64,000 nt of DNA from Mesostigma viride. Its lineage: Eukaryota; Streptophyta; Mesostigmatophyceae; Mesostigmatales; Mesostigmataceae. The translations under genes and the position numbers were made by a program. Of the stretch, positions 1-64,000 are shown in pieces (within the stretch, counting starts at the first letter, position 1; the number at the start of each line of letters is the position of its first letter). Below the pieces are notes generated by a model that saw only the letters and a program-made list of their open reading frames with translations, was not told the DNA's origin and did not search any database. Where the stretch lies: contig RPFO01000188.1 of assembly GCA_009746045.1 (NCBI GenBank), forward strand, positions 12,501-76,500, given 5' to 3'.

Positions 1-929
1 CATATCGCACACAACCGGCGATGCCAACATGCGATGTGTATCGGTTATGAGGCAGCCGGTGCCTGTGTGTCAAATACCAGGCTTGACAGGAATCTTGTGG
101 TATACAGATCCTCATTATGTCAAGCATTTGCCGGTTGCATGTCTTGTTGAACATTTGAGCATGGCCTAGCAGGCACCGGGGGTTATTTATGTGTTTGCCT
201 GGATCGGGAAGCAGTTGAGTGTTCTCACAAGTGGGTGACCTTGATGAGTCTGGAGGGCTCATTTATTTTCCTTGGGTGGGGAGGGGGGTCCCTAGGCGGT
301 GGGGTTGGGGGTGGCGGTGTGTGTGTGGTGGTGGTGGGGGGGGGGGGGAGAATTGCCTGGTAATAATTGATGGGTAACTGTTTACCGCAATGTACGGTTT
401 AGTGGTCCATGAATAAAGCTGGTTGCCCGGAAACACCACAGTGCATTTTGTTGCCTGGCTCGAGCTACCATGGTCCGGATTCTCCCGATTTCTGGCCTGC
501 GCTGGTTGTCTCCTTGATAATGTACCTCATTTAGTAATAATAATGTGTGACGTAGTAAGGCCTGCAAGGTGTGAAGCCACCACACATGTGATACCAGGCT
601 GCTCTAGGTGCTGTCGACCCCGGTGCATGAATACGAGGGATAGGGCCTGCAAGCTTCTCTCATTACCATACGCAGGAGGCAAGCGCCACGTACATGCAGC
701 GTGCTCTCGATCTGCAAATGTACAGGCCGTCACAACTGTCTGTGCAATATATAGGCCACATTTGTGTGTTGGGGAATGCATGTGTATGGTACGTGTCGAT
801 GCTTCATGATCAAGGAGACAACCAGCGCAGGCCAGAAATCGGGAGAATCCGGACCATGGTAGCTCGACTGAGCCTGCTGTTACCTGTGGCCGCGTTGTCG
901 AGTCGTTCAGGATGATGATCGAATATGAA
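1..929. other. Gene-free region with G-rich run
   Basis: No convincing gene is visible; the short open frames have no recognisable motif and overlap on both strands. A G-rich low-complexity stretch lies at about 281-351. The main structure is the long inverted repeat listed separately at 460-867. Confidence 0.6.
460..867. repeat. Perfect 59-bp inverted repeat, 290-bp spacer
   Basis: Bases 460-518 are the exact reverse complement of 809-867 (arm 1 begins tcgagctaccatggtccgga). Identity stops at both arm ends apart from a few scattered matches. A perfect 59-bp pair implies a recent origin or gene conversion. It could fold into a long hairpin in RNA. No target duplication was found beside it, so calling it a transposon is not supported. 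Confidence 0.85.
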
Positions 930-1165
930 TGGAGAAAATAATTACACGAAAGTTACAAATATCGTCTGCATCATGCCCCTACCCATATAGTCACTAGCGG
1001 AGCATATAATCCTCATCCATGAGCTGTCCTCTACTGTAATGGCAGACGAGGCGGTAGTGTAGCGGCTATCCTCAGCTAGTAGGGCCGGCAATAACCTCCA
1101 CCTGAGGACTTCTACCCTGCATTCTACCAATGGGCCGGGCCCCGTGCTCTACGCCGCAGGGCCCG
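930..1165 (-). mobile_element. LINE family 1, 3'-end fragment (copy E1)
   Basis: The reverse strand encodes the last residues of the family-1 LINE ORF2 (EDSRYTTASSAITVEDSS, then diverged) followed by the same 3' untranslated sequence (aaataattacacgaaagttacaaatatcgtctgcatcat on the plus strand) seen at about 4120-4190 and 39690-39770. It differs from those copies by small insertions, including an extra ATG/CATG at about 1018 and a longer one near 1074-1088. It is a degenerate 5'-truncated copy and not functional. Confidence 0.8.
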
Positions 1166-1189
1166 CACCTTCAAAGAACAGCTAGTAGA

Positions 1190-1946
1190 GGATATGGGAG
1201 TCGCACATGCTGATATATAATTTTCCGAAGCTATTACGCTATATTCATGACGAGCAAACGCTCCTCGACACAACGCAGCCTGGCGGCTGCGCTCGGCAAT
1301 GACAATATGTCTGCAGCTCCGGCTGCAGCTTCGCCATCAGGTCCGGAAGGTAGTGGTGACACTAGTCGCGCACTGGTGGTCGCCGGCCCAGATACCTCCC
1401 GGGCTTTCCTCGCCCTCTGCATCGCCTGACCCTAAGCGCAGTCGCCCAGGCGAACCTGGCTGGTCTGAGCACGATTTTGACGTCGACAGGCTCTTTACCA
1501 CCCTCGACGTCAACAGGCCTGGCCTGTTCGACATGCCACCCATCAAGATCCTGGAGCTCGTGTTTTACGGGTCACACGCCTCACTGCTGGCCCTGTGCCA
1601 GCAACTCCAACCAATTCCAAACCAACTTTCTCCGCAACGGAGCTGACGGCCGGTTTTCCCACCGCGCATCTGACGTCCCTTTGAACATCGACTAACCTGG
1701 CCGGCTGGTCTCGCCCCCGCCTTCAGCTCGCAGCTCTCTTTACCATCCTTAAGCGCGCTCTTCCGAGGACCTCCTGCACCCCGCCCCCATTACCGAATCC
1801 ACCTTCCTCCTCCACAGGTCTCCATGACGCCCTCTCACAGCACGTGACGCCCCTTGCTTCAGATGTGGCAGCTGTGGGTCGCACGCTGCATATGGCTGCA
1901 TGCTGAGCTTCCCACCATCCCCACCGCCACCGCCACCCTCCTCGCC

Positions 1947-2012
<66 letters not shown>

Positions 2013-2722
2013 CCTCTGGACACCGACTCCATCACCGCCCAGCTCCGCGACATCGACCAGCACCTTAAGCTAGGACAATGCCATCGCCATCGAGGTCCTG
2101 CAAAACACCGCAGGCCTCACCGCCCAGGCGGTGAAGGACATTGCCGTCAAGCCAGCCCCTGCTGGCCTGGCCGGCGATGCTCGATCCTCCCATGCATCCC
2201 GACCTCGGGGCGGACATGCTTAAGCAGCACACCACCGATCCACCACCTCCGCCGTCGCAGCACAGCTCCAGCGGCAGACGCTTGACCTCCGCGAGGAGGC
2301 CGAGCTCGCCAAGGGCAGCCTCAACGTCATCGTCAAGAACTTTGACATGGAGGAAGGTGAGAATTCTGAGAAGCTTGCACGTGCGTTTGAGAGAGAAATT
2401 CTTAGTCGCATGGGCCTTACCGGTGAGATCGAGCTGGTCGCCCACCGCCTTCCCCGTGCGCGGGGTAAGGCAGGGGCGCCCCCGCTCCTTCTCACGGCCG
2501 AACCCGGCGGACAAGATTTCTTTTCTCATCTGGACGCCGCAAGCGGCTCGAGAAGACTCACTTCACCCTTGACGACGACTTGACGGCCCTGGCGCAGCAA
2601 CAACGGCCACGGGAGCTATGGCCGACCTACCTCCAGCTCCGGCAGGCCGGTGTACTGGAAGCCGGGGGCGGCCATCTACGTCGGCCATAAGCCCTGGCAT
2701 GCGACCCCCGCGGCCCCACTGG
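1190..2722 (+). pseudogene. LINE family 1 ORF1 remnant (L1 ORF1p-like)
   Basis: The putative start is ATG at 1247 (MTSKRSSTQRSLAAAL), shared with copies at 35597 and 43338; the 5' leader from about 1190 is shared too. The order matches an L1-type ORF1: Ala/Pro/Ser-rich head, a heptad-like coiled-coil stretch (about 2030-2330), an RRM-like segment (LNVIVKNFDMEEGE, about 2320-2400) and a C-terminal segment (IELVAHRLPRARGKAG, about 2425-2480) resembling the L1 ORF1p C-terminal domain. Such proteins bind LINE RNA. The frame is broken several times and interrupted by a 61-bp poly-C run. From 2581 the tail (ALAQQQRPRELWPTYLQLRQ) matches fragments at 46545-46370 and 63976-63767. The L1 ORF1 assignment rests on motif resemblance. 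Confidence 0.7.
1948..2008. repeat. 61-bp poly-C homopolymer
   Basis: This is an uninterrupted run of C inside the ORF1 remnant. The intact copy at 43326-44577 has an ordinary Ser/Thr/Ala-coding stretch at the equivalent place, so the run expanded here. Its length is unreliable in most sequencing chemistries. Confidence 0.95.
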
Positions 2723-2795
2723 GTATTCCCCTAAGCTGGGGCGTCTGGAGTCGGTGGCGGCCACCGACTCCAGACGCCCCAGCTTAGGGGAATAC
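2723..2795. repeat. 73-bp perfect palindrome (36-bp arms, 1-bp centre)
   Basis: Bases 2723-2758 (gtattcccctaagctggggc...) are the exact reverse complement of 2760-2795 with a single G at 2759. The same sequence exists as one arm only at about 46363-46393, where the ORF1 C-terminal fragment meets dispersed repeat R1. So the palindrome arose by inverted duplication at this junction. Confidence 0.95.
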
Positions 2796-3245
2796 AGCAC
2801 TAGTAGTGTAGAATAGATCGACCGTGGCCATGTACATGTACGCCTCCTACAGGCACTATACCAGCTGACTCACGAGTCTCATTTAACCATGTCAGTACAT
2901 GTGTGCCTATGCTGTGCCACACTCCAGATGATGCCTAGCTTTATTTAGTTATGCTGTGCCCATGCAGAGAGCTGCTCTCTGCTGAGATGCCACGCTCTAG
3001 CTCTTGTATAGCCATGATGATCTTCCCCCCCCATATGACAGGCTCCCCTTAGTTGGGTGTTGCTTGAGACTCTGGGGGGTGCAGGTGCCGGCTTGGTGCA
3101 CCCAGAGCAAGTGTCGTTTACATTCCCACCCTTGCAGGAAGTAGCTTATCTAGAATGTATTATAGGCCATAAGTGCCCCTTCTCTGGGCTATGTGCTACA
3201 GATACTCCCAACGGAGTTATGTTCCTAATTAATGGTCCCGAGGCC
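2796..3245 (-). repeat. Dispersed repeat R1 (probable retroelement 3' UTR)
   Basis: The reverse complement matches 45925-46370, 42640-42860 and 36290-36470; shared landmarks are aacataactccgttgggag and gctacttcctgca. In this copy and at 46545-45925 it lies directly downstream of an ORF1 C-terminal fragment, read in ORF1 direction. It ends in a TTAA-type tetranucleotide tail (aattaat here; longer at 36278-36294). It is therefore probably the 3' untranslated region of an ORF1-bearing, possibly non-autonomous, retroelement. It has no coding capacity. Confidence 0.7.
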
Positions 3246-3559
3246 TAGGCCTCTCCGTGATTTGGAACAAGAAAGTGGACAAGGCCAAGTGGGCCTGGCA
3301 GGTAGTAGAGGACAACGAACCCCCCCACGCGCGGGGAAGCGCCCGCGTGTGCAAACATACGGGAATTGCACGCCAGACAGGTCCCCTAGGGTAGAGAGCT
3401 TAGGCTAGTTGGCTTTTTGACGCTGTAGATAGATGTTGTAGATAGATGTTGTAGATAGATTAGACCGGTAGGACTGTGTGCATCCATCCATCCATCCAGC
3501 GGGTTTAATGCTCCGTGACTCCCCAATGGGAGCACGAGTCTAATTATGGGTAATTAATT
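3246..3559. other. Gene-free spacer with short tandem repeats
   Basis: It holds a three-fold ttgtagatagatg repeat at about 3423-3461, a (CATC)n run at 3481-3498, and a 32-bp hairpin motif (about 3507-3540) that recurs at 6729-6761. No gene is seen. Confidence 0.6.
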
Positions 3560-3990
3560 ACCAATGGGCCGTGGGGCCCGTGGGGAGAAAACAGGAGCAT
3601 GCCCCACAGGAAGGTGCTTATCACAGACGTCAGCCCATTTCTCCTTAAGTCTATCATGGGGGCGCGAAGTACAGATAATCCCAGAAGCCCGCTGCATCCT
3701 CAAGAAATTTTGTCACATAGGTCCGGGTCGCGCAGCTAGCGTCGGTGCGGGGCGCCCGCAAGCTATAAACTTGCCAGTGGGTTGCGACGGGACAAAGGGA
3801 CCCTGCCATAGGAGGTGTCTACCTGGTTGGTCAGTCATAAGCTCGCCCGCAGGGCCCACATCGGTATATTAACCTGGTTTGTGCGGGCAATTAAGATGGC
3901 CGGCAAAGAGGAGACGGCGGTGTCAGACATGGTATGGGTGACAAGAGGGACTGAGCTCGCAGTAGAGCTCGGCCCGGGTGCGGCGCTGAG
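3560..3990 (-). mobile_element. LINE family 1, degenerate ORF2 C-terminal fragment
   Basis: The reverse strand aligns with the C-terminal third of family-1 ORF2 at about 39880-40275: landmarks on the plus strand are gggcccgtggggagaaaacaggagcat, gtctacctggttgg and agatggccggcaaagaggag. Insertions such as ttaa at about 3868 break every frame. It lies just downstream of copy B in the same orientation. Confidence 0.75.
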
Positions 3991-4084
3991 TCTTGGTAGC
4001 GGACTAGATGACCTACTAGCTATAGACGGTGGGGCCGGAAACAGCTTGCTTGACCACCTGGGGCATGTGTTAAGTAAGTAAGTA

Positions 4085-6485
4085 CTTGCGTGTCATGCCA
4101 CGGAGTAGTATGCTAATCTCATTAGAAAAATAATTACACAAAAGTTTAAACAAATATCGTCTGCATCATCCCCCAACCGTTAAGCACTAGATGGGGATGT
4201 AATCCTCATCCGAGCTGTCCTCTACGTACTGTAATGGCAGACGAGGCGCTAGTGTAGCGGCTATCCTCAGGACCAATAACCTCCACCTGCGGACTTCTAC
4301 CCTGGCTAGCAACGGGCCGCGCGGGGCCCGTGGGGAGAAAACAGGAGCATACCCCTCATGCAGGAAGGTGCTTATCGCAGATGGCAGCCCATTTCTCCTT
4401 GTCAATCATGCGGGCGCGGAGTACGGATAGTCCCAGAAGCCCTGCATCTTCAAGCAGTTGTGTCACATAGGTCCGGGTCGCGCCGCGCCGGTGCCCGGCG
4501 CGCGCAAGTTTGCCAGTGGGTTGCGATCATTGGGACAAGGGGACAGCCGCTGCCATAGGAGGAGGTGTCTACCTGGTTGGCCCGTCTAAAGCCCCCCGGC
4601 AGGGCCCACATCGGTATTCACCTGGTCTGTGCGGGCAAGATGGCCGGCAAAGAGGAGGCGGCGGTGTCGGATGGTATGGGTGACAAGAGGGAGCTCGCAG
4701 TTACAGAGCTCGGCCCGGGTGCGGCGTTCTTGGTAGGGGACGCCGAGGATATGACGGAGCATTCGAGTGACGGTGCACCATGCCGTCAAGCTGCTGGCTC
4801 AGTGCCTGGTCCAGGGTCCACGCCTGAGTCGCAGCCGGCATAAAGGAGGATGCTGAGGACAAGGGCCTTGAACAGAATGCGCTTGCGTCGCTCACTCAGG
4901 TAGCGGCAGGTCCAGAACCTGTCCAGGCGGCGGAGGGCCGCCCAGGCCTGGCCAATGCGGGTGTTGATGTCGTCGGCCGTGGAGGGAAGCCAGCTGCCAA
5001 GGAGCTTGAAGCGAGTCGCCGGGGGGACGGGGCTGCCGTCCAGCAAGAGGAGGGTGGGTGGGGCTATCTCAGCAGCCGGGGAAGCCGATGGCCATGACCT
5101 CCTTTTTCTTGCTGATCATAAGCCCCACCGCCCGCGCTTCCAGTGATAAGCTGTCTAGCCAGAGTTGGGCTGACTCCGGGGTTTCCACGAGTGTCGTGTC
5201 ATCAGCGTAGATCAGATCGCTCAGGCGGTAGGGTGGGTCAACCCCGCCGTAGAGCTCTGGCGTACTCCGTCGGACGTCGGTGACCTCCGACGATCCCCGG
5301 CGGGCGTCCCTCCACCCGAGCGAAGCGGGCTTGTGCACGCCGCATAATATAGTCCACCATAATGATGAATAGATATGGGGAGAGCACACAGCCCTGCCAC
5401 ACCCCGGTGTGCAGGGGGAACGCCGGAGTGACGCCGTCGGCGGTACGGACCTGGGCTTGCATGGGACCCTTCATAGAACTGGCGGATGATCTCAACGATG
5501 TACGATGGGACACGGAACAGGTGAAGGACCACCCACAGGGCGTCCCATATAACCGTAGCGAATGCCTTGGTGTAATCCACGAAGATCAATAGCAATGGCA
5601 AGAGGCCGGGGCCGGGCCAGGCGGCCCGGCACTTTCTCCATCAGGCGGCGCGCGGTAATGGTGACCATATAACACAATTGCGACCAACACGGAAGCCCAT
5701 CTGGGACTCACCTAGGTGGGGATCGAGGCTGGCGCGCATGCGGTTCAGCAGGAGACGCATGAAGACTTTCAGCACGCAGCTTTGGAGGCATACGTACGCT
5801 GCGGTAGTTGCCGGTATCCGCGGCGGACCCGGCCCTAGTTAAGGACAGCGGTCATCCAATACGTCGGCGAGGGGAGGCCATCTCGTAGAATCCGGTTGCA
5901 AACACCCCGGAGGAAAGGCTCAAGCTCAGGCATCTTGACCACCTCCGGTGAAATATTGTCCACTCCCATGGCAGCATCATTGCGGAGGTTGGAGATGGCA
6001 GCAGCCCATTCCTGGGGAGTCCACTCGTCGTGGGGGCCGTCCACCAGGGGGCCGGAGAGCCAGCGGTGGGACCAGGTAGTCCGTCTCACTGGTGGGCGCC
6101 TGCGGGGGCTGAATGGGGCCGCCTCGGCTGGCCCCAGGGCGTGCAGCTGCAGCGGGGTCAAGCGGGGGGGGCGGCCCAGGGGGGCCCCCGATAGTTGGCC
6201 TGGGAGCTGAACCAAATCAAGGCGTTCACTGGGCCGGGTGCCTGGGATGTCAGCCCGTTGCGTTTCCCGCCGTCCGGTGAGACGGTCGAGAGAGCGCCAG
6301 GCCGCCTTGTGCTGGTTGGCGGCCGTGTGGCGATTGATTTCGGCGGCAAGTGTCTCCACCTCCTCCGCATGTGCGGCAGTATATGCTTGAGTAAGCCGTT
6401 CCTGGTACGGGTACAGGTCCTCCCCACGGCGGCGGGCCTGCGCTAGCGCCAGCCGGGCGGCAACCACCCGGGCGTCGCGGGGCAT
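4085..6485 (-). pseudogene. LINE family 1 copy B, ORF2 reverse transcriptase
   Basis: Read on the reverse strand from about 6485, fragments give the region before the RT (RDARVVAARLALAQARRRGE), the RT core (LLIFVDYTKAFA, GVWQGCVLSPYLF and an intact YADD at about 5190-5210) and the C-terminal domain (RHRRLLFAGHLARTDQ). The protein ends EDSSDEDYIPI at 4187. In motif A the usual Asp of KAFD is Ala. No endonuclease domain is present, so the copy is 5'-truncated. More than ten small insertions relative to copy A (39645-42590) break the frame, many of them making self-complementary 4-8-mers. It cannot make a working protein. Confidence 0.88.
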
Positions 6486-6728
6486 GTGTTAATTTCGAGC
6501 CTAACTGGCCGGGAGTGTCTAGTGGTGAGCATGATATACGTAGCCGGCCCAAAGCTTGTTCATGCACTTCGAGAGGCTCACACATGGGTCTTATTGCACC
6601 CACAGAACTTGCCGGATCGTCTATCGTGTCCGATTGCTGCTGTGGCATGCCTCTGGCATAAAGGAGAAAGGGGGACGTCTCTGCCCTTTCTTCCTGTTGT
6701 GCACATACAGGGATTATAAAAGCACTTC

Positions 6729-6761
6729 GGTGCTCCGTGACTCCGCAACGGGAGCACGAGT
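6729..6761. repeat. Hairpin motif abutting microsatellite
   Basis: The stem gtgctcc...gggagcac folds around about 13 bases. A near-identical motif lies at about 3507-3540, and both are beside tetranucleotide repeats: (CATC)n and (GAAT)n. This may be the 3' end of a short retroelement with a tetranucleotide tail. Confidence 0.5.
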
Positions 6762-6774
6762 TTCATGAATTCAT

Positions 6775-7139
6775 GGATGAATGAATGAATGAATGAATGA
6801 ATGAATGAATGAATGAATGAATGAATGAATGAATGAATGAATGAATGAATGAATGAATGAATGAATGAATGAATGAATGAATGAATGAATGAATGAATGA
6901 ATGAATGAATGAATGAATGAATGAATGAATGAATGAATGAATGAATGAATGAATGAATGAATGAATGAATGAATGAATGAATGAATGAATGAATGAATGA
7001 ATGAATGAATGAATGAATGAATGAATGAATGAATGAATGAATGAATGAATGAATGAATGAATGAATGAATGAATGAATGAATGAATGAATGAATGAATGA
7101 ATGAATGAATGAATGAATGAATGAATGAATGAATGAATG
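6775..7139. repeat. (GAAT)n microsatellite, about 91 units
   Basis: This is an almost perfect tetranucleotide array. Because 4 and 3 share no factor, all frames stay open, giving long spurious HSFI repeat proteins on the reverse strand. They are not genes. Confidence 0.97.
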
Positions 7140-8218
7140 CACTTCGAGCCACACGTGCGAAAAAGGGCTGGCGGGCCAGCGCAAAGTAAGGGGAGAGAGG
7201 GGGGGAGTCCAGAATAATATAATGCCACTCTCGGATTTTAAAGCGAATGCTGTGATAGAGGCATGCACATGCATGCATGCATGGTGAAGCCTCTCGCTAG
7301 ATCCGAAATGACTCATGAAGTTTATGGCGGGATTGAGATAGATTATACTCCCATGTGACATTAAGTACTCAATAACACGTAGACTTAACTGCATCGTGCG
7401 TGATCGAGCATATCCTCAATGAAATGGGTGGTGGAATGGAATGGGTGCCTACCTAATCTCTACTTTCCATTTCCATCCTCCGGAGGACTTATGCTCACGT
7501 GACGCAGTTGATAATGAACTGAATTTCACAACGAGGAGGGAGGGCACCCAAGCTTATCTCTGCCTGAGGGCACCGGGGCCACAGAGTACTATCTCGGCGA
7601 CCCAAAGGGCAGGCACAACTGCAAACCGGTGCAATGTACCGGTGGGCATGGTAATACGGGCGGATGCAAAGACATGCAAGCTGATGGCGAGTTGGCCACA
7701 GTCAGCTGAGCTATAGCTGGTATGTGCTAGTCTGAGCCAACACTTATCATCGTATCACTATGTACAAAACAAGCCAGCTCCACCAATCGCATGCCCAGAG
7801 CCTTTGGGGGCTCTTACAGTTTGTGGTTGGCAAATAGGTCCCCGCCCCAGTAGACCTTGGTCATCTCAGAGAAGTCCTTGTGCTAATGTTGATAGATAGC
7901 CAGGCCATTGATCACAGCATCGCTGCTGTGGAGCGGCATCGCAGCTGCGGAGCAGGCGTCTCACCCAACAACTAGTGGCCGGGGTTCAACCCCGCCAAAT
8001 CTCTCCCTGCTCCAATCCATCTCCAAGTTGTCTCACTCCATCCTACCCTCAGGCACCCTCACAGCTACCCGGAACCGTGCTCTGAGTATCCACAAGGAGC
8101 CCGCCAGTCTCATCCTCGCCAGCTTGCAACGCAGCAGGCGCCGACTCAGCCAACGTCCTTATTGCCATTCGTAGTTTCCACCACACCGCTAACCAGTTGC
8201 TGCTGTCACTGCTGCCGC
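7140..8218. other. Gene-free region downstream of the large minus gene
   Basis: No gene is recognised. A segment near 7486-7510 (gaggacttatgctcacgtga) recurs at about 43043-43070, marking another dispersed repeat. A tRNA B-box-like sequence at about 7981-7991 was examined and rejected. Confidence 0.5.
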
Positions 8219-11200
8219 TTAGACCGGGCTCGCGACCCCTTCCCTGGGACTCAGCGACGCAGATGACGCAGGGAAATGAAGCTGGTTTAATGAGGCCAGT
8301 GCCGCCGCAAACTTGGAGGCAACGCCGCCACCATTCTCTTCGTCCCCCTCTTCTGCTACCGCGACCCCATGAGTAAGAGCATTGCCATCCTCCATAGCAT
8401 AAGCCACACTCGAGACACCCTGGCCGCTCATTCCTGACTCACCCTCGCGACCATGCCACCCCTCAGGGCCCAAACGACCCTTCTCCACGGCGCCTGAACT
8501 AGCCACCTTTCCTAAACTCCCTCTGGCATCCCTGCCAGCCTTGTCACCACCTACACCCTCCCGGGCACCGCCATCGCCACCCTCGGCCGTGCTGCCATCC
8601 ACGTCCCTGGCAGCCCTCTCTTGTGCTTCGTTGTCTGCAGCAGTGCTGGTCAGGACGGGGCCCACAAACCCCACCAGGCCCTCGTCGTCCCTGGGACCGC
8701 TAAGAAGGGACGCCGCTGCCAGGGCTGCACGCGCTTGCTGGTGCGCCTCTTCTAACAGCCTCTGCGCCGTCTCCAATGTCATCCTGGGGGGGCCCTGCGG
8801 CTGCGCCAGCGGCGTCGCCCCCTGCTCCTCAGATTCCTCCTTGCCAACACCGTGGCCCTCTGCTGATTCGCCCACACCATGCACTTCATCTGATTCACCC
8901 CCACCATGGCCCTTAGCGGACTCACCAACCGCATGCCCCTTAACCATCTCACCAATACCGTGGCCCTCCACTAATTCGCCAACACCCTGCCCCTCCGCTG
9001 ACTGTTCGCCCACACCGAGGCCCTTGCCTGGCTCATCACCATATTGCCCCACCGCATATTCGTCAACGCCATCGCTCTTGGTGGATTCGACAACAACGGG
9101 CACCATCTGGACCGATCTGCCCACATCATGCCTTTCGCCCGATGTGCCAACACTACGCTCCTTTTCGACTACTTCGCCAACACCCTGCGCCTCCACCGAT
9201 GCGCCGACACCCTGCCCCCTCTCCTCATCCCCGTCCTGGACCCCAAGACCAGGATGCGTTCCCACCGGGTCATCGCTTCTAGTGGGCTTATAATCATGGG
9301 ACTCATAACCATGGGGCTCATGCTGTTCTTCCTCACCGCTCTGGCCATGATGCTCTCCCTCATTCCCATCTAAGCCCGTCACCCCCCGCCCCCGCCCACC
9401 CATCTCCCCTCCATCACCCCCGGTTGCCCCCAACCCTTGGACCGCCGCCGCCATGTTTCTGAACTCCGTCGCCATGTGACCAACCCCGATGTCCCCACCA
9501 TCATCGCGGAACGCATGCGATGACGACCCCGGGTATACCCCTCCCCCAACCCCCCTGCCCCCGCCCCCGCCCCCGCCCCCGCCCCCGCTCCCGCCCCCGC
9601 CGCCAACACCCCCCCCAATCCCTCCCCCCCCGTCGCCAAACACACCAATCCCTCCCCCCGCAACAGCACTAAACACGGGATGGGGGGATTCCCCTCCCAC
9701 CCCCGCGCCGAACACCGGGGGAACATCCCCTCCCCCCCCTTGCCCCCGCTTGCGCGCGATATACGCCGCCGTCTCCTCCCTCCTCTTGGCCGCCAGCCGC
9801 CGCTGCTCCTCCAGCTCCGCCATGACCCGCCGCTCCTCCTCCGCGCGCTTGGCGGCACGGAACTCCTCCACCTGGCGTCGCTTCTCCTCCCGCACCGCCG
9901 CCTGCCTCCGCCGCTCCTCCCCCTCTGCCGCCAACCGCGCCGCCTCCGCCTCCGCCTCCGCCTGCCTGCGGGCCGCCTCGGCGGCAGCCTTTTCGGCGCG
10001 GTAGGCCTCGACTTTGCGCCGCTGGGCCTCCCGCTTGGCTCGGTCTCTCGCCACCTGCGCCTCACTGGCAGCGATCGCCTCCTCGCGCGACACGGGCAGC
10101 GAAGAGATGCCCATCCCTGCGCTGATGCTGCCATCCGGGGGAGAGCTGTCCTCCGGGCCATCCTCTGCCCCCACCCTCCCTGCCCCTGCCCCTTGCCCTT
10201 CCCGACCAGCATTCACAACATTGCCAGCGTTACTGCGGTGCAATGCCCCAGAAGCGGATTTTCCGCCACCTCCTTCCCGGGAGGGGGCACCCTGCTGGGA
10301 GACGGCGGGGACCTGGGTCACCCCCGCCCCCGCCCCCGCCCCTCCCCGCGGCGCTGCCGCCCCTACCGCGAGCCCTGGCGGCTTGAGCCTGCTGGCATCC
10401 GCGGAGACAACAGCTGCGTCCTGCGCTCTCTCCTTCCCTCCTCCACCGGCACCGCTGGAATGATGCCCACCACCCCCGCGGCCACCATGGCCGCCTCCAA
10501 CACCGGATCCCGTGGCTGCTCCCCCTCGGGCTGACTCCGCGCCACCGTCGCTGCGTCGGCCAGCTTTAGCCTCAGCATCGGAGGCCGCCCTCCTGGGACC
10601 TCCTCCCCGGTCCTGCCGCGCTGCCCTGGGCCCCTCGGCCTGGGTCCCAGCATGATTGTGGGATAACCGCGGCTCGTCCTCGATCAGCTCCACCCTGTAC
10701 CGGTAGACCACCGCGGTCGCTCCCTTGCTGCTGCCGGCCGCAGGAGCGATCGGGGCGGGAAAGTCCGGCTCTGACCTGCCTCCACCAGCAGCAGCAGCAG
10801 TGACGGTGGCGGCGGCGCTGGCACTAGAGGCGCTACCGACAGCACCACCCTCGACAGTTGCCGGAGGAGGGAAGTCATCAAGGCTCAATCGTGCGGCATC
10901 CCACAGGAGCTGCCTCAGAACATTCTCCACCAGCGCAGCATGCTCGCCAGCGGAGGGGTCACCACCCGAGGGATCGCCCGCATGCAAACCAGAGGCAGCC
11001 GTGGCCTGTGGGCCACGGATAGGCCCAGAGCTAGGCCCATCGTCAGCGGCAGCAACACCAGCAACAGCGGCGGCAGTGCCTTCATTGCCGGTGTTCCCCT
11101 GCGCCAGCGGTTCATCTCCATTCGCTCTGGCAGCCGCCACGGTGCCCAACTCAGCCCCCGCCTCGCCCCCCCTCCCCCCCCACGCTCACCGCCACCCGCA

Positions 11201-14200
11201 CGAGCCGGAAACCCTGCGGTATCTGGATGTCCGGCCCCGGCGGCCCCTGCAGGGTGGCCAGCCGCACGTTGAGCGCCTCGGCGACCAGCTGCCGCAGGTA
11301 CGGCGTCAGATGCTTGGCCGCGTCGGCGTCATCCGCGAGGCGGTTATTACTGGCAACTGCGCCTCCGTCCCCCAGCGCCCCCCTGGCCTTCCCACCCGAT
11401 GACCTCTTGGCATGGGGCACGCCCTTCCCATCTGACCCTGCCACAGATGCTGATGATGGAGACACGGGAGATAAGGGGTCGGCTCCTGCACGCGGGTCGC
11501 GGGCTGGTTGCGGGTGGCCTGCACGCTGACCCCCCCCGCCCCCTTGCTTGATCTGAGGCAACCAAGAAACACGCCCACTGTCGTTATCTTTATTATTACT
11601 ATTACTATAACTATTCCCTCCATCACCCCCGCCATCATCGTCATGGCCACCGGCAGCCCCTCGCCCTCGTGCATGGCGGGGGCTGTGGCTCAGCGACCGC
11701 TGCCGGCGCGACCGCCCCTCGCTCCTGGGCTTCGTAGGACCCTGGCTGCCGCCGCCCTCCGCATCCGACCCCGAGGAGACCCCCCCTCCCCCTTCCCCGG
11801 CCCCTTTTTCCCACCCACCCCCGCGGTGGACCCCTCCGTTGCGCTCGCGTTCGCGCGCCGCCTCTTCTGCCGCCCACCCCGCCCGCAGGTTCTGCGCCGA
11901 CCGCACTCCGTGGCGCAGCGCCCTGTGATGATCATCGTCCCGAATGCCCCCTCTGCCCCCCCGATACCCACTTGCATCATCGCCGGCACGCGTGTCCTCG
12001 TCATCATGCCCTCTGCCACGGTGCCTGCCTTGGCCATCCTCATGACCATCATGCTGCCCCCCGCCACCCCCCTTGCCTTTACTCGCAGGCGCGACAATTG
12101 CAGGGAACCGAGTACGCACGTCCCTCCTGCCGCCCTCTCCAACCCCATCGCTCCCCTCACTGCCACCGGGCTGCACCCCCTCGGTCCTCCGCGCCGCCTC
12201 CTCCCTCTCCCTCTCCTTCTCACGCTCCCTCTGCCGCTGCAGCTTCTGTTTGATGCGTGCCTGACGCTCCGCCTCCTTGGCGGCCGCTTCCGCCTCCCTC
12301 GCCGCCGCCTCCTCGCGCCGCCGCTTGATCTCCTCGAGCTCTTTCTCACGGCGCGCCAGCGACCGAGCAATCGCCTCCTTGTCCCCCCCCTTGCCCTCCT
12401 TGTCCCCCCCCTTGCCCTCCCTCTCGCGCGGGCTACCTCCCGCCTGGGTATCAACAGCCGCAACCCCATGACCCCCCTTGCCACCCTGGCCGGAACCATC
12501 CAAGTCCCAGGGGCCCCTACCCCCCACGTCACCCGCCGCCCTCCGCTCTGACCCTGGCCGGCGGCTCTTCTTGCCCCCGCCACGATGGGACCCTGGGCTG
12601 CCCCCCTCATTGCTGCCCGCGTCGCTGCCGGACACCCCCACCCCTGCACCTGCCCCCGCGGCCCTGGCTGACCCGCCCGTGAGGGTGGGACCGCCGCTTG
12701 CATTGGGCGGACCTCCCTGAATGCTCCCTGAGCTGGCAGCCGTGGCGGCCGCATCAGAGATCCCTTGTCCCTGTGGCGCTGGACCTGGTTTCTTCCTGCT
12801 GCTGGCCGACGATGCTGCTGCTGTTGCTGCTGCAGGATGGACCGCCAGGGGGGCCTCGTGCTGCCCTGACGGCCCGCCCTTGGCCTCCCCAATCTTCCTG
12901 CCATGCCATGCATTGTTATTATTACTGCTAGTACTATTGTTATGATTATTGTCGCGTGCTGGACCCCCCGGGGGGGTCGTCTTTTTAGTATTGTTGGCTT
13001 CCCGGCTGCTTTCCACGTCGCCGCCGCCCAGGGAGGACACAAGCTCCTCGTCCTCACCCATGGGGCCCCCATGATTCTGCACGTCCGTGCCGCCGCCACT
13101 ATCATCCAGCCCGCCCACCCCATCCAGTGCGTGCAGCATCCGCACGAGCGCGTCATGAAGCGTGCGACGCCATTGGCCCATCGCCACGCCCGCGCCCGCA
13201 CCCGGGCTAATCACGGTCGCTATGGCGGACGTCACCTCCTCGCGAAGCAGCCGGCTCAGCCGCGGCCGCCGTATGCGCGCCACCTGGCACACGAGCGCCT
13301 CAGCACGCGCAAGCGCGGCACTTGCGATGGGGCCACGGGACGCCGCCTCCTCACCACCGCCGGCATCCAACCCCCCCCCTGAGGTCGTGCTAAACGCGCT
13401 CCCGTCCAGTCTAGCGTTTGCCCCCTTCTTCCCTTGCAAAGGCGCCATCAAACTCCCGTCCTGGTTCAGGGGCGGCGCGTGAACGGCCGTGTCCAGCATG
13501 CCCCGCACCGCGAGCACCAGGGACCCCATCACGGTCCCAGGGTCGCCCTCGCCGTCCACAGGGACCAGCGACAGTGTGCGAAGGGGAACACCTTCCCCAC
13601 CCCCACCCCCATCCCCACCACGATGGGGGCCGCCCGCAACCCCCCCGCCCGCACCTGCCTGGCCATGTGCGGCCACCCCTCCACTCCCGTGGCCATGCCC
13701 CTGCTGCTGCCCTCCCTGGCCCGCGGGCGCCCTGGCCACGAACCGCACGGTCAGCAGCGCGATGACCTTGGTGACCAGGGGGCCCAGCGCGTCACCTGAT
13801 GAGGCACCAGATGAGGCCACCGCTGCCCCCGACGACCCTGCTGCTGCGGACGGCACGGGAGGTTTAACTCCTGCCCCCGCCGCTCGTGCCACTCCTGTGA
13901 TATCAGGAAAGACAGGGCCCAGCGCGGTGCCAGCATTACTCGCGAGCACAGCAGGGCTGCCACTCCGCAAATTGTCGCCATGCGTGCGGGCAGGTACGGA
14001 GGCAGAGGCCATCGGTGGGGATGTCGCGGAGGCCGCACACAGCGCAGACACCATGCGGGCCGCCCAGCCCTCGGTCAGCCCGTCGTGCTGCGCTGCGGCC
14101 GTCAGCAGAGGGAACTCGGCGAGGCAGGGCCCCGAGAGCGCCATGTGGCGGAGCATGGGCGAGAGGAGCACGGGGAGGGGCAGCCGGGGGCCACCCCCAC

Positions 14201-17200
14201 GGATACCATTACCCCGTCCAGTGCCGCCCCGATTGTCCCCACTCCCCGTGCCACCACCCCCGGTGCCGCCATCGTTGCCGCCAGGATAAACACCTCCGCG
14301 AATGCTATCACTGCCGCCAGAATGGACTCCACCATCACCCCGGCAAGTCACGGGATCCCCCGCCTGCAGGTTCTGCCCCCCTGGCGCCCCCCCTGGTGCC
14401 GCCACCACAGGCCGACTGCCCATGGATGAACCAGAGGTCGCTGCCACAGGGCCCTTGTGCACGGCGGTGATGTCGAGCGCGCGCGCCAGGTGGCCCACGA
14501 TGGCGCAGTGCAGCTCCCCCTCGTCCGCGCCATGGCTGCGCACGAGGCCGAAGATGAGCATCTTGAACAGAAGCAGGGACACCCAGGTGACGCGGTTTAC
14601 GTCGTAGTCAAACCCGCTCTCACCCTCCTCCTCACCATCACTACCGCTGCCGCCATCGCTGTTGATGGCAGCTGTGGCATCTCGGGCTCCGGGTCTGCCC
14701 TTGCCACAAATAACACTTTTATCAATACCGGCGCCGGCGCGCTTCTTCTGGTCCCCGTCCCCGCTGCGTTGGTTGCCTGGGCCCCTGCCAGGTGCCCCGC
14801 TGGCCCCCTTGCCAGCGCCTCCCACCCTTCGGTCCTTCCGCTCCCCTTTCCTCTTCCCGGTGGCGCCTTGACCTGCACGCCCCCCACGCACATCCTTACC
14901 CCGAGAGCCATCAGCGAGAGCCCCCTCCCCCTCATCTGCCCCCCCGGCCCCACCGGTGGTGCTGGCATCATCCTCTCCCTCCTCCGGCAGCCAGGCATCC
15001 TCGTCCAATAATAGCCGCTCTAATAAAAGCGCGAGGCATCTGTGGCCCGCGATCTGCAGCAGGAGCGGCCGGCCCTGCTGGCACGCCTCCTTGATCCTTT
15101 CAACCAGACTAATGCCTTCATCCGCAACACCCTCCTCTTCCTCCCACCGCTTCATGATCATCTCATCTTCCTCCTTCCCCTCATTCCCCGCCCCCAACGC
15201 CTGGTCCCTCAGGGGCGTGCACCAGAGCCGATCGCCCCACGCGGTCGCCAGCAGTGACAGCGCGGCATACGGTGCCTCCTCTGCCGCACCAACGCCACCA
15301 ACGCCGCCAACGCCGGATACCCGCGGCGTCCTGCTGCTGGTCGCCGCCACTGAACTGCCGCCTTGCAAGGCTCCGCCGCCCACCCCGGTCGGGCTCGTGG
15401 GCAATGCCATACCCCCACCACTCGCGAACGCACTTGTCGGGCTGGTGGGGAGGAACGCCCCTCCGACAGTATTGGTTATACCACCGCCCACCCCAGACGG
15501 GCTCGTGGGCAGGTTGAGGTGGAGCTCCCGCGAGCGCAGCCCCCTGGTGGTGGTGGCCAGCGCGGCCGTGGCCGAGGGACCCAGGTGGGCCCTGGCCAGG
15601 GAGACCGCGTGCAGCGCCAAGTCCAGCCAGGGGGGTGTTGCCCCCCCTGCGGCGGTGCCGTTTTCCAGTGCCACGCTATCCATCGATCCAACCATTGATC
15701 CTGATTGGAAGGGCAGAGCGGCCGATGATGAAATTGGGGGTAACCCCTGGGCAGGGGCATACCCCTGAGGGGGGTGCTGGGGCATGGGGGCGACGGCGGG
15801 GGCAGCCGAGGGGAGGCGGGTGAGGGATCCGGAGAGTGCCATGTGCGCCAGCAGTGCCTCGGTGAAGCGCATGCGTTCCGCGGGCGCGAGTATAACGCGG
15901 GGCAGCATTGACCGCGCCAGGTGGCCCAGCCAGGGGCGGGCGAAGGCGAGCACGAGGCCCAGGGAGGCCGAGGGGCCCTTCCCATTGGTCGACGAGGAGG
16001 AGGCGGAGGAGGCTCGATGGTGGCGTGGATGATGATGGTGGTGGTGGGCACTGGAGGGTGCGAGGGGGGGGCCGCAGTCCTCGGCGGCGCTGGGTGACAG
16101 TTGCCTGCGCCAGCATTGGATCGCGAGGGATAGGGGGGATGACAGAATGGGGGATGGGTCAGTGGAGGAAGAAGGCACGGCATCCGTGGAGGCCGGGGTT
16201 ATGCTTGCAACCGCCCCATTCGCAGGCAGGTTGTGGCCATACTGGGCGAGCATGCCATGGCTGACTGCATCACCGACGTCGGCACCATCACCGTCATCAT
16301 CGTCGTCATCATCGCCATCAATAGCATCATGACCGCCGCCATAACTCCCTCCCCCCTGGGCCTGGGACCCCATCCCCCCCCTCCCCGTCACCCATTTATA
16401 CCCCACGAACCACCTGTAGCACATGCGCCCCATCCCCAGGGATACCAGCGACCGTCCCAGGTGCTTGACCAACTTGGTAGTGCCCGCGATGCTGCTGGCG
16501 TCCGCCCCAAGCAGACCCCCCGTGAGCGACGCCAGTAGCCGCCGTGTGGCAGCGGGCCCCTCGGTGGCCAGCGCGGATGCTAGCACCTGGCATTGCTGGT
16601 CCAGCGCGCGCAGGAGAGATTGGACGCGGGTGAAGGAGCCCGCGGGGTGGCCCTGGGACAGGACGGCCGCGAGACCAGGGAAGCAGGGTCCCAAACAGTG
16701 TGCGTTCTTCTTCTTATTGTTATTATTATAGTGATAATTATTATTATTATCATTATTAGGGGAGGCAGCATTAGCTTCCCTCGATCGGGGGAGAACCGAG
16801 GCCGACGCACCCTTTGAGGCGCTGGAAGAGGCACCATTGGGGGCGCTAGGGGTACCGTTCTTGCCACTAGTGGCGTTGGGAGATGCACCAGGGTGCGTGC
16901 CGGGGAGCAGCAGCCGGGCAGCATCGGAACGAGACAGCCCCAGATGCTCCACTAGAAGCGGCAGCACCAGACGGTGCACCGCCTCCTCCCCCCCCAGCAT
17001 CCCCTCCAACCCCCCCTCCTCCCCCATGGCATCATTCTCGGGTGGGGGTCCGGTTGCCACGGATGCTAGCAGTGGGATGCATTTGGGGACGGCTGGAACA
17101 GGTCCCCCGCCAACACCCCCGCCGTGGCCAGGGGCCCCCTGGCCACCCCCAGTAGCGCCGCCCCCACTGGAACCGTACGCCCCCGGGCCTCGACTTGCCC

Positions 17201-18493
17201 CATTTTGAGGGGGGGGGGGTGCTGATGATGTGTGCCATTGTTCGCCCTGTTGGTGCTTGTTGCAGCGGCAGACGACGAAGAAGAAGCCCCGGCAGTCGGT
17301 GCAGTGACAGCCGGGGCCGCTGGGGGGCGTTGGGCAACAGACGCGCCCTTGCCCTGCGCGGACAACGGATTGGGCTGTGGCCGAGACGCGGCAGGGTGGC
17401 CCAGGGACATGCCGCCAGGGTTCCCATCGACAGGCTCCGCGGAGGTCGCCCCGCCGGAACCTGTGTGATTCGTGGCAGTATAGTTATAGTTTGTGGCAGG
17501 CTCGCCGCCTTTATTAGTGGGCTCCCTGGCTTTGCTAGTGGGCTCGCTGGGTTTGGTAGTGTCAGGTTCGCTGGCTTTGGCTGATGAGGGCTTGCCCTTG
17601 CCCGCCTGGCTACGGTCACCGTACTGTGCGGCATAGCCGGTGGGCCGGGATGACCCGCCGCCCTGGTCAGGGGCCCCTGGATCCATCGCCGATGGTGCGG
17701 GTCTCGCGTCCGATCCATGCGCGGAGTGGGCGGTATCCCGGTCGGGTTGCGGGTTCAATGGTGCTGGGGCGGGCGGCAGTGGTGAGCCACGCTGGCAGGC
17801 GGCAAAGACGGCGGTGACGACCTCTTCCAAGATACCGCAGTCCCCCGCGAGGATGAGGGCCTTGGAGTCGGCGTCGAGGGACACGGAGAAAGTGGCCAGG
17901 GGAGCCGCCAGCATGTTCCAATTATGCTGGCAAGGGGCACCATGAGGGGGGGGGGGGGGGGGGGGGGCGCGGAAGAGCAGGCAAGGATCGTTGCGATGGG
18001 AAGAATGAGGACACGATGAGCGAGGCATGCCTTGCTGAGAGGGAACAAGATTGATCGATGTTATCTATAGGCTGAGCATATAGTTTGCCCAGGAGCGAGC
18101 GCCGCCCTTGTAAATTGAATAATGTCCGGCATTCGCGAGAGGGCAGTTTGGAACAAGTCGATTCAAGTTTGGAACGCGTGAATGCAGCCGACAGTCATAA
18201 CGACACGGACAGATGAAAGTAGCCAAGCAAAATTTTTCACTGACCAGCCTGGCGACAGGCGTTTTGGAATGGCGGAATGCGTCGATCTCCACAGGGAGCA
18301 GTCCCTGGGGTTGTCCCGCGCCCGCACTGAGAATCGCCAGCATTTCCCCCACGGCCACGCCGCTTTCAAATGCCTCCGTGGAGAACTCATCAAACATAAC
18401 GTAGCCCTCGCGGCAGGGGGACTGGGAATACCCTGATGGAGGCACAACTCCGAGCTGTACCAGCCAATTGGCCACAGCCACCGGCACCTCCAT
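8219..18493 (-). CDS. Giant CH-like / helical / coiled-coil protein
   Basis: Multi-exon gene read from 18493. Exon 1 (18493-18245, 83 codons, MEVPVAVANWLVQLG) splices in phase across a 318-nt intron (donor GTCAGT; acceptor after a poly-C tract, exon 2 from 17926). Together they make a calponin-homology-like domain of about 115 residues (EFSTEAFESGVAVGEML, TPVARL + HNWNMLAAPL, LDADSKALILAGD). A Ser/Ala/Pro-rich linker follows. The main open segment 17060-11187 (about 1,950 codons) has scattered helical blocks (LVKHLGRSLVSLGMGRM; VNRVTWVSLLLFKMLIFG) in Gly/Ala/Asn filler, then a coiled coil (EKELEEIKRRREEAA). A donor (GCG then GTGAGC) at 11187 leads to a last long exon ending at 8219, with a second Glu/Arg/Ala coiled coil (REEKRRQVEEFRAAKRA). 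That exon has no nearby upstream ATG, supporting one gene. CH + coiled coil suggests a cilium or microtubule protein; this is inference. The acceptor near 11150-11000 and the splice near 17060 are unresolved. Confidence 0.7.
17927..18244 (-). other. Intron 1 of the large gene
   Basis: Removing 18244-17927 joins two halves of the CH-like domain in phase 0. The pyrimidine tract at the acceptor is a C-run of about 20 bases at 17947-17967. In-frame readthrough would add a non-conserved stretch and a stop. Confidence 0.75.
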
Positions 18494-19340
18494 AGCAGGA
18501 AGGTGACGTATCTAGGACCGAGTTGCCCAGAACGGGCAGCAATCACGACCTCTTACTACATACTACGCATTTTTTTCAAAGGCGATCACTCTTCCTGGCT
18601 ACACAAACTACGCAGCCATGACGAATTGCATGCTGCCGCGCTCCTTGTATCGTTGGCGGCACTGATTGCGATTTCTTATCATCCATTTTCTCACCCAGCT
18701 GTGCACTGGGGGAGAAAAAAAAACTTTTTTGACACTAAACCGTGTAATGGTTTCTGCAGAACAATAAGGATATTTCGTCGCTGCATAGGCTATTCAAATG
18801 TGTGGTCCGGCCGTCCGGGGTGGCATTGACGCCACAACCTTAATATAGCTTACCGTAGGCTGCCATAATTCTGTAATACTGTACTGCAAGATCCGATTCT
18901 TATTACTTATCTAACTATATTAAAAACCATCGGGCATCCTGTGGCCCGTACGCCGTAGTTTTTTACGGAATTCAGTGATCAACTCGTGATCGACGGGTGT
19001 CCTTTTCGCCTTTTCCCGTTGGGCGCAAGTCGACGGAATTTGGAGATCGTACAGGATTCCGTGCGTGGTTAGACGGAAGACGGCGTATCTTGGGCGGCGG
19101 ACGGAGCGCGTTGGTGCAGTGGGATACGATTGGCGTTCACTCGCTGAAATCTTTAATGGCTTTAAAGTCGTCACGCGACATTTTGACGTTAGCGAATCGA
19201 TCGAGCTTGACTGGAGCGTAGTTCTCTATATCTATAACGCCTTGCCACCTGTCGGCTCACCGAAACTGGGTCGTCTACTAGAGTGACGGTCGGATTGACG
19301 GCTTTTGTCTTACACTTTTGTCTTACGGCCGCCACAATCC
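18494..19340. other. AT-richer upstream region, no gene seen
   Basis: This holds the 5' flank of the large minus-strand gene. From about 18924 the base composition changes, and pieces (aaaaaccatcgg, cctgtggcc) recur at the end of the neighbouring satellite at about 19960-19990. A motif at 19271-19293 (tcgtctactagagtgacgg) recurs near 28306. Confidence 0.5.
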
Positions 19341-19972
19341 GTGCTCAGACCAGAACGTGGCCGCTAGCCATGTACCAACCTACGACGATCGTCGTAGGTT
19401 GGCCAATAGACGTTCGGTTTGAAGTTGACTAAATTTTCTAAGTCGTCGAAAGTTGCGGTTTAGGATTTTGCAACTGTCTGTATCTCTAACCATACGAAAA
19501 ACCATCGGCCGTACTCAGACCAGAACGTGGCCGCTAGCCATGTACCAACCTACGACGATCGTCGTAGGTTGGCCAATAGACGTTCGGTTTGAAGCTGACT
19601 AAATTTTCTAAGTCGTCGAAAGTTGCGGTTTAGGATTTTGCAACTGTCTGTATCTCTAACCATACGAAAAACCATCGGCCGTGCTCAGACCAGAACGTGG
19701 CCGCTAGCCATGTACCAACCTACGACGATCGTCGTAGGTTGGCTGAGCGAAACTGGGTCATGATCAAGACGTGAAACTTCGACCAACGGCCGCCACAATC
19801 CGTGCTCAGACCAGAACGTGGCCGCTAGCCATGTACCAACCTACGACGATCGTCGTAGGTTGGCCAATAGACGTTCGGTTTGAAGCTGACTAAATTTTCT
19901 AAGTCGTCGAAAGTTGCGGTTTAGGATTTTGCAACTGTCTGTATCTCTAACCATACGAAAAACCATCGGCCG
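19341..19972. repeat. 170-bp satellite, four units with embedded palindrome
   Basis: Units start at 19341, 19511, 19681 and 19802. The first two and the fourth are about 170 bp and almost identical; the third is cut after its palindrome and carries about 50 bp of other sequence. Each unit contains a perfect 28-bp palindrome (first half ccaacctacgacga; 19375-19402 in unit 1). Confidence 0.92.
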
Positions 19973-20137
19973 TCCTGTGGCCTGTACAATATCTTGCGTT
20001 TCATTCAAGTCACGAAGTTTCCAGTCTATTACGACTGCAAATTGACCGATAGGCAATGGCGATTTGTCTTACGGGCCACGGGAAGCTCGTCGCTTATGAG
20101 CTTAAGAAGATGTTAGACAAGGAGAATATTGTCGGAG

Positions 20138-21127
20138 ATTTCAATCAGTGTTTTTTTTAGTGGCGATACACCGCCAAATGTGGCGGTGTGGCACTTTTTT
20201 TGGCAAAATGTGGCGGTGCCACCCACTTGGACAGGGCACCCAAGAAGCCACAATTTGGCCGTGCTGTTCTACTTTGTAGTTTCGTTTCGCCACAGGGTGG
20301 CCGTGCCTGAAGTTCACTCTAGTACAGGCTACGCCACAATTGGCGGTGTCAGCCGGTCTTCCGGCCGGCGTTCCGCCACAAGCCTCCCTAGTACTAGAAC
20401 TACTATGAGTATTACTATGACTGACTGACTTACTGACTGCATAGTGCATGTACGTAGAGCCCGGCCAAGTGCCAAGTGGCAAGTGGCCCGCTGCCAGAGA
20501 CCAGAGTGCACTGTGCAGACTGCAGCTTGTGTGCATTTTCTGGCTTCAGCTGGCTGGCGGCCTGGCGGCTGGCGCCTCAGTTCCAGTCACTCGCCAGCCA
20601 TACAGTACTGTACTGCATTGCATTGACTATGTGTTTCGACTTTCGGCACTTCAGTAATCGTTTTGTTAAGCAGTGGCTGTAGTGGTAATCGTTGTTGTTA
20701 ATTTACCAAGTACGCCCGGCGCCGATGCCTGAGACGGAGACGCTCGCCCGCCTTGTGTACAGGCATTCACGCCTTAAGTTGGGTTCGAGGTTTTTGGTCA
20801 ACCCAACTTCAGGCGTGAACCCAACTTAAGGCGTGAATGATTCTAATAAATTCTACTAGTTTGAACTTAAGATAATTAAACATACTGTTCTGAACTACTT
20901 TGAACTTGGAATGCCAGTACGGCGCCGCGCCGCGCTGACCCCGCTGCCGGTAGGGTCATTTGCTGCACCAAAAAGCCAGCCCGCCACACGTGGCCGTGCC
21001 AAGCCCAATTTTAATTGGCTTAAAGCCACACATTGGCCGAGTAAACTGAAGTTTTCATAGTTCGAAACGCCACAAGTGGCCTAGCGCCACTAGTAACGAA
21101 AACCTTAAAAAAAACACTGATTTCAAT
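20138..21127. mobile_element. Non-autonomous hAT-like element with 8-bp TSD
   Basis: The element is 20146-21119 (974 bp). Both ends begin CAGTGTTTTTTTTA reading inward, a perfect 14-bp terminal inverted repeat. It is flanked by perfect 8-bp direct repeats ATTTCAAT (20138-20145 and 21120-21127). CAGTG ends with an 8-bp duplication are the hAT superfamily signature. There is no transposase, so it must be mobilised in trans. Inside are many short ggc/gcc-flanked motifs (tggcggtg, gccacaagtggc) and an internal inverted repeat at about 20764-20838. It sits 21 bp upstream of the Helitron gene's first ATG, so it lies in that gene's leader or promoter. Confidence 0.93.
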
Positions 21128-21147
21128 TGCTGAGACAGATGACATAG

Positions 21148-24100
21148 ATGGAAAATAGCAGAGAGAGTCGTAGATTAAGGATAGAAAGAAGAAGACAATC
21201 ACGACAACATCTAGAAATAAACCAACTGTTACGGGAGAGACAAAATAGATTTAGTCGGCAACGTGTGCAGCGACATCAACAAAACGTACAAAGACAACAG
21301 AGACGAAGGTTAGTTGTTGCTATGATCTTCATCAAGCGACTCATATTATCTTGCTCAACTCATATTATCTTCCTCATCAAATGACGAACTTTTTGCGGCT
21401 TTTGTAGGGAGCGTCAGTTAGAAATCGCGAGTTTCAAAGACGCCGAACCCTTTTTTCAGAGTCCTTTGTTTGAAAAATCGCTTGACGTCTTATCTTACTC
21501 GAATGATGCCTGTTATTACAGGCAGCATCAATTAGAAATTGCGAGGAGAAACGAAGAAGACGAAGACTTTCTCAGCGAGCGCCACTTGGAGATCACGAGG
21601 AGAAACGACGAAGGGGAAGAACTTCTGAGGTAAGATTATGTTTTCTGTAAAGTCCGAGTCTTCTTTTTCGTATGACAACGCTTTTCATCCTTAGCATGTG
21701 ATGCGGAGCTTACGCTTTTCATGCTTTTCATGGCAGTTATGTGGAATTTTTTTGTCTTTTCATATTGCATTAATGAGTACTTTTGTTTTCGCAGACATCA
21801 ACGAGACGAAGCGAATCGACAGCGTCAAGGACGGAGAAGAGTATCTCAAAGGTGAAAATTTATCTGAATTCATTGGTTAAGATGGATTGTTTTGGACATC
21901 TATTACTTTGTCGAGCTACGGAAGCTATGGCGAAATTTTCATCTTACTTTGTCGAGCTGCGGAAGCTATGGCAAAATTTTCTTGACTATGTTATCATGTG
22001 TATTCTGATCAATATGTTATCATGTGTATGTTTCTTCTTCTCGACATGATTGATAGACATTAATTTCTTGAAAGTCCAAGTCAAGAGGAACCGTTTCTCT
22101 GCTGACTTGATTTTATTGCGACAAGACTTTTTTAGTTGGCTTCGTATCGACTATGACATCTGCGGTTGCTACGGAAGCTATGCAAAATTTTCTTCTTACT
22201 TTGTTGAGCAGCGGAAGCTATGGCAAAATTTTCTTGACTATGTTATCGTGCGTATGTTTCTTCTTCTCAACATGATTTATAAACATTAATTTATTGAAAG
22301 TCCAAGTCTTCTTTGACCTCATCATCACATTGTTTCTTCTTTTTATATGTTTCATTAGATTGTTGACAAAATTTTCTTTTTACTCCATCAAGCTGCGGAA
22401 GCTATGGCAAAATTTTCTTGACCTCATCATCACATATGTGTTTCTTTTTCTTGACTGTCAAGATGTCATCATTAAACATATGTATGTGCTGACTCACAAA
22501 CGTGATTGTATTGCATGTTGATGATCGTGTTAACGTTGACTGCAGGCACGGCAGGGTACAGGGGGCGGAGGACGAGATCGCCGATGTCATTCGGCGAGTT
22601 ACGTCATTGGCCAGGGCGGATGGAGAGACGGTGACATCATATTTGAGCAGGAGGGACGCCGAGTTGATGGTCGCACGCGACGCGATAGCGCAGTGGAGAT
22701 TGCGGCATGGCCAGATCGCGGTCCTCTGGCGACCGAATCCATGCACGCACTGCGGCATCCGACTGATGCACGAAGAGCCTGAGAGTCTCTGTTGCGGCCG
22801 AGGGAGACACGTGGTCCCCGCCGTCAGGTTGTCGCAGGACGCCGAGCGCGTCGTGTCGCGATTTTTCCCGAGCGTAGCGTCGGACGACGAGTCGCAGGCG
22901 TGGCGTCGCGTGTCCAATATCGCGAACAACTTGACCGCGGTGTCCTCGATGGCGCTGCATTGGAGCCATTGGGAACACGCGCGGAGTGCGACACATAACG
23001 TCGTGCTATTGGGTCGGGCGTACCACATCATCAGAGCTGCGTCCGAGCCGACCTCGGGCCCGCACCGCTGGATCATGCACGACTCGGACCGAGACTCGGC
23101 ACGCCAAGACCAAGCACTGGGCGGCGAAGCCCGCGGTGGCGAGTGGGAGCAGCTCATACGCAGGCACCCGGACGCGCTGCGCGACCTGAGGCGCGACCTG
23201 GCGCGTTCGAATCGCGTCGTGCAGACGTATCGACCAGCGCAAGGGGGCGAGCAGCTACGCGATCGCGTCAGCCAAGCTGTCCCTTTTCGCGTGCACGTCG
23301 TTGGAGAGCGCGAGCGGGTCGACGACGACGAGATCGGCGTCGTTCGACTACTGTACGACGTCACCACGGGGAGCGAGCGGCAAGAAGAGGTCAGGACATT
23401 CCTACTACAACACGTCGCGGAAGACAGGCCGACGCGCGTCAGCGTGTTGAGCCCACTGTACGAGCTCGCTCAGTACCCGATCCTCTTTCCGGACGGGTTG
23501 GAGGAACAGGCGTGGAGCCCGGAACGAGGAACGACGCTGAGTCGATGGGCTCGCGGGGGCATCTTGCGAGCCGGATTTCAGACGCAGATGGGACGGCTGT
23601 CGCAGGCCTTCGCCTGCGAGAACTTTACCAGGGTGGACGATGCCCACGTCGATTTCGAGAGACGGAGGACGCACGGTGCAGCTGGCGAGACGTATTTGTC
23701 GCATTCGTTCGTCGGCGGCCCAGCCTGGTATCGCGCGCATCTGGACGACGCGTTGGCCGTCTGCAGCGGTAGCACCGGCGGCGGACGGCCGCACTTCTTC
23801 ATCACGCTGACCGCGAACCCGAACTGGCCGGAGATCAGGGCAGAACTGCTCGAGGGCATGACCGCGGCAGACCGGTTCGACATGGTGTGCCGAATCTTCA
23901 ATGCCCGACTGCGACGAGTCAGGCCGATATTGCGACAGGTCTTCTGCGGGAACCAGGAGCCGGACACGTGGATCGAGGTGATCCAGTTCCAACACGGCGG
24001 GCTGCCGCACGTACACATCGTGTTCTCGCGCTCGAGCGACCCGGCGACGCCGCCGCTCACATACGCCGAGATCGACCGACTCATAACGGCCGAGGCGCCC

Positions 24101-27100
24101 GACGATCCGGAACTGCGCGAACTGATGCGCCGCTACCAGGTGCACCACCACTCGGACCGATGCCTGGGCCAGACGGGGACGTGCGTGTGGGGGTACCCGA
24201 TGCCGATTGCGCCGCAGACGACGGTGAACGAGAACGGGCGAGTCGTGTACCGTCGTCGACGCCCCGAGTACGCCCTGCTCGTGCCCACGCAGCTCGTCAT
24301 ATTGAGAGCGTGGGGCGGCCACGTCTGCGCCGAGGTGCTCGGGTCGATAGGCGTCTACGAGTACCTGCTCGAGTACCTGCTACCCTCGGGGCGCATCGAC
24401 GACACGGTCCTGATGAGTCTCGGCATCAACCCGAGCGACCACGGGCTCCTGTTCGCGATGAGCCGTCGCATCGGCAGCATGCAGGGGTGCTGGCGAATCC
24501 TGGGAGGGCATACGTTCCCGCTCGTCACGATACAGCCGTCCGTCTTGCGGCTGTCGTTCCTGGTCCCGATGGAGCAGGGCGAGGCGAGGCGCGTCGACGA
24601 CGACGAGTACTGGTCGACGCGAGGCGCGATCGAGCACGACGCCGAAGACGAGCACGACCGCGGACACGATGACGGGGACGAGGAGAGGGACGAAGGCACA
24701 GGGGTGAACGCGACGGGGGAATCCCGCGGCCCGACAGACATGGAGCGATGGCTGCACCGCCCAGCGGGCGAACCGTACGACGCGCTCGGCATGAGGGACT
24801 ACCACGAAACGTACCGAATCGTGAGAAGGTCGACGTCGCTCGCCGACGTGCCAGACGGGTTCACGGAGGCGAGCGGCTTCAGGAGGTACGTGCGCCGACG
24901 CAGAGAACGGCGCGGCGGCGTCCGCGGCATCGTCAGCCGCATCCTGTCGGTGCGGCCGAGCGAGGTCGAGATGTGGTCGTTGCTCCTGATCCTGCGCCAC
25001 GGCAACCCGCCCTTCGCCACCGGGAGACACCGACAGCCGAGGACGATTCGCGAACTGCGCACCGTGAGAGGGCTCGAGTATGCGACTTTTCAGGAGGCGG
25101 CGGTCGCGCTGGGTTTCCTGTCGCTCGACGACGAGATCGAGGTCGCGATCCGCGAAGCGATCGACATGGGCGCGACGCCTCGAAACCTGCGAGTCATGGC
25201 GACGATCATGCTCGAGGACGGCGCGTTGGGCATCGCGCGCGCCATCGAGGACGAGCAGCTGCTTCACGCACTGACTTCAGATTTCACGCACACGGCAGAG
25301 CGTGGTCGACAAGACCGGCAAGACGAGCTGATCGCGTGGTTCGACATTCGCATCCGACAGTCCGGCCGCTCCTTCGCCGAGCTCGGCCTGGCCGACTGGG
25401 ACGACCGCGCGCAGCGATGGCGAGAGCGACTGCAGTCCGGTCGTCATCAGACCATGCCGACGGTCGTCCGCGAGGCGATGGAGGAAAGGGAACGCATGCG
25501 CGGCGAGTCACGGGACTTTCTGCGAGATCACGAACGAAGGCTGGCCGACGAACAGCATCGCATCCTCGACGAGATCGTCGACGCGCTGACCGAGCATCGC
25601 GACGCCGACGAGCGCGGTGAGCCGCCTCCGCCGTCGCGGATCTTCTTCATAGAGGGCGGGCCCGGACGAGGCAAGACCTTCCTAATGCGAATGATCATCG
25701 CGAGGCTCATCGTGGACAACAGACTGCTGCCCCCCGACCGTCTGATGACCGTCGTCGCATCCACGGGCATCGCAGCATCGCAGTACGCCACCGCCACGAC
25801 GGCGCACGCGCGATTCCACATCGCCGTGCACGCGGGCGACGAGCGATTGTCGATGGAGCCGATCCGATGCCAGTTCGAGAGCGCGTCGGGCATGGGCGAG
25901 TTCATGAGGAGGCTGGACGTCATCCTTTGGGACGAGGCGGCGAGCACAAACGCCAGGGACATGGACGCCGTCTCCGAACGCGCCGCCGATTGCCGCGAGC
26001 GAGCGAGCGAGCGCCACGCATTCGGCGGCGTGCCGATCGTCATCCTGGCCGGCGACTTTCGCCAGACGCCCCCGGTGACGGTGGGCGTGACAGACCCGTC
26101 GCAGCGAGCCCAGACAATGATCCATCACCTGCCGTGGTGGCGCGACCAGGTCGAAGTGCGCACTCTGATCACGAATCACCGCGCCAACGCGGATCCGGAG
26201 TTGGCAGCCTTGATCGACACGATCGTTGACGGCACTCACCCGACCGACAACGACGGAAACGTGCTGTTGCCAGCATGGCTGCCGCGAACAAGCGAGCTCG
26301 CCGTCGCGGCGCAATTCGTTTTCCCGGACAACATACTAGACGGCGAGAACGCCCACGCCGCGCAAGTATGCGCGCACCAGTACATCGCGTCAGTGAACGC
26401 GGACGCGACGACGTTCAACGAGAATCTGCAGTCGCGCATCGCGGCGCGAGCGACCGAGGCGACGAGGACATCCATCCACAGGACGGCGTTGGCGCGACAT
26501 CAGGTCATCGAAGAGCAGCGCGACCACGTCGTCCGCGACGCGGAGGCGACCATGGCGCACTTCCGCTCGCCGACGATACCGGACAGCGAGCTGGCGTTAC
26601 GAGAAGGGGAGGTCTACTCGATCGCAAGGAACCTGCACGGAGCGCGTCTGGCGCGTCGTCAGACGGTCATCCTCGACCGCATCGGCGCTCACGTCGTCGT
26701 CGTCAGGCACGTCGACGCAGACGGCGTACAGGGGGAACAGATCACGCTGCCTACCATCACATTCCCCTTCCGCCTGGGCGAATCGGCCGGTCGCGGTCGC
26801 GCAGGGACGATCTTGATCCATCGGCACCAATTCCCGTTGATGTACTACGGCGGCACGACGATGCACGGCGTGCAGTCGCGATCACTCAGCCGGGTGGTCG
26901 TCGACCTTCGGAGACGGCTGTTTGACCACGGGCAACTCGGCGTAGCCATCAGCCGAGTCCTGGGCAGTCGTGACGGCCTCCTGCTTCTCGTGGACCCGTC
27001 TCAGATCGAGCCCGACGGCCGCGTGCGCACGCAGAACATCGTGTTCCAGGAGCTTCTACTCCCACGTACTCCGGTCGACGAGCCCGACGGACCGCCACCC

Positions 27101-27670
27101 ACGATCGCAACAGCCGGCGAGACCGTACCGCCGGCACCAGCTACGTCAACCGACGCGACGGCACCCAACCACGACACGACGCGCCCCGACGAAGAAACGA
27201 ACTGCGTCATCTGTCTCACCCCCGTCGACGACGATGACGGCAGGGAGGTACTGGCGTGTGGCAGCTTTATGTGGCGGGATTGCGATCATTGGAAGAACGT
27301 CCACCTCGCGTGCCTGCGCCGATGGGCCACGACATGCAGAATAGACGACGTGCATTGCATGCTCTGCCGGCGCCACATTGGCGTCGGCCGTCGACCCATG
27401 CGAGATGATCACGAGCGTAATCGCGTCCTACCTCCACCAGCACAAACGCATTCAGAAGTGTTCGTGGCGATGTTGCAGCACATCGCGAACGCCGCGCACG
27501 TGCCCATGTTCCATACGCCACACAATTGGGACCGAATTGTCACACGATATCGCGACACATTCGAACAGGCGGGCATCGACGTCGCCGACATCCTAAGACG
27601 CCGACAACAGCCGGCGACTCGCGCATTCCCTTACGGCTACGTCGACGCAGGGTGCAGGAAGCCCTGTTAG
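21148..27670 (+). CDS. Helitron Rep/helicase transposase with RING-like tail
   Basis: Rolling-circle transposase. ATG at 21148 opens a basic N-terminal exon (MENSRESRRLRIERRRQSRQ) ending at a donor at 21309. Short Arg/Glu-rich exons follow (about 21523-21630 and 21795-21851), and the main exon starts after the acceptor at 22544-22545 and runs to 27670. Numbered from 22502, the Rep domain has ITLTANPNWPEI and the HUH motif GLPHVHIVF (about residue 500). The expected two-tyrosine region is YLLEYLLPSGRID (about 620), unlike the usual KY..KY form. The SF1 helicase has Walker A GGPGRGKT (about 1050), Walker B LWDEAAS (about 1142), AGDFRQTPPV and a C-terminal motif HGQLGVAISRV. A RING-like C-x2-C...H-x2-C...C-x2-C cluster lies at about 1566-1630. 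The main exon is intact. The last about 30 codons may be frameshifted, since the next frame continues to 27810. N-terminal exon joins are uncertain. Confidence 0.9.
21900..22440 (+). repeat. Tandem repeats inside Helitron introns
   Basis: The phrase agctgcggaagctatggcaa with flanking aaattttcttgac recurs at about 21955, 22210 and 22390, with a related copy near 21915. Units also share tgttatc...gtatgtttcttcttctc. The block lies between the exon at 21795-21851 and the acceptor at 22544. Confidence 0.75.
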
Positions 27671-28305
27671 AACAGCTGCCCGCGACGGCGAGCCTGCTGC
27701 AACAGTGGGACGAGTCGCATCGTCCTAACCGCATTGACTTGCGCGCAGACACAATCGAGCAGGAAAGGCAAGAATTCGCGGTGCGCATACCAGACATCTC
27801 ACACCTGTGAAAGCTATAACATCTAGCAAAGCCGATCCTGTGGCTCTGCATGCTTCTGTTCAGCATGATGCGATGCGACTTGGCGGAGCTGTATGATCGG
27901 ATGCCCAACATGTCTCACCTGTGAATTCAAGTTGTAATAAATCTATCCTTCTATCGGATGCCCAGATTAGTACCAACATTGGACATACATGATTTTAGCT
28001 TACATGCAAACTAATTAATTAATTGACTAACTAGCTAACGCGTACTTACCCACATACTAGCTAACTTAGATTACAAATCAACTATGAACCGAGACAACTA
28101 TGCCTGGACGACCTCGCCTCACTGCTGGGGCGTCTCACTAAGGCGGCGAATAGCCTCCGCCCTCCGGGTGGGTGGGAACTAGTAAGAGCGGACCGTCCTA
28201 CTACGGTGTTTCAGCCACAGCGTGTCGTTATGTCCTTTCTTCAGCCCTCTTCATAAGCCTCAGTTGACTCAAATCAGGTTGCCGCCTGTCAGCGAACGAA
28301 TCCAA
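27671..28305. other. Helitron 3' flank, no gene seen
   Basis: Contains a possible polyadenylation signal (aataaa at about 27936) and two copies of tctcacctgtga (about 27797 and 27913). A GC hairpin at 28142-28161 is followed by CTAG at 28179-28182, which could be a Helitron 3' end. That reading is tentative. Confidence 0.4.
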
Positions 28306-28330
28306 TCTCGACTACTAGAGTTACGGTCGG
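28306..28330 (+). repeat. Motif shared with 19271-19293
   Basis: The string ctactagagt(t/g)acggtcgg occurs here and at 19271-19293, bracketing the Helitron gene in direct orientation. It begins TCTCGACTACTA, which resembles the TCTCTACTA start of many plant Helitrons. It is a candidate Helitron 5' terminus. The other copy begins TCGTCTACTA. Confidence 0.4.
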
Positions 28331-28573
28331 CAAAGCATCCCCCCCCCCCTTTTAGCTTAAAGCTGTAATAGATCTATGTTTCTAAAATGAAATAAATTAA
28401 ATAATGCTCATTCTTATCTACATGAGAAGTTGCAATATAAAGTTTTCTCACATCAAGGAGGATTGTCTCATTAAAAGTAATAAGTTCTAGGAAGCAAATC
28501 ATCGCCAAGTTGGAATGTCGACACACAAGTCGCAACTAACAAAGCGTCAACTCGTGGTGTAAACAAAGACAAC

Positions 28574-29941
28574 TCAATTCACAAAAGATAGCTCGAGCAC
28601 CTTAATCCCACGACGCATATCTTCAGAAGACTTCCTCAAGGTAAGCTTCATGAGCGAAGACCGATGACCCCCACAACTGTCAATCAGTTTCTCAAACTCC
28701 ACCGGATCGTCACGTTGTAAAATAGCCACTTCTTCGACAGTCTTGCCAAGAATCGCTGAAGTATGGTCAAAGAAACTGAGCTCCATCGACTCATCACCTT
28801 CCGCAACATCCGCCAGCCCATGAAAACGGGGGTTGGTAGTTCCAGGAGACTGGATGCACGTGCACGACTTCTTCCCACAACCCGTGCACGCCATGTACAA
28901 CACGCAATTCTTCCGGAGGCCCAACAACTTCACAGCGACGATGGCGACATCAGGAACTGCAGCTTTCTTGAAATCTCCCAAAGCCTTCACCGGCAGATCA
29001 TCCGCTTGATCAGAAACCCACTGACTCATTGTGCCCAAACTACCCATAGGCTTTGGCACCCTACCTCGATACTCGACAGGATCGATAAAGATGAGAGTAT
29101 CCCTTTCGATCTGGAACCTGGGCGGCCTGCCATCACGACATTCTTCAGTCCAAGTAGCACAATCTCGTCTTGGCGTGCCAGAAGTTCACGATCGACCTCT
29201 TCCCACACAGACAACCGCAAAGGCGATCCCTCACCAATATCCAAGTCAATCAAACTGAAATGAATAGGTCGATCCCTGAGCTTCATGTCCTTCTGGATGC
29301 TAACGAGGTAGCCCAGCAGATCAACACAATCACCATCGCCAAGACCTCGCAGATTGTCCCGCAAATGAAGAACGACGTTAGGAATCTCGTCAATATGCTC
29401 AATCGGCTTGATCACACGAGGGTAATACACCGTCCTGTAAAAGAAACGAGATTGCAATATATGCATCCAAAGAAAAAATGAAAGCACAGCAAAAGAGACG
29501 GCTAACACAATAAGACGTCTTCTTCACCAATAAGCGACTTCAGCAAATCAATAACTAAGTGCCAAGACGACTAAAACCATTAAAAGCTTACCTGGAAAAA
29601 TACTTATTGTCTTCTTGACGGAAATAATTACCACTGATCGAATATGACTTGCCAGAAAGCATTTCTTGAATCTCGCTATCCATTGCCCAGTTTGACCCGC
29701 AAATCTTCACATCCGTGTTTGCATCAACAACCAAAAGACCGAAATATTCTTCATTTCGGCTACTACTCTCCCCCCTGCGAACATACGTCTTGCCACCACC
29801 CATGAATGTTCCACGAAGCTCAAAATGCGAAAAGCTCATGATGATAATAAAAAGAAATCTGAATTGCGAGAGATAAAAATTGTGTTGCTTACCGATCATC
29901 GACCATGCCAAAGAGAGAAAATCGTTCTTGAACTCTAGCAC
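28574..29941 (-). CDS. RPA1-like single-stranded DNA-binding protein
   Basis: This resembles the large subunit of replication protein A, which coats single-stranded DNA through OB folds. An exon ending at 29592 (KICGSNWAMDSEIQEMLSG...) joins in phase to the exon from 29434 (TVYYPRVIKPIEHIDEIP) across a GTAAGC...TTACAG intron. It covers an OB fold with DLLGYLVSIQKDMKLRD and LRLSVWEEVDRELL. A further join near 29060-29026 is needed to reach the last block (28574-29059). That block has a zinc-ribbon-like CTGCGKKSCTC and ELSFFDHTSAILGKTVEEV, as in the RPA1 C-terminal DNA-binding domain. An upstream intron (donor GTAAGC at about 29890) is likely and the N-terminal exon is not defined. RPA1-like genes are well known passengers of Helitrons; here it lies about 0.9 kb beyond the Rep/helicase gene on the opposite strand. 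Confidence 0.72.
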
Positions 29942-30375
29942 TCGTCCGCGAAATAAAATCCAGTACAGGACAAAACGATCGTCTCAAACTGATACACAAC
30001 TCGAAGGCTCAAGAAACACAGACTCCGAAGCCGCAACGACTGAGAAACACAGGAAAACAACACCGCCACTACTCAGCGATGCATCAGCTATCCCCACTCA
30101 CCGCAACACACGCTCCATACAGATGCACCCGGCCTTGACGACATTTCTTTCTCTCATTTATTCAGAAGATTCCGTATCTACAAGTTGTCAACTCATCCTT
30201 GACTTCTTTTGCTTCTATCGATTTACGGTTACTTGAAAAACCAAACTGAGCGCAATCTCGACCGAAATCTTCCGTATCGCAATCACAAAGCAAAAACTCC
30301 CAGAAGCTCTCAATCAATTTTCCCAGTTCAACGCATCGAAACTCCGTCGACTACGGCTTCTTTACGGCTTCTTTT

Positions 30376-30404
30376 GGGGGGGGATGCGAAGCATCCCCCC
30401 CCCC
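30376..30404. repeat. G8/C10 hairpin beside the RPA1-like gene
   Basis: ggggggggatgc-gaa-gcatcccccccc forms a 12-bp perfect stem with a 3-base loop. A half copy (aagcatcc plus C-run, then ttttagctt) is at about 28335-28355 on the other side of the RPA1-like gene. The pair may mark the ends of the segment that carries it. Confidence 0.6.
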
Positions 30405-31012
30405 TTAAGCTTGTTAGTTCTTACAAATTAAAAGTAATAAGTGCTGCTTTGCCAGCCTCGGCCCTCGAGCAGTCTTTATAATCGAGCCCTCGATCATCCG
30501 CACATTGGTCATTGCAGTCAGCGCCCGAAGCTGAAAGCTCGTCTTGCCCAGTGCCCCGTGGGCCCTAGGGTCCCTGATGCCGTGTTTTGTACTGGCATGT
30601 TGAGTGCGCTGTTGACGCGCGATCATCGGCTCCGTAGTTCCGTTCCACCAGCTTGGTCAGGTGCCGTACGCCGGTTGTAATCTGTTGTGATCACGTTTCC
30701 AGCCGTATGCACTGGGAGTCCTACTGGGAGTGACTGGACGCTGTTCTTGGGCGATTCGCTTCATCGTGTGCCCAACTGGCAACTGCCCTCGGATTTCATG
30801 GACATACATGTATCACCAGCAGGCCCCGAGTGATTCAGCAGGCCTGCGCGCAGCGCACAGCGAGCGCAGCGAGCACCGTACGGCGAGCGAGCGAAGCGAG
30901 CGAGCACCGTACTGCGCACCAATCCGCCAGCGAAGCGAGCACCGTACTATTCCAGCGGGCAGCGGGCAGCGTACTGCGCACCAATCCGCGAGCGAAGCGA
31001 GCACCGTACTAT
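30405..31012. other. Gene-free region
   Basis: From about 30850 the sequence turns into repeats built on gcgagcgaagcgagcaccgtact, leading into the heptanucleotide array. The reading frame through it is a by-product of the repeats. Confidence 0.5.
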
Positions 31013-31172
31013 TCCAGCGGGCAGCGGGCAGCGGGCAGCGGGCAGCGGGCAGCGGGCAGCGGGCAGCGGGCAGCGGGCAGCGGGCAGCGGGCAGCGGGCA
31101 GCGGGCAGCGGGCAGCGGGCAGCGGGCTGCGGGCTGCGGGCAGCGGGCTGCCGGCTGCGGGCAGCGGGCAGC
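31013..31172. repeat. (GGGCAGC)n heptanucleotide array
   Basis: About 22 units of gggcagc, with some gggctgc variants after 31120. It lies about 0.7 kb upstream of the cyclophilin gene. Confidence 0.93.
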
Positions 31173-31864
31173 GGGGCGAAGTACTGCCAAAAAAAGGGAC
31201 CCTGTTTTGGGCTGGGCGGAGCCAGCGGGTTACTCTAGTTGATCATCAACCCAGCATCAACCCGTTGTTGCCCGTCGATATCAGTCCGCAGTTGCCGCCT
31301 TGCTTCCCGTTACGCTCCTTCATTACATACGGATAATGTCAGAAGTACGGACAATCTAACGTAGTGGTGAATGCAGCATTATTCCGCAATGGTTTGATGA
31401 ACTGGATCTAGTCAAACGGCCATCTCGACATCTTGGTGTCCGGACTTCCTACTTGAGCCTATTCCTACTGGCCCAATCGCATTAATCGGAGTGCACGTTA
31501 AGTACCTTTCCGCCCAAGTATCAGGCACGAAACAAAGAGAGCGCCGCGCCTTTTTTTCCATTGGGTGGCGAAGCTCAGCGCGGCGATTTTTTGCCTACTT
31601 TCCGCGGGGACTGGGGAGCCACTCGCGGGATTGGTGTCTCCCCGCTTCTATCTGTTAACTTCACAAGAACTTTCATTTGCCTCGAGTTTTCCAGACAGTC
31701 CTGGCTATGGAGTGAGCCGGGTCGTCAGTGGAAGGCGGGGCTTCAGCGATATTGCCAATCAGGCGTACGGCGCCGGCGCTATAGCGCGTTGTTTGTCGAA
31801 GGGAGACTCATTTTTATGATCTCGTGGTAGCGAGATTCTTAGACAGGAAGTTTCGTCGCTGACA
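31173..31864. other. Upstream region of the cyclophilin gene
   Basis: No separate gene is recognised. It should contain the promoter and 5' leader of the gene starting at 31865. Two overlapping open frames at about 31561-31830 lack recognisable motifs. Confidence 0.45.
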
Positions 31865-33937
31865 ATGGCGTCGTGTGGCGGTTCGCGCTCCGCGTGGCGC
31901 CTAGCCTTGCTTCTGGTTGGGACAGCTATCCTTTTCACGTCTTACACGGGGATTGAGGCTGCGAGTGAAACGCGCTCTTTACACCTGGGACACCGTGGAA
32001 CTACCTCGAAAGAAAAGGAAAATTCTAAGAGCGGCAGCAAGGCCAGCCCTAGCAGCAGCAAATCTAGTGCCAGCAGCAAGAGCAGCAGCAGTAAAGCTAG
32101 CCCGCCCAGCAAAGGTGGGAGCTCAAAGTCTAGCCCACCGGCGAAGGCGCCCGCGAAGGCATCTTCTTCCAGCAAAGGGAAATCCCCACCTCCCAGCAAG
32201 GGCAGTCCAGCCAAGGCCGCTCCAGCCAAGACCATCGGCACCGGCCCGACCACCATTACCCACAAGGTTTACTTTGATATCAAGATCGGTGGTAATAATG
32301 CCGGCCGTATCGTGCTGGGCCTGTATGGCAAGTCCGCGCCTCGCACGGTGGAGAACTTCCGTGCCCTCTGTACGGGCGAGAAGGGCAAGACCAAGTCCGG
32401 TGTCCATTTGGAGTACAAGGGATCCCCCATTCATCGTATCATTCCTGGGTTCATGATGCAGGGCGGCGACTTTACCAATGTATGTACCAGTCCCCAATCC
32501 ATCTGGCTGTGAATGCGTGTATCTCACCCTGTCCGATGTGGAATGCGCCTGCCATGATGTTGCACGTCCGCCCGCCGTCAGGCGATGCTTTCAGCTTCCA
32601 TCGCTTTTGCATTGTGCACGCCTGCTCAAGACCGCATGGCTGTTAGCATGGTGAAGTGTGCTACATAACGTGGGTGTCTCGTAGCCCCCTGGCAGCTGTT
32701 TTGCAGTACCTCCTTGTGCACTTCTCGCTAAATCCCTGCATGCTCGCATTTCGGCTCTCTCTCGACCAGCTGCCAATTTCTCTTTAGTGAAAACGCGTCA
32801 CACAGCTTTCCTTCTCTTCATGGCACCATCCTCCCTACCTAGCCCTATCTAACCTAATTAGCCTATCGAGCCCTAGCTAGCTCTAGTTTGCCACAAACTG
32901 TTCCTAACTACGTTTCACTAGCCGTTGTTAGCCCTAATGCATTCTAACTATAAAATCCCCCTCTCCTTCCCCTTGTGCATGCCCTGTTTCACCTTCTCTT
33001 GATCTGTTGATCGTTGAAGCAGGCACTTTGATCTTTTTGGCACTTCTTTTGCACTTGGTGTGGTCCACACTTGGCGTGTCCATCGCTATCGCTGCTACTA
33101 TTACTATTGTTATGGCCGCCATCGTTATAGGATCCCTTGTATTATGAGTATTGTAACCTGAACTAGACTACCACGCCCTGTGCTTCATGCTGCACATTCC
33201 CCACCATGTTCCCGCCTCCCCCATTTGTGAAGTTTTCCTCACTCCCCTGGTCCCCCTTCCCCCTCTCTCCCCCATCCGCCCCCCCTCCTTCCCATCTCTG
33301 CCCCCCCTCCCCGTATCCCCCTCTCGTCCCCGCTCCTTTACCCCCCCTTATGTCCCCCTCCATTCTCCCCTGTCGTTCAACCCCCCCCTTCCCTGCCCCT
33401 TCTCCTTAGCACTCTTCCTTACCACCCTTGCCTTCCCCCCCAGGCCCCCCTCTTTTCCCGCCCTACCTTCCCCTGCTTGTACCTCCTATTAACACATCTT
33501 CCCATTTATTCCCCTGTTTCCCTTCCCCCCCGCGCACCCCTCTTTCCATCCGCCCCTTTCTTCCCTCCGCCCTTCATTTCCATTCGCTTCCCCGGTTCCC
33601 ACCCCCCCCCCCTCCCCCCCCCCCCCCCCCCCCCCCCCCCCAGGGCGATGGAACGGGTGGCATGTCGATCTACGGCTCGCGCTTCAAGGATGAGAACCTG
33701 GAGCTCAAGCACGCGGGCCCAGGAACCCTGTCGATGGCCAACGCGGGCCCCGACAGCAACGGCTCCCAGTTCTTTATCACCTTTGCGCGCACCGACTGGC
33801 TGGACGGGAAGCACACAGTGTTTGGCCGCGTGCTCGAAGGCATGAACGTCGTCAAGAAGATCGAGGAGGTGGGCAGCGAGAGCGGCAAACCGAACAAGAA
33901 CGTCGTCATCTCGGCCAGCGGCGAGCTCAAGATGTAA
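31865..33937 (+). CDS. Secretory-pathway cyclophilin (peptidyl-prolyl isomerase)
   Basis: Catalyses cis-trans isomerisation of peptidyl-prolyl bonds. Exon 1 is 31865-32479; a 1,164-nt intron starts GTATGT at 32480 and ends in a long C-rich tract and CAG; exon 2 is 33644-33937. The join reads ...[13 protein letters not shown] in phase, giving 302 residues. Residues 1-34 form a signal peptide ([19 protein letters not shown]). About 85 residues of Ser/Lys/Pro-rich linker follow. The cyclophilin fold then begins at [12 protein letters not shown], with [14 protein letters not shown] (catalytic Arg, Phe, Met, Gln), [16 protein letters not shown] and the active-site Trp and His in [12 protein letters not shown]. 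It resembles ER cyclophilin B but lacks a KDEL-type end (it ends GELKM), so it may be secreted or held by its basic linker. All catalytic positions are intact. The low-complexity linker is unusual. Confidence 0.95.
32480..33643 (+). other. Cyclophilin intron with poly-C acceptor tract
   Basis: The boundaries follow from the conserved protein on both sides. The 3' half is almost pure C/T, and the last about 40 bases before CAG are C with one T. Open frames seen inside are low-complexity artefacts. Confidence 0.9.
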
Positions 33938-35449
33938 GAACACTTGGGCTCAAAGTTACTCACGAGCTCACTCGAGATCTACGTTGCGCCGACTGTCGTT
34001 TCGTGGGGGGACCTCAAAGCTGCCAATCCGGGCTCAAAGTTGGTGGTGAGCACAAGGCGTGGGCGGGAGGTCAATATCTGCCCAGATGCCCATGGTGTAG
34101 GCGGGCTGGGTGGGGATCTCGCGATGTCTTGGCGGGCTCATGTTGGTGGAGGGATCTCTTTAGACGTAAGCAGGGCTCCCTCAAGATCGAGGAGTCTTTG
34201 TGACGCTTGAGACGAAGGGGGGTTGGGCTGAGTGCCGCTGCGGAGAGCGCTCGAAAGGATGGTGGGTGGGCGAGCGCTGCTGCGGGGAGCTCAGCTCAGC
34301 CAATGATGGTCATGATGGATGATGGGTTTGATTATGATGATGAGGGCAGGCTCAACGTGTGGGTTGAGCGGAATGGCGGTCGGGTCTTTTTTGCGGAGAT
34401 TTTCTCGGCCTTTTTCCTCCGGACTGTGGCAGCAGGCGCTCCCCTCAGGTCGACTCTCAACATGTACACGGTGCTGCCGCAGCGAGGTGTAGGCGGTCCA
34501 GTGGGAAGCTCAAGGTGTCTATGGCGGGACCTGTTGGTGTTGGCCGCCGTTGTCTCGGTGCAAGGAACCAGGTTTGCCGCCGATGTTTTGGGAGCCCTCC
34601 CCAGGGCCCAGGGAAATGCGGAGGAGGAATGTGATGTGGCATTTTCTCGGGAGGCCCCATGCTCGAAATGTCCGTAAACGGCGCGCTTCTGCGCCTCATT
34701 GTACGTGAAGAGGTTTCTTGGAAGCACACGGGCCTTGCTGCGGCGGGGGGGATGTGATGGTTTTGGGGGCTGGGTACCGGCGGGCAGGCATGCTGATGAT
34801 TGGATGGGTGGGTGCTCCCATGGACCCGTGTGAAGAATGGCCGTTGAGGTTGTTACGCCCATGGGTTTTTATGACCATGGCTGTGGTTGGAATGACAACG
34901 GTGGTTCCTTGCTCTGTGATGGATACCTTGCTTCTGCCGCTGCGTATGCGGGTCTGTGGGGGGGTTGATTGGCTAGCTTGTTGGACAAAGCTGCAGCCTT
35001 CTTGTTAGCCGTGTTTGCAAGGCCAAATGTTTCGGAGGCACGGGTCGGCGAGGAAATTTTGGCTGGTCACGGATAGTGGGAATGAATGTGAGGACGGGGT
35101 CACTCTCGTGAGCTGCTGGCCACTAAATAGCTTTTGGTCCGCTGGTCATTTCATTTGGCCACATGGGAATCTAGCCTGTGCTGGTAGTCTCATTGATATG
35201 GGAATGTGACATCCTCCGCTGGATTGCCTCGCATTATGAAGGCCATGACAACCATAAAGGCAAATGTGAAAGGGAGTGGTGTGTAGGTGATCATCCAGCG
35301 AAGAGGATGAAGAAACAGTACTTCATTTTCTCATTAAAATACATTTAGTAAAGGTTGTCGCACGTAGTGTACGTCCAGTGAGAATTGCAGGCGTATTTTG
35401 TTGTTTGAGGAAGCCACCTAGGTACACGGGCTGAATAAGGAAACAATGG
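33938..35449. other. Region 3' of cyclophilin, no recognised gene
   Basis: Several open frames of up to about 175 codons occur on both strands (34207-34677 plus; 34332-34862 minus) but overlap, lack motifs and have no obvious splice partners. Phrases such as gggctcaaagttg (33948, 34029) recur. It may contain the cyclophilin 3' UTR and a decayed sequence. Confidence 0.4.
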
Positions 35450-35945
35450 GCCATGATGCCGCGAGCTAGCCATGACTGACGGCAGCGCTCATAACTTTCA
35501 CGTTTGGGCACCAAATGCGGCCGTGAATATCACAATCACTTCGTCTTTCTAAGACGCACAAGCTGATATATTTTCCCAAATCTAAACCGCAACATTATGA
35601 CGAGCAAATGCTCGACTACGCAACGCAGCCTGGCGGCTGCGCTGAGCCAAGAAAATTCGCCTGCAGCTCCGGCTGCAGTTCCGCCCAGCCTGCCAGGCAG
35701 CGAGGCCACTACTCAAGCTTTGGTAGTGCACTCGACTCCCATCAGAGAGGGAGATAGGTTTCAGGTGCCCACTAGGCCTGCCTGGCGCCTTGCACTCCTG
35801 CTGCAACTGGCGGCTGTTTCTGACAAGGGACACAAGAAGCTTACGCAACTTCCTATTCGACTCAGCCAGCCGCTTAGCAACCACTCACCTTGTTCGCCAA
35901 CCGCATTTCAGCCGTCTGCTTGGCAGCAATGAGCGCGTTCTCCCC
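35450..35945 (+). mobile_element. LINE family 1, 5'-end fragment with ORF1 start
   Basis: The leader (gctcataactttcacgtttg) and ATG at 35597 (MTSKCSTTQRSLAAALSQEN) match 43165-43345 and 1190-1300. Similarity to ORF1 ends after about 45 codons. The frame closes at 35932, followed by taagtaagta repeats that also occur at other family-1 junctions (4073, 42585). Confidence 0.75.
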
Positions 35946-36289
35946 TGCAGTAAGTAAGTACCCAATTTTACCCCGTAGTAAGTAAGTAAGTAGCCAATTT
36001 TAACTAGGTTGTCCCCAGTTTACAAATTATCAAAATTAACAAAATTACCAAAATTAACAAAAACCCCAAATCACAAGAAAGCAACATAGTGCAATTTAAT
36101 TATGGAAATCATATATACCATATGAAGCAAATTCACTCATAAAATGCTATGTCAGAGTCGGAGTCCGATGACAACAACATATCTGGGGCATCCTTATTCC
36201 GTTCGTCACGCAGGACTTTGTCAAGGAGTTGCTCATCTGTCAATTCATCATCATCACGAAGGGGCTTACGCACCTCTTAATTAATTAAT
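35946..36289. other. AT-rich spacer
   Basis: Short aaattac/aaaattaac repeats lie at about 36020-36062. A short acidic reading frame near 36130-36270 (reverse) has no recognisable domain. A (TTAA)n tail at 36278-36294 begins the next dispersed repeat. Confidence 0.45.
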
Positions 36290-36451
36290 TAATTAGGAAC
36301 ATAACTCCGTTGGGAGTATATGTAGCACATAGCCCTGAGAAGGGGCATATGAGCCTATAATACATTCTAAGCTACTTCCTGCAAGGGTGGGAATGTAAAC
36401 AACACTTGCTCTAGGTGCACCAGGGCACCCGCACCCTCATGGTCTATCACG
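36278..36451 (+). repeat. Dispersed repeat R1 copy
   Basis: From the (TTAA)n tail through aacataactccgttgggagtatatgtagcacatagcc and gctacttcctgcaagggtggg it matches 45925-46060. It abuts the stop of the HUH protein gene at 36452, so the two elements are nested or joined here. Confidence 0.85.
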
Positions 36452-38821
36452 CTATGCCCGGGTAAGCTGGGGGGGAGCCGCACGCACCTCTTGGATGATG
36501 GCATCTATGTCAAAATACCCAGAGGCCGGTGGGTCCTCAGTTGTGCGTGCAGCGCGTTCTTGGCGTTGAGCCGCGCGTGCATCGGGAAACACTGCATCTA
36601 CATCATCTGATTCAAAGTACCGCTCACGCGGATTAAACAGGGCTCTTTCAAGGCCGCGTGCTATAGCAGACAAAGAATGTTCACCAAGGCTAGGTTCAAC
36701 CATGATCTCGAATGCAGCTTGTACACGTGGGTAATCAAGGCCCCTACCTGCAAGAAATCTAGCATCTAGCGAGTATCGCCCCGTCTTGAACATGTGGGCG
36801 AGGGTTTTAATCAAGTTTGGACGCAAGCTAATACTATTGTGGTGCTTAAACCAGTATACCGCCGCACGCTCAAGTAAGTTGTAGGCGGTCAAGGAGCACC
36901 GTCCCTTGAGAGTGGGGGATCCGTGTAATAAATATTCTATACGCCCCTCTTCTTTCTCATCCTCATCAATGCCATGGCAATACAAAATCTGAAACCCCTC
37001 CTGCTCTTCCGATTTAAGCAAATAGCCTATCATCCCTGAATAATTCAATTTGTGGCTGGACTTCACTTGGCGTGCCACAAGGCTCGGCTTGGTTTTGTCA
37101 TGTTTTCCCTTTTCATCTATTGGTTCACCCCACCCAAGTTCTTTCTTGAGCTTGAGTTTCACAGCATGGGCCGATGTAGCCTCAACGTCAATGAGCATGT
37201 GGACGTGCTTGTGCATTTCGAGTATTCCTTCCTCCACAATTGACATGCCCTTGCCGCCATTGGCTAGGTGGAAGGCCTCTATCTTGCCAAGCTCATCATC
37301 GTCAAGATCGCGAGCCCCCCCTGAAATGGAGATGTGGAGTGTCATATTTTTTAGCGCCGTAGGCCCACGTGCGCGCTTGGGTTGACGCAATGGGATGTAA
37401 TCGTCAGTTTCGTGTGCTTGATCTTGGTGCTGTTTTTCGACGTTGACTTGCTCATCCGTTGCGGTAGCCTCACGCTCTTGTAGTTGCTGTCTTGCTTGGC
37501 TGTGATGAGAAGGGTACATGAAAAAAAAAAATGCAGATTTTTTGCAAGGATTGTGGTCAAGATTGGTTTAAAGACATAATTAATTTTCAAAGAAAAACTC
37601 ACGTGGACAAGTTTGGCAAGAATACAAGTTGGAAAAAAAAACCCTAGAAAGGATTCAGCGGCTTACCGTCCACGCTTTATCTTGCATGTTACGTGACGGG
37701 TGAGACCAGCTTGGCTCCTGGCAACGAAAGGCGGCTCGCAACAGTTGCACATGAAATTCTGATTTTTAATGGCCCCTTCGCCATCGCTGTCCTCGTCATC
37801 ACCGGAAACACCAGCTTCATCATCTATGAATTTACATCTTTTTGCCCGACGTGGAGGGGGATCCTCTTCGTCAACCTCATCCCCTTCCTCCTCTTCTGCC
37901 ACTTCTTCATCCTCTTCTTGCTCTGCTTCTGGTTCGTCTTCCTTGTCGACATTGTTTTCATCGTCATCCTCGGAGGCATCGTCTAAAATAGCATGCCGCC
38001 CGCGCCGCCGGTGCCTTGTTTCACAGTTTAACTCAGGCACAACGTCGTCCTCAAGAATCTGGAGGTTCGCATGTGCTGGATCCATCGAGTCCCGTTCTTT
38101 GGGATGAACTAGGTGGTCCGGCGTCGTTGGCGGGTGCTGGGCCGGCGTGGTCGTCATGGACGGGGTCGTCATCTGGCGACGGCTCAAAAGCAGGCGTTTC
38201 CTCATTGCGTTCGTCAAAATCGAGGGATCGTTTAGTCCCCTTGCCGGGCCAGGGCGACTTGCCGGCGTTTTGGTCTTGGCCATGTTGTTTTGTGGACGTT
38301 TGTGTTGATGATGATGGGGTTACAGATGACCCCCCAGCAAGCTTGCCGGCAGCAGACAAAACGGAGTTCAATAATTCATCCTCGTCCGCCTGGGACCCCG
38401 TCAGATCCACGCTATCCACCGCTGCCCCTTTATTGATTGCGTTGGAGAGAAGGGGCCCTATTGTCTCAAGTGTCGACAGCACCTCATTTGTTGCATGTTT
38501 GACCACCCCCTCCCACAGTTGTTCCTTTTTGCATAACGCGACTTTCAGCCGCTCTAGCGTCTTGAGTTGGGGTTCTACGGTTGTCTCGTACGCCTTTTTC
38601 ACTTTCTCCTCGCAGAGCTTTTCCTCCCTTGTCTTGAGTTCATGATACCTTGCCTTAGCCGCATTTACATTCTTTGTTTGTACTTGTACTCCTTCGTTGG
38701 CACGGTCCAGATTAAGCTTTTTGTCCCTGATGGCGTTAGTTAAGTCGACTCGCTGCTTGTTTACTTTTCCAACGAGGTCCTTGAAGAGGTCTTGTTGCAC
38801 CAGATTTTTCATCGCCGCCAT
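36452..38821 (-). CDS. HUH Rep protein with zinc finger, Replitron-like
   Basis: Probable transposon endonuclease. The first in-frame ATG is at 38821 (MAAMKNLVQQDLFKDLV). A coiled coil follows (about 38860-38450), then a Ser/Asp-rich linker, a very acidic stretch (about 37990-37830) and a C-x2-C...H-x3-C zinc finger (CNCCEPPFVARSQAGLTRH, about 37760-37690). An intron 37666-37500 (GTAAGC...CACAG) joins KIKRGR to QARQQLQERE in phase. The catalytic domain has HKHVHMLID, a HUH metal site, and GMIGYLLK, a YxxK-type motif with one tyrosine, in the order of Y1 HUH Rep proteins. It is followed by about 170 residues of unknown function. Single-tyrosine HUH proteins in green algae are known as Replitrons; this assignment is from memory of motif layout. 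One frame change near 38110-38050 must be an indel or tiny intron, so this copy may be inactive. Confidence 0.65.
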
Positions 38822-39644
38822 GGTGTCGGCCTTTCGTTTTCTTTTTGTCCCTTCGTTCACACACCTATATTCGCGTGTATCCTGTCAATCACACGAATCG
38901 TGACGCGTGGCCGCTCCTTCTGCCTTTGGTCTTCGTGCCCCGTTAGTATCCAGCCAATCACACACGACGTAAGGTTTGTAACCGCAATCAGTTTCCAACG
39001 TGTCGGCCATTTCCATTAAATAATATCCCTGTAACCGCTATTCTGTGATTGCAAGGTGTCTAAACTTCCACCTGGACCTTACTGGGCCTGACGCCCGGAA
39101 GTGCCGAACTAATCGCCATCTACAATTTCCTAGAACTACGGTCCAATAGATATTCGGTTTGAAACTGACAACTGCGACTCCCCCCGGTGTAACACCGTTC
39201 CCCCCATTAACGATTCGCTGATACTCATTTCCCCTCTCACCTCTTTGGTCCATTTCCCCGATAACACCGTTCCCCCCCCCCATAAGTGCGTTCCCCCCCC
39301 GTTGTAACACCGTCCCCCCCCCCCATAACTGCGTCCCCCCCCCGGCCGTTGTAACACCGTCCCCCCCACGTACTGTACTTTCAACCGCAGCTCTGCCTTT
39401 TAACCGTCGAATGCGCAATCGATCTAGAAAGTATCCGCGATTTCAGTACATGCCGTCACCCTTGACAGCTGTCGTACAATAGTACAAATTAACGCCAATA
39501 GAAATTCGCCTCCGAACATATATCTCGATAGAGGTATGCGTCTTATTTAATTTCAAGGTACCTCTTAATTAATCTCGGCCCCCGCCTTCCGCTAATTTGC
39601 TAATTTGCTAAATTTGCTAAAAAAGAGCCAATTTTACCCCGACT
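38822..39644. other. Upstream of the Rep gene, gene-free
   Basis: No gene is seen. It contains the leader of the HUH gene and the C-rich repeat at about 39178-39370. From 39560 short taatttgctaa repeats lead to the LINE 3' end. Confidence 0.5.
39178..39370. repeat. Degenerate gtaacaccgt-C(n) repeats
   Basis: The phrases gtaacaccgt or ataacaccgt and ataactgcgt followed by seven to ten C alternate about six times. The C-runs vary in length, as expected for slippage. Confidence 0.8.
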
Positions 39645-42590
39645 TGCGTGTCATGCGCAAAGGCATGCCACGGAGTACTATGCTAATCTCATTAGAAAAA
39701 TAATTACACAAAAGTTTAGACAAATATCGTCTGCATCATTCCCCAAACGTTAAGCACTAGATGGGGATGTAATCCTCATCCGAGCTGTCCTCTACTGTAA
39801 TGGCAGACGAGGCGGTAGTGTAGCGGCTATCCTCAGGACCAATAACCTCCACCTGCGGACTTCTACCCTGGCTAGCAACGGGCCGCGGGGCCCGTGGGGA
39901 GAAAACAGGAGCATACCCCTCGGGGAGGTGCTTATCGCAGATGGCAGCCCATTTCTCCTTGTCAATCATGCGGGCGCGGAGTACGGATAGTCCCAGAAGC
40001 CCTGCATCTTCAAGCAGTTGTGTCACATAGGTCCGGGTCGCGCCGTGCCGGTGCCCGGCGCGCGCAAGTTTGCCAGTGGGTTGCGATGGGACAAGGGGAC
40101 CCTGCCATAGGAGGAGGTGTCTACCTGGTTGGCCCGTCTTAAGCCCCCCGGCAGGGCCCACATCGGTATTCACCTGGTCTGTGCGGGCAAGATGGCCGGC
40201 AAAGAGGAGGCGGCGGTGTCGGATGGTATGGGTGACAAGAGGGAGCTCGCAGTAGAGCTCGGCCCGGGTGCGGCGTTCTTGGTAGCGGACGCCGAGGATA
40301 TGACGGAGCATTCGAGTGACGGTGCCGTCAAGCTGCTGGCTCAGCGCCTGGTCCAGGGTCCACGCCTCGCAGCCATAAAGGAGGATGCTGAGGACAAGGG
40401 CCTTGAACAGAATGCGCTTGCATCGCTCACTCAGGTAGCGACAGGTCCAGAACCTGTCGAGGCGGCGGAGGGCCGCCCAGGCCTGGCCAATGCAGGTGTT
40501 GATGTCGTCGGCCGTGGAGGGAAGCCAGCTGCCAAGGAGCTTGAAGCGAGTCGCCGGGGGGACGGGGCTGCCGTCTAGCAAGAGGAGGGTGGGTGGGGCT
40601 ATCCCAGCAGGGAAGCCGATGGCCATGACCTCCGTTTTCTTGCTGATCATAAGCCCCACCGCCCGCGCTTCCAGTGATAAGCTGTCTAGCCACAGTTGGG
40701 CTGACTCTGGGGTTTCCACGAGTGTCGTGTCATCAGCGTCTACAGATCAGATCGCTCAGGCGGTAGGGTGGGTCAACCCCGCCGTAGCTGGCGTACTCCG
40801 TGACCTCGATCCCCGGCGGGCGCCCCTCCACCCGGGCGAAGCGGGCTTGTGCACGCCGCATAATATAGGCCACCATAATGATGAATAGATATGGGGAGAG
40901 CACACAGCCCTGCCACACCCCGGTGTGCAGGGGAAACGCCGGAGTGACGCCGTCGGCGGTACGGACCTGGGCTTGGGACCCTTCATAGAACTGGCGGATG
41001 GTCTCAACGATGTGCGATGGGACACGGAACAGGTGAAGGACCACCCACAGGGCGTCCCATATAAACGTATCGAATGCCTTGGTGTAATCCACGAAGATCA
41101 ATAGCAATGGCAAGAGGCCGGGGGCCAGGCGGCCCACTTCCTCGATCAGGCGGCGCGCGGTAATAGTGACCATAACACAATTGCGACCAACACGGAAGCC
41201 CATCTGGGACTCACCGGCACCCCTCCACCCCGGCGGGCGCCCCTCCACCCGGGCGAAGCGGGCTTGTGCACGCCGCATAATATAGGCCACCATAATGATG
41301 AATAGATATGGGGAGAGCACACAGCCCTGCCACACCCCGGTGTGCAGGGGAAACGCCGGAGTGACGCCGTCGGCGGTACGGACCTGGGCTTGGGACCCTT
41401 CATAGAACTGGCGGATGGTCTCAACGATGTGCGATGGGACACGGAACAGGTGAAGGACCACCCACAGGGCGTCCCATATAAACGTATCGAATGCCTTGGT
41501 GTAATCCACGAAGATCAATAGCAATGGCAAGAGGCCGGGGGCCAGGCGGCCCACTTCCTCGATCAGGCGGCGCGCGGTAATAGTGACCATAACACAATTG
41601 CGACCAACACGGAAGCCCATCTGGGACTCACCTAGGTGGGGATCGAGGCTGGCGCGCATGCGGTTCAGCAGGAGACGCATGAAGACTTTCAGCACGCAGC
41701 TTTGGAGGCATACGCCGCGGTAGTTGCCGGTATCCGCGGCGGACCCCTTGCCCTTGTACAGCATGACCCGGACAGCGGTCTTCCAATACGTCGGCGGGGG
41801 AGGCCATCTCGTAGAATCCGGTTGCAAACACCCCGGAGGAAAGGCTCAAGCTCAGGCATCTTAACCACCTCCGGTGAAATATTGTCCACTCCCATGGCAG
41901 CATCATTGCGGAGGGTGGAGATGGCAGCAGGCCATTCCTGGGGAGTCCACTCGTCGTGGGGGCCGTCCACCAAGGGGCCGGAGAGCGGTGGGACTAGGTA
42001 GTCCGTCTCGCTGGTGGGCGCCTGCGGGGGCTCAATGGGGCCGCCTCGGCTGGCCGCAGGGCGTGCAGCTGCAGCGGGGTCAAGCGGGGGGGGCGGGCCA
42101 GGGGCCCCTGATAGTTGGGCCTGGGAGCTGAACCAAATCTCAAGGCGTTCACTGGGGGTGCCTGGGATGTCAGCCCGTTGCGTTTCCCGGCGTCCGGTGA
42201 GACGGTCGAGAGAGCGCCAGGCCGCCTTGTGCTGGTTGGCGGCCGTGTGGCGATTGATTTCGGCGGCAAGTGTCTCCACCTCCTCCGCATGTGCGGCAGT
42301 ATATGCTTGAGTAAGCCGTTCCTGGTACGGGTACAGGTCCTCCCCGCGGCGGCGGGCCTGCGCTAGCGCCAGCCGGGCGGCAACCACCCGGGCGTCGCGC
42401 AGGTAGAGCGGGGCTGGTCGGGCGCGGGGTTGCTCGGGGAGAAGCTTAGAGCCAAGCTCCACCGATCGCATGAATAGTTCGTAGGGTGGCGTGAGATCTA
42501 CACCGCGATCTGCGTCCAGGTACATCAAAGGTTGCGCGTCCACGAAGGCAGACCTGATTGCATCGCGGCGTTCTCCCCTGCCTTAAGTAA
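39645..42590 (-). pseudogene. LINE family 1 copy A, ORF2 reverse transcriptase
   Basis: The least damaged family-1 ORF2. On the reverse strand it opens near 42543 (MDAQPLMYLDADRGVDL), passes a pre-RT helical region (DLYPYQERLTQAYTAAHAEE), then RT motif A (LLIFVDYTKAFD), motif B (TGVWQGCVLSPYLF), and a broken YADD box (four extra bases at about 40740 give LICRR and a stop). The C-terminal half is open from 40719 to 39757, with RHRRLLFAGHLARTDQ and the end EDSSDEDYIPI. Such proteins nick target DNA and copy LINE RNA into it; no endonuclease domain is present, so the copy is 5'-truncated. A 417-bp in-frame duplication repeats the RT motifs A-B. Further frameshifts lie near 41810 and 42100. The 3' UTR ends near 39650 (acttgcgtgtcatgcg), a sequence that also borders the element at 42603. 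Confidence 0.9.
40811..41644 (-). repeat. 417-bp in-frame tandem duplication in RT domain
   Basis: The unit at about 40811-41227 is repeated at about 41228-41644 with almost no differences. 417 is 139 codons, so the frame is kept. The protein reads from ESQMGFRVGRNCVMV through motif A and motif B twice. Confidence 0.9.
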
Positions 42591-42602
42591 GTAAGTAAGT
42601 AC

Positions 42603-43164
42603 TTGCGTGTCATGCGCAAAGGCATGCCACGGAATTGAATTGAATTGTAACATAACTCCGTTGGGAGAATATGTAGCACATATCCCTGAGAATGGGGCAT
42701 ATGGCTTTTAATACATTCTAGGCTACTTCCTGCAAGAGTGGAATGTAAGCAGCACTTGCTCTAGGTGCCTCAAGGGCACCGGCACCACCATGAGAAGGGG
42801 GGGATCCTGGCACGGGGGAGGAAGATCATCATGGCTATACAAGGGCTAGGGCATGGCTTCTCGACAGAGAGCATCTCTCTGCATAGGCATCGCATGGCTA
42901 AATTCTTAATGCAACATCCATGGGGGTCCCACGTGTGACCAAGTATGGCATTCATAGCGATTCGGGCCGCGGTGCCCACACCCCTGTAACTAGGACCTAG
43001 ATAGCTTATACCATCCCTTCCATCCCATGTTCCCCTCCCACTGAGGACTTATGCTCACGTGACGCAGTCACGTGTCTATTAATTAATTAATTAATTAATT
43101 AATTAATTAATTAATTAATTAATTAATTAATTAATTAATTAATTAATGGGGGTCCCACATGTGA
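42603..43164 (+). repeat. R1 copy, LINE tail and (TTAA)n block
   Basis: 42585-42632 repeats taagtaagtaagtacttgcg and the LINE 3' end. An R1 copy follows at about 42640-42860 with an attga tail instead of TTAA. A (TTAA)n microsatellite runs from 43077 to 43146. No gene. Confidence 0.8.
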
Positions 43165-44577
43165 GAAAGAAGTCAGTATCAGCGAGCCACGAGCCACGAG
43201 GTAGCCATGGCTGGTCAACGGCGGAGCTCATAACTTTCACGTTTGAGCACCGAATTTAGCCGTGAATATCACAATCGACGCGTCTTTTTACGACGCACAT
43301 GCTGATATAATTTTCCGAAGCTACTATGCAATTTACGATGAGCAAACGCCTCTCGACGCAACGCAGCCTGGCGGCTGCGCTTCGCAATGAAAATACGTCT
43401 GCAGCCCCGGCTGCAGCTTCGCCAACCGGCCCAGAAGGCAGCGGCGCCACTAGCCAAGCTCTAGTGGTCGCCCAGCCCCCTGCTGAGCCCGCCTCGCCAG
43501 CAGCGTCGCCAGAACCCAAGCGCAGTCGCCCTGCCGAGCCGAGCTGGGTCGAGATCGAATTTATAGCCGAAGCCCGCCAGCCCGGCTTCTTGGACAAGTT
43601 TACCGATCGAGGAACGCATCCTGGGCTGCGTATTTTTTGGATCACACGCCTCGCTTGTTGAATTGTGCAAGCAGCTCTTCAACTGAGGTCGCCTCTTTGA
43701 TCCTCGCCTGAACCGCGTCTCCTCTTTCGACCCCTTTCCCAGCCTCCGCCGCCCCCACCTCCAGGAATACGCTCTCTTCTCCCTCCTTGGACGCTCCATC
43801 TCGGAGCTTTGGCCCCCAAAGCCCCTCACCACCACCTTAACCGAAGCCTCCATCCGCTCACTCCTCTAGGAGGCCCTCGAGGAGCACGTGGCCCCCATCG
43901 CAGCAGATGTGGCGGTCATGGGCAGCACGCTGGCTGCCGAGCTCCCCCTCCTCTCCACCGCCACTCTCCACCATCTCCACCGCCACCTCCACCCTCCTCG
44001 CCTCCTCCACCGCCACCACCTCCACGGCCTCCGACGCCATCACCGCCCAGCTCCGTGACATCGACCAGCGTCTTAAGGACAACGCCATCGCTATCGAGGT
44101 TCTGCAGAACACCGCTGGCCTCACCGCCCAGGCGGTGAAGGACATTGCCGCCAAGCCAGCCCCGGCTGGCCTGGCCGGCGATGCTCCTCCCATCACCACA
44201 GTGGGCGGACATGCTTAAGCAACATACCACCTCCACCACCTCCGCCGTCGCAGCCCAGCTCAAACGGCAGACGCTTGACGTCCGCGAGGAGGCCGAGCTC
44301 GCCAAGCGCAGCCTCAACGTCATTGTCAAGAACTTCACCATGGAGGAAGGTGAGACTTCCGAGAAGCTTTTGCGTGCGTTTGAGAGAGAAATCCTTGGTC
44401 GCATGGGCCTTAACGGTGAGATCGAGCTGGCCGCCCACCGCCTTCCCCGCGCGCGGGGTAAGGCAGGGCCGCCCCCGCTCCTTCTCACCTTTAAGACCCC
44501 GGCGGACAAGATTTCTTTTCTCAGACGCTGCAAGCGGCTCGAGAAGACTCTCTTCACCCTTGATGACGACTTGACCC
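43165..44577 (+). pseudogene. LINE family 1 ORF1, most complete copy
   Basis: The leader is shared with 1190 and 35450. The start is ATG at 43338 (MSKRLSTQRSLAAALRNEN), preferred over 43326 because it matches the other copies. After a frame break near 43610 come FGSHASLVELCKQL, a coiled coil (ITAQLRDIDQRLKDNAIAIE, about 44038-44100), another break near 44190, and an RRM-like block (LNVIVKNFTMEEGE) with a C-terminal domain (IELAAHRLPRARGKAG; ADKISFLRRCKRLEKTLF). This is the layout of L1 ORF1p, an RNA-binding trimer. Similarity to ORF1 stops after FTLDDDLT at 44577, where it meets the reversed end of LINE copy C. Confidence 0.75.
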
Positions 44578-45660
44578 TGGTGCGTGTGAGCCTTGTCAAT
44601 CTCCTGCCACCGCGTCTTGTTCTGCATGGCAGTCCAAAGAAGGGAGAGAGAGTGGATGCGGTATTCAAACTGGGCTGGGACCACTAGGCCGGCCAGCAAC
44701 ATCTGTACGTAGTTCGTGACATGTTTCCCTACCCTTTTGGGAATGTCCTTGGGGCCAGGCCAGGTCAGAATGTGCCGCCCTGGCTGGCTAAGCCGCTGGG
44801 GGCCTGCCAGACCAAGGGCGGTGTCGACCTGGCTAGTGCGAGCAAGGTGTCCTACAAATGCTATCCTACGCTGTCTAATCTCGTCCGAAAGACGAGGCAT
44901 GCCCTGATACAAAGACTCTGATGACGGGCGCTTGGAAAACCCTACGTTCAGGACCTGTCGGAGCATCCTGTAAACTGTGCCGTCTAGCCTAGCTGCCAGT
45001 GTGGGTGTGAGTGTCCACGCCTCGGCGCCATACGTGAGCACCGACGTGAGGACGAGGACCTTGAAGAGCATGCGCTTGCGGTGGTCGCCCAGGCCCTTGG
45101 AGCGCCAGTAGGTGTTGAGCGAACGAAGCCTAGCCCAGGCCAGGCCGATGCGGGTGTCCACATCGTCGGCGGTGTCAGGGAGCCAGCTCCCTAACAGCTT
45201 GAAGCGATCGCGGAACGGGACCGTCGTCCCATCGAGCAGGCGCGGCAGCGGCGGTGTACTGGAGGCCCCAATCACCATCGCCTCAGTTTTGACACTAATA
45301 TCCAACCCCACCGCCCTCGCCTCCACTGGACTGAGGCCCAGACAGTCCAGCCAGGTCTGAATGTGCTCGGGGCGCGCGATGAGGGTGGTGTCATCCGCAT
45401 AAATCAGGTCGGCCAGGCGGTAGCCAGGTCTAACCCCGCCATGCTCTTTCTTGGATGTACGTCCAAGCCTGGCTCGAACCCCTTAAGAGCAGTAAAGCGC
45501 GCACGTGCTCGGCGCATGACGTGATCCACGGCAATAATGAACAGGTATGTGGACAGGACACAACCTTGCCACACCCCGTGGTGAAGGGGGAATGGTGGGG
45601 TGGTGCCTTCCGCAGTCCGCACTACTGCCTGTGAGCCCTCATACGGTCGGCAAATGGCAG
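44578..45660 (-). pseudogene. LINE copy C, diverged ORF2 3' half
   Basis: The reverse strand holds RT motif B (HHGVWQGCVLSTYLF, about 45570), an intact YADD box (DLIYADDTTLIARPEH, about 45375-45415), then a long open C-terminal half (MEARAVGLDISVKTEAMVIG to about 44590) with LDGTVYRMLRQVLNVGFSKR and RQRRIAFVGHLARTSQ. It is clearly related to copies A and B but much more diverged, so it is a separate subfamily. A frameshift near 45450-45480 separates the two parts. It is truncated at both ends. Confidence 0.85.
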
Positions 45661-45689
45661 CAATAAACGCAGGTGAAAATAATGGCCCC

Positions 45690-45895
45690 CATGGATGATG
45701 CGGAGGAGGCGTTTTGATGAGTAGTGTAGTTAGGATTTTCTAGATAGCTTAGAGTTAGGATAGTTCGATCACGCGGCTTCCTCCACCCCATCCATCATGG
45801 ACTATGTGCTATGTACATGACCTCCCCACGGAGGCATGTTATAATTTAATTTTTTTTTTTTTTTTATGGATGATGCCTTCAACATTTAGCCACGC
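45690..45895 (+). repeat. Dispersed repeat R2, copy 1
   Basis: Matches 46580-46765: a coding end RRRRFDE-stop (45697-45719), then tagttaggattt...gataggtt-like sequence, ggaggcatgttataatttaat and a T-rich end. Probably the 3' end of a retroelement with a basic C-terminus. Confidence 0.7.
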
Positions 45896-45924
45896 TATGT
45901 CTATAATGGGACCCCCCCCCCAAT

Positions 45925-46370
45925 TAATTAGGAACATAACTCCGTTGGGAGTATATGTAGCACATAGCCCAGAAAAGGGGCATATGGCCTAGCATACATT
46001 CTAAGCTACTTCCTGCATGCAAGGGTGGGAATGTAAAGGACCCTTGCTCTAGCTGCACCAGGGCACTTGCATCCCCATGATCTTCAAGCTATGCCTGGCA
46101 GCGAAGGGGGAGCCTGTCATGCCAGGGGGGAAGATCAGCATGGCTATACAAAAAGCTAAGGCATGGCATCTCAGCAGAGGAGAGTTACTCCCTGCATGGG
46201 CACAACATTACTAAATAAGGCTAGGCATCGTCTGGAGTGTGGCACATCATAGGCACACATGTACATGATTAAATAAAGCACGGGGCTTAGCTGGGATAGT
46301 GCCTCTATAGGAGGCGTACATGTACATGGCCACGGTCTATCTATTCTGCACCACTACTGCTGTATTCCCC
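45925..46370 (+). repeat. Dispersed repeat R1, longest copy
   Basis: Homologous to 2796-3245 in reverse. It begins at the attaattagg tail and runs through aacataactccgttgggag, gcatgttgcatc-like sequence and gaggcgtacatgtacatggcc to gtattcccctaagctggggc, where the ORF1 C-terminal fragment begins on the other strand. A TGCA duplication at about 46014-46021 distinguishes it from the copy at 36278. Confidence 0.8.
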
Positions 46371-46545
46371 TAAGCTGGGGCGTCTGGAGTCGCTGGGCCG
46401 GGGCCGCGGGGGGGGGGGGGGGGGTCGCCTGCCAGGGCTTGTGGCTGACGTAGATGGCCGCCCCCTTCCAGTACACCGGCTGCCCCGCCTTGGTCTGCCG
46501 GAGCTGGAGGTAGGTCGGCCAGAGCTCCCGTCGCCGTTGTTGCTG
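46363..46545 (-). pseudogene. ORF1 C-terminal fragment
   Basis: The reverse strand reads RRRELWPTYLQLRQTKAGQP, then VYWKGAAIYVSHKPWQ and a stop after LQTPQLRGIQQ. It matches 2590-2722 and 63976-63767. A G12-like run at about 46411-46426 interrupts it. R1 follows directly in ORF1 direction. Confidence 0.75.
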
Positions 46546-46765
46546 CGCGCACAAGCCCCCAACCCTGTGGGCAAGCCCCCTGCCCCCAAGAGGAGGAGGC
46601 GTTTTGACGAGTAGGGCAGTTAGGATTTTTCTAGACTAGGTAGATTAGCGTTAGGATAGTTTGATTACGCGGCTCTCTCCTTTCCACCACCCCTCAAGGA
46701 ATATGTGCTACATGATCTCCCAACGGAGGCATGTTATAATTTAATATAATTTTTTTAAAAATGGG
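46546..46765 (+). repeat. Dispersed repeat R2, copy 2
   Basis: Encodes KPPAPKRRRRFDE then a stop at 46608, followed by the same about 150-bp 3' sequence as copy 1, ending in an A/T-rich run. The basic end looks like a nuclear-localisation tail. Confidence 0.7.
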
Positions 46766-46849
46766 GGCCATTATGGGCGCACATGCGCGGGGGCCACATG
46801 CTAGGCTAAGCCTTACTAATCTACACTACTGGTATATATATTCCTACAC

Positions 46850-48217
46850 CATAGGTGTCTTGCCCCCCCCCGAGGGCAAGGTGCGCCCGATCGCCTGCGG
46901 TGAGGTGCTCCGCAAGCTCGTGGGCAAAGTGATCTGCCGCCAAAAGGCGCCCGAGCTCCGTGCCTTTTTCTGCCCGCCCCTCGCAGCGGGTGAGACCTCG
47001 GTGGCGGCCCAGCTGGGGGTGACGACTCCAGGCGGGGCGGATATCCTCATCCATTCGGTGCAGGCCTACCTCGAGGCCCACCCCACCCACGCTGTCGTCA
47101 AGGTCGACTGCCACAACGCGTTCAACAGTCTGTCCCGCGCCAGCATGTTTGCGGCCGTCATGGAGTCCTTCGCGGACTTGTACGCTTGGACAGCCGTGTG
47201 CTACGGCCAGCCCGGCCAACTGGTTCACATCATGGAGGACGGCACTCGCGGCGGCCTGCTGTCGCGGTCGGGCACCCAGCAAGGGGACCCCCTGGGACCC
47301 CTGTACTTTGCCGCCCCCTCCAGGGTTGCCTCCAAGCGGTCCATGCTGCCCACCCGGCGGTCGCTATTCAGGCCTACTTGGATGATATCTACCTTCTGGG
47401 CCCTGTGCCGGACACCACCGCGGCTCTGCTGGCACTGCAGACCGCGGTGGCCGACATCAACCTCCAGTTGACCCTTGCCAAGTGCGCGGTGTACTCGCCC
47501 CAAGGTGATTGCTCCGGCTTTCCGCCCCAGCTCTTGGGCCGGGACGAGCGCCTCCATGGGTTGGATGTCCTCGGCGTTCCGGTTGGGGACCCCGCGTTTG
47601 TCATCGATGCTCTGCGGGCCGCCCTCGAGGCACGCACTGAGGTACTGCCCTTGATTGCGCGCCTTCATGATTCGCAGACCAAGGGTCTGCTTCTGTGGTT
47701 TTGCGCTCACCCTCGCGTCGTTCACTGGCTCCGGGGCGCTCTTCCGTCTCAGGTCCGGCTGGCCGCCGAGGGCCACGACGAACGCATCCAGTCGGCCTTG
47801 GCGCAGCTGGTCCCGGGCCCCGACCTCCCGCCACATGCTATTCGCATTGCCTCCCTGCCTGCACGGATGGGTGGCTGCGGTCTGACTCGTGCCGCCCGGC
47901 TGGCCCCAGCAGCCTTTTTGGGCTCCGTCGCTCAGTCGTGGGCGGAAAGCTGCCGGCTCCTGCCCCTTTTGGCAACGGCAGCGCCTGACCTCCTGGACCC
48001 CAGCAGCCCTTTGCCCTTCGTCACCGCCATCCAGGAGGCCTATGCTGAGATCCAGCAGGCCTGTTCTCCCGTCCGTGCCGCTCAGGCGGTACAGCGCCAC
48101 CTCCCTCGCGGCACTCCCTCGGTCGCCTCCGTTCAATCTCCCGCCGCATTCCCTGCTCGCGTCATCGATAAACACCAGAAAACCTACGCGGGTATTCTGC
48201 ACACGGCTGATTGGATT
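46850..48217 (+). pseudogene. RLE-type LINE copy D1, RT part (5' of insertion)
   Basis: A second LINE family. The RT domain has VRPIACGEVLRKLVGKVI, motif A VVKVDCHNAFNSLSR, motif B RSGTQQGDPLGPLYF and, after a one-base frameshift near 47320, motif C QAYLDDIYLLGPVPD. A thumb-like region continues to HTADWI, where a DNA transposon interrupts the codon series after the ATT at 48215-48217. The rest of the protein resumes at 58167. QGDPLGP plus a downstream restriction-like endonuclease places it with R2/CRE-type LINEs. It is 5'-truncated: it starts within the RT, right after tatatatattcctac (about 46833-46847). Confidence 0.88.
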
Positions 48218-48248
48218 GAGTTGTTGCGCTGGATTAGGACAAATTGCG
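48218..48248 (+). repeat. Left terminal inverted repeat
   Basis: Starts GAGTTG at 48218 and continues through the 25-bp core. Two bases further in, 48251-48271 (atttaggacacttttgatgc) has a 20/21 match at 58112-58132 in direct orientation, just inside the right end. The core and this motif share ttaggaca, a possible transposase-binding word. Confidence 0.9.
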
Positions 48249-48938
48249 AAATTTAGGACACTTTTGATGCCGACTCAAGATAATAAGTTGATTTGGGTCC
48301 CTTTTACGGGCCAATATGTGGCTGACATTGATTCCCTACGTATTCAACTGTTTTCAACCTATTTGGTACCACCCTGCAGGACATTTACCGGGTGATGCTC
48401 GTGACGGTGCCCTTCATGATGTCATGCTTACTTCCATATAATGCATGAGCGTGGACACGATGACTTTAATGCGCGGAACGTGATTGTATTTGCCAGGGAA
48501 GTGTACCATGCAGTAATTTCATACAATCTTCTCACATAATGCATGAAGTCCTCCCCGGGCATGGAAACATTTCAATACCAACAATGAATTTTGAGGTAGT
48601 GATGTAGCATGCATGCACTTGGGTGTACTGAGCTATTGGTGCTAACACATGCCGCCAATTATAATGGCCAAGGTGCATGTATAATATTTTAAAATGTCCA
48701 AAGAGACATTGTTGGGCGTGCATGGCTAATAACGCCCTTATTATCAATCAGTCCAATATCCTGGACTAGACAGCTCCGCGGCTTTTGCGCCGAGTTCCTC
48801 TTGAACAAATTATACTCTAGCCTACCATGACCGGGACGCCCAGATAATTAATAGCATGTTGCATCCGTGCAACACATAGCCTAGATATAGTGTCAATGGA
48901 ATGCCATATCAAGAAACGGTTGCTTCACATGAAAACGG
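48249..48938. other. Left non-coding arm of the transposon
   Basis: No gene is seen. It is AT-rich, with repeated cataatgcatga words (about 48437, 48535). It would hold the terminator of the PHD gene, which ends at 48939. Confidence 0.5.
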
Positions 48939-51181
48939 TCAGTAGTAACGAGGTTGCGGCAATGGTGCCGGCTGCCATGCCAATGTCATCGAGGGAGGCT
49001 GCTGCCAAGCGGCAGCCGCTGATGTCGCCGGTGCCGGTGGCTGTTGGTACCATCCCGCGGCTGCAGTTGCTGGTGGCTGCGCGTATGGTGCCGGCGTGTA
49101 TGGTGCCGGCGCATACTGTGGCTGCGTCAACGGTGCCGGCGCGGTTGCCGGTGCCAGGACCTGCTGGTACCATCCTAGTGCTTGTGCCGGTGGCTGCGCA
49201 TACGGTGCCTGGGCGGCTGCCGTTGGTGGCGGGTAAAGCGGTGCCGCCGCGGGTGCCGGTGGCGGCGGGTAATAAGGCGGTGCCGCCGCGGGTGCCGGTG
49301 GCGGCTGGTAAAGCGGTGCCGCCGCGGGTGCCGGTGGCGGCGGGTAATAAGGCGGTGCCGCCGCGGGTGCCGGTGGCGGCTGGTAATAAGGCGGTGCCGC
49401 CGCGGGTGCCGGTGGCGGCTGGTAATAAGGCGATGCCGCCGCGGGTGCCGGTGGCGGCGGGTAATAAGGCGGTGCCGCCGTGGATGCCGGTGGTGGCGGG
49501 TAATAAGGCGGTGCCGGCACGGCTGCTGGTGGTGGCAGGCAAGGCGGTGCTGTCGCCGGTGCTGGTGGTGGCAGGGCTTCTGGCGGCGGGGCCTCGGCTG
49601 CCGGTGCCTGCTGCTGCCGCCTCCCCTGTCGTTGCTGCTGCGGCGGCGGCTGCTGTTGCTGTTGCTGTATTTGCTGCATTTGCTGCAGCAGCAGCCGCTG
49701 CTGTTGTTGCTGCTGTTGTTGTTGCTGCTGCAACTGCTGCTGGAGTTGTCGGTGCTGCTGCTGGACCTCTTGCAGAAGCTGGGCCTGCTGCTGTTTCATA
49801 CCCTCCAGTTGTGCCTGCACTTCTGTTGGTACTCGCGTTGTGCCGGGCAGGGCCTCCTGCAACGGCTGCGGCCCCGGGCGCCGTTTCTCCGGCTGGCGCT
49901 TCTTGGCATCTGGGGGGGGGGCTGGAAGGCCTGCTTGGCGGTGATTCGCTTCGCTCGCCCTAGCCCGGCGTTGGTGATATCCGTGAGCGGTGCCGGTGCC
50001 GCATCGGTCATGGTGGTGTCTTGTGTCCGCCGTTCTCGGGATGGCGTATCAGGAGAACCACACAGATCCATCGTGGCCCGCTGCGGGAATGCGTTACTGA
50101 GCAGGATGCTTGGGACGGGCGCATTGCCCATCAGGGCAACTAAATTGGGCTCGTTCTCCTGGGCCCACGTCAAACACTCCTGCATTTCATCATTCCATGC
50201 GTTTGCAGGGATGGATTTACCCGGAAACGTTACACCAGGGACATCGCACCACTTGGGAGGGTTGTTGGCCACGATGAGTGCCACTTGGTTGTGGAAGTGG
50301 ATGCCGGTGGGTGCGGGCCTGGTCATGGAAGGAGTAAACGAACATAGCAACGACTTGTAGCTCGAATTCTTCGTTTCGCGGGCTAACAGAGCGCTCATGG
50401 TCTTGTTTTTCCAGCCGCCCAAAATGATGCCGACATTTTGCCTCCATGGGTGAAGGTTCACGACGGCCCGAGCCATGATCCCGCATTCGGCCCTAAAACC
50501 AGGAACCCCGCCCCCCACAGATATGGTGCTCTCATTTCGACCTTGGACCGGCATTGTCTTGAGCACCGGTGGATCAGGTGAAGGAAATTTCAATGTCATC
50601 TTGGCATCCTCCAGCTCGGAGCGACTGAACCCTTTGCCACGCTCGTCGGCCGGGGTACTTTCCATCACGTTGTCAATGGAATTGTCCCCCGTCAGGTCGG
50701 AGGAACCCAGGTGTGCACCACGGCTGGCCGGATCGTCATCGCCACTGTCGACCATCTTGTCGTCACTGTCATTCTTGTCGTCACGGTCCTTTTTATCCCC
50801 GGCAACCTTGCCCTTCCCGCCCAAATTACTATGAAGATCTACCATCCCCGCCAGGTCATCCTCGGAAACTGGAGCATTAAAGTTGATGCCGGCCGGGAGG
50901 GGGGGACGTGGGTTGTTGCCGACATGATGAGTCGCTTCCTGGTCTTGCTTGGACGACCCAGCAAAACATTCGGGGCACATCCATTCTGCCCCTTCTTCAG
51001 CACTTGGGTCCTTGAATAGCCCCGTGCATATCCCATGGACGTGCTTTCCACACGACCCACTGCATGGGTGATTGGCGCCACTCAAGAGCTCCTCCTTAGA
51101 AACGCCATCCTCGGATGCTCCGCCTCCCAATTTCCTACACTTTTCGCCTGCAAAGCAGGCATCACCGTTGCTCTCTGACAT
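48939..51181 (-). CDS. PHD-finger protein with Gln/Pro-Tyr-rich tail
   Basis: ATG at 51181 (MSESNGDACFAGEKCRKLGG). A PHD-type C4HC3 zinc finger fills residues about 9-76 (CFAGEKC, CSGSCGKHVHGIC, WMCPECFAG). PHD fingers usually bind histone H3 tails. A charged linker is followed by a conserved-looking core (FRAECGIMARAVVNLHPWRQ, VALIVANNPPKWCDVPG) of unknown fold. A ten-C run at 49912-49921 shifts the frame; one more C would join AFQPPP to DAKKRQPEKRR and continue to 48939, about 750 residues in all. The tail has poly-Gln (about 49790-49640) and about ten PYYPPPPAPAAA-like repeats. The run is probably a recent or sequencing indel. It is divergent from the DDE gene and 1.2 kb away. Function is unknown; tethering the transposition complex to chromatin is possible but unproven. 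Confidence 0.75.
48990..49560 (-). repeat. PPYY-coding minisatellite
   Basis: Units of about 54-60 bp (core ggtgccgccgcgggtgccgg) repeat some ten times. They encode the Pro/Tyr/Ala tail of the PHD protein; the open frame on the other strand is a shadow. Confidence 0.9.
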
Positions 51182-51399
51182 TTATTACTCACTTTTCCGC
51201 AGCACTACTCATTGCTTCCGGCATTATCGCCAACAATCGTTTAGCCGCACCGAATACCATCGTTTCCGGCGTTAAATTCATTCCAAGACGGAGGCACTGG
51301 CTGGAGCCCCGGCTCAGGCGGGAGATCCGGCGTTTGAATGAGGTGACAGTTGCGGATCCCAGGCATTATAGTATCTCCGAAGCCAGGCTTCGTGTCCGT

Positions 51400-51950
51400 T
51401 TCCTAGTACAAGGCATCGTATCTCCGCAGACAAGGTTTTCCCCAGCGGAGGCCAGGCATCGTATCGCCGCGGACAGGTTTTTCCATAGCCGAGGCAGGCA
51501 ACGTATAAATTATTCCCCAGCCGAGCCTGCCGAGGCCAGGCATCGTATCTCCGCGGACAAGGTTTTCCCCAGCGGAGGCCAGGCATCGTATCTCCGCGGA
51601 CAAAGTTTCCGTAGCCGACACAGGAATCTTATAAAATATTCCCCAGCCGAGCCTGCCGAGGCCAGGCATCGTATCTCCGCGGACAAGGTTTTCCCCAGCG
51701 GAGGCCAGGCATCGTATCTCCGCGGACAAGGTTTCCGTAGCCGAGGTAGGAATCTTATAAAATATTCCCCAGCCGAGGCCAGGCATCGTATCTCCGCGGA
51801 CAAGGTTTCCCCAGCGGAGGCCAGGCATCGTATCTCCGCGGACAAGGTTTCCGTAGCCGAGGCAGGCAACGTATACAATATTCCCCAGCCGAGGCCAGGC
51901 ATCGTATCTCCGCGGACAAGGCTTCCCCAGCGGAGGCCAGGCATCGATAC
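51400..51950. repeat. Minisatellite between the two transposon genes
   Basis: A core of about 30 bp (gccaggcatcgtatctccgc, then ggacaaggttt) occurs about nine times at alternating spacings of roughly 42-50 and 70-80 bp. Two connector types alternate: ccccagcgg and ccgtagccgag...aatattccccagccga. It lies between the divergent starts at 51181 and 52371, so it may act as promoter or transposase-binding array. Confidence 0.88.
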
Positions 51951-52370
51951 AGTAGCTCGACCTAAACTGTACACTGTAACCTGATGTGCGTGAGAGGTAC
52001 GCCGAAGGCATGATGATTGTCTGTCAAGCAACGCCACGCTGTCATCAGTGCTATTACAATGTCTTAAAGAGGTGCTGCAGGTGAGACAACCGGCTGCTAA
52101 TAATCTGCTGTAGCGTTTGTTGTGCGAATTAAAAATTTTGCAGGGGACGAATCATTGGTATGAAATGCGGATGCTATTAAATGGTGACAGAAGCAGACAG
52201 GACCTAGACTAGAGGTGGCCAATCTACGTGACATAACCAGTTGTGGCTAGGTAGTAATGGTAGGGTAGCTGCGTCCAGGTACCTTGGTTTGAAGTTTCTA
52301 GTATCGCAGTCTGTTGGGAATCCAGGTTGTTGCGTTTACAGATAGGGAGAATGCTGACGGAGTAGGCACA

Positions 52371-55300
52371 ATGGACGATGACGCAGTGGATCCGGATGTG
52401 CTAATGTGGGATGGCAGATTGGATGACGGGTGGGATGCCGACGATCCCGATTACGAATTTTCATTCCACGATGGCGTACAGGAACCGCCAACTGAAGCCA
52501 AACGTCCTGGCAAGCAGAGAACAGACGCGCTTCGTGAGCAGAAGCTGGCTGCTGTTACGGGCGACATGGCGAAGCGGTATTGTTGCACAGAGCAGCGCTG
52601 CCTTCACCAGTTTAACAGTTACCTCGTAGACCACAGGACCTGGACAGCCGTGCGCCAGGAATTTTACAGCCATCCTGACAAGGCGCGCATGGCAACCCTG
52701 GCTGACATCATCCGATCAGGTGGGGTAGGCAGCATTGAGGTGAAGCCCCCCGGCCCAGGTGGTCAGTACCACCACATCAGATTCAAAAGTCCATTGCATG
52801 TGGATGTGCACGTCGACGGCGCCACGCGCACCATCAGCGGGTGTGCGACTGCAATCCGCAAAGTGTTGGGCGTGGAGCCAAAAACCTGGAACAAGGTGGT
52901 GAAGGGGGTCGCCTACAGCAAGCAGTTTTTCGATGCGGTGGACCGTGACACCCTGACCAGTCATGGATTGCCGGGTGTGTGCCACGAGGAGACTCCGCGC
53001 CGGACGCCTGTCGCTGGGCGCTCTAGTGCCACGGAGTACGCTGCTACCTGGATCTGCCGGCTGGTGAGCGAACTGGGGGACAGCGACCCCGCCCACCCGG
53101 ATGTTGCCTACATGGATGTTATCCCCATCACCGACATGCACCAGCTCTACGTGGCCGATGCCAAGCTCGAGTTCCCTGGAGATGAGTATAATAGAGGCCG
53201 CTCGATGATCCTGAAGTACCGGGCGTTCCATGAGGTGTGGACCGCGTTCTGCGAGGGCAACTACTTCCAGGGGTCGCCCAAGGTCATCTTGAAGACGAGC
53301 GCCAAGAACGTCGGGCAGTGCGCGACCTGCGTCGAGTTGCGGCACCTGCACACCCATGCGTCGGACAAAGCACAGCGGAACTACATCGCTCATCTCACCA
53401 AGGCACACCTCGCCCTGGTGAGGTTTGCGCGCCAATTGTACTGGCAACGGCGCGACTTGGCCCTGCTGATGCTCTTGTGGATTTCACTCTGCATTGACAA
53501 GATTGACCATGCGAAGACGTACTTTCCTAAGCTGGTCAACGGCCCATCCTCCTGGCAGTCCCACGCGAAGAGCATGGTGCAGTTTTCACTCTTCTGCGTA
53601 TGCGCGCACGCGTACAAGGCATTCTGGTTTCCCGTCCTGCCATGCGTGCTCCTAGATGAGGGCCTCTCAGGTAGCGTCACTGTCACGATGCTGATGCACG
53701 TGTTACTATGCATGATACGTGATGCCCCGTGGAGGCGGCTCGGCAATAGAAGCATGCCACGCTGCCTAGTCCTGCAAATGGACGGCGGTTCTGAAAACCG
53801 CAACTACACAGTCCTTCTCTGGGCGTGGTGGCTCGTCCATGTGGGGCTCTTTGACGTGGTGGAGATGCACCGCATGCGGCGAGGGCACACGCATGCAGAC
53901 TGTGACCAAAAGTTCGGGGTGCTGGTCGGGTACATGGACCACGGCGTCGGCGCGAGAGCAAAGAAGTCCAACATATTCCCCACGATGGAGAGCTGGGAGC
54001 AAGCAATTCGAGACGCGTTCCACGGCATCAGCAACGCCACGGTGCCAGAGGGCGTGGATGTGCAGTGGCTGGGTGAGGTATACGATGTCCAAGCGTTCCT
54101 CGTGTGGCTGAAAGCCTCCAAGTTCGAGAAATGGTGCAGGTCACGCGACTGGTGCGCCGCGGTGGGGAAGGAAGAGTCTGAGAAAGTAGGGCAATCTATG
54201 AAGCCGCACCATGTCGTGTTCTTCAAGGTGGTGGGAAATGACGAGGTGTGGATGGCGTACCGCTTCACCGAGTCGAAGCGAACTCCATGGCAGCCCGCTG
54301 GGGTGCGCGATGAAGACGCGCCGCGGAGCGGCAGGGCACGCATGCACCCCTACAAGCACGACGACGCGGGGAAGCCTCTGTTCGGGGTCCGCGTGGTGGA
54401 TCCGGACCTGGTCGCTAATTTGGAAGACACTCCCAAGACGGCGCCACTCGACATGCGCTTTTTTGACAGGGAGCTCGTCAAGATCCAGAACGCGGTGGCA
54501 TCCCTGCCCAGCAGCTGGCAGTCCTTCTTCAATGCCACGGACATCCAGCCCACCGTCAAGTTTTTGAAGGAGGCTGAACAGTTCCCGGACAAGATGCCCA
54601 AGAAGTTGCAGCCTTTGCCATGGCCAACGCGTGCAGAAATCGCAGCAATGCGTGATCGTGAGGCTGCCGCGGCTGCGGCTCAACCGGCTGTGACCCAAGC
54701 GGACATCACAACAGCCCTCATTGACGAGGCGGCGCTCCGGGCAGCGCCGTTGGTAGACCCTGTCTGCCACGATGGTCGCACGCGTGCGGAGTGGGTGGAG
54801 GAAGACCGCGCGTTTGGGGCCAAGGTGGCATTCGAGGAGCGCCTCAAGGGCGTGCAGGCTGGCTCGCCTGTTATATACAAGCATCCCAATGCCGACATGC
54901 TCTGCAACTCTGAACTGCCATGGACCCCTGTACTGTACGGGGAGGTGAAGGAGGTGCATCAGGGCAGCGAGGAGGGCGCTGAGCCTCATCTTGAGGTGTA
55001 CGTGTACCGCGCCAAGCACTTGCGCGACTCGTGGCACCCATGGATACCTGACGTGGCTGTATGGCCGCATCCACCATCTGCCAACGTGGACCGCCACGTG
55101 GTGACCATCCCGGCATCGGCCCTTGTCCTCACCCATTGGGCGCCACCCAGCAAGCGGAAGTCCCTTCCCGTCCGCTCAGTGTCCTTGGATGCTAAGAAGA
55201 AGCTCACCAAGGACAGTTGGAACGCGCTCAAGCTGGTGCCATGTGACGCAAGTCGCCCTGCTATCGACTGGCAAGCGGTCTCCACCACAGCGGGTATGAG

Positions 55301-55742
55301 GCGCCTGACTGGAACACGCTGGGAGGACATTTTGAAGGCGGTGAAGAGCGGCGGGCGCTGCCTGGTGGGGCAAGTCGTGTGCCAGTGGGCAATCAAGCAC
55401 GTGCGAGACGAGCATGGCAACCTGGTGAAGAACCAGAAGGAGAGGTTCCATGGCCGCGTCGCGGTCGTCAATACCCAGCATGACATGGTGGGCCTATTCT
55501 GGGGTGCGCATTGGGAGGAAGAGGCCGTGAGCACCGTGGCACTCCCTGAGCTAGGAGGAGTGATCTGTGCATGCCCAGGTGTTAAAGTCCCTGAACTTCA
55601 GGCATCCGAGATCGCCAGGGCTGAAGACTACCTACGCGCACACGCCGCCGGCGCGCCGGCTGCCAAGCCTACCAACCGTTCGCGCGCGCGCGCCCGCGGC
55701 GCGCAGGCTGCTGCTGCGGAGGAGGCGGGTGGGGTTGATTGA
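52371..55742 (+). CDS. DUF7869-like DDE transposase candidate
   Basis: Start chosen at ATG 52371 (MDDDAVDPDVLMWDGRLDDG); the frame is open further upstream without ATG. 1,123 codons to a stop at 55740. Order (numbered from 52314): acidic head, a Cys/His region (YCCTEQRCLHQF), a core fold (VILKTSAKNVGQCATCVELR), then three acidic motifs: CIDKIDHAK (about 393), LVLQMDGGSENRN (about 487) and RRGHTHADCDQKFG (about 523). This D...DxxxxEN...GHTHxDxD pattern is that of the DUF7869 family found in eukaryotic genomes, with an RNase H-like DDE layout. About 600 residues follow (LTHWAPPSKRKSLPVRS; HDMVGLFWGAHWEEEA). A one-base shift near 55700-55750 would join the end to an acidic and Arg-rich tail in another frame running to 56493. 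Cutting and joining the element's ends is the expected role, supported by the inverted repeats. Confidence 0.8.
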   Translation: MDDDAVDPDVLMWDGRLDDGWDADDPDYEFSFHDGVQEPPTEAKRPGKQRTDALREQKLAAVTGDMAKRYCCTEQRCLHQFNSYLVDHRTWTAVRQEFYSHPDKARMATLADIIRSGGVGSIEVKPPGPGGQYHHIRFKSPLHVDVHVDGATRTISGCATAIRKVLGVEPKTWNKVVKGVAYSKQFFDAVDRDTLTSHGLPGVCHEETPRRTPVAGRSSATEYAATWICRLVSELGDSDPAHPDVAYMDVIPITDMHQLYVADAKLEFPGDEYNRGRSMILKYRAFHEVWTAFCEGNYFQGSPKVILKTSAKNVGQCATCVELRHLHTHASDKAQRNYIAHLTKAHLALVRFARQLYWQRRDLALLMLLWISLCIDKIDHAKTYFPKLVNGPSSWQSHAKSMVQFSLFCVCAHAYKAFWFPVLPCVLLDEGLSGSVTVTMLMHVLLCMIRDAPWRRLGNRSMPRCLVLQMDGGSENRNYTVLLWAWWLVHVGLFDVVEMHRMRRGHTHADCDQKFGVLVGYMDHGVGARAKKSNIFPTMESWEQAIRDAFHGISNATVPEGVDVQWLGEVYDVQAFLVWLKASKFEKWCRSRDWCAAVGKEESEKVGQSMKPHHVVFFKVVGNDEVWMAYRFTESKRTPWQPAGVRDEDAPRSGRARMHPYKHDDAGKPLFGVRVVDPDLVANLEDTPKTAPLDMRFFDRELVKIQNAVASLPSSWQSFFNATDIQPTVKFLKEAEQFPDKMPKKLQPLPWPTRAEIAAMRDREAAAAAAQPAVTQADITTALIDEAALRAAPLVDPVCHDGRTRAEWVEEDRAFGAKVAFEERLKGVQAGSPVIYKHPNADMLCNSELPWTPVLYGEVKEVHQGSEEGAEPHLEVYVYRAKHLRDSWHPWIPDVAVWPHPPSANVDRHVVTIPASALVLTHWAPPSKRKSLPVRSVSLDAKKKLTKDSWNALKLVPCDASRPAIDWQAVSTTAGMRRLTGTRWEDILKAVKSGGRCLVGQVVCQWAIKHVRDEHGNLVKNQKERFHGRVAVVNTQHDMVGLFWGAHWEEEAVSTVALPELGGVICACPGVKVPELQASEIARAEDYLRAHAAGAPAAKPTNRSRARARGAQAAAAEEAGGVD

Positions 55743-56493
<751 letters not shown>

Positions 56494-58111
56494 TCGTCTT
56501 GGTCTTCAATCAGCACGTGGTAGTAGTTTTTTTTTTTGTCGCCGTGCAATTTTGCTTTCTTCATATGTGATGTGTGCCATGGACATTTCTCCGGCTGGCT
56601 TTCTGCATAGATCTGACACGTATTGGATTCACTGGCAACATATCTTGTATATTACCATATACAATTGACAATGTGTGTTGTTCTTGTCTTTATCCTGCTG
56701 TTGCGGCTGTTATATGCTGTTGCGGTTGTACCACTGTCCTGAACTCATTCCCTTCGTGCCATTCACGCTACCGTGTTTGCTACTGCCACTTATGCTCCGT
56801 GGTTGCCCATTGCGATTCCAGGGATCATGGATGGGGCCAGTGCTGAGGAGGGGGGTTGCACGTGGAATACGTCTCTGGTGCTGCAAGCATTATTAGCTGC
56901 ATCTTCACGTGTCGCTGTTTTTTATTCTTGCACATCATGGCTGGTGGGGCCTGCGGGGGGCTGGGCTCCGACATATTTTGTGGCATATATGCCAAACCAT
57001 TATTATGTTTCACCGTTACTTCCCTCCCACCTGCCTCGGCCTTGTGTGCCAGGCAGGGGACGAACCGGTTTTACTGACATGCGTGACTGAAGCGGTGTCG
57101 GGACGTAGTATTCCACAGGGAGTGGCAATGTCTCTTCGAAGCCACTGGGTTAGATCATATGCCCGGGCCAGGGTTGCATTTCCAGGCCTGTATGGCTGGC
57201 TCCCCTGCATGGCTAGCACTTGGATCTCCCAAATTTGATCAGTCAACTGATTTGATGCTTTGACAACTACAATGAAGTTATAATGGCTGGGTCACCAATG
57301 ATGTTATGACTCGTTGTCATCACTGCAAGCAATGTGCTATAGTTGCTGCAACCCTCGCGCACTTGCAATGGCCATTGAACATGCGTTAAACCACTATGCG
57401 CCAATTTGCTCTTGCCGCGTGCCGTAACTGCCCGAGTGCCACGGTCTTACATCATCCTTGCTACCGGTGCTATTGCGGACACCCTCGTGATTCATGCACT
57501 GAACCGTTGTTTGCTTCTGGCACTACTGCGTTTTTATAAACCGCGTAGCTAGCTAGCTAGCTGCTGCCGTCGCCATTAGGCGGGGCGATGATGCTCGTTG
57601 CTCCTTGATTCAATTGGTGCCCACTGCGGTTGCTCCCAAGTAGCATCCATCTTTGGTTCAGTTTGTTGTGATCAGTCGAGACGCATGGGAGCTTGATCCA
57701 ACACATGCATTGTTGGTATATAACATACTCCGCAAAGCCGCGAAGCCGCGACCCTGTGCGTTAGCTAGCAGACCTGGCGGCACCTGTGATCCTAATACAT
57801 GGCATAATCCCGCGTGCAAACTTTGCCGGACTCAGCATGGTCTCTCCACTGAATTGATATTGATACATGCATGAAAGATGTTTATTTCAGCCAGACAATG
57901 AATTATGAATGCATTATATGTATTATTATCATAGGATCTCAGCATCTTCAATCATGATGCCATGTCGGAGACAGTGTGTATAGCAAATATGCATTACAGC
58001 ATGGAATACTTTCCTTGAAACACAAGCGCTGATTAAAATTTCTTGACAAAACTTGTTAAAACATATTCTGAAATGCTCCTGGCATAAAAAAACCATGTTT
58101 GCCAACTTTTC
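56494..58111. other. Right non-coding arm of the transposon
   Basis: No gene is seen in about 1.6 kb. It contains a (GCTA)n run at 57547-57562 and many ttgctactgc/ttgcgg words. It should contain the 3' UTR of the DDE gene and the right subterminal region. Confidence 0.55.
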
Positions 58112-58135
58112 ATTTAGGACACTTCTGATGCCTTC

Positions 58136-58166
58136 CGCAATTTGTCCTAATCCAGCGCAACCACTC
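58136..58166 (-). repeat. Right terminal inverted repeat
   Basis: Exact reverse complement of the left core, then one mismatch (58162) and GAGT at the tip. The 21-bp subterminal motif lies at 58112-58132. Confidence 0.9.
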
Positions 58167-59125
58167 ATTGCTCTTTTCGCGGACCTCAACGCTCAGGGAC
58201 GTGCGTGGCTGTTCTCGCTTTCCTTGCGGAGTGTGGGCTCGGCGTACCTTCGTGCTCTTCCCATGGCCCCCCCATTCGCCTTGGCTCCCAGCCCCTACTC
58301 GGTGGCGCTCCGGCACCAGCTATTTGCCCCGCAGCCTCTTGTTCCGGCCGGGCGGCCTTGTGGTAGCTGTGGGCAGCCGCTGGATCCCACGGGGACTCAC
58401 TACCTTGCCTGCATGGGGGGCCAACAGAATCAGAATTGGTATTTGTATTTGCACACTGTCCTCCTGACGGTGGTGCTCGCCATGATTCGGTCGGTTTTCC
58501 CCCACGCGAACATCCGGTCCGAGGATGCGGATGGCGCTGCCTTCTATTCCCCAACCACCGGCCTGACATCGTGGTGCTGGACTTTGAGGGGGGTGGCCGG
58601 CATCTGCTTATTGACGTTTCGGTGGCGCGGCCCTTGGCTCTTAGCCACGTGGCTGGGGCCTCCCTCACGGCAGGTTACACGGCGGACCGGGCGGAGCGGG
58701 CCAAGCTCCTGGCCTACGGCGACGTCGGGCACCATCGTGTGGTGCCCTTTGTCCTGGAGGAGTTTGGGGCCATGGGGCCCCTGACCTCCGCCTTCTTCAA
58801 GGAGTGTTGCCGGCTCCGGGAGGACCGGCTGGACCTGGAGGGCCAGCGGGCCCCATGGTCGGCGCGGACCTGGACGTCATATTGGCGTCAGCGCTTGTCG
58901 GTGGCGCTGACTCGGGCCATGGCTGACATCATGCTCCGCCGTACGCGGGCTGATTTTGCGGCGCAGCAGGGCTATTAGGTTCCTCCCGTTAGGCGTTTCC
59001 ATTGGTCTTATCGTAGTATAGAGCTTTGACATGGCTCTGTATATAGGTTTATAGCTGGGCGTTTGCTTTGGTTTGAGTGATTTCACTCTGCTGTAAGTAA
59101 TTATATTTTTAATATATATTCCTAC
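58167..59125 (+). pseudogene. RLE-LINE copy D1, endonuclease part (3' of insertion)
   Basis: Resumes the interrupted LINE protein at ALFADLNAQGRAWLFSLSLR. A CCHC-type zinc knuckle (CGSCGQPLDPTGTHYLAC) is followed by the restriction-like endonuclease core (NHRPDIVVLDFEGGGRHLL, then IDVSVARPL), whose RPD...D-x-xV pattern is the PD-(D/E)XK active site of R2-like LINEs. One C is missing in tattccccaac near 58550 compared with copy D2 (tattcccccaac), splitting the frame. The end is MLRRTRADFAAQQGY, stop at 58978. A 3' UTR of about 145 bp ends in tttttaatatatattcctac. Confidence 0.88.
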
Positions 59126-59221
59126 ATCATACATCCGGTCCGAGGATGCGGATGGCGCTGCCTTCTATTCCCCCAACCACCGGCCTGACATCGTGGTGCT
59201 GGACTTTGAGGGGGGTGGCCG
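59126..59221 (+). pseudogene. RLE-LINE copy D2, left piece
   Basis: A 5'-truncated copy begins directly after D1's 3' end with catccggtccgaggatgcgg and encodes the RPDIVVLDFEGGG core intact. It is cut after GCCG (59218-59221) by the LTR-like array; the rest is at 63171-63513. Confidence 0.88.
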
Positions 59222-60660
59222 TGTCACGTCCGTGATCATTTACGTCCGTGCACTCAAGAAGTTACGCGGTTCGGAATCGTTACCGACGTTTGGTTGGTTC
59301 CGATTCAGTAGGCCGCAGGCTTTGTTCCTTGGGCCGGTGTGGAGCGCCGCGCCGGAAAGGCCTGAATTTCTAGAGTGACAGTCTTAGGTGACCTGACTTA
59401 GGTTCAGGCGCAAGACTTTGGGGCGCAAAGCCTTGGTGGCTTGCGCAATATTCCGGTGCGTGACATTTGGCAGTTATGAATCTTTTGTATTGTTCAGACG
59501 GAATGATGTTCAGTCCATCTGACAAAGCTAGATACGCAGATCGTAGTGTGCGGTGTGCTGGCTCGCACGTGGTTGTCGAACAGACTTGCTCTGCATTTTG
59601 CTGGCAGTCTAACTGCACGTCAGGCGGCTTGCTGGCAAATGCGACAGCGCATGGATGCCGGGATTTTTGGAGGTATTTAGGAGCAGCGCAGCGGCCATGG
59701 TGGTCGTTGTTCGCTCGTTTCTCTCCCTCACAACTAGTTTGTTGTCTTCATGGGGTTAAACTTCTCGAACAGCCCGGAGCAGCCCCCGTGAGTGGTTGCA
59801 TGTCGTTGCCATGACGATGGTTGATAAGATTGACAATGGTTTGATCCGGTTGGGATGTTGTTGGCATTGTGGACGAGAAACGTTCTGCTGACCCGGGAAC
59901 AGTCCCGGGAAAGGGCCGGTTCGTCGTTGGCCAGTGTGCCAGTAACTGGGACATGAGCGCAGAGTCACACAGTTGATATAGATTATGACGTAAGTAAACA
60001 CTGTTGCGCCACAGTGGCGTCATGGTCGGTCTGTGGTGATTTCGATGGGTCTCAAGGATATGTAGTTACTCTTACAGTTGCGGCAGCACAACTCGGCATT
60101 CATTGTAATTTGTCAAATGTTATGGAATGAATGGTTTGGGCATTGCTTTCATCATAAAGCATTATTGCAATCTTCATAATATAAATATCGGCTGGCTGCG
60201 CTGCCTGTCATGAAGGTGGTGGTGCCGTCAAGGACCACACCTATCATTTCCACATTATTTAAACGAGCGAACAACCCTTGGCGGGTTCAGTTCGGACAGC
60301 CTGAGCCGGAGATATACCCAAGCTGCTTGCAGAATCAAGCACTTGGAAGAGGATTAAGCTTATCCTTTAAAAAGCTATGAAGAGGATTAGGCTTATCCTT
60401 GAAAAAGCCATGAAGAGGATTATGCTTATCCTTGAAAAAGCACTGAAGAGGTTATTGCTTAGCCTATTTGAAAAGCATGTGTGGTCCTGTCGTGGGAATT
60501 TTTTTTTCCCTATGTGATCCTCTTTTTGACTTTTTGGCTCTTCATTTTTTCGAGCTAAAAAGTGGGGGGGAATATAGTGGATCACACACAAGAGTACTCT
60601 ATTGCTATGGATATGCCTTCCAAGTGATAGGCTAGGATATAATGGCACGCAAACGCGACA
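59222..60660 (+). mobile_element. LTR-like unit 1 of 3
   Basis: 1,439 bp, begins TGTCACG and ends CGCGACA, i.e. TG...CA ends in a short inverted repeat. It contains a TATA-like ataaatat (about 60182) and three near-copies of gaagaggatta.gcttatcc (60348-60460). A 115-codon frame (59467-59814) is present in all three units but looks like nothing known. GCCG flanks the whole array (59218-59221 and 63171-63174), a 4-bp duplication typical of retrovirus-like integrases. No gag/pol or primer-binding site lies between units. A TIR-type DNA element is the alternative. Confidence 0.7.
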
Positions 60661-60662
60661 GC

Positions 60663-62115
60663 TGTCACGTCCGTGATCATTTACGTCCGTGCACTCAAGA
60701 AGTTACGCGGTTGCCGTAATCGGAATCGTTACCGACGTTTGGTTGGTTCCGATTCAGTAGGCCGCAGGCTTTGTTCCTTGGGCCGGTGTGGAGCGCCGCG
60801 CCGGAAAGGCCTGAATTTCTAGAGTGACAGTCTTAGGTGACCTGACTTAGGTTCAGGCGCAAGACTTTGGGGCGCAAAGCCTTGGTGGCTTGCGCAATAT
60901 TCCGGTGCGTGACATTTGGCAGTTATGAATCTTTTGTATTGTCCAGACGGAATGATGTTCAGTCCATCTGACAAAGCTAGATACGCAGATCGTAGTGTGC
61001 GGTGTGCTGGCTCGCACGTGGTTGTCGAACAGACTTGCTCTGCATTTTGCTGGCAGTCTAACTGCACGTCAGGCGGCTTGCTGGCAAATGCGACAGCGCA
61101 TGGATGCCGGGATTTTTGGAGGTATTTAGGAGCAGCGCAGCGGCCATGGTGGTCGTTGTTCGCTCGTTTCTCTCCCTCACAACTAGTTTGTTGTCTTCAT
61201 GGGGTTAAACTTCTCGAACAGCCCGGAGCAGCCCCCGTGAGTGGTTGCATGTCGTTGCCATGACGATGGTTGATAAGATTGACAATGGTTTGATCCGGTT
61301 GGGATGTTGTTGGCATTGTGGACGAGAAACGTTCTGCTGACCCGGGAACAGTCCCGGGAAAGGGCCGGTTCGTCGTTGGCCAGTGTGCCAGTAACTGGGA
61401 CATGAGCGCAGAGTCACACAGTTGATATAGATTATGACGTAAGTAAACACTGTTGCGCCACAGTGGCGTCATGGTCGGTCTGTGGTGATTTCGATGGGTC
61501 TCAAGGATATGTAGTTACTCTTACAGTTGCGGCAGCACAACTCGGCATTCATTGTAATTTGTCAAATGTTATGGAATGAATGGTTTGGGCATTGCTTTCA
61601 TCATAAAGCATTATTGCAATCTTCATAATATAAATATCGGCTGGCTGCGCTGCCTGTCATGAAGGTGGTGGTGCCGTCAAGGACCACACCTATCATTTCC
61701 ACATTATTTAAACGAGCGAACAACCCTTGGCGGGTTCAGTTCGGACAGCCTGAGCCGGAGATATACCCAAGCTGCTTGCAGAATCAAGCACTTGGAAGAG
61801 GATTAAGCTTATCCTTTAAAAAGCTATGAAGAGGATTAGGCTTATATATATCCTTGAAAAAGCCATGAAGAGGATTATGCTTATCCTTGAAAAAGCACTG
61901 AAGAGGTTATTGCTTAGCCTATTTGAAAAGCATGTGTGGTCCTGTCGTGGGAATTTTTTTTTCCCTATGTGATCCTCTTTTTGACTTTTTGGCTCTTCAT
62001 TTTTTCGAGCTAAAAAGTGGGGGGGAATATAGTGGATCACACACAAGAGTACTCTATTGCTATGGATATGCCTTCCAAGTGATAGGCTAGGATATAATGG
62101 CACGCAAACGCGACA
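60663..62115 (+). mobile_element. LTR-like unit 2 of 3
   Basis: 1,453 bp, almost identical to unit 1, separated from it by only GC (60661-60662). Differences: an eight-base insertion gccgtaat at about 60713 and six extra bases (atatat) at about 61844. Confidence 0.75.
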
Positions 62116-62117
62116 GC

Positions 62118-63170
62118 TGTCACGTCCGTGATCATTTACGTCCGTGCACTCAAGAAGTTACGCGGTTCGGAATCGTTACCGACGTTTGGTTGGTTCCGAT
62201 TCAGTAGGCCGCAGGCTTTGTTCCTTGGGCCGGTGTGGAGCGCCGCGCCGGAAAGGCCTGAATTTCTAGAGTGACAGTCTTAGGTGACCTGACTTAGGTT
62301 CAGGCGCAAGACTTTGGGGCGCAAAGCCTTGGTGGCTTGCGCAATATTCCGGTGCGTGACATTTGGCAGTTATGAATCTTTTGTATTGTTCAGACGGAAT
62401 GATGTTCAGTCCATCTGACAAAGCTAGATACGCAGATCGTAGTGTGCGGTGTGCTGGCTCGCACGTGGTTGTCGAACAGACTTGCTCTGCATTTTGCTGG
62501 CAGTCTAACTGCACGTCAGGCGGCTTGCTGGCAAATGCGACAGCGCATGGATGCCGGGATTTTTGGAGGTATTTAGGAGCAGCGCAGCGGCCATGGTGGT
62601 CGTTGTTCGCTCGTTTCTCTCCCTCACAACTAGTTTGTTGTCTTCATGGGGTTAAACTTCTCGAACAGCCCGGAGCAGCCCCCGTGAGTGGTTGCATGTC
62701 GTTGCCATGACGATGGTTGATAAGATTGACAATGGTTTGATCCGGTTGGGATGTTGTTGGCATTGTGGACGAGAAACGTTCTGCTGACCCGGGAACAGTC
62801 CCGGGAAAGGGCCGGTTCGTCGTTGGCCAGTGTGCCAGTAACTGGGACATGAGCGCAGAGTCACACAGTTGATATAGATTATGACGTAAGTAAACACTGT
62901 TGCGCCACAGTGGCGTCATGGTCGGTCTGTGGTGATTTCGATGGGTCTCAAGGATATGTAGTTACTCTTACAGTTGCGGCAGCACAACTCGGCATTCATT
63001 GTAATTTGTCAAATGTTATGGAATGAATGGTTTGGGCATTGCTTTCATCATAAAGCATTATTGCAATCTTCATAATATAAATATCGGCTGGCTGCGCTGC
63101 CTGTCATGAAGGTGGTGGTGCCGTCAAGGACCACACCTATCATTTCCACATTTCCACATCAAACGCGACA
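62118..63170 (+). mobile_element. LTR-like unit 3 of 3, internally deleted
   Basis: Again separated by GC (62116-62117). Matches units 1 and 2 to tcatttccacat at about 63152, then jumps to the last ten bases aaacgcgaca, so about 400 bp is deleted. The deletion joint lies in a ttccacat repeat. Confidence 0.75.
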
Positions 63171-63513
63171 GCCGGCATCTGCTTATTGACGTTTCGGTGG
63201 CGCGGCCCTTGGCTCTTAGCCACGTGGCTGGGGCCTCCCTCACGGCAGGTTACACGGCGGACCGGGCGGAGCGGGCCAAGCTCCTGGCCTACGGCGACGT
63301 CGGGCACCATCGATCGTGTGGTGCCCTTTGTCCTGGAGGAGTTTGGTGCCATGGGGCCCCTGACCTCCGCCTTCTTCAAGGAGTGTTGCCGGCTCCGGGA
63401 GGACCGGCTGGACCTGGAGGGCCAGCGGGCCCCATGGTCGGCGCGGACCTGGACGTCATATTGGCGTCAGCGTTTGTTTATATTAAGTAATTATATTTTT
63501 AATATATATTCCT
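63171..63513 (+). pseudogene. RLE-LINE copy D2, right piece
   Basis: Continues from the GCCG duplication with GCATCTGCTTATTGACG (HLLIDVSVARPL). An extra GATC/ATCG at about 63310 shifts the frame. At about 63473 the coding sequence jumps to the family's 3' tail (taagtaattatatttttaatatatattcctag), so this copy is deleted before its stop codon. Confidence 0.85.
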
Positions 63514-63766
63514 AGGACCATATTATTGGCGTCAGCGCTTGTCGGTGGCGCTGACTCGGGCCATGGCTGACATCATGCTCCGCCGTACGCGGGCTGATTT
63601 TGCGGTGCAGCAGGCTATTAGGTTCCTCCCGTTAGGCGTTTCCATTGGTCTTCTCGTAGTATAGAGCTTTGACATGGCTCTGTATATAGGTTTATAGCTG
63701 GGCGTTTGCTTTGGTTTGAGTGATTTCACTCTGCTGTAAGTAATTATATTTTTACAATATATATTC
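63514..63766 (+). pseudogene. RLE-LINE copy D3, last codons and 3' UTR
   Basis: Starts directly after the previous tail with gaccatattattggcgtcag. It encodes the C-terminal end (LSVALTRAMADIMLRRTRAD; frame changed near the stop) and the same 3' UTR to tatatattcctag at about 63766. Confidence 0.85.
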
Positions 63767-64000
63767 CTAGTAGTCTGAGGTGGCAGGAGGGGGCTGCCAG
63801 GGCTTGTGGTCAACGTGGATGACCGCCCCCCTCCAGTATACCGGCTTCCCCCTTGCGCTCTGCCGGAGGCCCGGAGCTGAAGGTAGGTCGGCCATAGCTC
63901 GCGTCGCCGCTGTTGCTGGGCCAGGGTCAAGTCGTCGTCCAGCGTGAAGCGAGTCTCCGAGAGCTTCTTGCGGCATTTAAGGAACGGCAGCTTGTCCGCC
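63767..64000 (-). pseudogene. ORF1 C-terminal fragment at window edge
   Basis: The reverse strand reads FLKCRKKLSETRFTLDDDLT, then LAQQQRRRELWPTYLQLR and KPVYWRGAVIHVDHKPWQ, matching 2560-2720 and 46545-46370 of the family-1 ORF1. It runs off the window. The residues before FTLDDDLT show how ORF1's C-terminal domain continues into the QQQRRRELW tail. Confidence 0.75.

Follow-up and report, generated by a model that had tools for sequence, protein, structure and literature searches.

Genes and features of the locus

The window, by which we mean the whole 64,000-nucleotide stretch of Mesostigma viride DNA analysed here, contains a DNA transposon inserted in a LINE, the features of which are collected in Table 1. 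Its left end (GAGTtGTTGCGCTGGATTAGGACAAATTGCG) and right end (GAGTgGTTGCGCTGGATTAGGACAAATTGCG) are inverted copies of each other over 31 bp with a single mismatch, and share a perfect core of 26 bp; the initial annotation had the overall length and the mismatch right, but gave the core as 25 bp. In a repeat comparison within the window the arms at 48217-48251 and 58133-58167 were 94% complementary, and a 23-bp piece of the core, allowing up to three mismatches, occurred twice in the window, both times at the element ends, and never in 100 shuffles. The termini read GAG..CTC and are bordered on each side by ATT, as had been noted from the start. Four copies of the motif TTAGGACA occur in the element, two of them at the left end and two at the right.

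Table 1. Features of the transposon and its insertion site (window coordinates)
Feature	Position	Strand	Basis or remark
DNA transposon, whole	48218..58166	.	9,949 bp; other copies and LINE empty sites
Target site duplication ATT, left copy	48215..48217	.	Sequence read, other copies, LINE empty sites
Target site duplication ATT, right copy	58167..58169	.	Sequence read, LINE empty sites
Left inverted repeat	48218..48248	+	31 bp, 1 mismatch to right repeat
Right inverted repeat	58136..58166	-	31 bp; supported by right ends of other copies
Two TTAGGACA motifs, same direction	48234..48260	+	48234 in repeat, 48253 just inside; proposed transposase sites
TTAGGACA at 58114 and reverse complement at 58143	58112..58150	.	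Mutually inverted; proposed transposase sites
PHD-like second gene	49799..51181	-	461-aa frame; below Pfam cut-off
Continuation of PHD-like gene as in sibling C1956	48939..50048	-	Other frame in window copy; one 735-aa frame in C1956
Direct-repeat array between the divergent genes	51411..51946	.	Repeat comparison
DUF7869 gene, proposed transposase	52371..55742	+	1,123 aa from ATG; PF25273 at residues 436-577
Acidic and arginine-rich tail	55743..56493	+	Out of frame with window transposase

The two genes are divergent, the PHD-like gene reading from 51181 on the reverse strand and the DUF7869 gene from 52371 on the forward strand. In a Pfam search the product of the latter matched DUF7869 (PF25273) with 53.7 bits (cut-off 26, E 2.5e-14), which confirms the first assignment of this protein. 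For the second gene, which had been called a PHD-finger protein, matters are less simple: in a sequence search of the PDB the best three of 16 matches are indeed PHD fingers (E 0.0025-0.0075), but the Pfam score of 17.4 bits, or 21.5 bits for a 100-aa piece, lies under the cut-off of 24 and involves the second half of the profile only.

Several other features of the window lie outside this transposon. A 1,725-aa open frame at 22493-27670 (+) encodes a Helitron protein with Helitron_like_N and PIF1 helicase matches, and a 371-aa frame at 36452-37567 (-) matches Replitron_HUH (PF21859) with 28.3 bits against a cut-off of 28.5 (E 2.5e-6), and is a likely replitron endonuclease. An exact 405-bp tandem copy lies at 40811-41632 within a reverse transcriptase frame (RVT_1 118.5 bits, in two stretches). 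Beyond the transposon there is a tandem duplication at 59222-63152, in which 59222-61705 and 60663-63152 are 99% identical and each unit carries the same 125-aa frame save for one change.

Empty sites in the host LINE

The LINE that received the insertion has a reverse transcriptase Pfam match of 20.1 bits, under the cut-off of 29.6. Both of its flanks were joined with one ATT retained, and the resulting 282 bases were searched against the genome, giving 23 LINE matches from 23 candidates. The junction was crossed without a transposon in 20 of these: 16 spanned all 282 bases (five at 100% identity), and another four crossed it partially or at lower identity. Three matches did not cross the junction, namely the window itself, C1535 and C1502. 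We considered C1535, where the match begins at the ATT, as a second insertion and rejected it, since it is a mosaic LINE copy without a transposon. Most LINE copies are thus continuous at the insertion point, and therefore the insertion duplicated one ATT, in agreement with the continuity that was originally read across the site once the element and one ATT are removed.

Other copies with the same ends

A query of 186 bases from the left end retrieved 46 candidates in the genome, 40 of which were scored. Fifteen of the 40 were near-identical, matching the whole query or all but its first few bases at 95-100%, and 22 were diverged, with 82-94% identity over roughly the initial 93 to 120 bases; the remaining three were partial or right ends. 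Similarity starts at base 48218 in 20 further places whose flanks were inspected, and these flanks differ, with the exception of C2074 and C1635, which have a flank in common and are possibly one locus in duplicate. With the right end as query, 12 matches outside the window were full-length (40 of 45 candidates scored), and these ended at 58166 or at most three bases beyond. Other copies therefore have their ends at the same bases as the window element.

Both ends could be paired at 25 loci, and the 3-bp flanks were identical in 23 of them, comprising 18 different triplets. Among the near-identical left ends 13 of 15 were paired, 11 of the 13 with identical flanks (ATT, CCA, TCG, TTC, CTC, ATG, TTG, TGG, ATA, CAT and AAT); for the other two left ends, in C1635 and C1802, there was no right end among the matches listed. 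Pairing succeeded for 12 of the 22 diverged left ends, always with identical flanks (12/12). The two paired loci with unequal flanks are C1690 at 3,733,516 (GTG/AGT) and C1502:2525391-2541220 (CAT/ATT), a discrepancy that might stem from recombination between copies. One might suppose that chance or misassembly produced the inverted repeat, the ATT pair and the LINE continuity, given these two loci and a genome repeat content of 66% as reported in PMC6947507, yet the same borders recur in differing flanking sequence at many loci, and the LINE empty sites together with the 3-bp duplications elsewhere contradict such an origin; we dropped this explanation, to which we assign a negligible probability. 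The initial annotation had named three observations that would speak against it, i.e. no second copy with these ends, LINE copies lacking continuity at this point, and ends of other copies mapping elsewhere; none of the three was made, and its interpretation is supported.

Some paired elements exceed 10 kb, such as those in C1591 (about 31 kb) and C335 (about 46 kb), and from partial alignments we read their extra DNA as putative nested insertions. At the other extreme, six of the diverged elements that were paired measure about 2.5-2.6 kb, and no DUF7869 match was listed there among the 150 of 275 candidates scored, which suggests that these short elements moved in trans. Two further arrangements were seen: C2034:1216304-1247582 has 31,279 bp between family-related ends with ATT on each side, its first 10 kb being without a longer match to the window element, and L048:330-3473 is a related 3.1-kb element that has GAA at either border and has inserted just within another of the family's left ends.

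Variation of the two genes among copies

Matches to PF25273 are numerous in this genome: of 275 candidates, 150 were scored and all 150 exceeded the cut-off, while none of 14 control genomes had a match. Matches with equal scores form groups, which point to about five DUF7869 families (A-E), the window element belonging to family B; families B, C and E were read, and ends were mapped in two of the five or so (B and E). The most abundant score group is that of 62-63.5 bits, with frames often of 1,200-1,770 aa.

The proposed transposase gene of nine family B siblings is 99.67 to 99.94% identical to that of the window (two were compared over part of the gene), and this near identity suggests that the family has moved recently. 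Reading frames nevertheless vary between copies. Measured from stop to stop, the transposase frame has 1,146 aa in the window, 1,384-1,508 aa in seven of 13 family B entries and 220 to 1,268 aa in five others, and the acidic, arginine-rich tail that is out of frame in the window continues the transposase frame in four siblings: C2074, C1668, C1690 (3,733,516) and C887. Because its frame is shorter than in those seven members, the window copy may be non-autonomous, so that the original description of a complete transposon holds for the structure (ends, duplication and genes) but not for the length of the transposase frame. The PHD-like frame has the same 461 aa in the window, C2000, C1668 and C887, 735 aa in C1956, and 261 aa in C1446 and C1690 (3,733,516); in C2074, C1635 and C1406 no frame of at least 250 aa was seen. 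Low-complexity tracts make it possible that some of these frame differences are assembly errors.

A second DUF7869 family with different ends

Family E (L070) has a 32-bp inverted repeat without likeness to that of family B, termini that read CCC..GGG, and a length of 8,906-8,907 bp in two copies. Thirteen loci were sampled, and in all ten that had both ends the 3-bp flanks were identical; of the other three, C1835 had no right end where one was expected, C1568 had no left end, and one locus in C2 was sampled at its right end. The DUF7869 gene of family E is related to that of family B (26% identity; E 4e-5 for the C-terminal part). Upstream of it there are divergent frames resembling a second gene, the larger of which has no detectable relation to the PHD-like gene of family B (E 0.89). 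Inspected by eye, the ends of family E have the same kind of motif asymmetry as those of family B, built from another motif, GTACATT. The tie between DUF7869 and a mobile element with mapped ends is strengthened by this family.

Our main argument for the function of DUF7869 follows from the comparison, since families B and E share neither the repeats nor a recognisable second gene, but both have a DUF7869 gene and both make 3-bp duplications. On sequence grounds DUF7869 is thus very probably the transposase of these elements. Alternatively, DUF7869 could be cargo or an accessory, with the product of the second gene, or an enzyme acting in trans, as the mover. Such a scenario draws on the presence of a second gene in both families and on the circumstance that catalysis by DUF7869 is deduced; the second genes of the two families are, however, not recognisably related and their repeats differ, whereas both have DUF7869 and the same duplication length, and the Pfam search of the window element found no transposase-like domain besides DUF7869. 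We regard this alternative as improbable.

Returning to DUF7869 as the transposase, we propose D376, D471 and D510 or D512 of the window protein as its catalytic residues. Three aspartates are spaced D-x94-D-x38-D in family B, D-x92-D-x38-D in family C and D-x101-D-x38-D in family E, with another aspartate two residues after the third, and the alignment around the second and third reads QxDGG and GHTHxDxDQ. A spacing of D-x(92-101)-D-x38-D fits a DDE/D enzyme, so that the "DDE" of the initial annotation is consistent with three aspartates conserved across families B, C and E, as judged from motif and spacing. No relevant relative of the transposase was found by sequence search in the PDB.

Relatives of the proposed transposase

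Most of the transposase, used as a protein query, gave no relatives. When the search was restricted to the core, it retrieved P0001, a protein of M. viride itself (Mesvir1/12432, EukProt) with 34% identity to the window transposase over 781 aligned columns. P0001 is encoded by family C, in which a 753-aa genome frame is, by eye, the same as P0001 from about residue 46 to the end. In the same family the frame that follows the transposase (L069:5073-5753, +) has a weak match to a PTM/DIR17 Tudor domain (20.3 bits, cut-off 27.2), and this match is absent from the corresponding pieces of families B and E. A profile of the two sequences added P0002 (Prorocentrum lima 5094096, EukProt), which has no Pfam label, is 53% identical to the window transposase over one third of the query, and stops before the second aspartate; in one alignment P0002 shared 48% identity with the window transposase, whereas the figure for family C of the host itself was 37%. 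The presence of this relative in a dinoflagellate dataset may reflect horizontal transfer or contamination. Both P0001 and P0002 are DUF7869-type proteins like the window transposase, but are without mapped ends.

Neither the protein nor the terminal repeat core had relatives in viral contigs, none were found in prokaryote genomes, and searches of PHROGs and NCBIfam returned nothing useful. In the open-access literature, a scope that leaves most subscription papers outside, we found no paper naming DUF7869 or PF25273.

Comparison with known transposon superfamilies

Three features of cut-and-paste transposons were observed here: many copies carry terminal inverted repeats that map to the same positions, the target duplication has a fixed length (3 bp in 23 of 25 paired loci of family B and in 10 of 10 of family E), and the target is uninterrupted in other LINE copies. 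The question is whether the DUF7869 elements are diverged members of an already named superfamily with 3-bp duplications (EnSpm/CACTA and relatives, Harbinger, or another one such as Zator or Academ), in which case the Pfam label alone would be new. In favour of such an assignment, EnSpm likewise makes 3-bp duplications and has elements that reach about 10 kb (PMC12730594, PMC12477816). As described in PMC12730594, the CMCT group (EnSpm/CACTA, Mirage, Chapaev, Transib and Plavaka) is marked by a C(2)C after the second D and mostly by 5'-CA..TG-3' termini. In contrast, no CxxC follows the second D in the frames read from families B, C and E, and the termini of families B and E, GAG..CTC and CCC..GGG, are not CA..TG. 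Moreover, no Pfam family other than DUF7869 had any weight in three sequences searched at E up to 10. CMCT membership was rejected on the missing C(2)C, the other termini and this absence of a Pfam match.

The KDZ group (Kyakuja, Dileera and Zisupton) is known in algae and has large elements with long transposases (PMC12477816), to which the present elements are alike in both respects; Kyakuja and Zisupton duplications are, however, 7 or 8 bp long according to PMC12730594, as against 3 bp here, and KDZ membership was rejected on this length together with the absent Pfam match. PIF/Harbinger elements have 3-bp duplications and two genes, again as here, and are described as inserting at a TNA, ANT or TA target (PMC12477816, PMC12730594). 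The DUF7869 elements follow no TNA or ANT rule, and Harbinger membership was rejected on the 18 different triplets among 23 loci as well as on the absent Pfam match.

ProtoRAG and RAG1-RAG2 form a two-gene DDE element that makes 5-bp duplications, and vertebrate RAG2 carries a PHD finger. Two genes, the second of them PHD-like, are a point of likeness, and the divergent orientation of the genes and the 3-bp duplications of the window element are points of difference; we saw no sequence relation between the two systems.

Pfam is a partial substitute for Repbase, so that a match to some less known superfamily, such as Zator, Academ, Dada or IS3EU, is possible, and we give assignment to a named superfamily a real, if clearly minor, chance. 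We lean instead towards the DUF7869 elements being a separate and previously undescribed superfamily of eukaryotic DDE/D transposons, set apart by way of Pfam and published descriptions. Such a superfamily would be characterised by 3-bp duplications with no strict target preference, by inverted repeats of 31-32 bp at the ends, by a divergent accessory gene, and by a motif repeated just inside the ends, direct at one and inverted at the other; in an early-branching alga of the streptophytes its copies would number in the hundreds, and it would include non-autonomous relatives that moved. The element is probably a new lineage within a well-known kind of transposon, and is well documented at the DNA level.

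Proposed mechanism and implications

Taken as a whole, the observations are, with good confidence, explained by a recently active cut-and-paste family that has a DUF7869 transposase, a 3-bp stagger and a PHD-like accessory protein. The DUF7869 protein would recognise the inverted ends and probably belongs to the DDE/D enzymes with an RNase-H-like fold; TTAGGACA, given its two occurrences per end, is a likely candidate for the recognition site. The asymmetry of the motifs, which are direct at the left end and inverted at the right, may allow the two ends to be told apart. The transposase would excise the element and insert it where the two target strands are nicked 3 bp apart, and this stagger would give rise to 3-bp duplications without a strict sequence. 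As for the divergent PHD-like protein, it may be an accessory, and our guess is that it perhaps tethers the complex to chromatin. Transposases of the same type would drive family E with its different ends, while related elements that have the same ends as family B probably moved in trans.

A domain of unknown function thereby gains a likely function and a mobile context; ends, duplication length and gene content were determined for two families, for one of which there are also empty sites. Since near-identical copies exist, the activity of the transposon is directly testable. Repbase listed 24 superfamilies (PMC12730594), and the DUF7869 elements may add a further lineage to these. If our interpretation is true, DUF7869 genes elsewhere in eukaryotes would be transposases or their domesticated descendants, and could be annotated as such.
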